Assembly: GCA_016209985.1 (NCBI GenBank)
Contig: JACQVB010000041.1
Coordinates: 1 to 36,172, forward strand
Source of the DNA: Gemmatimonadota bacterium
Lineage (GTDB): Bacteria; Gemmatimonadota; Gemmatimonadetes; Gemmatimonadales; GWC2-71-9
Length of the DNA: 36,172 nt
Reading direction: 5' to 3'
The position numbers were made by a program, and so were the translations under genes. Below are positions 1-36,172 of this stretch, one piece after another (within the stretch, counting starts at the first letter, position 1; each line of letters begins with the position of its first letter). The notes below the pieces were generated by a model that saw only the letters and a list, made by a program, of their open reading frames with translations, did no database searches and was not told the origin of the DNA.

Positions 1-362
1 GCTCCTGCCGCATCGACATGCGGCGGATTGGGCAGATCAAGGACGGCGAAGAGGTCGTCGGCCAGCGGGTGAAGTGCAAGGTGGTCAAGAACAAGGTCGC
101 CCCGCCGTTCCGGCAGGCCGAGTTCGACGTCATGTTCAACGAGGGGATCAGCCACATCTCGCTGCTGGTGGACCTCGCCACCGAGGGTGGGGTCTTCGAC
201 AAGAGCGGAGCCTGGCTCTCCTACGGCAAGGAACGGATCGGGCAGGGGCGGGAAAACGCCAAGCTCTACTTGAAGGATCACCCCGATATCGCGGCGGAAG
301 TCGAGGCGAAGGTCAAGGCGCAGCTGGGCATGGCGCCAAAGGCATCGGGCGAGGAAGCCTAG
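1..362 (+). CDS. recA: Recombinase RecA, C-terminal part (5' end outside window)
   Basis: RecA is the DNA strand-exchange and SOS-signalling ATPase. Only the last ~120 residues are present, read in the frame that enters at base 3. The visible part carries the end of the core (R-R-I-G-Q-I-K-D-G-E), the conserved V-V-K-N-K-V-A-P-P-F-R-Q-A-E-F stretch and the C-terminal domain with G-A-W-L-S-Y and G-Q-G-R-E-N-A, all diagnostic of RecA. The tail ends in a short acidic E-E-A, shorter than the acidic tail of E. coli RecA. The Walker motifs lie upstream of the window. The gene stops 6 bases before recX, a common arrangement that couples RecA with its modulator. Confidence 0.97.
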   Translation, partial: SCRIDMRRIGQIKDGEEVVGQRVKCKVVKNKVAPPFRQAEFDVMFNEGISHISLLVDLATEGGVFDKSGAWLSYGKERIGQGRENAKLYLKDHPDIAAEVEAKVKAQLGMAPKASGEEA

Positions 363-368
363 GCACCG

Positions 369-995
369 GTGGTCATCACCGGTCTCCGAGCCGACGCGCG
401 GATCGCTGGATCCGTCATCGTCGAGGGTGACGGGGTCCGGATCGCGAGCCTGCCTCCCGAGATCCTTCGCGAGCTCAAGCTCGAAGTCGGTAGCGAGCTG
501 TCCCAGTCGCAGCATGAAGCGGTGGTGCACGCCTCTCTGGTGGAGGGTGCTCGCCGCGTCGCGCTGCGCCTTCTCGCCAGCCGCCCCCGCGCCGTCCAGG
601 ACCTCAAGCGCCGGCTGCGCGAGCGGGGGCACGATCCTTCGGCCATCGATGAGGCTACCGGCCGGCTCGAGGCCGCCGGCCTGCTGGACGACGTCCATTT
701 CGCGCAGCACTTCGTCCGGGTCCGCGCGTCTCGCGGTCACGGGCCCTCCCGACTGATCCACGACCTGCTCTCCCTGGGGGTCGAGCGCCGGGTGGCTGAG
801 TGCGCCGTGAACGACGTTTCAGCAGCGGAAGGGGTAGATGCCGCGGCGATGGCCCGGGCGATCGCGGAAAAGCGCGCCGCACAGTTGAAGGGTTTGCCGG
901 TGCCCAAGGGGCGTCGCCGGCTGCTGATCTATCTCGCGCGGCGAGGGTTCAGGGGTCGCGCCATCAGGGAGCTAGTCACAGAGCTGGTGGGGTGA
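369..995 (+). CDS. recX: Regulatory protein RecX
   Basis: RecX binds the RecA filament and usually inhibits its ATPase and strand exchange. The 208-residue product has the three-helix repeats of the family: residues ~55-100 (A-L-R-L-L-A-S-R-P-R-A, then L-K-R-R-L-R-E-R-G), then R-L-E-A-A-G-L-L-D-D-x-x-F-A, then a basic C-terminal repeat with R-R-L-L-I-Y-L-A-R-R-G-F. A beta-rich N-terminal extension of ~50 residues precedes them, as in longer RecX proteins. The start is the GTG at 369, 6 bases after the recA stop, so the two genes are probably cotranscribed. No clear Shine-Dalgarno is visible, and coupling to recA translation is likely. The stop codon is the first part of a GAGTGGT heptamer repeat. 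Confidence 0.93.
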   Translation: MVITGLRADARIAGSVIVEGDGVRIASLPPEILRELKLEVGSELSQSQHEAVVHASLVEGARRVALRLLASRPRAVQDLKRRLRERGHDPSAIDEATGRLEAAGLLDDVHFAQHFVRVRASRGHGPSRLIHDLLSLGVERRVAECAVNDVSAAEGVDAAAMARAIAEKRAAQLKGLPVPKGRRRLLIYLARRGFRGRAIRELVTELVG

Positions 996-1021
996 GTGGT
1001 GGGTGGTGCCTGGTGAGTCGG
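994..1021 (+). repeat. Degenerate 7-bp tandem repeat starting in the recX stop
   Basis: Four consecutive heptamers, GAGTGGT GGGTGGT GCCTGGT GAGTCGG, begin inside the recX TGA. They belong to the same family as the repeat after the gene ending at 4887. The array faces a CACGCAC array on the other side of a G/C-rich core (ggggggacgcccc), so the two arms can pair imperfectly. Confidence 0.7.
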
Positions 1022-1037
1022 GGGGACGCCCCATTTT
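1019..1037 (+). terminator. Possible weak terminator after recX
   Basis: A G-run and a C-run (GGGG..acg..CCCC) are followed by ATTTT. The stem is only about 4 bp and the T tract is short, so this is a weak candidate for ending the recA-recX transcript. Confidence 0.25.
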
Positions 1038-1038
1038 C

Positions 1039-1059
1039 CACGCACCACGCACCACGCAC
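1039..1059 (+). repeat. (CACGCAC)x3 perfect heptamer repeat
   Basis: Three perfect tandem copies of CACGCAC lie between recX and alaS. The complement is GTGCGTG, related to the GCGTGGT heptamers at 4893-4906. The unit has no stop codon in any of the six frames, so the open frame running upstream of alaS through this stretch is a by-product of the repeat. Confidence 0.85.
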
Positions 1060-1116
1060 TACTTACCGATTGTCACCATCCTCCCAACGCCGCCGCGCGT
1101 CATTAGCTTTCTCTCC

Positions 1117-3764
<2,648 letters not shown>

Positions 3765-3768
<4 letters not shown>

Positions 3769-4043
3769 GCGAGGCGCGACGTTGGCTCAATTCGCGTCTG
3801 CCTGAGGCGCCCCCTTCGCTGCGGCGCCGCATCGAACAGGCGCTGGACTTGCACCAGGTGCCTCCTGACCATTCGGTGGCGGACGCGTTGCGAGCGGTGG
3901 CGGCCGCCATGCTCGAGGAGGCCAAGACGGGGGGGCCGGCCCGGGATGCCGCGCTGACCCTGCTCGCCGCTGACGCGCTGGTCACCTACGCATGCGAAGT
4001 GACTGCGGAAACCGATCCCGCCCGGCTGGCCGAGTTGCGGTGA
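3765..4043 (+). CDS. Small conserved-looking protein of unknown function
   Basis: I do not recognise this 92-residue protein. It starts with TTG, which overlaps the alaS stop by four bases (TTGA), so it is probably translationally coupled to alaS. The sequence is predicted all-helical, with an amphipathic N-terminus rich in Arg and Leu and an alanine-rich second half containing A-A-D-A-L-V-T-Y-A-C-E. It has no signal peptide, membrane segment or metal-binding motif. Its codon use and GC content match its neighbours, and the tight overlap argues for a real gene. The position between alaS and a polysaccharide phosphatase gives little hint of its role. Confidence 0.65.
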
Positions 4044-4052
4044 AGTCACTTC
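3996..4052 (+). repeat. 9-bp inverted repeat flanking the small gene's stop
   Basis: GAAGTGACT (3996-4004) and its exact complement AGTCACTTC (4044-4052) are separated by 39 bases. The right arm begins just after the stop codon. It could form a long-looped hairpin, but no T tract follows. Confidence 0.4.
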
Positions 4053-4091
4053 GCCCTGTCCCTCGGCCGCCACTCCGCGGCTCCTCCGTCT

Positions 4092-4123
4092 TGCCGCTCT
4101 GCCGCCATGCCGCTCTGCCGCTG
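4092..4123 (+). repeat. 8-bp tandem repeat running into a start codon
   Basis: Four octamers, TGCCGCTC TGCCGCCA TGCCGCTC TGCCGCTG, directly precede the phosphatase gene. The last base of the array is the G of its GTG start. They take the place where a Shine-Dalgarno would be expected, and none is visible. Confidence 0.75.
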
Positions 4124-4887
4124 TGATCGACCTCCACTGCCACCTCCTCCCCAACATCGATGACGGCTCCCGCTCGGCGGAGCAGTCGGCGGCGGTGCTC
4201 GAGGAGTTCGCCCGGGCCGGCGTGACCGACGTGATTCTCACGCCCCACCTCGCGGCCAGCCAGATGTCCCTGGATGGCGATCGGGCGGTGGAGCGCCGGG
4301 AAGAAGCGTTCCAGATTCTCCAGCGCCGCGCGCCCCCGCGCATCCGGCTGGCACTCGGGTTCGAGATCATGCTCGACCAGCCGCTGCCGGTGCTCGCCAT
4401 GGGCGATCGCCGGTTCGCGCTGGCGGGCTCCCGGTATTACCTGGTGGAGTTTCCGCTCTCCATCGTTCCCCAGTTCGCGACCGCGGCGCTGAGCCACATG
4501 GTTCGCTCGGGCGTGATTCCCATCGTGGCTCATCCCGAGCGCTATGACGCGTGCAGTCCGGTCGCGGTCTCGGATTGGCGCAGTGCGGGGGCGCGGATCC
4601 AGGTGGATGCGACAACGCTCACCCGGCCGCACTCGCGGGGCCGGCAGGCCCGCGCGCTGCTGGAACACGGGCTCGCCGATGTGGTGGCGGCGGACAATCA
4701 TGGTGACCATCGCTCGGTACGAACGGCGGCGGAGTACTTGAAGGCCCAGGGCGCGGCGGCCGTTGCCGCCCGACTGACGACGGGAAATCCGGGCGCGGTG
4801 CTGAAGGATGAGACGATGCAGCAGGTCGATCCGGTCGCGCTGCGCGGCGGCTTGGGGGATCGCATCGCGAGGTTGTTTGGGGGATGA
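4123..4887 (+). CDS. CpsB/YwqE-type PHP protein-tyrosine phosphatase
   Basis: The 254-residue product belongs to the PHP-fold, manganese-dependent phosphatases that dephosphorylate bacterial tyrosine kinases controlling capsule synthesis (CpsB, YwqE). The N-terminus M-I-D-L-H-C-H-L-L-P-N-I-D-D-G is the family signature with metal ligands H5 and H7. Later metal-site motifs are T-P-H-L, G-F-E-I-M, V-A-H-P-E-R-Y and A-A-D-N-H-G-D-H-R. The start is the GTG at 4123, because the metal-binding motif begins at residue 2. No tyrosine kinase partner is encoded in the window, although a polysaccharide locus starts 6 kb downstream. The family is well supported; the substrate is inferred. Confidence 0.88.
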   Translation: MIDLHCHLLPNIDDGSRSAEQSAAVLEEFARAGVTDVILTPHLAASQMSLDGDRAVERREEAFQILQRRAPPRIRLALGFEIMLDQPLPVLAMGDRRFALAGSRYYLVEFPLSIVPQFATAALSHMVRSGVIPIVAHPERYDACSPVAVSDWRSAGARIQVDATTLTRPHSRGRQARALLEHGLADVVAADNHGDHRSVRTAAEYLKAQGAAAVAARLTTGNPGAVLKDETMQQVDPVALRGGLGDRIARLFGG

Positions 4888-4913
4888 GTGGTGCGTGGTG
4901 CGTGGTGAGTGGT
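4886..4913 (+). repeat. 7-bp tandem repeat starting in a stop codon
   Basis: Four heptamers, GAGTGGT GCGTGGT GCGTGGT GAGTGGT, start inside the TGA of the phosphatase gene. They match the array after recX in sequence and in position relative to the stop codon. Confidence 0.85.
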
Positions 4914-4950
4914 GAGGTACGGGATTCAGGGCCTGTAACCGGGAGCAGAT

Positions 4951-5760
4951 TTGATCGATCTATCTGGGAAGGTTGCTCTGATCACCGGAGGCTCACGCGG
5001 GATAGGCGCAGCTGCGGCACGACTGTTTGCCAGGGCCGGGGCTCGGGTGGGGATCACCTATCGTACGAGAAGAGCCGATGCCGATGCCGTCGTAAGGGAT
5101 ATTGCCGAAGCGGCGAAGGAGAAGGGAAGAGGGAAGAGGCGCCGCCCTGAGCGGAGCGAAGGGGAAGCGGGAAGAGTATGCATCGCGATCCAGGCGGATC
5201 TTACCGAACGGTCCGCGAATGAGCGGATTGTCGAGGAAACGACCCGCGCGTTCGGGCGGCTGGACTACTTCGTGGCCAACGCGGGGATCTGGCCGGCGGA
5301 ACCGATCGCGCTGGCCGAGATGCCGGAGGACCATTGGCGCCGCACCGTGGCGACCAACCTGGATTCGGTGTTCTACGGGTGCCGCGCGGCGATTCCGGCG
5401 CTGGCGGACGGCGGCTCAATCGTGATTATCTCGAGCACCGCGGGCCAGCGGGGCGAAGGATTTCACGCGGACTACGCCGCGACCAAAGGCGGCGTGATTT
5501 CCATGGTCAAGTCGCTGGCGGTGGAGCTAGGGCCGCGCCTGACGGTGAACTGTGTGGCGCCGGGGTGGGTCGATACCGAGATGGCGGCTCCGGCGCTCGA
5601 GAGCGGCGACCGGTCAGAGATCCTGGAGGCGATCCCGCTGCGGCGGGTGGCCGCAGCGGAAGACATCGCGGGGCCGATTGTTTTTCTCTGCTCGGCGCTC
5701 GCCCGGCACATCACCGGCGAGATTCTCAATGTGAATGGTGGGAGCGTACTCTGCGGCTGA
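4951..5760 (+). CDS. SDR-family oxidoreductase (FabG-like)
   Basis: This is a classical short-chain dehydrogenase, 269 residues, probably NAD(P)H-dependent. The cofactor motif T-G-G-S-R-G-I-G is near residue 14, followed by N-A-G-I-W, the catalytic serine in I-I-S-S-T-A-G, and Y-A-A-T-K-G-G (Tyr/Lys pair). The C-terminus I-T-G-E-I-L-N-V-N-G-G is typical of the 3-oxoacyl-ACP reductase group. The TTG start is supported by GGGAG five bases upstream. Residues ~56-75 form an unusual insertion encoded by GGGAAGA heptamers and a 19-bp hairpin element, placed between the second helix and the strand leading to A-D-L-T. The 3' end lies only 3 bases from the converging Wzi-like gene. The substrate is unknown. 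Confidence 0.88.
   Translation: MIDLSGKVALITGGSRGIGAAAARLFARAGARVGITYRTRRADADAVVRDIAEAAKEKGRGKRRRPERSEGEAGRVCIAIQADLTERSANERIVEETTRAFGRLDYFVANAGIWPAEPIALAEMPEDHWRRTVATNLDSVFYGCRAAIPALADGGSIVIISSTAGQRGEGFHADYAATKGGVISMVKSLAVELGPRLTVNCVAPGWVDTEMAAPALESGDRSEILEAIPLRRVAAAEDIAGPIVFLCSALARHITGEILNVNGGSVLCG
5117..5175 (+). repeat. GGGAAGA heptamer array split by a hairpin, inside the SDR gene
   Basis: Two perfect GGGAAGA copies (5124-5137) are followed by a 24-bp block and then GGGAAGC GGGAAGA (5162-5175). The block contains CCCTGAGCGGAGCGAAGGG (5145-5163). This can fold with outer CCCT/AGGG, two G-A mismatches in tandem, then GC/GC around a GGA loop. The insertion is in frame. Confidence 0.85.
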
Positions 5761-5763
5761 CTC

Positions 5764-7368
5764 TCACGGATTCCAGCGGAGCGCGAATTGTAAATTGATG
5801 TTGGTGACGTCGTTCTCGACCACGTAATAGCGGTTCAGCTCCCGGCTCAGTGCCATCGCGCCTGTCACATCGATCTTTCCAACCCTGCGCATCAGGGACA
5901 GCCCGCCAGTAAGCTCTATCTGATGTCCCTCGCGATACCGGGTGGGTCCGAACAACGTGTAGTAGGCGTCGTCGTCGTACCGCACGCGCTGGATGAACAC
6001 CCCCCACCGCCCGCTGCTCAGGTATCGGTCGAAGCCCAGGTGCTGGCTGTCGGATCCCGGTCCGATGCCGGCGCCCAAAAGCTGTCCTCGCTCGGTATAC
6101 CCCTGGCGCACCAGGAAATGGACGTAATACGTCGGGTCGGCCCGCACCTGAAAGGTGGAAGGACGTCCGAGGTGGGTCCATTCGCCCCGCAGTCGGCTTC
6201 TGGTTCCGCTCCCGACCATCGCCTTCTGAAATCCCGCGGTCCATGCCTGGCTGTGATCGGGCTCGATCAGAAAATCCCGAAGATTGCGGCTGTGATCGTT
6301 CCGCGCCCACTCGACATAGGCCTCGAAACCGCTTTCCGGGAGCACCCACCGCGCGATCAGCGAGAGCAGCTGGTCGCGATTGTCGGTTCCCTCGGGATTC
6401 GTGGACGTCGCGATCTGATTCTTGAAGAAGGGCTGGAATACATCGACGAAGTCGACGAAATGGAGACTGTCGTCCCACGGCATGTAGAGAACCCGGGTGA
6501 GGCCCAGCGTCAGGCCGGGCAGCCAGCGTGGCTCCAGCGCGAGAGTGAAACCCGTGAACAACCGGGCGTTGTTGGTCGAGACGGTGTCGAAGTACGCGGA
6601 TTCCGTCAGGCGACCCCAGACGAGACGGCTCTCAACGCGTCCCAGAGGCGTCCGTGCGGCACGTCCGGTGCCGAGGTCGACGTGGGGAAAGCCCTCCGCC
6701 GTCGCGCTGAGGATGATCGGGTTTCGGAAAGCGGGGCCCCATACGGCGTTTTCGCTGGATATCCCTGCGGTGAACCAGGAGGCCGCGAAGCGAATGTCGG
6801 TCTGGCCCCAGTCCGCCTTCGCGAAGGCCTGGTCACCGAAGCGCTGAGGCCAGTCTATCAGGTAGCTCTGCCAGGGATAGCCGAACGGAGACAATAGCGA
6901 ATCGGTGACCGGAGCGAGCGGGAAGGCACGATTCTGGGTGGACCAGAAGGTGGGATAAAGGATCGCGTTCAGAGGCCCGAGTTGAAGCGTTCCGCCCGCG
7001 GAAACGGCACCGGAAATCCCGCGGCCCGCCCAGAGCGCCCCGTCGTTGATCCCGCTGGCATATCCCGAGTTGAAGACCGCGTGGATTTCTACCGGCAAGA
7101 GCCCGAGGGGCGGCCGTGATCCTGCCGGGGCATCGGGGTTCGCGGGCCCCAGCCGAGCGTGCCAGGGCCCCACCGTGTCGGTGACACTGATGCCGTGCAG
7201 GCTGGACGCCGTTCGAAAGATGAGCGGCATGCCCGCGACGCCACCGTTCAGCTCCAGCAGCCGGTAGTACTCTTCCAGCTCGCCGCCGGGCACCACCATC
7301 TGCTGTGCTCGCGCCGGCAGCGGGGCAAGTACCACCAGCACAGCAGCGATCCACGCCCAACGTTGCAA
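5764..7368 (-). CDS. Wzi-like capsule assembly outer-membrane protein
   Basis: The 534-residue protein begins with a signal peptide: a basic M-Q-R-W, a hydrophobic core, then an A-R-A-Q-Q cleavage region. The body resembles the capsule-assembly Wzi family: repeated amphipathic, aromatic-rich beta strands, a conserved F-W-S-T-Q-N-R-A-F-like region, and a final strand ending in a C-terminal aromatic (L-R-W-N-P), as in outer-membrane barrels. Wzi-type proteins help attach capsule or act on surface polysaccharide. The TTG start is supported by a strong GAGGAGG at 7373-7379 on the minus strand, four bases away. It is the only minus-strand gene here and sits divergent to the CCA enzyme. Family assignment is good; the exact role is inferred. 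Confidence 0.72.
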   Translation of the reverse strand: MQRWAWIAAVLVVLAPLPARAQQMVVPGGELEEYYRLLELNGGVAGMPLIFRTASSLHGISVTDTVGPWHARLGPANPDAPAGSRPPLGLLPVEIHAVFNSGYASGINDGALWAGRGISGAVSAGGTLQLGPLNAILYPTFWSTQNRAFPLAPVTDSLLSPFGYPWQSYLIDWPQRFGDQAFAKADWGQTDIRFAASWFTAGISSENAVWGPAFRNPIILSATAEGFPHVDLGTGRAARTPLGRVESRLVWGRLTESAYFDTVSTNNARLFTGFTLALEPRWLPGLTLGLTRVLYMPWDDSLHFVDFVDVFQPFFKNQIATSTNPEGTDNRDQLLSLIARWVLPESGFEAYVEWARNDHSRNLRDFLIEPDHSQAWTAGFQKAMVGSGTRSRLRGEWTHLGRPSTFQVRADPTYYVHFLVRQGYTERGQLLGAGIGPGSDSQHLGFDRYLSSGRWGVFIQRVRYDDDAYYTLFGPTRYREGHQIELTGGLSLMRRVGKIDVTGAMALSRELNRYYVVENDVTNINLQFALRWNP

Positions 7369-7372
7369 TTAG

Positions 7373-7379
7373 CCTCCTC
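7373..7379 (-). promoter_or_regulatory. Shine-Dalgarno deciding a TTG start
   Basis: The complement reads GAGGAGG, CTAA, TTG. This is the strongest ribosome-binding site seen in the window and fixes the TTG start of the Wzi-like gene. Confidence 0.8.
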
Positions 7380-7415
7380 GATCAAGCTCGCGTGCGCGTA
7401 TCGTAGCCACTAGGT

Positions 7416-8648
7416 TTGGCCTGTGTCCATGCCAACGACGTGATCGAGTTCCCCCGCTCTCTCCCGATCCCCGAGGAAGTGCTCGACATCGCCCGCCGGC
7501 TCGAGGCGGCAGGATTCGAGACCTGGTGCGTCGGCGGCGCGGTGCGCGACAACCTGCTGGGCTACGACAATCGGGACTTCGACCTCGCCACCGCGGCCCT
7601 GCCGGAGGACGTCCAGCGGCTGTTCCGTCGCACGATTCCCGTCGGGGTGGAACACGGCACGGTGGCCGTGCTCGATCGCAACCGGCAGGCACACGAGGTC
7701 ACCACGTTCCGTCGCGACGTCCGCACCGACGGCCGGCACGCGGTGGTCGAGTTCGGGGTCAAGCTGGAAGATGACCTTGCGCGTCGCGATTTCACCATCA
7801 ACGCCATTGCCCACCACCCACTGACCCACGCCTGGCGCGACCTATTCGACGGCCGCCGGGACCTCGACGCGCGCCTGATCCGCGCGGTGGGGGACCCGGC
7901 GGTTCGGTTCCGGGAGGACTATCTCCGGATTCTCCGGGCACTACGGTTTGCCGCGCGGTTCGACTTCCAGATCGATCCCGCCACCTGGGCTGCAGCGCAG
8001 GCCAACGCCGACGGGCTGGGCTACCTGTCGGCAGAGCGGGTGCGGGACGAGTGGTTCCGCGGGCTCGCGTCGGCGCAGCAGCCGAGCGCGCTGGTCCGGC
8101 TCTGGGATGAGATCGGCGGGCGCGCCAAGTGGCTGCCCGAAGTTGATGCGTCCGGACCGCCGCTGGCCGGGATCGATCGGTTTCCGGTCCGCGATCCGGT
8201 CTTGATGACCGCGTATCTGTCCCAGGACCCGCGGGCGACGCTGGAACGGCTGAGGTGTTCGGGAGCGGAAATCGAACGTGGCGTGCGGATCCAGCGTTTC
8301 CGCGAGCGACCGGTCGATTCCGGTCACCCGACGGCGGTGCGGCGGTGGCTGGCCGAGGTGAACCAGGCGGCCGATGATCTGGTAACGGTTGCCGGCGCAG
8401 ACGATCCGCCACGCGGGGCAGCGCTCGCGGCGGCGGTGGGGCAGGTGCGATCCTCGGGTGCGCCGGTCAAGCTGTCGCAGCTTGCGGTGACCGGTGAGGA
8501 TCTCATCGCCGAGGGCGTTCCGGCGGACAAGCGAATGGGAGAGATCCTGCGTCGTTTGCTCGATGCCGTGCTGGAAGACCCGGCCCGAAATAACCGTGAC
8601 GCGCTTCTCGACCTGGCTCGTGCACTCGCTGAGAGGTATCCGGCGTGA
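7416..8648 (+). CDS. cca: CCA-adding tRNA nucleotidyltransferase / poly(A) polymerase family
   Basis: Class II nucleotidyltransferases of this family add or repair the 3' CCA of tRNAs. The 410-residue product has the head-domain signature G-G-A-V-R-D-N-L-L-G followed by the catalytic D-F-D, a flexible region with V-E-H-G-T-V-A-V and the R-R-D-F-T-I-N-A-I-A motif, and the neck/body motif R-F-R-E-D-Y-L-R-I-L-R-A-L-R-F-A. No HD phosphohydrolase domain is evident. The start is uncertain: TTG at 7416 or GTG at 7440, neither with a good ribosome site. The stop overlaps the next gene (GTGA). Whether it acts as a full CCA, A-adding or poly(A) enzyme cannot be told from sequence alone. Confidence 0.92.
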   Translation: MACVHANDVIEFPRSLPIPEEVLDIARRLEAAGFETWCVGGAVRDNLLGYDNRDFDLATAALPEDVQRLFRRTIPVGVEHGTVAVLDRNRQAHEVTTFRRDVRTDGRHAVVEFGVKLEDDLARRDFTINAIAHHPLTHAWRDLFDGRRDLDARLIRAVGDPAVRFREDYLRILRALRFAARFDFQIDPATWAAAQANADGLGYLSAERVRDEWFRGLASAQQPSALVRLWDEIGGRAKWLPEVDASGPPLAGIDRFPVRDPVLMTAYLSQDPRATLERLRCSGAEIERGVRIQRFRERPVDSGHPTAVRRWLAEVNQAADDLVTVAGADDPPRGAALAAAVGQVRSSGAPVKLSQLAVTGEDLIAEGVPADKRMGEILRRLLDAVLEDPARNNRDALLDLARALAERYPA

Positions 8649-9364
8649 ACGTCCTGATCTACGCAGTGATCGCTGCCTTCGGCAACGTAGCCGGGGGAGT
8701 GGCGGTCGCCCGTGGAGCGCGGTTTGGGCTCAAGGTCATCGAAGGGGTGCTCGCGTTGGGCGCGGGGTTCATGCTGTCGGTCACGATCATCGAGATCCTG
8801 CCCGAAGCGTTTGAGCGCGGTGGCGGGCGGGCCGCCGTTTTCGTATTGCTGGGCTATCTGCTGGTGCATCTGACGCAGCATACGGTCACTCACCATTTTC
8901 ATTTCGGCGAAGAGACCCATCATGTGACCCGGGTGGCCGGCATCTCCGCTCTCGTCGGCCTCCTGCTGCACACATTCTTCGACGGCGTGGCCATCGCGAG
9001 CGGATTCTTGGTGAATCAGAAGGTGGGCGTGCTCCTGTTCCTCGCCATCTTTCTCCACAAGCTCCCCGAAGGCGTCACCATTTCGAGCCTGCAAGTCGCG
9101 GCGGGCCGGCGTCCGGCCCAGGCGGTGGGGAGCGCGGCGCTGCTCGGCCTCGCGACCGTCGTCGGGGTCCTGGTTACCGATGGGGTCGCGTTTCTCGCAA
9201 CCCATGGCCTGGCGCTCTCCGGCGGGGTAACCCTGTACGTGGCTGCCTCGAATCTGGTTCCCGAGTTCCAGAGCAAGCGGGACTGGAAGCTGCCGGTGGC
9301 ATTCTTTCTCGGCGCGGCGGCGTTCTTCGCGACCAGGCACCTGCTGGCGTTGGCGATAGGCTGA
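8645..9364 (+). CDS. ZIP-family divalent metal transporter
   Basis: The 239-residue, highly hydrophobic protein has about eight membrane segments, as expected for ZIP transporters (zinc, iron or manganese uptake across the inner membrane). The metal-site helices are clear: [14 protein letters not shown] in segment 4 and [12 protein letters not shown] in segment 5. A histidine-rich loop, [17 protein letters not shown], lies before segment 4 and probably binds metal. The GTG start overlaps the cca stop as GTGA, which suggests coupling. Which metal is carried, and in which direction, is not shown by the sequence. Confidence 0.88.
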
Positions 9365-9367
9365 GCG

Positions 9368-10717
9368 GTGCCGGAACCAACGCTGTTCGGTGCGCTTTCG
9401 CCGGAGCCGCTCGCGGCCCGGATGCGGCCCGCCAAGCTGGACGAGTTTGTGGGCCAGGAGCACCTGCTGGCTCCCGGCAAGCCGCTGCGCCAGGCCATCG
9501 AGCGGGGTGAAGTCGCCAGCATGGTGTTCTGGGGGCCGCCCGGCTCCGGCAAGACGACCCTGGCGCGTCTCATCGCCAACTACACCAACGCCAAGTTTGA
9601 GCCGTTCAGTGCGGTGACCGAAGGCGTTCCGCGGGTGCGGGAGATCATCGCCGCCGCCGAGCGCCGCCGGGAGTCCGAAGGGCGGGGCACGATCCTCTTC
9701 TGTGACGAGATTCACCGCTTCAATCGCGCCCAGCAGGATGCCTTTCTTCCCTGGGTGGAGCGCGGCGTCATCACGCTTATCGGCGCGACCACCGAGAATC
9801 CGTCTTTCGAGCTGACCAGCGCCCTGCTCTCGCGGCTGCAAGTCTACGTGCTCGAGCCGCTGAAGGCGGAGCATGTCCGGGTCATTATCCAGCGAGCGGT
9901 GGAGCAAGAGGGAAGAGGGAAGAGGGAAGAGGGAAGAGTACAGCTTGCACCGGAAGCGCTCGACCGCCTCGTAGTTCACGCAGACGGGGATGCGAGACGA
10001 GCCCTAAACACGCTTGAGGCCGCACTCGAGTACGTCTCCCTCGCACCTCATACCTCGCACCTCGCACCTGTGACGATCACTCCCGAGATCCTCGAAGAAG
10101 TTCTCTCCAAGCGTCTCCCTCGCTACGACAAGGCGGGCGAGGAGCACTACAACCTGATTTCGGCGCTTCACAAGGCGGTGCGGGGCAGCGATGTGGACGG
10201 GGCGTTGTACTGGTTGGCGCGCATGGTGACAGCCGGCGAAGACCCGCTGTACCTGGCCCGCCGCATCGTGCGGATGGCGATCGAGGACATCGGTCTGGCC
10301 GATCCTCGCGCCCTTAGCATCACGCTGGCGGCCAAGGATGCCTACCAGTTCCTGGGGACCCCCGAGGGGGAGCTGGCGTTGGCCGAGGCGGTCATCTATC
10401 TCGCCACCGCTCCCAAATCGAACCGGGTGTACGAGGCGTGGACCGGAGCCACGGCGGCAGCCGAGGAGTATCCGGCCGAGCCGGTCCCGCTCCACATTCG
10501 CAATGCGCCCACCGGCCTCATGCGCCAGCTCGGCTACGGAAAGGGCTACCGGTATGATCACGCCGAATCCGACGCATTGGCGGCGGGGCAGGAGTATCTC
10601 CCGGCTGCGTTGCTGGGGGCCCGCTGGTACCAGCCGACCGATCGTGGATACGAGGCGCAAATCGCCGAGCGGCTGCGTCGCTGGCAGGAGCTGCGGGGAA
10701 GGGCCGGCGACGGCTGA
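9368..10717 (+). CDS. rarA: Replication-associated recombination protein RarA (MgsA) AAA+ ATPase
   Basis: RarA acts at stalled forks and is related to clamp loaders and Werner-interacting protein. The 449-residue product has Walker A G-P-P-G-S-G-K-T (56-63), Walker [12 protein letters not shown] (D113-E114) and sensor 1 [11 protein letters not shown]. The family-specific C-terminal domain carries [20 protein letters not shown], and Y-D-H. Two stretches are encoded by 7-bp tandem repeats: residues ~181-190 (G-R-G-K-R-E-E-G-R) and ~225-234 ([10 protein letters not shown]). Both lie in the lid region after the AAA+ core, and neither belongs to the family's usual sequence. GTG start, 3 bases after the ZIP gene. 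Confidence 0.94.
9910..9937 (+). repeat. (GGGAAGA)x4 heptamer repeat inside rarA
   Basis: Four perfect copies lie in frame, preceded by one degenerate copy (AGCAAGA). It is the same unit as in alaS and the SDR gene. Confidence 0.95.
10041..10068 (+). repeat. TCGCACC heptamer repeat inside rarA
   Basis: The units are TCGCACC TCATACC TCGCACC TCGCACC. This is a second heptamer family in the same gene, related in composition to the CACGCAC array before alaS. It has no stop codon in any of the six frames. Confidence 0.85.
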
Positions 10718-10747
10718 GCGTAGCTCTTTGGGCGACGCCCTGATAGG

Positions 10748-11815
10748 TTGGAGGCCGTGATCCGACCTCAGCAGGCCACCGCGCTCGCCTCGGTCCTGGG
10801 CCGTCCCGAGCTGGCGACTTCCCGCCGCCCGGTGGTGCGCGTGTCGGTCGTGGGCACCGTGGTGGGCGGTGGAAATGACGGGTTCGTGGCCCAATGCATA
10901 GACTCGCTGCAACACACGACTCGCGACGCGCCGCTGACCCTCGCGATTACCGCGATCGACAATAGCCCGGGGTATGGGCTGTCCCGGCTGCTACGCGACC
11001 GATTCGCCCATATCGACATCATCGAAAACGAGACCCACCGCGGGTTTGCCGCCAACCACAACATGGCGTTAGCAGATCCGACGGCCGACTATTTCCTGGT
11101 GGCCAACGATGACGTGATCTTCCTGCCCGGGGCCTTGGGCCGCGCGGTCGCGTTTCTGGAGGACCCGGCGAACGCCCGCGTCGGCGTGGTCGGGTTCCAG
11201 CTGCGGAATCCCGACGATACGGTTCAGCCATCGACCTATAGCTTCCCCACCTTGACCCGGGCGCTGCTTGAGCTGTCCGGGTTGCGGCGTTGGATTCCCT
11301 TCGCGGCCTGGACCAATTCCCTGGCCAAGCTGCTCGGGCGAGGCGACGGTCGCTCGCGCTTCTGGGCGCATGACCGGACGCTACCGGTGGACACGTTCCG
11401 CGGGGCGGTAATGCTGGTGCGGGGGGAGGCGGCGCGGGAGGTCGGTCCGATGGACGAGGTTTCCCTGATCGGGGGAGAGGAGACCGAGTGGCACCAGCGG
11501 TTCTGGGGCCTCGGTTGGTCGGTGGTTTTCCTTCACGAAGCGGAAGTGATCCACTTCGGCAGCCAGACGCTCGAAGTTGCCCCTCGGCTCCGCGCCGAGA
11601 TGCTTAAAGGTCTTCTCAACTATTTTCGAAAACATCGGCCTGGCTACCAGTACTGGTCGCTAAGATTCCTGGCGATCCCGGCGTTGGCGGTGCGCGTGGT
11701 CGCCCAATGGCTGACCGGCGATCGCGCGCTCCTGGCAGTCACTCGGGACCAGCTGCGGATTCTGGTGCGCTGGAGGCCGGTGGCACCGTCGGGTCCCCGG
11801 GCCACCGATCGATGA
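10748..11815 (+). CDS. Family 2 glycosyltransferase (rhamnosyltransferase-like)
   Basis: This 355-residue cytoplasmic or membrane-associated GT-A enzyme probably adds a sugar to a lipid-linked polysaccharide intermediate. The N-terminal fold shows I-D-N-S-P, E-N-E-T-H-R-G-F-A-A-N-H-N (typical of the WcaA/RfbF branch) and V-A-N-D-D-V-I-F as the DxD-type metal site. F-R-G-A-V-M-L-V-R, G-G-E-E-T-E-W and a final amphipathic or hydrophobic helix near residues 300-330 follow. The start is TTG at 10748 or GTG at 10757 (GGAGG just before). It is the first gene of the polysaccharide region. Its TGA begins a TGAGTGGTG motif also seen after recX and the phosphatase gene. Confidence 0.82.
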   Translation: MEAVIRPQQATALASVLGRPELATSRRPVVRVSVVGTVVGGGNDGFVAQCIDSLQHTTRDAPLTLAITAIDNSPGYGLSRLLRDRFAHIDIIENETHRGFAANHNMALADPTADYFLVANDDVIFLPGALGRAVAFLEDPANARVGVVGFQLRNPDDTVQPSTYSFPTLTRALLELSGLRRWIPFAAWTNSLAKLLGRGDGRSRFWAHDRTLPVDTFRGAVMLVRGEAAREVGPMDEVSLIGGEETEWHQRFWGLGWSVVFLHEAEVIHFGSQTLEVAPRLRAEMLKGLLNYFRKHRPGYQYWSLRFLAIPALAVRVVAQWLTGDRALLAVTRDQLRILVRWRPVAPSGPRATDR

Positions 11816-11821
11816 GTGGTG

Positions 11822-11847
11822 ACGCTCCTAGCTTCGTGCAGGAGCGT
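11822..11847 (+). repeat. Inverted repeat / hairpin upstream of the locus
   Basis: ACGCTCCT and AGGAGCGT are exact complements around a 10-base centre. Inside, GC-TTCGT-GC can extend the stem by two pairs with one bulged A. No T tract follows, so an operator or mRNA structure is more likely than an intrinsic terminator. Confidence 0.6.
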
Positions 11848-11992
11848 AAGTTATGTTCGGTGGTTCGCCGGGCCCGCGCGGCGACAGGTGCAGCCTCTTC
11901 CGATTGACTCAGGTCACAGCGTCGCGCGTTGAGCCATGCTAACATTGCCTCGGCAGCGTCTGTGACGCCTTGTCCGGCCGATTCACGTACTT

Positions 11993-12000
11993 AGGGAGGG
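11993..12000 (+). promoter_or_regulatory. Strong Shine-Dalgarno for the dehydratase gene
   Basis: AGGGAGGG ends seven bases before the GTG at 12008 and decides that start. Confidence 0.8.
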
Positions 12001-12007
12001 ACGAGCG

Positions 12008-13942
12008 GTGCGCCTGGTGATTCGGAATCGCGTCTTGTTCATCGCCGACCTGATTGGCTGGGCCGGCACTCCGACCGTGGCGCTCGCGCTCATCGTAGAC
12101 GGCAGCATCAGTGGCTCCGGCTATCTCATCCATCTCGTTGCCTTCACCGTCGTATCAGTCGCCTGCAAGCTCCTGGCACTGCTGGTCACGGGGCTGTACA
12201 AGCGGTACTGGCGCTACGCCAGTATCGACGAGCTGGCGCTCATTCTGGTGGCGGTCCTGGGCGCCGGCATTGCGGCCGCTCTCTGTTACGCCGCGATCAT
12301 CGTGGGGCTGCTCCCCGGTCGCGCGCTGCCTCGAGCGATTCCGGTCATCGACACCCTGCTCACGCTGTTCTTCGTCGGCGGCACGCGTTTCAGTTCCCGG
12401 TTGCTGGAACGGATCCGGCAGAAGCTCCAGGGCCGGATCGTGCGTGAGCGGGTGCTGATCATCGGGGCCGGCAGCGCCGGCACCATGATCGCGCGGGAGT
12501 TGCGGGAAAACCCGCAGCTTGGGCTGGAGCCGGTCGGGTTTGTGGACGACGACGCCTCCAAGCATGGCAACGTCATCCATGGGGTCCAGATTTTCGGGGG
12601 GCGGCAAGCCATCCCCGAGCTGGCGCGCGACTACGCCGTCACCAAGGTGATCATTGCGATGCCGCGGGCCCCCGGCGCGGACATCCGCGACGTCAGTACC
12701 ATCTGCGAGCGTGCCCGGCTGCAAGCCAAGATCATCCCCGGCGTTTTCGATATCATCTCCGGGAAAGTGAACGTCATCGCGCTGCGCGACGTCCAGATTG
12801 AAGATCTGCTCCGCCGCCCGGCAGTGGAAACGGACCGGCGGGCGCTGGCGGAGCTGGTTTCGGGAATGACCGTTCTGGTTTCGGGCGCCGGCGGCTCCAT
12901 CGGCAGCGAGATTTGCCGCCAGGTGGCGCTGCTGGGCGCGGCCGAGCTGATCCTGCTGGGCCATGGAGAGAACAGCGTCTTCGACATCCATCAGGAGATG
13001 CTGGCGAAGTATCCCACGGTCCGGGTGGTGCCGGTCATCGCCGACATCCGCAATGCGCGGCGGATCGAGCGGATCATGCTGACCTATCGGCCGCAGGCGG
13101 TGTTCCACGCCGCGGCGCACAAACACGTCCCGCTGATGGAGCTCAACTCGGAAGAAGCGGTGACCAACAACGTGCTGGGTACCGCGAATATGGTCGCGGC
13201 GTCGGAGAAGGCGGGAGTGACGCATTTCGTTCTGATCTCGACCGACAAGGCGGTCAAACCGATCAACGTGATGGGTGCCACCAAGCTGCTGGCCGAGATG
13301 CTGGTCCACGAGGCCGCGGAGCGGACCGGCAACTCCTACGTGTCCGTCCGCTTCGGGAACGTCCTGGCCAGCCGGGGAAGCGTCATTCCGCTGTTTCAGA
13401 GCCAGATCAAGGCCGGCGGTCCCATCACGGTCACCCATCCGGAGATGTGCCGGTATTTCATGACCATTCCCGAGGCAGTGGAGCTGGTGCTGCAGGCGGC
13501 GGCGCTGGGCAAGGGCGGTGAAACGTTTGTGCTCGACATGGGTGAGCCGGTCAAGATCGTCGATCTCGCCAGGGACCTGATCCACCTGTCCGGGCTGGAG
13601 GTCGATCGCGACATCAGCATCGTCTTCACCGGGCTGCGACCGGGCGAGAAGCTGCACGAAGACTTGTTCACGCCGGCGGAAGACGTCGAGCATACCGCGC
13701 ACCAGAAGATTTTCCAGGTGCGAAACGGGAAGCCGCCGTTGTGCCAGCACGCCCGGCTGGATGAGCTGGTGGCCGCGGCCGAAACGGGCGACCTCCGACT
13801 GCGTCACCTCCTGGCCGAATTGGTGCCCGGATACCGCGACGGACCGCGCGCCGGGGAGCGGCCCGATCCCAAGTCCTCGGATGATCGCATCGAGCAACCG
13901 GGGGCGCTCCGGCGCAGCGGCGGCTCGTCGCAAGTCCGGTAA
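12008..13942 (+). CDS. Membrane-bound NDP-sugar 4,6-dehydratase (CapD/WbpM/PglF family)
   Basis: These enzymes convert UDP-GlcNAc-type sugars to 4-keto-6-deoxy intermediates at the inner membrane. The 644-residue protein has four N-terminal membrane segments (about 10-30, 40-63, 76-102, 111-127). A first Rossmann domain follows (I-I-G-A-G-S-A-G near 151-158), then the catalytic SDR domain with G-A-G-G-S-I-G (293-299), T-D-K-A-V (412-416) and M-G-A-T-K (422-426). Methionine in place of the usual SDR tyrosine is characteristic of the WbpM/FlaA1 group. The length equals that of WbpM-type proteins. Together with the DegT aminotransferase at 18131 it could make a 4-amino-4,6-dideoxy sugar such as a bacillosamine precursor. 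Confidence 0.92.
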   Translation: MRLVIRNRVLFIADLIGWAGTPTVALALIVDGSISGSGYLIHLVAFTVVSVACKLLALLVTGLYKRYWRYASIDELALILVAVLGAGIAAALCYAAIIVGLLPGRALPRAIPVIDTLLTLFFVGGTRFSSRLLERIRQKLQGRIVRERVLIIGAGSAGTMIARELRENPQLGLEPVGFVDDDASKHGNVIHGVQIFGGRQAIPELARDYAVTKVIIAMPRAPGADIRDVSTICERARLQAKIIPGVFDIISGKVNVIALRDVQIEDLLRRPAVETDRRALAELVSGMTVLVSGAGGSIGSEICRQVALLGAAELILLGHGENSVFDIHQEMLAKYPTVRVVPVIADIRNARRIERIMLTYRPQAVFHAAAHKHVPLMELNSEEAVTNNVLGTANMVAASEKAGVTHFVLISTDKAVKPINVMGATKLLAEMLVHEAAERTGNSYVSVRFGNVLASRGSVIPLFQSQIKAGGPITVTHPEMCRYFMTIPEAVELVLQAAALGKGGETFVLDMGEPVKIVDLARDLIHLSGLEVDRDISIVFTGLRPGEKLHEDLFTPAEDVEHTAHQKIFQVRNGKPPLCQHARLDELVAAAETGDLRLRHLLAELVPGYRDGPRAGERPDPKSSDDRIEQPGALRRSGGSSQVR

Positions 13943-14017
13943 CCGGGGCCGGTGGCTCCAGGCCACGCCGGGCCCGCCGCCGCTCCTCCGCTCTCACACC
14001 CAGCCGCGCGCAGTCCG

Positions 14018-15316
14018 ATGTTCGCCTTTGACCAGCGACGCCGGCTGATCCTCGCTCTTCTCGTTCTTACCGCCGGCGTTCTCTTTCTAAGCTTTCTCGC
14101 ACAATGGTTCATCCTGACGCGGCTCGGCGCGGGCCCGGCGACCGACGCGCTCTTTGCCGCGCTGGTGGTGCCGCAGTTCCTGACCGGCGTGGTGGCGCTT
14201 CCGCTGGTGCGCGTGTTGGTTCCCCTGTTTGCCGCACAGGGAGAACAGGGCGCCGCGGCATCGTCTTGGACCCTCTGTATCGTCGTGAGCGTCGCGTTCA
14301 CCGGTATCGCCGCGGTGCTCTGGCTGGTCACGCCCTGGCTCGCCCGGCTCTTGGCTCCGGGGTTCTCGAGGGAGTCGCGCGAGCTGATGGCATCGCTGCT
14401 GCGCGTGCAGCTCGCAGGGCTGCCCTTCATCGGGGTGGGGGCGGTCCTCCGGGCCGTCCAGAATGCCCGACACCGGTTCGTCCAGGTCTCGCTGAGCACC
14501 ATGGTCGGGGCTATCAGCGCACTGGTCTGCCTGGTCTTGTTTCTTCCGATCGCGGGCGTGCTCGCGGCCGGATGGAGCTTCACGGTGCGCGCCGCCGTCG
14601 AATGCGGGATGCTTCTCGTCGCGTGGTGGCCGCGGGTGGTGCGGGAGTGGCAGCCGCAGGCGATCCGACAAACGTGGCGGCGCCTGGGACCGCTGCTGGT
14701 GGGTACCTCCTACGAGCGCTCGGAGTTTCTGCTCGACCGGCTACTCTCCACCCTGGCTCCGGCCGGCAGTCTCTCCTTGCTCTATCTCGCGCAGCAACTG
14801 CACGGCGCGTTTGCCCAAATGCTCAATCGCGCACTGGTGGATCCGGTGATTCCCCAGATGGCGGTGCTGGCTCACCGGGGCACCTGGCGGGCATTCCGGG
14901 GCATCAGCCGCCGCCGGCTTCGCGGGATCGCCGTTGTCACCGGCGCCGCCGGGATTGGGTTGCTGCTGGCGGGGCTCCCGGCACTGGATCTCATCTTCGG
15001 CGTCAGGAACGTCGGGAGGGAGGAAGTCCGGGTGCTATGGGGGCTGATGTTGTTGCTCAGCGGCATGTTGATGGGTGATCCGGCGGGCAACCTCCTGGCC
15101 AACGCCTTTTACGCTATGGGAGATACCACCACCCCTACCCGGATCGGCGTGGTGGCCTTTACCTTGAGCCTCGGGATGAAGATCGGCGGCTTTTTCTGGC
15201 TGGGAATCGCCGGCCTCGCCGCCGCGAGCAGCATCCAGTATCTGGTACGTGTCGCCGCACTCGGGCTTGCTCTCCGAAGTCGCATCCGGACCAAGCACTC
15301 CGATGTTGCCATTTGA
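14018..15316 (+). CDS. MurJ/MVF-like lipid-linked oligosaccharide flippase
   Basis: The 432-residue polytopic membrane protein shows about 12 hydrophobic segments and the MVF pattern: F-L-S-F-L-A-Q-W-F-I-L-T-R-L-G-A-G-P-x-T-D-A at the N-terminus and F-Y-A-M-G-D-T-T-T-P-T-R-I-G near residue 370, closely matching the MurJ family. Its position inside a polysaccharide cluster suggests that it exports a lipid-linked intermediate rather than lipid II, but either is possible. The ATG at 14018 is preferred because upstream codons are low-complexity C-rich sequence. No Shine-Dalgarno is visible. It overlaps the next gene by 14 bases. Confidence 0.75.
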   Translation: MFAFDQRRRLILALLVLTAGVLFLSFLAQWFILTRLGAGPATDALFAALVVPQFLTGVVALPLVRVLVPLFAAQGEQGAAASSWTLCIVVSVAFTGIAAVLWLVTPWLARLLAPGFSRESRELMASLLRVQLAGLPFIGVGAVLRAVQNARHRFVQVSLSTMVGAISALVCLVLFLPIAGVLAAGWSFTVRAAVECGMLLVAWWPRVVREWQPQAIRQTWRRLGPLLVGTSYERSEFLLDRLLSTLAPAGSLSLLYLAQQLHGAFAQMLNRALVDPVIPQMAVLAHRGTWRAFRGISRRRLRGIAVVTGAAGIGLLLAGLPALDLIFGVRNVGREEVRVLWGLMLLLSGMLMGDPAGNLLANAFYAMGDTTTPTRIGVVAFTLSLGMKIGGFFWLGIAGLAAASSIQYLVRVAALGLALRSRIRTKHSDVAI

Positions 15317-16358
15317 CGGAGGCTGGCGCCTAGTGGGCCAAGACGTACGACTTCGCAGGTCCGAGGCAGTTTCAGACCAGCCTGCGATTTCCATCCTCAT
15401 ACCCTGCCGGAACGAGGCCAACCATATCGAATCCTGTTTACGGTCCGTCCTCGGGCAGGAACCGCCTGAAGGTGGTCTTGAAGTGATCGTGGCCGATGGC
15501 CTGTCTGACGATGGTACCCGCCAGATTCTGGAGTGCGTGGCCCGTGAAGATGGCAGAGTGCGCATCATCGACAACCCGGGGCGAATCGCGTCCACGGGCC
15601 TGAATGCCGCGCTGGCCCATGCTCGCGCCGACATCGTCATCCGGGTGGATGGCCATGCCGTACTTGATCCCGACTTCGTTCGGCAGAACCTGGAACTGCT
15701 GAAGGAACATCCGGAAGCTTGGAGCACCGGCGGACCGATTGTGCATTGCGGTCGGGGACCGTTTGGCAAAGCTGTTGCGTTCGCCATGTCCCATCCTTTG
15801 GGGGTGGGTAATGCGACGCACCGGTTTGCCGAGTACGAAGGCTATGCCGAAGGAGCAGCGTTTCCCGCGATTCGGAGATGGGTCTTTGAAAGAGTCGGCT
15901 TGTTCGATGAGCAATTGGTCCGCAACCAGGACGACGAATTCAACTACCGCATGAAACAGGCGGGCGGGAAGGTTTATATCTCGCCCCGGGTCCGATATCA
16001 GTACTTCGTGCGTGAACGACTGCGACCGTTATTCCGGCAGTATTTTCAATATGGATTTTGGCGGGTCCGGGTGCTGAGAAAACACCGCCAATCGATCTAC
16101 GCGAGATATCTGGTTCCCATGTTGTTCTACATGAGCGTTGTTCTCGTCGGTGCCGTCGGAGTCTATGTGGGCAAACCGTTCCTGGCGGCGCTGCTTCCCA
16201 TGGCATACGCCAGTGCCCTGATCCTTGCCGCGTTGCAATGCTGGCCGAGGATGGGGTTTCTGATCGCTCTCCGTGTCCCCCTGGCTTTGGCCGTTCTGCA
16301 CGCGGCGTACGCCTGGGGTTTTTTTCGAGGGTTGGGTTCTCACCGAAGCAGAATCTGA
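15303..16358 (+). CDS. Family 2 glycosyltransferase with C-terminal membrane segments (ExoA-like)
   Basis: The 351-residue enzyme opens with a GT-A domain: I-S-I-L-I-P-C-R-N-E-A near residue 32, A-D-G-L-S-D-D-G-T, R-V-D-G-H-A-V-L-D as the metal site, and R-N-Q-D-D-E-F-N-Y-R. This resembles the succinoglycan glucosyltransferase ExoA. Two to three hydrophobic helices at about 275-345 anchor it to the inner membrane. The ATG at 15303 lies inside the flippase gene, so the two are probably coupled. From here to about 17.9 kb the DNA is visibly poorer in G+C than its surroundings, which suggests later acquisition of this gene and the next two. Confidence 0.85.
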   Translation: MLPFDGGWRLVGQDVRLRRSEAVSDQPAISILIPCRNEANHIESCLRSVLGQEPPEGGLEVIVADGLSDDGTRQILECVAREDGRVRIIDNPGRIASTGLNAALAHARADIVIRVDGHAVLDPDFVRQNLELLKEHPEAWSTGGPIVHCGRGPFGKAVAFAMSHPLGVGNATHRFAEYEGYAEGAAFPAIRRWVFERVGLFDEQLVRNQDDEFNYRMKQAGGKVYISPRVRYQYFVRERLRPLFRQYFQYGFWRVRVLRKHRQSIYARYLVPMLFYMSVVLVGAVGVYVGKPFLAALLPMAYASALILAALQCWPRMGFLIALRVPLALAVLHAAYAWGFFRGLGSHRSRI

Positions 16359-16402
16359 ATCGTTGAAGTCCGTTTCCGACTGAGCCGCTGAAATCGAGAG
16401 GG

Positions 16403-17056
16403 ATGATGAGCTCCGAACAAGACGTGGCCCATTTCTTCGATGATTTTTCCAAGACGTTTGACACGTTTTACGAGAACCAGCGAGGAGCATTGCTGCGCTG
16501 GGTAGATCACCGTTTTCGCAGTGACATGTACATACGCTTTGCCCGGACGTTCGAGGCCTTCGGGGACCTGCGAAATCGCACCGTGGTGGATATCGGATGC
16601 GGCTCGGGCATCTATACGCTGGAAGCGCTGCGCCGAGGCGCCACGCAGGTGACCGCCATTGATCCCGCGCCCGGCATGCTGGCGTTGGTCCGGGAGAGAG
16701 TCGAGCGAGAAGGATTCGCGGCTGGGACCGAGATCAGGGAAGGTTTTTTCCCCATGAAAGTACCGCCCCATGACTTCGCCATAGTCATGGGGGTGATGGA
16801 CTACATCGCCGATCCGCTCAAGTTTCTCGAGGGGCTGCGATCGGTCGTGACAGATTGCGCGGCGGTCTCGTTTTCCAGCCGCCACTGGTTCCGGACGCCC
16901 TTCCGCAAAGTGCGCTACCGGATCCGAAACTGTCCGGTCTTTTTCTACACCGAGGACTCCATCCGGGCGATGTCCCAGTCGGCGGGATTCTCCCATATCC
17001 AGATTTACAAGATTTCAGGGGCCGGCATGGATTATCATGTTTGCCTGAAGCCATGA
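16403..17056 (+). CDS. Class I SAM-dependent methyltransferase
   Basis: The 217-residue protein has the SAM-binding motif V-V-D-I-G-C-G-S-G-I-Y near residue 60, the acidic A-I-D-P-A-P-G-M of motif II, and a post-core segment G-V-M-D-Y-I-A-D-P. No signal or membrane segment is seen. GAGAGGG sits directly before two tandem ATGs (16403 and 16406), and the true start may be the second. The stop overlaps the deacetylase start (ATGA). It probably O- or N-methylates a sugar of the surface polymer; the acceptor cannot be read from sequence. Moderately low G+C like both neighbours. Confidence 0.8.
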   Translation: MMSSEQDVAHFFDDFSKTFDTFYENQRGALLRWVDHRFRSDMYIRFARTFEAFGDLRNRTVVDIGCGSGIYTLEALRRGATQVTAIDPAPGMLALVRERVEREGFAAGTEIREGFFPMKVPPHDFAIVMGVMDYIADPLKFLEGLRSVVTDCAAVSFSSRHWFRTPFRKVRYRIRNCPVFFYTEDSIRAMSQSAGFSHIQIYKISGAGMDYHVCLKP

Positions 17057-17949
17057 GTTGCGGCCGTCCGGTCATCACGGTCGATGTAGAGGATTGGCCC
17101 CAGTCGACCTGGGACCGGAACTTGCCGGTCACGGCCAGGGCGGCCGAGAACATGATACGGCTCATGGGAATTCTGAATGAAGCAGGCGTCAAGGTGACGC
17201 TCTTCGTTCTGGGTAAATTTGCCGAATGTTTTCCCGATGTGGTGAGAGCGCTCAGCGAGCAGGGTCATGAAATCGCCAGCCATGGGTATGGGCATGTGGA
17301 GATTTTTCGGCAGTCCCGAGAGGAGTTTCGCGAAGACGTAGTACGGTCGAAGGAAATACTGGAAGAAATCACCGGCGTCCCGGTTCGGGGGTACCGAGCT
17401 CCCGATTTTTCAATCCTGCGGAATAGTCTTTGGGCTTTTGACGTACTGGCAGATTCAGGTTTCGAATTTGATTCCAGCGTCGTTCCCATCCGGCACCCGC
17501 GCTACGGTATCCCAGACTGGCCTCGTGAGCCGACCCGGGTACACCTGCCGGGACAGCGAAGTATTCTGGAATTCCCCTTGGCTACGTATCGTGTTTTCGG
17601 GAAGAATTGGCCCATCGGAGGCGGAGGGTACTTTCGATTACTGCCAGGCGTGATTGCCCGCCGGTTGGCGCGCCGGTCGATGCTTTCAGTGCCGTTCGTC
17701 TTTTACTGCCATCCGTACGAATTCGATCCCTGGGAGTTCGGAGAAATCGGTCTGGAGATTCCTCTTCGCGTCCGGCTTCACCAGGGTCTGGGACGGGGGC
17801 GTTTCGAAGCCCGTTTCCGGCGATTCGTATCTGAATTTGGCGGAAGGCGGATGCTGGACTTGATCCAGCAGGCTGTCCAGTACACAGACCTCGAGTTGAA
17901 AGCCGTTGCGCCCGGCTCCGGGTTCGAGCTCATGTCGAGAGGTGTGTAA
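17053..17949 (+). CDS. Polysaccharide deacetylase (XrtA/PEP-CTERM-locus type)
   Basis: NodB-fold deacetylases remove N- or O-acetyl groups from polysaccharides. The 298-residue product starts with I-T-V-D-V-E-D-W (catalytic and metal aspartates), then L-F-V-L-G-K-F-A-E, the metal ligands in H-E-I-A-S-H-G-Y-G-H, and R-G-Y-R-A-P-D-F-S-I. The C-terminal half, with G-G-G-Y-F-R-L-L-P and F-Y-C-H-P-Y-E-F-D-P-W, matches the deacetylase subgroup found next to exosortase XrtA loci. No exosortase is in the window. The ATG at 17053 overlaps the methyltransferase stop as ATGA. There is no signal peptide, so it probably acts in the cytoplasm. One 60-base stretch (17401-17460) has only 28 G/C. Confidence 0.87.
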   Translation: MSCGRPVITVDVEDWPQSTWDRNLPVTARAAENMIRLMGILNEAGVKVTLFVLGKFAECFPDVVRALSEQGHEIASHGYGHVEIFRQSREEFREDVVRSKEILEEITGVPVRGYRAPDFSILRNSLWAFDVLADSGFEFDSSVVPIRHPRYGIPDWPREPTRVHLPGQRSILEFPLATYRVFGKNWPIGGGGYFRLLPGVIARRLARRSMLSVPFVFYCHPYEFDPWEFGEIGLEIPLRVRLHQGLGRGRFEARFRRFVSEFGGRRMLDLIQQAVQYTDLELKAVAPGSGFELMSRGV

Positions 17950-18062
17950 GCGAGTTTCGGCCGGCGTCGGCTGGTCTAGCGCTCCGTGCAAGTGGTCCTT
18001 CCCGCTCCTTACGGCTCGACGCGCCCCTGGTTCAGTCTCGTCCTGCGGAAGCACAAGACTAG

Positions 18063-18088
18063 TTACATCACACACTTACGCTTATATT
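18063..18088 (+). promoter_or_regulatory. Possible promoter before the aminotransferase gene
   Basis: In an otherwise G+C-rich gap of 181 bases, an A/T-rich block carries TTACAT (18063-18068) and TATATT (18083-18088). The spacer is 14 bases, shorter than the ideal 17, so this is only suggestive. The rest of the gap 17950-18062 shows nothing recognisable. Confidence 0.3.
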
Positions 18089-18113
18089 GCCGCCGGCGAA
18101 AGCGGCTCTTTTT
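18089..18113 (+). terminator. Hairpin plus T tract just before a ribosome-binding site
   Basis: GCCGC and GCGGC form a 5-bp stem around an 8-base loop and are followed by TCTTTTT. The T tract abuts GGAGGG (18114-18119), the ribosome site of the aminotransferase. It could end the 16.4-17.9 kb transcript or attenuate entry into the next genes. The stem is short. Confidence 0.4.
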
Positions 18114-18130
18114 GGAGGGATGGCACCGAG

Positions 18131-19342
18131 GTGGGCAGAACCAGTTTCCTTCCGTTTGCTCGGCCGGACATCAGCGAGGCGGAAATCGAGGCGGTGGTTG
18201 CGGTCCTGCGGTCGGGATGGCTCACGACCGGGCCCGAGACGAAGGCGTTCGAGCAGGAATTCGCCCGCTATATCGGTGTGGAACATGCGGTTGCACTCAA
18301 TTCCTGTACCGCGGCGCTGCATCTCGCCCTCGAAGCATTCGGCGTGGGGCCGGGGGACGAAGTCCTGACCAGCACGATGACCTTCACTGCCACCGCCGAA
18401 GTGGTCGAGTATCTGGGAGCCAGAACCCGGTTCGTGGACGTCGATCGAGACACCTTGAACCTGTCGGCCGAGCGGCTTGGCGAGCTGGTCAGCAGGGAGT
18501 ACGTGCGCCGGAATGGCGAGTGGCGGCACCGGGAGTCCGGGGGCCGACTGCGGGGGCTGGTGCCGGTGCATTTTGGTGGTCATCCCTGCGATCTCGGCGC
18601 CCTGCTCGATTTTGCCAGGGAGCATGAGCTGGTGGTGGTGGATGACGCCGCGCACGCGCTGCCGGCATCGATCGAGGGCCGGCGCGTCGGCGCGTGGGAC
18701 TGCGCGTCGGCGTTCAGTTTCTACGCGACCAAGACGATGACGACCGGTGAAGGCGGAATGTTCTGCACCAACGACGAAGGGCTCGCGTCCCGCGTGCGCA
18801 TGATGGGACTGCACGGGATCTCGCGCGATGCGTGGAAGCGGTATGCGGCTGATGGGAGCTGGCATTACGAGGTGGTGGAGGCAGGGTACAAGTACAATCT
18901 GACCGACATTGCTGCGGCGCTCGGTCGGGTGCAACTCCGGCGGCTGGAGTCCATGCTGGAGCGGCGGGAGGCAGTGGCGGGCGGGTACGACGTGGGCTTC
19001 CGGCTCATTCCGGAGGTCGAAACGCCCCAGGCGCAACCCGGCGTAAAGCCGGCCTGGCATTTGTATCCGATTCGGCTGCGCTTGGAGCAACTGCAGATCG
19101 ATCGAAGACAGTTCATCGCCGAGTTGCACCGGCGGGGCATCGGGACGAGCGTTCATTTCATACCGCTCCACTCGCAACCATTTTACGCGAAACGGTATGG
19201 ATACGATCCCGGCGATTTTCCGGTGGCAGAAGCCGAATACCCACGGCTGGTCTCTCTCCCGATCTACTCTGGAATGACCGAGGCGGACGTCGATTCGGTA
19301 ATCGGAGTAGTCGGCGAAGTCGTGGAGTGCTTCCGAGCTTAG
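18131..19342 (+). CDS. DegT/DnrJ/EryC1-family sugar aminotransferase
   Basis: PLP enzymes of this family transfer an amino group from glutamate to a keto-sugar nucleotide. The 403-residue product shows F-A-R-P-D-I-S-E-A-E-I, L-N-S-C-T-A-A-L-H-L-A-L (phosphate-binding), D-D-A-A-H-A-L (PLP aspartate), the Schiff-base lysine in F-Y-A-T-K-T-M-T-T-G-E-G-G, and Y-N-L-T-D-I-A-A-A-L-G. The closest functional types are the PglE/PseC/perosamine synthetases. The GTG at 18131 is 11 bases after GGAGGG; the frame continues upstream without a better start. It probably acts on the 4-keto product of the dehydratase at 12008. Confidence 0.92.
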   Translation: MGRTSFLPFARPDISEAEIEAVVAVLRSGWLTTGPETKAFEQEFARYIGVEHAVALNSCTAALHLALEAFGVGPGDEVLTSTMTFTATAEVVEYLGARTRFVDVDRDTLNLSAERLGELVSREYVRRNGEWRHRESGGRLRGLVPVHFGGHPCDLGALLDFAREHELVVVDDAAHALPASIEGRRVGAWDCASAFSFYATKTMTTGEGGMFCTNDEGLASRVRMMGLHGISRDAWKRYAADGSWHYEVVEAGYKYNLTDIAAALGRVQLRRLESMLERREAVAGGYDVGFRLIPEVETPQAQPGVKPAWHLYPIRLRLEQLQIDRRQFIAELHRRGIGTSVHFIPLHSQPFYAKRYGYDPGDFPVAEAEYPRLVSLPIYSGMTEADVDSVIGVVGEVVECFRA

Positions 19343-19354
19343 TCCCTCGGCACG

Positions 19355-21421
19355 ATGCGCGTAGCGATTGTCGGATGTGGGCGTGTGGCGGAATACCACG
19401 CCAGATTCATCGCCGCGACTCCAGGCGCGGAATTGGTGGCTGTGGCCGATGCGCGCCTGGACAATGCCCGCCGACTCGCGAAGCAATACGCCGACGTTGC
19501 GGTGTACCAGTCGCTCACCGACCTGCTCTCGGGAACCGCCATCGATGTCCTTCACGTCACGACTCCGCCGGCGGGACATGCATCGCAGGCGCTGGCAGCG
19601 ATCGCCCGGGGGGCTCATGTCTTGGTGGAAAAGCCCGTGGCTCTGGCCCCCGCGGATGCAGAACAGATCTACCGCTGCGCGGCCGAGAAGGGTGTGTCGA
19701 TCTGTCCCAACTTCATTCAGCTGTTCCACCCCCGCATGCGCGAGGCGGACGCGATGATCGCGTCCGGGCGGTTGGGGTCCATCAGGCACTGCGAGTGCTA
19801 CCTGGGCGTAGACCTGAACATGCGGGAGCTGACCGAGGCGCGACGGTTGCACTGGAGCTATGAATTGCCGGGCGGCGTGCTCCAGAACTACATCACCCAC
19901 CCGCTCTATCTGGTGCAGCGCTGGATTGGGGAAGCCCGCCAGGTCCACGTCGCGGCGCGCAGTTTCGGCAACTTGCCACAGGGGCTGACGGACCATCTGG
20001 ACGTGCTGATTGAAGGCGAGGGTGGGACAGCCAGCCTGACCCTCTCGTTTGCGACGCGTCCCGCTCCCTACTACGTCAAAGTGTACGGGGAAAACGGCAC
20101 GGTTACCGTCGATTTCGATGCTCTTTCGGTCATGGTGGACGGCCCGAGCGCGCTCCCACGTTCCGTCGACCGGGCCACGGTGAATCTGCGGCGGGGAGTG
20201 CGCCTTTCCCGGTGGGCCTTTCGCAATGTGCGAGAGCACCTGCTGGGCCGGCTGGTCCCCTATCACGGCCTCGGCGTGCTGATTCCGAAATTCTACGACG
20301 GCATCCAGACCGGGAAGCCGGCCCCGGTACCGCCCGAGCTTGCATTGGCAGTGTCCCGGTCGGAGCACCAAGTCCTCTCCCGCGCGGGCAAGGTGCGGCT
20401 CGATCTTACCGCACGGCCCTCGCGCCAGGCTACCGTCCGCAGAGCCGAGCGGGTTCTGGTAACCGGGGCCACAGGATTTGTGGGACGGGAAGTGGTCCGC
20501 CAGCTGGTGGACCAGGGATACTACGTGCGGGCTTTGTCCCGCCCGCTGGGGCACATCGAGGCGCTGGAGGGCGCCGGTGTCGAGATCGTCTTCGGCGACC
20601 TCCGGGACAAGCCGACGATAGCCCGCGCAGTCGAGGGGATGGATGTGGTGGTGCACGTCGGCGCCGCTGTGAGGGGAAGCGACTCATTCATGCGTGCCAG
20701 CGCCGTCGGGGGGACCGCCAACCTGGCGGAAGCGGCTGCTCGGAACGGAGTCAAGAGAGTGATCTACATGAGCTCGCTCTCGGTGTACGACTACCTCAGG
20801 ATGCGCAACGGTGAGTTGGTATCGGCGACTTCGCCCTTGGAAGAGCGTCCCGCGGACCGGGGTGGCTACTCGGCGGCGAAACGGGAGGCCGAAGACGTGG
20901 CGACGAGCGCGCTCGGGCAGGCGTTACCCGCGTGGACCATCCTGCGTCCCTCGGTGATTTTCGGTCCGGACCGTGATCCGGTCAGCGCCGCCGGGCCCAG
21001 GATCGGGCGGTGGCTGCTCTCGTTTGGCGGTTCCCGTCACCGGTTGCGGCTGGTGCACGTCGCCGATGTGGCGCGGGCCGTGGTTCTCGCGATTCAGCAG
21101 CCGGTCTCGGCCGGAAAGGTCTACACGGTCTCGCACCCGGACACGATCCGGATCAAGGAATTCGTCCAGCACCTGGGGTCCCGGGTCGACTCGCGGCCAC
21201 TGCGCGTGGTGTACCTCCCCTATTGGGTGGCGGCGTGCGGAGTGCTGGCGCTGTGGGTACTGGGACGGTTGCGAAACCGCCCCGTCGGTTGGAATCGCCG
21301 GCGCCTGGCCTATTTGTTTCGCGATGTCCGGGTCGACTCGAGCGCGATCGCGGGCGATCTGGGCTGGCGCCCGGCGGCCGACTTGCGATCGCAGCTCATC
21401 GACTGCGTGGATCGGAAGTGA
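19355..21421 (+). CDS. Fusion: Gfo/Idh/MocA oxidoreductase plus extended-SDR epimerase/dehydratase
   Basis: Two nucleotide-sugar-type enzymes are joined in one 688-residue frame. Residues 1 to ~345 are a Gfo/Idh/MocA dehydrogenase: Rossmann start V-A-I-V-G-C-G-R-V-A, the family E-K-P-V-A-L (92-97) with its lysine, and a C-terminal alpha/beta domain. Residues ~366-688 are an extended SDR: T-G-A-T-G-F-V-G (370-377), M-S-S-L-S-V-Y, Y505-S-A-A-K509, R-P-S-V-I-F-G-P. A short hydrophobic stretch follows near 625-645 (V-A-A-C-G-V-L-A-L-W-V-L-G). A ~20-residue Arg-rich linker joins them. No stop or frameshift separates the parts. The stop overlaps the GT4 gene as GTGA. Likely two successive redox steps on one sugar; substrate unknown. 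Confidence 0.88.
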   Translation: MRVAIVGCGRVAEYHARFIAATPGAELVAVADARLDNARRLAKQYADVAVYQSLTDLLSGTAIDVLHVTTPPAGHASQALAAIARGAHVLVEKPVALAPADAEQIYRCAAEKGVSICPNFIQLFHPRMREADAMIASGRLGSIRHCECYLGVDLNMRELTEARRLHWSYELPGGVLQNYITHPLYLVQRWIGEARQVHVAARSFGNLPQGLTDHLDVLIEGEGGTASLTLSFATRPAPYYVKVYGENGTVTVDFDALSVMVDGPSALPRSVDRATVNLRRGVRLSRWAFRNVREHLLGRLVPYHGLGVLIPKFYDGIQTGKPAPVPPELALAVSRSEHQVLSRAGKVRLDLTARPSRQATVRRAERVLVTGATGFVGREVVRQLVDQGYYVRALSRPLGHIEALEGAGVEIVFGDLRDKPTIARAVEGMDVVVHVGAAVRGSDSFMRASAVGGTANLAEAAARNGVKRVIYMSSLSVYDYLRMRNGELVSATSPLEERPADRGGYSAAKREAEDVATSALGQALPAWTILRPSVIFGPDRDPVSAAGPRIGRWLLSFGGSRHRLRLVHVADVARAVVLAIQQPVSAGKVYTVSHPDTIRIKEFVQHLGSRVDSRPLRVVYLPYWVAACGVLALWVLGRLRNRPVGWNRRRLAYLFRDVRVDSSAIAGDLGWRPAADLRSQLIDCVDRK

Positions 21422-22551
21422 CCACCGCTCGCCGCCGGCGGGTGCTCCTGGTGGGACCGGTCCCTCCGCCGATGGACGGACGAGCCCGCTATCTGCAGGA
21501 TCTGACCAGCTCGGCTCTTGCCGAACGGCACGATCTCGTGCTGCTCGCCGACAACGTTCCGGAGCACTTGCGGCCGCGGGTCAACACGGAGCGATTCACC
21601 TGGAACGTCCTGCGCCGGGACGGCGTGATGTCGAGCGCGTCGGTGCTGGCGTTCGTCGCCCGCAAGATGGTCGAGCTTCGGCGACGGTTGGTACGCGACG
21701 GGGTCGAGATCGTGCATCTGATGTCCACTACCGGGTATGGTTTTTTTCGGAATACGGTTCACAGCCTGATCGCCAAGCGGAGCGGGGCGCGCACCGTATC
21801 GCACCTCCTGGGACAGTTTGACGACTTTTATCGTGACGCGGGCCCCTGGATGAAACGACTGATCCGCTGGTCGCTGGACAAGGCCGACGTACACATTGTC
21901 CAGTCACCGGGACTGGCCGACGTGCTCCGGACCATGACCGGTCGACCGATCTACTCGATCGTCAACGGAGTGCGCATCGAGGACTTCCGACCGCCCGAGG
22001 GATTTGCCCACAGCGACGGCCAGGCGGTCCGGGTACTGACCGTGGGATACCTCGGCCATCGCAAGGGGACCTTCGACCTGCTGGAGGTGGCGGAGCGGCT
22101 GAGCGCCACGCGCCCGAAGGTTCGCCTGACGGTTGTGGGGGGCGGTGAAGTCGACCGGTTCCGCGGGCTGGCGGAGCAGCGGAAGCTGCGGAATATCGAA
22201 TTCATCGGAGCGGTGGACGAGATGCGGAAGGTCGCGCTTCTCCATGGCGCCGACATCTTCCTGCTGCCCAGCCGTGCGGAGGGCCAGCCCATCGCGTTGC
22301 TGGAGGCCATCGCGGCCGGGCTACCGGTCGTTTCCACGACGGTGGGGTCGATCCCCGAGGTAGTCGGCTCCGCCAACGGGTTGCTGACGAGCCCGGGGGA
22401 TGTGGAGGGGATGGTGAGCGTGCTCGAACGGCTGGTGGACGATCCGTCACTGCGCGAGCGCATGGGACGTTTCAACCGGCAGGACGCGGTGCGCCGCTTT
22501 GACCTGCGCCGCGTGTTCGACGAGATCGACGCCGTGTATCAGGCGATCTGA
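21418..22551 (+). CDS. Family 4 glycosyltransferase
   Basis: The 377-residue GT-B enzyme starts with V-L-L-V-G-P-V-P-P-P-M-D-G, followed by G-Q-F-D-D-F and V-N-G-V-R-I-E-D-F at the domain junction. The nucleotide-sugar-binding half has V-G-Y-L-G-H-R-K-G and the E-x7-E motif in A-E-G-Q-P-I-A-L-L-E-A. The GTG start overlaps the fusion gene stop (GTGA), so it is coupled. The frame is open much further upstream, but that part lies inside the fusion gene and is a shadow. It probably transfers a hexose in assembly of the repeat unit; neither donor nor acceptor can be assigned. Confidence 0.9.
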   Translation: MTTARRRRVLLVGPVPPPMDGRARYLQDLTSSALAERHDLVLLADNVPEHLRPRVNTERFTWNVLRRDGVMSSASVLAFVARKMVELRRRLVRDGVEIVHLMSTTGYGFFRNTVHSLIAKRSGARTVSHLLGQFDDFYRDAGPWMKRLIRWSLDKADVHIVQSPGLADVLRTMTGRPIYSIVNGVRIEDFRPPEGFAHSDGQAVRVLTVGYLGHRKGTFDLLEVAERLSATRPKVRLTVVGGGEVDRFRGLAEQRKLRNIEFIGAVDEMRKVALLHGADIFLLPSRAEGQPIALLEAIAAGLPVVSTTVGSIPEVVGSANGLLTSPGDVEGMVSVLERLVDDPSLRERMGRFNRQDAVRRFDLRRVFDEIDAVYQAI

Positions 22552-22553
22552 CC

Positions 22554-23906
22554 ATGTGGATCTACGCGGGCATCGTGCTCGTAAATCTGGCGCTCATGCT
22601 CGGCATCGTGCGGTGGCGGGGATTCACGTCGTACGAGGGCCTGGGCATGCTGCTGCTGGCAGCGGTAGTGGTCAGCGACTGGCTGGTGCTGCTGATCGCA
22701 ATAGTCCTGGCCCCCGATTCTCCGGAGATCGCGGCGATGGTCCAGGGCCGGATATGGCCCGGCGTCGTCCATCTGGCCGGGCTCACTGCGTTCGCGGCCG
22801 GATTGTTCGTCATCTCACCGACCCCGGCGCGGGTGGGCCGGCAACTCTCGCCCAGGGACGTACGGGTCGTGCGGGATGCGGGCACCGCGCTCCTGGCCGG
22901 CGGGGTCGCCATGAAGCTCCTCGCGTTGTGGGCCCAGGGGATTACCAGCATCGGCGACTACTTCGCGAACCTGTACGCCTACACGGCCGCTCCGAAGCGT
23001 TTCGGGACCTTTCTGGACTGGGGCACCAGTTTGGCCTTCTTCGGCGCGGCGCTTCTGGCTGCCTCGTACGAAGGGCGCAAGCTCCGCCAGATAGGCTTTT
23101 TGGGCCTGTCGATGGCGGTGGCGTTCTTCCTGACCGGCTCGCGGGCCGGCGTGGTGGGGTCGATCTTCTCTTTCTTCGTGGTAGTGGCGGCACTGAATCC
23201 CCGTTCCTTCCGCACCTGGCTGCGGCCCGGGTTTCTCGCCTTGTTGGCCGTGACCGCAATCGTCACCGCGGGCATCAAGACGCAGATTCGATTCGCGAGC
23301 GCGACATCGGTCTTGAAGACGGACGTATCCACAGTCACCGTGGTGGCGCTTTCCGCCTTCGAATCCCGCTTCGGAGATGCCGGGGTGTTCTCGGGTTACG
23401 CTAACATGGTGAGCCGCCAGACGGCGGATCCCTCGCAGCTCATGCGGGGGAAGGTGCTCTACTACACCCTCATCGCGTGGGTCCCTCACGTCGTCTTCCC
23501 CGGCAAACCGGCTCACCCGTTCCGGGACATCGGCGTCCTGATCCGGAACAATTTTTCCAGCCGCGAGGATACGATCTACGCGCCGATGCTGGTGGGCTAC
23601 GGCTTTGCGGATTTCGGCCTGCCGAGCGCGGTGCTGTACCTCTTTTTCGGGGCGTTCGCGCTGGGGCTGTTGCGCCGGTTGGGGGCCGGACCCGACGTGT
23701 CCATCCTGCTGCTCATCGGCTACCTTCACGTGACGCTGATCGAGGGGGCGTCCAATCTCATTCATAACGGATTTCTGACGCTGGTGGCCGGCGTCGTACT
23801 GGCTGCAGGTGCGATGACCCTGGTCATCCTGTATGTGGCCGCCCGCGACCTGCTTCGGGCGATCATGGCTCGACCCGCAACCATTCCGAACCCGGTGAAC
23901 CGATGA
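22554..23906 (+). CDS. Wzy-like oligosaccharide repeat-unit polymerase
   Basis: The 450-residue integral membrane protein has about 11 hydrophobic segments and a large hydrophilic loop at residues ~240-330. That layout is typical of O-antigen/capsule polymerases, which share little sequence. Supporting points are F-L-T-G-S-R-A-G-V-V-G (a common Wzy motif), the loop with F-P-G-K-P, and D-T-I-Y-A-P-M-L-V-G-Y-G-F-A-D-F-G resembling the second conserved region. It starts 2 bases after the GT4 stop and overlaps the following methyltransferase as ATGA. An O-antigen ligase is the main alternative, since the two are hard to separate by sequence. Confidence 0.7.
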   Translation: MWIYAGIVLVNLALMLGIVRWRGFTSYEGLGMLLLAAVVVSDWLVLLIAIVLAPDSPEIAAMVQGRIWPGVVHLAGLTAFAAGLFVISPTPARVGRQLSPRDVRVVRDAGTALLAGGVAMKLLALWAQGITSIGDYFANLYAYTAAPKRFGTFLDWGTSLAFFGAALLAASYEGRKLRQIGFLGLSMAVAFFLTGSRAGVVGSIFSFFVVVAALNPRSFRTWLRPGFLALLAVTAIVTAGIKTQIRFASATSVLKTDVSTVTVVALSAFESRFGDAGVFSGYANMVSRQTADPSQLMRGKVLYYTLIAWVPHVVFPGKPAHPFRDIGVLIRNNFSSREDTIYAPMLVGYGFADFGLPSAVLYLFFGAFALGLLRRLGAGPDVSILLLIGYLHVTLIEGASNLIHNGFLTLVAGVVLAAGAMTLVILYVAARDLLRAIMARPATIPNPVNR

Positions 23907-24652
23907 GCGCCAAGGCCGCACGGGTGGGAGAAACCGCGAACGCATTTTCGGCGGAGGAGGACCGCATCCGCGCGGCCTATGCCCGGCGAGTCGTCGATGG
24001 GCGTTATTCCTGGTTCGATGCGGGCAACCTGCTCGCCATGCACGAGCGCGAGCGATCGGCCTTGCGGGTGCTCGCGGCAGCCGGGCTCACCCCGCTGGCG
24101 GAGCGCCGTATTCTCGAAGTCGGGTGCGGCACCGGCGCCTGGCTGCGGGACTTCGTCAAATGGGGCGCGGATCCCAAACGGCTCTACGGGGTGGACTTGC
24201 TTTCCGAGCGGGTCGAACAAGCCCGGCGGCTCTGTCCCGCCGGGGTCACTCTGGAATGCCGGAACGCGGCGCAGCTCGGTTTCGAGGACGCCTCATTCGA
24301 TCTCCTGCTCCAGTCAACCGTGTTCACTTCCATTCTCGATCGCGCGCTGCGCCGCGCCGTCGCGGCGGAGATGGTGCGGGTGCTGCGGCCGGGCGGGGTG
24401 ATTCTCTGGTATGACTACCACGTGAACAACCCACGCAACCCCGACGTCCGCGGCGTGCCGCGGCGGGAGATTGCGGAACTCTTCCCCGGGTGCTCGGTAC
24501 ACCTGAGGCCCGTCACTCTCGCTCCGCCGCTAGCGCGCATGCTGGCGCCCCGCGCGTGGCTGCTTTGCCAGCTGCTGGAGCGCGTTCCCGGACTCCGCAC
24601 TCACTATTTGGGGCTGATTCGGAAGCCGGCGCCGGGAGCGACCGGCCGGTGA
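23903..24652 (+). CDS. Class I SAM-dependent methyltransferase
   Basis: The 249-residue cytoplasmic enzyme has the SAM motif I-L-E-V-G-C-G-T-G-A-W near residue 70, acidic motif V-D-L-L in Y-G-V-D-L-L-S-E-R, and R-V-L-R-P-G-G-V-I-L-W-Y-D-Y of the ubiE/Methyltransf_11 type. The N-terminus (R-I-R-A-A-Y-A-R-R) resembles methyltransferases found in lipopolysaccharide and capsule clusters. It is coupled at both ends: its ATG overlaps the polymerase stop and its TGA overlaps the GTG of the sugar transferase. It may cap or decorate the polymer, but the acceptor is unknown. Confidence 0.83.
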   Translation: MSAKAARVGETANAFSAEEDRIRAAYARRVVDGRYSWFDAGNLLAMHERERSALRVLAAAGLTPLAERRILEVGCGTGAWLRDFVKWGADPKRLYGVDLLSERVEQARRLCPAGVTLECRNAAQLGFEDASFDLLLQSTVFTSILDRALRRAVAAEMVRVLRPGGVILWYDYHVNNPRNPDVRGVPRREIAELFPGCSVHLRPVTLAPPLARMLAPRAWLLCQLLERVPGLRTHYLGLIRKPAPGATGR

Positions 24653-25323
24653 CGGCTCCCCAGGCGGACGCTTTGCCGGCGCGTGCAGATGTTCCGTACG
24701 ACGTGATCAAGCGGGCGCTGGATCTGCTCCTTTCCCTTGCCGGGCTGGTGGTGCTTGCCCCCTCGCTCGCGGCAATCGCCATTCTGATCAAGCTGGATTC
24801 CCGGGGACCCGTGCTGTTTCGACAGGAGCGAGTGGGGCGGCGCTTCCGGCGCTTTCGGATTTACAAGTTTCGCACCATGGTAGCGGGCGCGGATCGGCTC
24901 GGGGCCGCGCTCACCGGAGAGCGCGATCCACGGGTGACGCGCGTGGGGCGGCGGTTGAGGCATTTCAAGCTCGATGAACTGCCCCAGCTCTTCAATGTGG
25001 TCGCCGGCGACATGAGCCTGGTGGGGCCACGTCCCGAGGTGCCACGCTATGTCGAACACTTCCGAGGCGACTATGAGGAGATCCTGACGGTCCGGCCGGG
25101 AATGACCGATCTGGCCAGCCTGAAGTACCGGAACGAGTCGGCCACGCTGGCTGGCGGACCCGACGTCGAAGCCCGCTACCTCGCCACGATCCTGCCCGAC
25201 AAGATCCGGCTGGGCAAGGAATACCTTCGCCGTTCCGGCCTGGGATTCGACTTGCAGCTGGTACTTTTTACGATGCTGGCGCTGGTCGGCTTCGATCCAC
25301 CGGAGAAATGGGGAACGTCATGA
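24649..25323 (+). CDS. Initiating sugar-1-phosphate (phosphoglycosyl) transferase, PglC-like
   Basis: This enzyme starts each repeat unit by moving a sugar phosphate from a UDP-sugar to undecaprenyl phosphate. The 224-residue protein is the minimal catalytic form: one re-entrant hydrophobic helix at ~24-46 after K-R-A-L-D-L-L-L-S, then G-P-V-L-F-R-Q-E-R-V-G, Y-K-F-R-T-M, and the signature D-E-L-P-Q-L-F-N-V-V-x-G-D-M-S-L-V-G-P-R-P-E. It lacks the extra N-terminal membrane and CoA-binding domains of WbaP/WcaJ. The GTG at 24649 is coupled to the previous stop. With the CapD-like dehydratase and DegT aminotransferase, a bacillosamine-like first sugar is plausible. Confidence 0.93.
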   Translation: MTAPQADALPARADVPYDVIKRALDLLLSLAGLVVLAPSLAAIAILIKLDSRGPVLFRQERVGRRFRRFRIYKFRTMVAGADRLGAALTGERDPRVTRVGRRLRHFKLDELPQLFNVVAGDMSLVGPRPEVPRYVEHFRGDYEEILTVRPGMTDLASLKYRNESATLAGGPDVEARYLATILPDKIRLGKEYLRRSGLGFDLQLVLFTMLALVGFDPPEKWGTS

Positions 25324-25353
25324 TCCTGTCTCGCGCATGCGGGGCGCCTTTCG

Positions 25354-26466
25354 ATGGGTGAGCCGGTCCGCTGGGCGCCGAGCGCCGCGGACGGGTCTTT
25401 TTCGGAGGCCGACCGCCAGCCACTCCTGATCGTCAACGCCGTGCTGCGCCGCTGGCGGGTCGCTCTGGGCGTGCCGGTGCTCGGGGTGCTGCTCGCGATG
25501 GTGATCGCATTGATGTGGCCGCGCGGGTACGTGGCCACCGCGCAGTTCCTTCCGCAGGTCACGGGAGACCAGTCGCGGCTGGCCGGCTTGGCGGCTCAGT
25601 TCGGCATCAACATCGGAGGGAGCGCCAGCCCCGAGTCGCCGGACTTTTACGCCCAACTCATCCAGTCGCGCGAGCTGACCGAGGCGGTGGTGCGGAGCAC
25701 GTATCGACTGCACCGGGGCGATTCGACGGTTTATCGGGAAGGCAGGCTCCCCGAGCTGGTGGCGTCCGGAGGGGAGACGCCCCTGGCGCGTCTCCGTCGG
25801 GGCATGAGGTGGCTGCGCAAGCACCGGGCGGTGGGGGTGAGTCTCAAGACCGGAGTCATCGCGGTGCAGGTGACCGCGCCGCAGCCGGAACTGGCGGAGC
25901 AGATCAACGGCCGGATTCTGGAGCTGGTCAACGAGTACAACCTGAACCGGCGGCAAACGCGCGCCTCCGCCGAACGTGAGTTCGTCGAAGGCCGGTTGCG
26001 AGACATGCACGACAGCCTGCTCGCCACCGAAGCCGCCTACCAGCGGTTTCTGGAGCGCAACAAGCGCTACCAGCAGTCGCCCGAGCTGATGCTGCAGGCC
26101 GCCAATCTTCGCGCGGCGCTGGATCTGCGACGGCAGGTGTACAACTCGCTGGCGCAGTCCCTGGAGCAGGCGCGGATCGACCAGGTGCGCAACACGCCGG
26201 TGATCAGCGTGATCGACCGCCCGGAAGGGTCGGCGGTGCGCGCCCCGAGCCAACTGCTCCTCGCGGTGTTTCTGGGCGGGATGTTCGGGCTGGCGATCGC
26301 GCTGGCCTGGGTTTTTGGCGGGGAGTATATTGACCGGCAACGTTTGCGGCATCCCGAGACGTACGCCGATTTTGTCGTCCTGGGTTCGGCGCTGGTCGGC
26401 CGCCTGCTGCCCGCCCGCTTGGCCGGGCGGCGTACGGGTGGCGGTTCCAGCGCCTCATCGTCGTGA
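25354..26466 (+). CDS. Wzz-like chain-length determinant (polysaccharide co-polymerase)
   Basis: This inner-membrane protein sets chain length together with the polymerase. The 370 residues contain a first membrane helix at ~37-53 (A-L-G-V-P-V-L-G-V-L-L-A-M-V-I-A-L), a long periplasmic helical domain (~55-300) with coiled-coil-prone stretches, a Pro-rich P-E-G-S-A-V-R-A-P motif before a second membrane helix at ~306-325, and a short basic cytoplasmic tail. No Walker motifs or tyrosine cluster follow, so this is a kinase-free form. It starts 30 bases after the sugar transferase gene. The stop overlaps an alternative GTG of the NeuB gene. Confidence 0.87.
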   Translation: MGEPVRWAPSAADGSFSEADRQPLLIVNAVLRRWRVALGVPVLGVLLAMVIALMWPRGYVATAQFLPQVTGDQSRLAGLAAQFGINIGGSASPESPDFYAQLIQSRELTEAVVRSTYRLHRGDSTVYREGRLPELVASGGETPLARLRRGMRWLRKHRAVGVSLKTGVIAVQVTAPQPELAEQINGRILELVNEYNLNRRQTRASAEREFVEGRLRDMHDSLLATEAAYQRFLERNKRYQQSPELMLQAANLRAALDLRRQVYNSLAQSLEQARIDQVRNTPVISVIDRPEGSAVRAPSQLLLAVFLGGMFGLAIALAWVFGGEYIDRQRLRHPETYADFVVLGSALVGRLLPARLAGRRTGGGSSASSS

Positions 26467-26495
26467 GCTGGATTCCCCATGATAACGGGAGCGTC

Positions 26496-27551
26496 ATGAC
26501 CCGATCTCTCACGATCGGCAAGGTGACTATTTCCGACGAGAGCGACTGCTACATCATCGCCGAGATCGGTCACAACCATCAGGGCAGCATCGACAAAGCC
26601 AAGTCCCTGTTCCAGACCGCGAAGGACTGCGGAGCCGACGCGGTCAAGCTCCAGAAACGGGACAATCGCGCGCTGTACACCCGCGCGATGTACGAGAAGC
26701 CCTACGATAACGAGAACAGCTTCGGGCCCACCTACGGTGCGCATCGGGAAGCGCTCGAGTTCGGCACGGCGGAATATGGGGAGCTGCAGCAGTTCGCCTC
26801 GCAGCTAGGCCTGGCCTTCTTCGCCACCGCGTTCGACATTCCCAGCGCCGATTTTCTCCAGCGGCTCGACGTGCCCGCCTACAAGATCGCCTCGGGCGAC
26901 CTCCGCAATCTCCCGCTGCTCCGGCACGTGGCCCGGTTCCAGCAGCCAGTGCTCCTCAGCACCGGCGGCGGCACGCTGGACGACGTGCGGCGGGCCCACG
27001 ACCTGATCATGTCGCTCAACCCCCGGCTCTGCCTGCTGCAATGCACCGCTACCTACCCGACCGAACCACCGGAACTGAACTTGCGGGTGATCTCGACCTT
27101 TCGTGAGACTTTCCCCGAAGCGTGTATCGGACTGTCGGACCATTACAATGGCATCGCCATGTCCGTGGCGGCGTACGTCCTGGGCGCCCGGCTCATCGAA
27201 AAGCATTTCACGCTGAACCACACCTGGAAAGGAACTGATCACGCCCTGTCCCTGGAGCCGGTGGGCTTCAAGAAGATGGTGCGAGACCTGCGCCGGATCC
27301 GGGAAGCCTTGGGGGACGGCGTCAAGCGAGTGTATCCCAGCGAGGAAGGCGCGCTCGTCAAGATGGGCAAGACCCTGGTGGCGGGCTGCGACCTCCCGGC
27401 GGGCCATACCCTGGGCCTGTCGGACATCGCCATCAAGTCGCCCGGCGGCGGCTTGCCTCCCACCGAAATCGACCGGATCCTGGGCCGGCGCCTGCGCACC
27501 GCGCTCCGGGCGGACGAACAGATCCAGCTCGCGCACCTGGATGGCGCGTAA
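26496..27551 (+). CDS. NeuB-type N-acetylneuraminate/ulosonate synthase
   Basis: The enzyme condenses phosphoenolpyruvate with a six-carbon aldose (or its 6-phosphate) to a nonulosonic acid. The 351 residues show I-I-A-E-I-G-H-N-H-Q-G near residue 16, K-L-Q-K-R-D-N, F-G-P-T-Y-G-A-H-R-E-A-L-E-F, K-I-A-S-G-D, L-L-Q-C-T-A-T-Y-P-T, G-L-S-D-H-Y, and E-K-H-F-T. A C-terminal SAF (antifreeze-like) domain starts at ~290 with A-G-H-T-L. The start is ATG 26496, supported by GGGAG; a GTG at 26463 would add 11 residues. The adjacent phosphatase suggests a 9-phosphate product, as in Kdn/Neu5Ac-9-P routes. No NeuC-type epimerase is present. Confidence 0.93.
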   Translation: MTRSLTIGKVTISDESDCYIIAEIGHNHQGSIDKAKSLFQTAKDCGADAVKLQKRDNRALYTRAMYEKPYDNENSFGPTYGAHREALEFGTAEYGELQQFASQLGLAFFATAFDIPSADFLQRLDVPAYKIASGDLRNLPLLRHVARFQQPVLLSTGGGTLDDVRRAHDLIMSLNPRLCLLQCTATYPTEPPELNLRVISTFRETFPEACIGLSDHYNGIAMSVAAYVLGARLIEKHFTLNHTWKGTDHALSLEPVGFKKMVRDLRRIREALGDGVKRVYPSEEGALVKMGKTLVAGCDLPAGHTLGLSDIAIKSPGGGLPPTEIDRILGRRLRTALRADEQIQLAHLDGA

Positions 27552-28116
27552 CGGCTCCCGCGGCCCGCGGGGCCGGTCCGCGAGCCTCCACGAGCTGATG
27601 CGCTCTATACGCCTCGTGGTGTTCGACTTCGACGGCGTCTTCACCGACAACACCGTGTGGGTGTCACAGGACGGCAACGAGTGGGTACGCTGCTGGCGCG
27701 GGGACGGGCTGGGGCTCCGGCTGCTGGAAGGACTGGGGATCGACCTGCTGATCCTCTCGACCGAAGTCAACCCTGTCGTACTCGCCCGGAGCCGCAAGCT
27801 CAAGGTGACCTGCATCCAATATCCCGACGGCGACAAGTTGGAGGCCTTGCACCGGGCGCTGGCCGAACGTGGCCTCCGGCTGGACCAGGTCGCCTATGTC
27901 GGCAACGACATCAACGATGCGTCGTGCCTCGCGGCGGTGGGGCTCCCCATCGTGGTCGGTGACGCCCATCCCGCGGTCCGCAAACTGGGCCGGATCCGGA
28001 CCCGGCAGCGGGGAGGTCGGGGGGCGGTCCGGGAAGTGTGCGACACGTTCGTGGAAATTCTGGGGACGAGCCGGGCCGTGGCGGGGCGGTCGCGAAGGCG
28101 CGGTGGCCGGGCGTGA
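27541..28116 (+). CDS. KdsC-type HAD phosphatase for a ulosonate phosphate
   Basis: The 191-residue cap-less HAD enzyme resembles KdsC and the Kdn-9-phosphate phosphatases. Motif I is V-F-D-F-D-G-V-F-T-D-N (nucleophile D29, D31), motif II I-L-S-T-E (73-75), motif III lysine in G-D-K-L (K99), and motif IV G-N-D-I-N-D (D123). It overlaps the synthase gene by 11 bases. An internal ATG at 27598 is an alternative start giving 172 residues, closer to KdsC length. A basic R-R-R-G-G-R tail follows. It probably removes the phosphate from the NeuB product before CMP activation, but this is inferred from gene order. Confidence 0.88.
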   Translation: MARNGSRGPRGRSASLHELMRSIRLVVFDFDGVFTDNTVWVSQDGNEWVRCWRGDGLGLRLLEGLGIDLLILSTEVNPVVLARSRKLKVTCIQYPDGDKLEALHRALAERGLRLDQVAYVGNDINDASCLAAVGLPIVVGDAHPAVRKLGRIRTRQRGGRGAVREVCDTFVEILGTSRAVAGRSRRRGGRA

Positions 28117-28922
28117 GCGATCCTCTGTTCGACATCGGCGGGCGGGTCATTGTAGTCACGGGCGCCGCGGGATTGCTGGGACGCCGGTTTGTCCGCGCGC
28201 TGCTGGATCGCGGCGCCCGGGTCGCGGCACTCGATCTCGCGGAGAGACCGGCGGCCGACGCCCTCCCGCAGGGTTTCGGTGAGCGTCTCAGGTATTGGCG
28301 TGCGGACGTGCTCCGGCACACGGAGCTGGAGCGCGTGGCCGAGGACTTGAGCTCGACCTGGGGCGTTCCCCATGGCCTCATCAACTGCGCCGCCATCGAT
28401 TCGCCGCCCGACGCCCCCGCGGCGGAGAACGGGCCGTTCGAGCGCTACCCCGAGGAATCGTGGGACAAGGTGATGGATGTCAATGTGAAGGGCGTCTTCC
28501 TGTGCTGCCAGGTGTTCGGCGCGCGCATGGCTGCCGCGGGACGCGGATCGATCGTCAATATTTCGTCTATTTACGGACTGGTATCGCCCGACCAGCGGAT
28601 CTACGAGTATCGGCGAAAAGCGGGCAGTGAGTTTGTGAAACCGGTGGCCTACTCCGCGTCCAAATCGGCGCTCCTGAACCTCACGCGCTATCTGGCCACC
28701 TACTGGGCCCCCAAAGGCGTGCGGGTCAACACCCTGACACTGGCCGGCGTAGTCAACGCCCAAGACCCGGCGTTTCTCGAGGGATATACCGCCCGCATTC
28801 CCGTCGGCCGGATGGCGAGTCCGGAGGAGTACGACGGCGCGATGGTCTTCCTCTGCGCCGATGCATCGAGGTACATGACCGGTGCTAACCTGGTAATCGA
28901 CGGCGGCTGGACCGCATGGTGA
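28113..28922 (+). CDS. SDR-family oxidoreductase of the ulosonic-acid module
   Basis: The 269-residue classical SDR has T-G-A-A-G-L-L-G near residue 14 (a slightly altered glycine motif), N-C-A-A-I-D in place of NNAG, N-I-S-S-I-Y-G with the catalytic serine, and Y-S-A-S-K-S-A for Tyr/Lys. The C-terminus M-T-G-A-N-L-V-I-D-G-G-W-T is normal. The extra I-Y-E-Y-R-R-K-A-G-S segment before the active tyrosine resembles SDRs found in sialic or legionaminic acid clusters, such as PtmA. GTG overlaps the phosphatase stop; the 3' end overlaps the aldehyde dehydrogenase. It may oxidise or reduce the synthase precursor or product. Confidence 0.87.
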   Translation: MSDPLFDIGGRVIVVTGAAGLLGRRFVRALLDRGARVAALDLAERPAADALPQGFGERLRYWRADVLRHTELERVAEDLSSTWGVPHGLINCAAIDSPPDAPAAENGPFERYPEESWDKVMDVNVKGVFLCCQVFGARMAAAGRGSIVNISSIYGLVSPDQRIYEYRRKAGSEFVKPVAYSASKSALLNLTRYLATYWAPKGVRVNTLTLAGVVNAQDPAFLEGYTARIPVGRMASPEEYDGAMVFLCADASRYMTGANLVIDGGWTAW

Positions 28923-30394
28923 TGCCCGGCCCGGTTTTCCCGGCTGAAATCGGCAACTGGATCGAAGGCCGCGAGGTGCCGGCGGTGGCCGGGCAGTGGT
29001 TTTCCAAGCTCAACCCCCACGACGGAAGCGAGATCTGCCGCGCCGCGCGGTCGCAGGCGGACGATGTGCAGCGGGCGGTGGATGCGGCCCGGTGCGCGTA
29101 CGTCGCCTGGTCGCGTCTCCCGGGGGTGCGCCGGGGGGAGCTGCTCACCGCGGTGGTTGACGCCATGGCGGCTCGCCGGGCGGACCTGGCGCAGGTCGTG
29201 GCATTGGAGACCGGGAAGTCGCCCTCGGCCGCGCTGGGCGAAGCCGACGCCGCGATCGCGCTGGGCCGGTTCATGGCTGGCGAGGGCCAACGGATGTACG
29301 GCCGGACTACGACCAGCGGGGCGCCCAATCGCCAAACCTCCACCGTGCGCCAGCCGCTGGGCGTGGCGGGCCTCATCATCGCGGCCAACACGCCCATCGC
29401 CAACGTGGCGTGGAAAGTGTTCCCCGCGCTCATCTGCGGGAACGCGGCGGTGCTCAAGACCGCGGAGGACACGCCGATTACCGCGTGGCTCTTCGCCCAG
29501 ATTGCACACCAGGCCGGGTTGCCCGGGGGGTTGCTCAATGTGGTGCAGGGACTGGGCCGCGAAGCCGGGGCGCCGCTGGTGGCGAATCCCCAGGTAGCGG
29601 TAGTGAGCTTCACCGGCTCGACCGCCGTGGGCCGCGAGATTGCGTCGGTGGCGGGCGCCCGGCTCGCCAGGGTGTCACTGGAGCTGGGCGGCAAAAATCC
29701 CTTCGTGGTATGTGACGACGCCGATCTGGAGCACGCGGTGAAGTGGGCGCTGCTCTCGGCGTTCAGCAACGCCGGGCAGCGGTGCGCGGCCGGCAGCCGC
29801 CTGATCGTGTTCGAAGCGGTCTACCAGCGCTTCCGTGACTTGTTTGTCGCCGGCGCGAAGCAGCTCCGGGTGGGGCCGGCGGACGGCGACGACTTCGGTC
29901 CGGTGATCAATCAGCGGCAGCTCGAGCGCATACTCCGGGTGCTCGAGCGCGCGCAGGCGGAAGGAGCGGTGGTGCTCACCGGAGGCCAGCGCCTGATGGA
30001 TCCGGCGCATCGAAACGGCTTTTATCTGGCTCCCACCGTGATCGAAGGCGCGGCGGCAGAGGCGGAGGTCTCCGGCACCGAGCTGTTCGGCCCGGTGGCC
30101 TCGCTCTATCGCGCGAGCGATTTTGAAAGCGCGCTGGCACTGGCGAACCGTTCGCCGTACGGGCTCACTGCCTGCATTCATACCGCGAGCGTCCATCGGG
30201 CCATGGGGTTTGTGCAGCGGGTCGAGGCCGGGGTCGCGGTGGTGAACGCGGGCACGTACGGAAGCGAACCGCACATGCCCTTCGGTGGCGTCAAGGCATC
30301 GGGCAACGGGTCGCGGGAGCCCGGGACCGAAGCGCTCGACGTCTACAGCTCGCTCAAGAACGTGGTCGTCTGTACCGACCCCGCGCGGCTGTGA
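28916..30394 (+). CDS. NAD(P)-dependent aldehyde dehydrogenase
   Basis: The 492-residue protein is a complete ALDH-superfamily enzyme that oxidises an aldehyde to an acid. It has the general base in L-E-L-G-G-K-N-P-F (E256), the catalytic cysteine in G-Q-R-C-A-A-G-S (C290), the cofactor motif F-T-G-S-T-A-V-G, and E-L-F-G-P-V near the C-terminus. The ATG at 28916 (or 28922, in TGATG) overlaps the SDR gene. An aldehyde dehydrogenase is not a standard part of sialic-acid-type clusters. It could make a uronic or aldonic acid, supply or remove an aldehyde for the transketolase, or protect against aldehyde by-products; the sequence does not decide. Confidence 0.92.
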   Translation: MVMPGPVFPAEIGNWIEGREVPAVAGQWFSKLNPHDGSEICRAARSQADDVQRAVDAARCAYVAWSRLPGVRRGELLTAVVDAMAARRADLAQVVALETGKSPSAALGEADAAIALGRFMAGEGQRMYGRTTTSGAPNRQTSTVRQPLGVAGLIIAANTPIANVAWKVFPALICGNAAVLKTAEDTPITAWLFAQIAHQAGLPGGLLNVVQGLGREAGAPLVANPQVAVVSFTGSTAVGREIASVAGARLARVSLELGGKNPFVVCDDADLEHAVKWALLSAFSNAGQRCAAGSRLIVFEAVYQRFRDLFVAGAKQLRVGPADGDDFGPVINQRQLERILRVLERAQAEGAVVLTGGQRLMDPAHRNGFYLAPTVIEGAAAEAEVSGTELFGPVASLYRASDFESALALANRSPYGLTACIHTASVHRAMGFVQRVEAGVAVVNAGTYGSEPHMPFGGVKASGNGSREPGTEALDVYSSLKNVVVCTDPARL

Positions 30395-30419
30395 CCCGTC
30401 ATACCGATTGGAGCTGGCC

Positions 30420-31178
30420 GTGCCGCCAGGCGCACCCAGCGTCGTAGCGCTGGTGCCGGCGCGATCCGGCTCCAAACGCGTTCCCGGGAAGAACATCCGG
30501 CGCCTGGCCGGCCATCCGCTGCTGGCCTATACGGTCGCAGCCGCTCGCGCCAGCGGCGTCTTCTCCGCCATCGTCACCTCCACCGACAGCGCGGAATACG
30601 CCGAGATGTTCCGGCACTACGGCGGCGAGGCCCCGTTTCTCCGCCCGGCGGCCTTCTCGGGTGACCTCTCGCCCGATATCGAATGGGTGGAACACGCGCT
30701 GGCCACCCTGGCCGGGGCGGGACGCGTCTTCGACTGCTTCAGTATCCTGCGCCCGACCAACCCGTTCCGTCAGGCTCACACCATCCGGCGCGCGTGGGAG
30801 CTCTTTCAGAAGGAAGAAGGCGTGGATTCGCTGCGGGCGGTCGAGAAATGCAAACAGCACCCCGGCAAAATGTGGATGGTGCGGGGGAGACGGATGATGC
30901 CGCTACTGCCCCTAGGTCCGGCGGACCGCCCCTGGCACAGCAGCCAGTACCAGGCCTTGCCCGAGGTCTACGTACAGAATGCCAGTCTGGAGATCGCGTG
31001 GACCAGGGTGGTGCGGGAGAGCCGCACCATCGCCGGGGTAGTGATGGTCCCGTTTTTCACTGAAGGTCTCGAGGGTGTGGACATCAACGATCCGCGTGAC
31101 TGGGATTGGGCGGAACGCCTGGTGGCCGAGCAACCGGCGGCCCTGCCGCGCGTGGAGCAGAAGCCCTTCCCCGACTGA
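30420..31178 (+). CDS. NeuA-like CMP-ulosonate cytidylyltransferase
   Basis: The enzyme activates a keto-acid sugar with CTP. The 252-residue product starts with V-A-L-V-P-A-R-S-G-S-K-R-V-P-G-K-N, the nucleotide-binding signature of CMP-sialic acid, CMP-pseudaminic and CMP-Kdn synthetases. It continues with T-S-T-D-S-A-E-Y-A, L-R-P-T-N-P-F-R, and ends with V-D-I-N-D-P-R-D-W, a conserved metal-binding region. GTG 30420 is preceded by GGAG six bases away; upstream frame-open sequence lies in the ALDH gene. No C-terminal esterase domain, as in short bacterial forms. Which ulosonic acid it uses depends on the unusual neighbours. Confidence 0.9.
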   Translation: MPPGAPSVVALVPARSGSKRVPGKNIRRLAGHPLLAYTVAAARASGVFSAIVTSTDSAEYAEMFRHYGGEAPFLRPAAFSGDLSPDIEWVEHALATLAGAGRVFDCFSILRPTNPFRQAHTIRRAWELFQKEEGVDSLRAVEKCKQHPGKMWMVRGRRMMPLLPLGPADRPWHSSQYQALPEVYVQNASLEIAWTRVVRESRTIAGVVMVPFFTEGLEGVDINDPRDWDWAERLVAEQPAALPRVEQKPFPD

Positions 31179-31191
31179 TGGAGATTTCCTG

Positions 31192-33159
31192 ATGGACGTG
31201 CGTTTGATCCCGCAAGGGGAATTTCGGCGGGTGCGAGCGGCGCCGGTGGGCGAGCACGACCGGCTCGCGCTCCTCGCCGAGATGTGCCGCTTCAACGCGC
31301 TTTCCATGGTCAAGCGGGCGGGCTCCGGACACCTGGGCTCCAGCTTCAGCGCCATGGATATCGTGGCGTGGTTGTACTTCAAGGAGCTGAACACGTTCTC
31401 GGCCGGCATTCAGTCGCCGGATCGCGACATCTACTTCTCATCCAAGGGCCACGACGTCCCCGGTTTGTACGCGGTGCTCTTCGCGGGCGGCGTGCTGACC
31501 CGCGATCAGGTGCTCAAGCTTCGGCGCCTGGGAGGCCTCGACGGCCATCCCGAAGTCCAGGTGCCGGGGATCGAAGCCAACTCCGGCTCGCTGGGAATGG
31601 GTATCTCCAAGGGGAAGGGGATGGTCTGGGCCAAGCGGGCCCTGAGCCATCGCGGCCGGGTGTTCGTGCTGGTAGGGGACGGCGAGCTGCAGGAGGGACA
31701 GAATTACGAAGCGCTGACCACCGCGGCCGCCCAGCGAATTGGCGACCTCACCGTCATCGTGGATCACAACAAAGCTCAGACCGACAAGCTGGTGTGCGAG
31801 ATCATCGATCTGGGTGACCTGGAGGAGAAGTTCCGCTCGTTCGGCTGGAACGTATGGCGCTGCGCCGGCCACTCCTTCCCTGCGTTGGAGCAAGCCTATG
31901 CGGCGCGGCGAGCGGCAGCCGGTAAACCGGGCATCATCATCGCCGACACGGTGAAGGGGCGGGGAGTGAGCTTCATGGAGCACACCAGCCCCGAGTCCTG
32001 GAGAGACGGCGTGTACCGCTGGCACTCGGGCGCGCCCGACGACGAGACGTTCAGTCGTGCCAGCGACGAGATCCTGGCACGGGTCGCAGAGCTGTTCCGG
32101 CGCAACGGCCTGGGTGAGCCCGAAGTCGAGCTGGTCTCCGGCGAACGGGCGCAGACACTGGGCGGCGTTCCCAAGGAGTACGTGGCGGAGGCCTACGGAG
32201 ACGCGCTGGTGGCCGCGGGAGAGCGGCGGCGGGATCTCGTCGTTTTGGACGGCGACCTGGCTGCGGATTGCCGTATCCGGAAGTTCGCCGAGCGGTTTCC
32301 CGAGCGATTCATCGAGAACGGCATCGCGGAGCAGGACATGGTCTCCATGGCCGGAGGGCTGGCCCGCTCGGGACTTCTCCCCGTGGTAAACAGCTTCGCG
32401 AGCTTTCTTGCCGCGCGGGCCAACGAGCAGATCTACAACAACGCCACGGAAGGCACCAAGATCATCTACGCCTGCCACTTCGGTGGGCTGATTCCCGCCG
32501 GTCCCGGCAAGTCACACCAGAGCGTGCGGGACATATCGCTGTTCGGCGCGCTGCCCAATTGCACCATCATTCAGCCCGGTAATCCGGAAGAGACCCGGCG
32601 CGCGCTGGACTATTTGGTGGACCAATCCGATGGCGTGGGAGTTCTCCGACTGGCGATCGGGCCTTCGCCCAGAAAGATCGACCTGCCGCGGGATTACGCT
32701 TTCGCTCCGGGCCGCGGCACCGCCCTCACGCGGGGGGGAGACACGGTGCTCTTCGCGTACGGACCGGTGATGCTGCACGAGGCGCTGGTCGCCGCGGAGA
32801 CCCTGGCCCAGGACGGCGCCGGCCTCACGGTGGTCAACTTTCCCTGGCTCAACCGTATCGATCGGGACTGGGTCGCCCGGCTGGTGTCGGCGTTCTCCAC
32901 CATCTGTGTCCTGGAGGATCACGGGCCGGTGGGGGGACTCGCCGACCGGCTATTGGAGGAGCTGGTCGGGGCAGGCTTGCTGGAAGGCCGCCGCTTCCGA
33001 CGCTTCGCGGTGGAGGGCTATCCGGTCTGCGGGGCGCCGGGAGAGGTCCTGCGGCATCACGGGCTCGAGGGGTCGGTGCTGGCCGCCCGGATCCGCGGGG
33101 CCGCGGTCCATCGCACCACGGCGGACGACCGGGCTTACACTCTCGAGGCGCCGCAATGA
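31192..33159 (+). CDS. Full-length transketolase in a sugar cluster
   Basis: Transketolases are thiamine-diphosphate enzymes that move a two-carbon ketol unit between sugars. The 655-residue protein has the complete set: S-G-H-L-G-S (45-50), the TPP/Mg motif G-D-G-E-L-Q-E-G (162-169) with N193, the Pyr domain with N-G-I-A-E-Q (catalytic E380), and a C-terminal transketolase domain from ~535. In style it resembles the split N- and C-subunit transketolases common in secondary and polysaccharide clusters, here fused. ATG 31192 is preceded by TGGAG at good spacing. Flanked by NeuA-like and epimerase genes, it may build or modify the carbon skeleton of the acidic sugar. Confidence 0.93.
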   Translation: MDVRLIPQGEFRRVRAAPVGEHDRLALLAEMCRFNALSMVKRAGSGHLGSSFSAMDIVAWLYFKELNTFSAGIQSPDRDIYFSSKGHDVPGLYAVLFAGGVLTRDQVLKLRRLGGLDGHPEVQVPGIEANSGSLGMGISKGKGMVWAKRALSHRGRVFVLVGDGELQEGQNYEALTTAAAQRIGDLTVIVDHNKAQTDKLVCEIIDLGDLEEKFRSFGWNVWRCAGHSFPALEQAYAARRAAAGKPGIIIADTVKGRGVSFMEHTSPESWRDGVYRWHSGAPDDETFSRASDEILARVAELFRRNGLGEPEVELVSGERAQTLGGVPKEYVAEAYGDALVAAGERRRDLVVLDGDLAADCRIRKFAERFPERFIENGIAEQDMVSMAGGLARSGLLPVVNSFASFLAARANEQIYNNATEGTKIIYACHFGGLIPAGPGKSHQSVRDISLFGALPNCTIIQPGNPEETRRALDYLVDQSDGVGVLRLAIGPSPRKIDLPRDYAFAPGRGTALTRGGDTVLFAYGPVMLHEALVAAETLAQDGAGLTVVNFPWLNRIDRDWVARLVSAFSTICVLEDHGPVGGLADRLLEELVGAGLLEGRRFRRFAVEGYPVCGAPGEVLRHHGLEGSVLAARIRGAAVHRTTADDRAYTLEAPQ

Positions 33160-34118
33160 CGTCCGCCGGTCTGTCCGGTTCGTCCGTTCTCGTTACCGGG
33201 GGAGCGGGTTTCATCGGTACCCGGCTGGTCCATTTGCTGCTCGAGGAGGGCGCGCAGGTAACAGTGATCGACGACTTTTCTTCTCCCTCGTCCTCGCCTC
33301 CGCCCGCCGCCGCAACGGTTCACCGTCTGCATCTGCCGAATCCGGCCCTGGCCGAGATCGTTGCCGACGGGCGATTCGCGATGGTTTTTCATCTGGCCGG
33401 AGCGGCGTACGTCCCGCCATCGATCGACGACCCGGTCATCGACCTGAGCAGCAATGCCGAGGTGACGCTGTCGGTCCTGGAAGCGGTTCGCCACGCGGCC
33501 CCGCGGGCCCGGCTGATCTTCACATCGTCGGCCGCGGTCTACGGCTCGCCAGAGATCCTGCCCATTGGGGAAGACACGCCCATCGCTCCGGTGTCGCCCT
33601 ATGGGGTGAGCAAGTTCGCCGCCGAACAGTACGTGTCGCTCTATGCGCGGTTGCATGGGCTCCACACCGCGGCCCTGCGCCTTTTTTCGGTGTACGGGCC
33701 CGGGCAGCGAAAGCAGGTCATCTACGATCTTGTCGCCAAAATGCGCGCCAATTCGCGGGTGTTGCCGGTCCATGGAACCGGTGACGAGACCCGGGATTTT
33801 GTCTACGTGGACGATGTGGCGCATGCGGCGATCCTGGTAGCGACGTGCGCTCCCCTGGCAGGGGAGGTCTACAACGTGGCGTCCGGGACCAGCGTGAGCA
33901 TTCGGCACCTGGTGGAGGTGACGGCGGAGGCGTTGGGTCTTGCCCCGGAGATTCGCTTTACCGGGGAGGTGCGGCCGGGCGATGCGCTACGGTGGGAGGC
34001 GGACAACAGCCGACTGAGAGCCCTGGGTTTCGCGCCGGAGGTGGAGTTGAGGGAAGGCGTGAAGCGAACTGCGGCTTGGTTCCACAGCTCGACCTCGCCC
34101 CACGCGTCCGTTGCCTGA
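33156..34118 (+). CDS. NAD-dependent nucleotide-sugar epimerase/dehydratase
   Basis: This 320-residue extended SDR resembles UDP-glucose 4-epimerases and related enzymes. It has V-T-G-G-A-G-F-I-G at the N-terminus, F-H-L-A-G, S-S-A-A-V-Y-G, the Tyr/Lys pair in S-P-Y-G-V-S-K, R-L-F-S-V-Y-G-P-G-Q, and G-D-E-T-R-D-F-V-Y-V-D-D-V. It starts as ATGA over the transketolase stop. It could supply the aldose for the NeuB synthase or another sugar of the repeat unit; the specificity (4-epimerase, decarboxylase or dehydratase) cannot be told. Confidence 0.88.
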   Translation: MTSAGLSGSSVLVTGGAGFIGTRLVHLLLEEGAQVTVIDDFSSPSSSPPPAAATVHRLHLPNPALAEIVADGRFAMVFHLAGAAYVPPSIDDPVIDLSSNAEVTLSVLEAVRHAAPRARLIFTSSAAVYGSPEILPIGEDTPIAPVSPYGVSKFAAEQYVSLYARLHGLHTAALRLFSVYGPGQRKQVIYDLVAKMRANSRVLPVHGTGDETRDFVYVDDVAHAAILVATCAPLAGEVYNVASGTSVSIRHLVEVTAEALGLAPEIRFTGEVRPGDALRWEADNSRLRALGFAPEVELREGVKRTAAWFHSSTSPHASVA

Positions 34119-34133
34119 CCCGGCGGGCTGGCC

Positions 34134-35648
34134 GTGCGCCGGAAGCTGATCCAAAACGCGGGCCTGAATCTCCTCGGGAGTGGCTTTCCCCTGCTGCTCT
34201 CCCTGGTCACCATACCGATCATCATCAAGGGCCTGGGCCTCGATCGATTCGGGATCCTCTCCCTGGCCTGGGGAGTAGTCGGGTACTTCGGGCTGTTCGA
34301 CCTCGGCCTCGGCCGGGCAACTACCCGGTTCATGGCTCAGGCGTGGGGCCGGGGAGATCGTCCTCTCGCCGCCGCCTTCTTCGCCACCTCCCTGGGCTTC
34401 AACCTCTTCCTCGGGCTGGCGGGGGGAGGCCTTCTCGCCTTCCTGACGCACTGGCTGGTGGATGGCTGGCTCAACATTCCGGCGCCGCTGATCGAGGAGG
34501 CCCGGCGGTCGTTCCTCTGGCTCTCGGTGGCCATCCCTCTGGTGGTGGGTGGTGCGGCAATCACCGGCGCCCTCGAAGCGAAAGGGTCGTTCGGCGTACT
34601 CAACGCGATCCAGTTGGCCGAAAGCCTGCTCCTGCGGCTTGGCCCGGTCGCGGCGCTGCTGTTCACCACCCGGCTCGACGCGATCGTGCTGTTGATGGTT
34701 CTCACCAAGGCAGCCTCCGTCGCCGCTGCGCTGCTTGCCTGTCTCGTGAGCATCCCGGAGCTCCGCGCCCACGCCCGACCTCGGAGAGGACTGCTCGTGC
34801 CGCTGTTGAATTTCGGGAGCTGGCTCACGGTCACCAACGTGGTGGGTCCACTGATGACGTATATGGACCGATTCGTCGTCGGCGCCATGCTCTCCATGCG
34901 GGCGGTGGCCTACTATACCGCGCCTAGTGATGCGCTACGGCGGCTGCAGATGGTCCCATCCAGCCTGGCTCGGGTGCTCTTCCCGGTGTTCGGCGGCGTG
35001 ACGGCGGGTGCCCCCAGTCGCGACCAGTTTCACCTGTACCGCCAGTCCATCAAATTCGTGACCATCGTCCTTGTCCTACCGGCCACCGCCATAATCGTGT
35101 TGGCGCGGGACCTGCTCGGGATCTGGCTGGGGCCGGGCTTCGCCGCAAACTCGGCGGTGGTGGCGCAGGTCCTGGCAATCGGAGCGGTGATCAACGCCGT
35201 TGCCAAGCCACCTTATGCCTTGATCCAGGGGCTTGGCCGCACGGATGTCACCGCGAAAATGCATCTGCTCGAATTCGGGTGCTATGTCGGGCTGTTATAC
35301 GGGCTCGGCTCGTGGTTCGGCGTGGCTGGAGTGGCCCTTGCATGGACCATTCGAGCGGGCCTGGACACCTGGTTGCTGGTCCGATACGCCGGACGGATGA
35401 TGCGCTCGACGGGACCGTTTGAGGCCCCTTACCTTACGGCGACCGGAGTATCCGCTGCTCTCACTCTCGCGATCGCGTGGTTGGTCTCACAGGCATCCCC
35501 GCTCGCGATGAGGCTGGTCGGGGCTGGTGTCATCATGGCCGGCTTCGTGGTCTTGAGCTGGTATCGCCTGATGGCGGCCGACGAACGGACCCAGCTCCGT
35601 GGGTACCTCATGGTTCGCCCCGCCCAGCGCGGGCTGTCGAAGGCGTAA
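34134..35648 (+). CDS. Wzx-like polysaccharide flippase (MATE/PST family)
   Basis: The 504-residue protein shows about 12-14 membrane helices and the PST-family N-terminus: N-A-G-L-N-L-L-G-S-G-F-P-L-L-L-S-L-V, then L-G-L-D-R-F-G-I-L-S-L-A-W. F-D-L-G-L-G-R-A-T-T-R-F, Y-M-D-R-F-V-V-G-A and Y-Y-T-A-P are further family features. It moves lipid-linked repeat units across the inner membrane. GTG 34134 lies 15 bases after the epimerase stop. It is the second flippase in the locus, of a different family from the MurJ-like protein at 14018. Confidence 0.88.
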   Translation: MRRKLIQNAGLNLLGSGFPLLLSLVTIPIIIKGLGLDRFGILSLAWGVVGYFGLFDLGLGRATTRFMAQAWGRGDRPLAAAFFATSLGFNLFLGLAGGGLLAFLTHWLVDGWLNIPAPLIEEARRSFLWLSVAIPLVVGGAAITGALEAKGSFGVLNAIQLAESLLLRLGPVAALLFTTRLDAIVLLMVLTKAASVAAALLACLVSIPELRAHARPRRGLLVPLLNFGSWLTVTNVVGPLMTYMDRFVVGAMLSMRAVAYYTAPSDALRRLQMVPSSLARVLFPVFGGVTAGAPSRDQFHLYRQSIKFVTIVLVLPATAIIVLARDLLGIWLGPGFAANSAVVAQVLAIGAVINAVAKPPYALIQGLGRTDVTAKMHLLEFGCYVGLLYGLGSWFGVAGVALAWTIRAGLDTWLLVRYAGRMMRSTGPFEAPYLTATGVSAALTLAIAWLVSQASPLAMRLVGAGVIMAGFVVLSWYRLMAADERTQLRGYLMVRPAQRGLSKA

Positions 35649-35654
35649 CGGGTG

Positions 35655-36172
35655 ATGACCAACGCGATCGCAAATCAGGGAAGGATGCGGCTCCAAGACC
35701 TCGGCGCTTGCCCGGTCTGTGGGGCGCGCGAGCGCCGGATACTGTATCACGGCCTCACCGATCGCCTCTTTGGCGCTCCGGGCGCCTGGACCGTGAGGCA
35801 CTGTTCCGATTGCGGAGTGGCGTATCTGGATCCGCGGCCGGCCGAAGAGGATCTCGCACTCGCCTACCCGGCCGCGTACGGCAACCGGAAGGTGGCGGCC
35901 CCACCCGGAGCGGGTTCTCGGAATATCCTCAAGCAGGCGGTTCGCCGGGGATTCCTCTCGTTCTATGGTTATGCGATCGGTGCGGCCTGGTGGGACCAGT
36001 TGCTGGCCGCCCCCGTCTTGATTCTTCCTCCGTTGCGGCGGCGACTGGCATTTCGCTTTTTGGGGCTCAGGCTGGTGCCCGACGGACGCCTGCTCGATGT
36101 AGGCAGCGGGGTGGGCGGCTTCCTCGGCGAAATGGCCCAACTGGGCTGGCGCGCGGAAGGGGTCGAGACCGA
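35655..36172 (+). CDS. Methyltransferase with N-terminal zinc ribbon, cut by window edge
   Basis: An open frame from ATG 35655 (or GTG 35652) runs off the right edge, giving ~172 residues. It begins with a zinc-ribbon pair, C-P-V-C-G and C-S-D-C-G-V-A-Y-L-D-P-R-P. A partly hydrophobic region follows (~95-130), and at the edge the class I SAM motif L-L-D-V-G-S-G-V-G-G-F-L-G. This domain order is common in methyltransferases of O-antigen and capsule clusters. The catalytic part lies mostly outside the window, so its reaction cannot be predicted. It follows the flippase by 6 bases and continues the operon. Confidence 0.85.
   Translation, partial: MTNAIANQGRMRLQDLGACPVCGARERRILYHGLTDRLFGAPGAWTVRHCSDCGVAYLDPRPAEEDLALAYPAAYGNRKVAAPPGAGSRNILKQAVRRGFLSFYGYAIGAAWWDQLLAAPVLILPPLRRRLAFRFLGLRLVPDGRLLDVGSGVGGFLGEMAQLGWRAEGVET

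Follow-up and report, generated by a model that had tools for sequence, protein, structure and literature searches.

The gene at positions 19355-21421 (+) of the window, that is, of the whole 36,172-nucleotide stretch of Gemmatimonadota DNA analyzed here, encodes a fused Gfo/Idh/MocA and extended SDR oxidoreductase of 688 aa, which is on balance probably a bifunctional oxidoreductase of surface-polysaccharide biosynthesis. By motif and family, two complete cofactor-binding catalytic domains are present in one chain, and bifunctional sugar processing is the likely role. The evidence counted in favor comprises the domains and motifs, relatives across phyla, a second fusion of the same kind, an unfused pair, neighboring glycosyltransferase, Wzy and flippase genes, the WlbA/GnnA and Gox2253 folds, an N-x3-H motif and a GTGA overlap with the next gene. 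Counted against it are the scores of both halves, far under the equivalog cut-offs, and the many unfused SDRs near the SDR half.

The gene is one open frame from an ATG at 19355 to a TGA at 21419-21421. Pfam searches identified GFO_IDH_MocA (PF01408) at residues 1-117 (E 3e-26; 92.8 bits, cut-off 24), GFO_IDH_MocA_C3 (PF22725) at residues 129-250 (E 1.5e-13; 51.2 bits, cut-off 27) and an Epimerase domain, likewise above its cut-off, at residues 367-591 (E 2e-31). The family matches extend from residue 1 to ~345 for Gfo/Idh/MocA and from 365 to ~675 for the extended SDR, with both domains in one chain and the Gfo domain first. The Gfo/Idh/MocA half (residues 1-345; 19355-20389, +) consists of the Rossmann domain and GFO_IDH_MocA_C3, as seen by Pfam and Foldseek, and is followed by an interdomain linker in open frame (residues 346-364; 20390-20446, +), which is of low confidence in both AlphaFold models, and by the extended SDR half (residues 365-688; 20447-21418, +), identified by the Pfam Epimerase match and by its match to Gox2253 (3wj7). 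The original prediction of a single uninterrupted frame across both halves was borne out: no stop codon occurs in the junction DNA between residues 345 and 365, and third-position GC remains high across the junction (0.79 in the first half and 0.82 in the second). The window comes from a draft assembly in 289 contigs, but that an assembly or sequencing artefact joined two genes has a negligible probability, as the coding signature runs unbroken across the junction and a like architecture is found in many unrelated records, complete plasmids included; it was rejected in view of the fused relatives and the coding signature. A long ORF on the opposite strand (18068-20656) was also discounted as a rival gene: its GC values by codon position (0.77, 0.47 and 0.70) lack the third-position maximum seen in the + strand gene, and it looks like a high-GC shadow frame.

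The cofactor and catalytic motifs were compared in an alignment of 27 fused proteins, in which K93, H182, Y505 and K509 are invariant. The Gfo half carries the NAD(P)-binding motif GCGRVA (residues 7-12; 19373-19390, +), of the GxGxxG/A type, whose G7 and G9 are kept in each of the 26 fused proteins that have a residue at these positions, and the EKP motif containing K93 (residues 92-94; 19628-19636, +), kept in 27/27. In the SDR half, the cofactor motif TGATGFVG (residues 370-377; 20462-20485, +) is of the TGxxGxxG type, with G371, G374 and G377 kept throughout (27/27), and the catalytic Y505-x3-K509 (20867-20881, +) is likewise present in all 27, as is a Ser or Thr at the position of S474, giving the Ser/Thr and YxxxK combination of an extended SDR. 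The EKP motif, Y505 and K509 lie exactly where they had been numbered. The claim that both halves keep their cofactor and catalytic motifs thus holds for the cofactor motifs, K93/H182 and Y505/K509, but the catalytic motif of the Gfo half, N178-x3-H182 (19886-19900, +), is not fully canonical: H182 of the Asp-x3-His pattern is invariant, while position 178, Asn in the window protein, is Asp or Glu in 26/26 fused relatives. This substitution could weaken the Gfo site, and together with the long branch on which the window protein falls it would favor a reading in which catalysis is confined to one half, with a regulatory or structural role for the other. We regard that reading as highly doubtful in view of the retained K93 and H182 and the intact cofactor motifs of both halves. 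In addition, alignment to the deposited sequences of WlbA (3q2i and 3q2k), using a probe peptide with a WlbA-like motif, placed an Asn at the same spacing before the His (N-x3-H) in both. Since the WlbA structures carry Asn there, N178 is not by itself an argument for lost activity.

Foldseek searches with the first AlphaFold model, in which the N half is mostly confident, returned WlbA (3q2k) and GnnA (7bvj) among the top matches for the Gfo half. These are nucleotide-sugar C3 dehydrogenases, acting as UDP-GlcNAcA 3-dehydrogenase and UDP-GlcNAc 3-dehydrogenase, respectively. WlbA (3q2k, 3q2i) is the best fold match of this half and shares with it the Asn four residues before the catalytic His, but shows ~20% identity and has no SDR half. 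Because the Foldseek score gaps to other family members are small, these matches give a lead to the substrate but do not establish it. By sequence and by fold, the nearest match of the SDR half is to Gox2253 (3wj7) and HpnA-type SDRs, and the alignment spans the hydrophobic C-terminal region; UDP-GlcNAc 4-epimerase is also a fold match. Gox2253 is a stand-alone protein, whereas the SDR half of the window protein is fused. ArnA is a bifunctional sugar-nucleotide enzyme in which one half is an extended SDR and the other a formyltransferase. It is among the fold matches listed for the SDR half and differs from the window protein in having this formyltransferase, and not a Gfo/Idh/MocA domain, as the partner. 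None of the PDB matches listed covers both halves. Against NCBIfam, each half scored far below every equivalog cut-off, including those of NF040723, the archaeal UDP-N-acetylglucosamine 3-dehydrogenase (78.5 bits, cut-off 450), and of the HpnA hopanoid-associated epimerase (125 bits, cut-off 367.65). The sequence and fold comparisons point to a sugar C3 oxidoreductase in the first half and, in the second, to a reductase or epimerase of the Gox2253/HpnA-like kind. The families and the WlbA/GnnA-type and Gox2253 fold matches make it reasonable to read the protein as a keto-sugar dehydrogenase joined to an SDR reductase or epimerase.

In the bifunctional oxidoreductase proposed here, the Gfo half would use K93 and H182 to oxidize or reduce a sugar at a ring carbon with NAD(P), the probable position being C3 of a nucleotide sugar. 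The SDR half would reduce or epimerize this keto sugar or the one that follows, through Y505 and K509. The covalent link would hold both steps close and in a fixed 1:1 ratio, and the product would be consumed by the coupled glycosyltransferase. A rival reading in which the protein is a net epimerase, the Gfo half making the keto sugar with NAD+ and the SDR half re-reducing it from the other face so that NADH is recycled within the protein, is consistent with the NAD(P)-binding motif in each half, the likeness of the SDR half to the reductase Gox2253 as well as to epimerases, and the 1:1 ratio fixed by fusion. We consider it unlikely: R396, at the end of the second strand of the SDR half and invariant in the fused set, may favor NADP over NAD, which would block simple recycling, and the AlphaFold models do not place the domains. 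The two models (from alignments A3 and A6) gave pTM values of 0.49 and 0.45, with a linker without confidence and no reliable domain orientation. It is distinctly unlikely as well that the protein by itself works as a two-site epimerase or deoxysugar synthase, with keto sugar and hydride carrier passing between the Gfo/Idh/MocA site and the SDR site on one chain; such a two-site catalytic pairing is absent from the open-access literature searched. A search of the same literature for papers on this fusion gave nothing relevant, the slashed family name not being directly matchable.

The fused gene is apparently part of an operon with polysaccharide genes. Upstream, the gene for a PseC-like DegT aminotransferase (17906-19342, +; 377.5 bits, cut-off 423.5) ends 12 nt before the fused gene starts, and the TGA of the fused gene shares a 4-nt overlap (GTGA) with the GTG start of a GT4 glycosyltransferase (21418-22551, +), which suggests translational coupling. 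The predicted closeness to glycosyltransferases is therefore real as gene order. The surrounding surface-polysaccharide cluster encodes a PseB/PglF-like dehydratase, a MurJ-like flippase, a GT2, methyltransferases, a polysaccharide deacetylase, an initiating sugar transferase, a Wzz-like protein, NeuB, a KdsC-type phosphatase, a cytidylyltransferase and a Wzx-like protein, as well as a candidate polymerase (22554-23906) with a weak, below cut-off match to TIGR04370. A C3 amination of the WlbA-WbpE type with the upstream DegT protein was considered and weakened, as the latter is PseC-like and the cluster holds the PseB/PglF-like 4,6-dehydratase; the C3 aminotransferase partner of WlbA is not evident at this locus. 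The adjacent aminotransferase, being PseC-like and of the C4 type, therefore gives no pointer to a C3-keto product.

Two further observations were made in the window. The run of genes at 24490-35648 includes, besides the initiating sugar transferase and Wzz-like genes, a NeuB/PseI-type synthase, a KdsC-type phosphatase, an SDR, an aldehyde dehydrogenase, a cytidylyltransferase, a full-length transketolase, an extended SDR and Wzx, and resembles a pathway to a CMP-activated ulosonic acid in which the transketolase and the ALDH are unusual. The polysaccharide deacetylase at 16855-17949 carries DUF3473, and like genes are found near the fused genes at three other loci (L102, L113 and L118).

A domain-architecture search, proposed as a check in the original prediction, showed that the pair recurs both in sampled genomes of the phylum and in plasmid records. 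With a profile built from ten fused proteins and a threshold of E <= 1e-80, matches were obtained in 21 of the 395 genomes sampled from the phylum of the window, nearly all across both halves. The only genome sampled from the same genus (G001) had no match at this threshold, and the nearest relatives are only 27-32% identical over the aligned stretch; the window copy is therefore divergent and patchily distributed. Glycosyltransferases are the usual neighbors of the fused genes, with Wzy or flippase genes also occurring; of 17 fused loci in the phylum, ten have glycosyltransferases nearby and two have O-antigen ligase-like proteins. In 15 plasmid records, from Alphaproteobacteria and one planctomycete, a single region took in 80% or more of the query, and those inspected were single annotated proteins, mostly adjoining glycosyltransferases; no DNA match was found in phage records. 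The unnamed plasmid proteins of Paracoccus, Shinella, Ruegeria and Aquisphaera, annotated as 'NAD-dependent epimerase/dehydratase family protein', resemble the window protein in domain order, length, catalytic residues and glycosyltransferase neighbors, but share only 24-27% identity with it overall (alignment A1), have an acidic residue in place of N178 and lack its hydrophobic stretch. In an Armatimonadetes locus (L047; 5448-7880), Gfo and SDR lie in the same reading frame with one TGA between them, an arrangement that may be two separate genes or a fusion that has split; its alignment row was translated through this TGA between the adjacent frames.

In the tree of the Gfo half, 25 of the 27 fused proteins, including the window protein, form one clade with support of 96/96, while those of Azospirillum and Skermanella fall elsewhere. 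Constraining all fused proteins to one clade was rejected (AU p = 0.0016), and the Azospirillum/Skermanella fusion is, as judged from this tree, a second, independent one; several long branches, that of the window protein included, are a caveat on the tree. Sister to this second fusion are adjacent but unfused Gfo and SDR genes in the same order, found at L115 and on another contig of the present genome (C159, 6261-8803, - strand), where the pair adjoins a GT4 gene and lies near an asparagine synthase gene. The SDR-half tree too groups this unfused pair with the second fusion, and the closest relatives of the window SDR half include many unfused SDRs. The unfused neighboring pair in the same genome, and a linker whose length in the aligned stretch varies between 25 and 47 residues and whose sequence is not conserved, would fit a fusion that serves co-expression only, the halves performing two independent pathway steps and not consecutive ones on one substrate. 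This is possible though improbable, since two separate fusions of like partners, always with Gfo first, suggest a closer functional link. The pairing recurs in two fusions and in neighboring genes, which suggests that both activities serve one pathway, and this recurrence is the best evidence for it.

The fusion of two cofactor-binding oxidoreductases, the core of the original prediction, was upheld by the Pfam domains, the conserved relatives and the second independent fusion of like partners, whereas its suggestion of membrane attachment fared poorly. A hydrophobic stretch, expected at residues 625-645, is present with a slightly earlier peak, at residues 618-636 (VVYLPYWVAACGVLALWVL; 21206-21262, +), with a Kyte-Doolittle mean of 1.98. 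The matching region of the plasmid-borne fused relatives has values of 0.1-1.0, while L010 and L014, from the window's own family, are hydrophobic there too (1.59 and 2.06). Membrane attachment was set aside as a weak reading because the hydropathy is not conserved among the fused relatives, many of which lack the helix, and because residues 618-636 align to the C-terminal region of the crystallized Gox2253. The stretch can be read equally well as an amphipathic or buried helix or as a membrane anchor, and the sequences leave room for an anchor in the subgroup of L010, L014 and the window protein.

The window protein is thus a divergent member of a recurrent and apparently uncharacterized architecture in polysaccharide clusters. 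Both partner families are common oxidoreductases, and the enzyme looks like an ordinary, sensible biosynthetic one. At least two fusions of the pairing, together with its occurrence in neighboring genes, suggest a shared step in the making of surface sugars. If its reaction were assigned, many genes of polysaccharide clusters now annotated 'NAD-dependent epimerase/dehydratase' could be given a real function.
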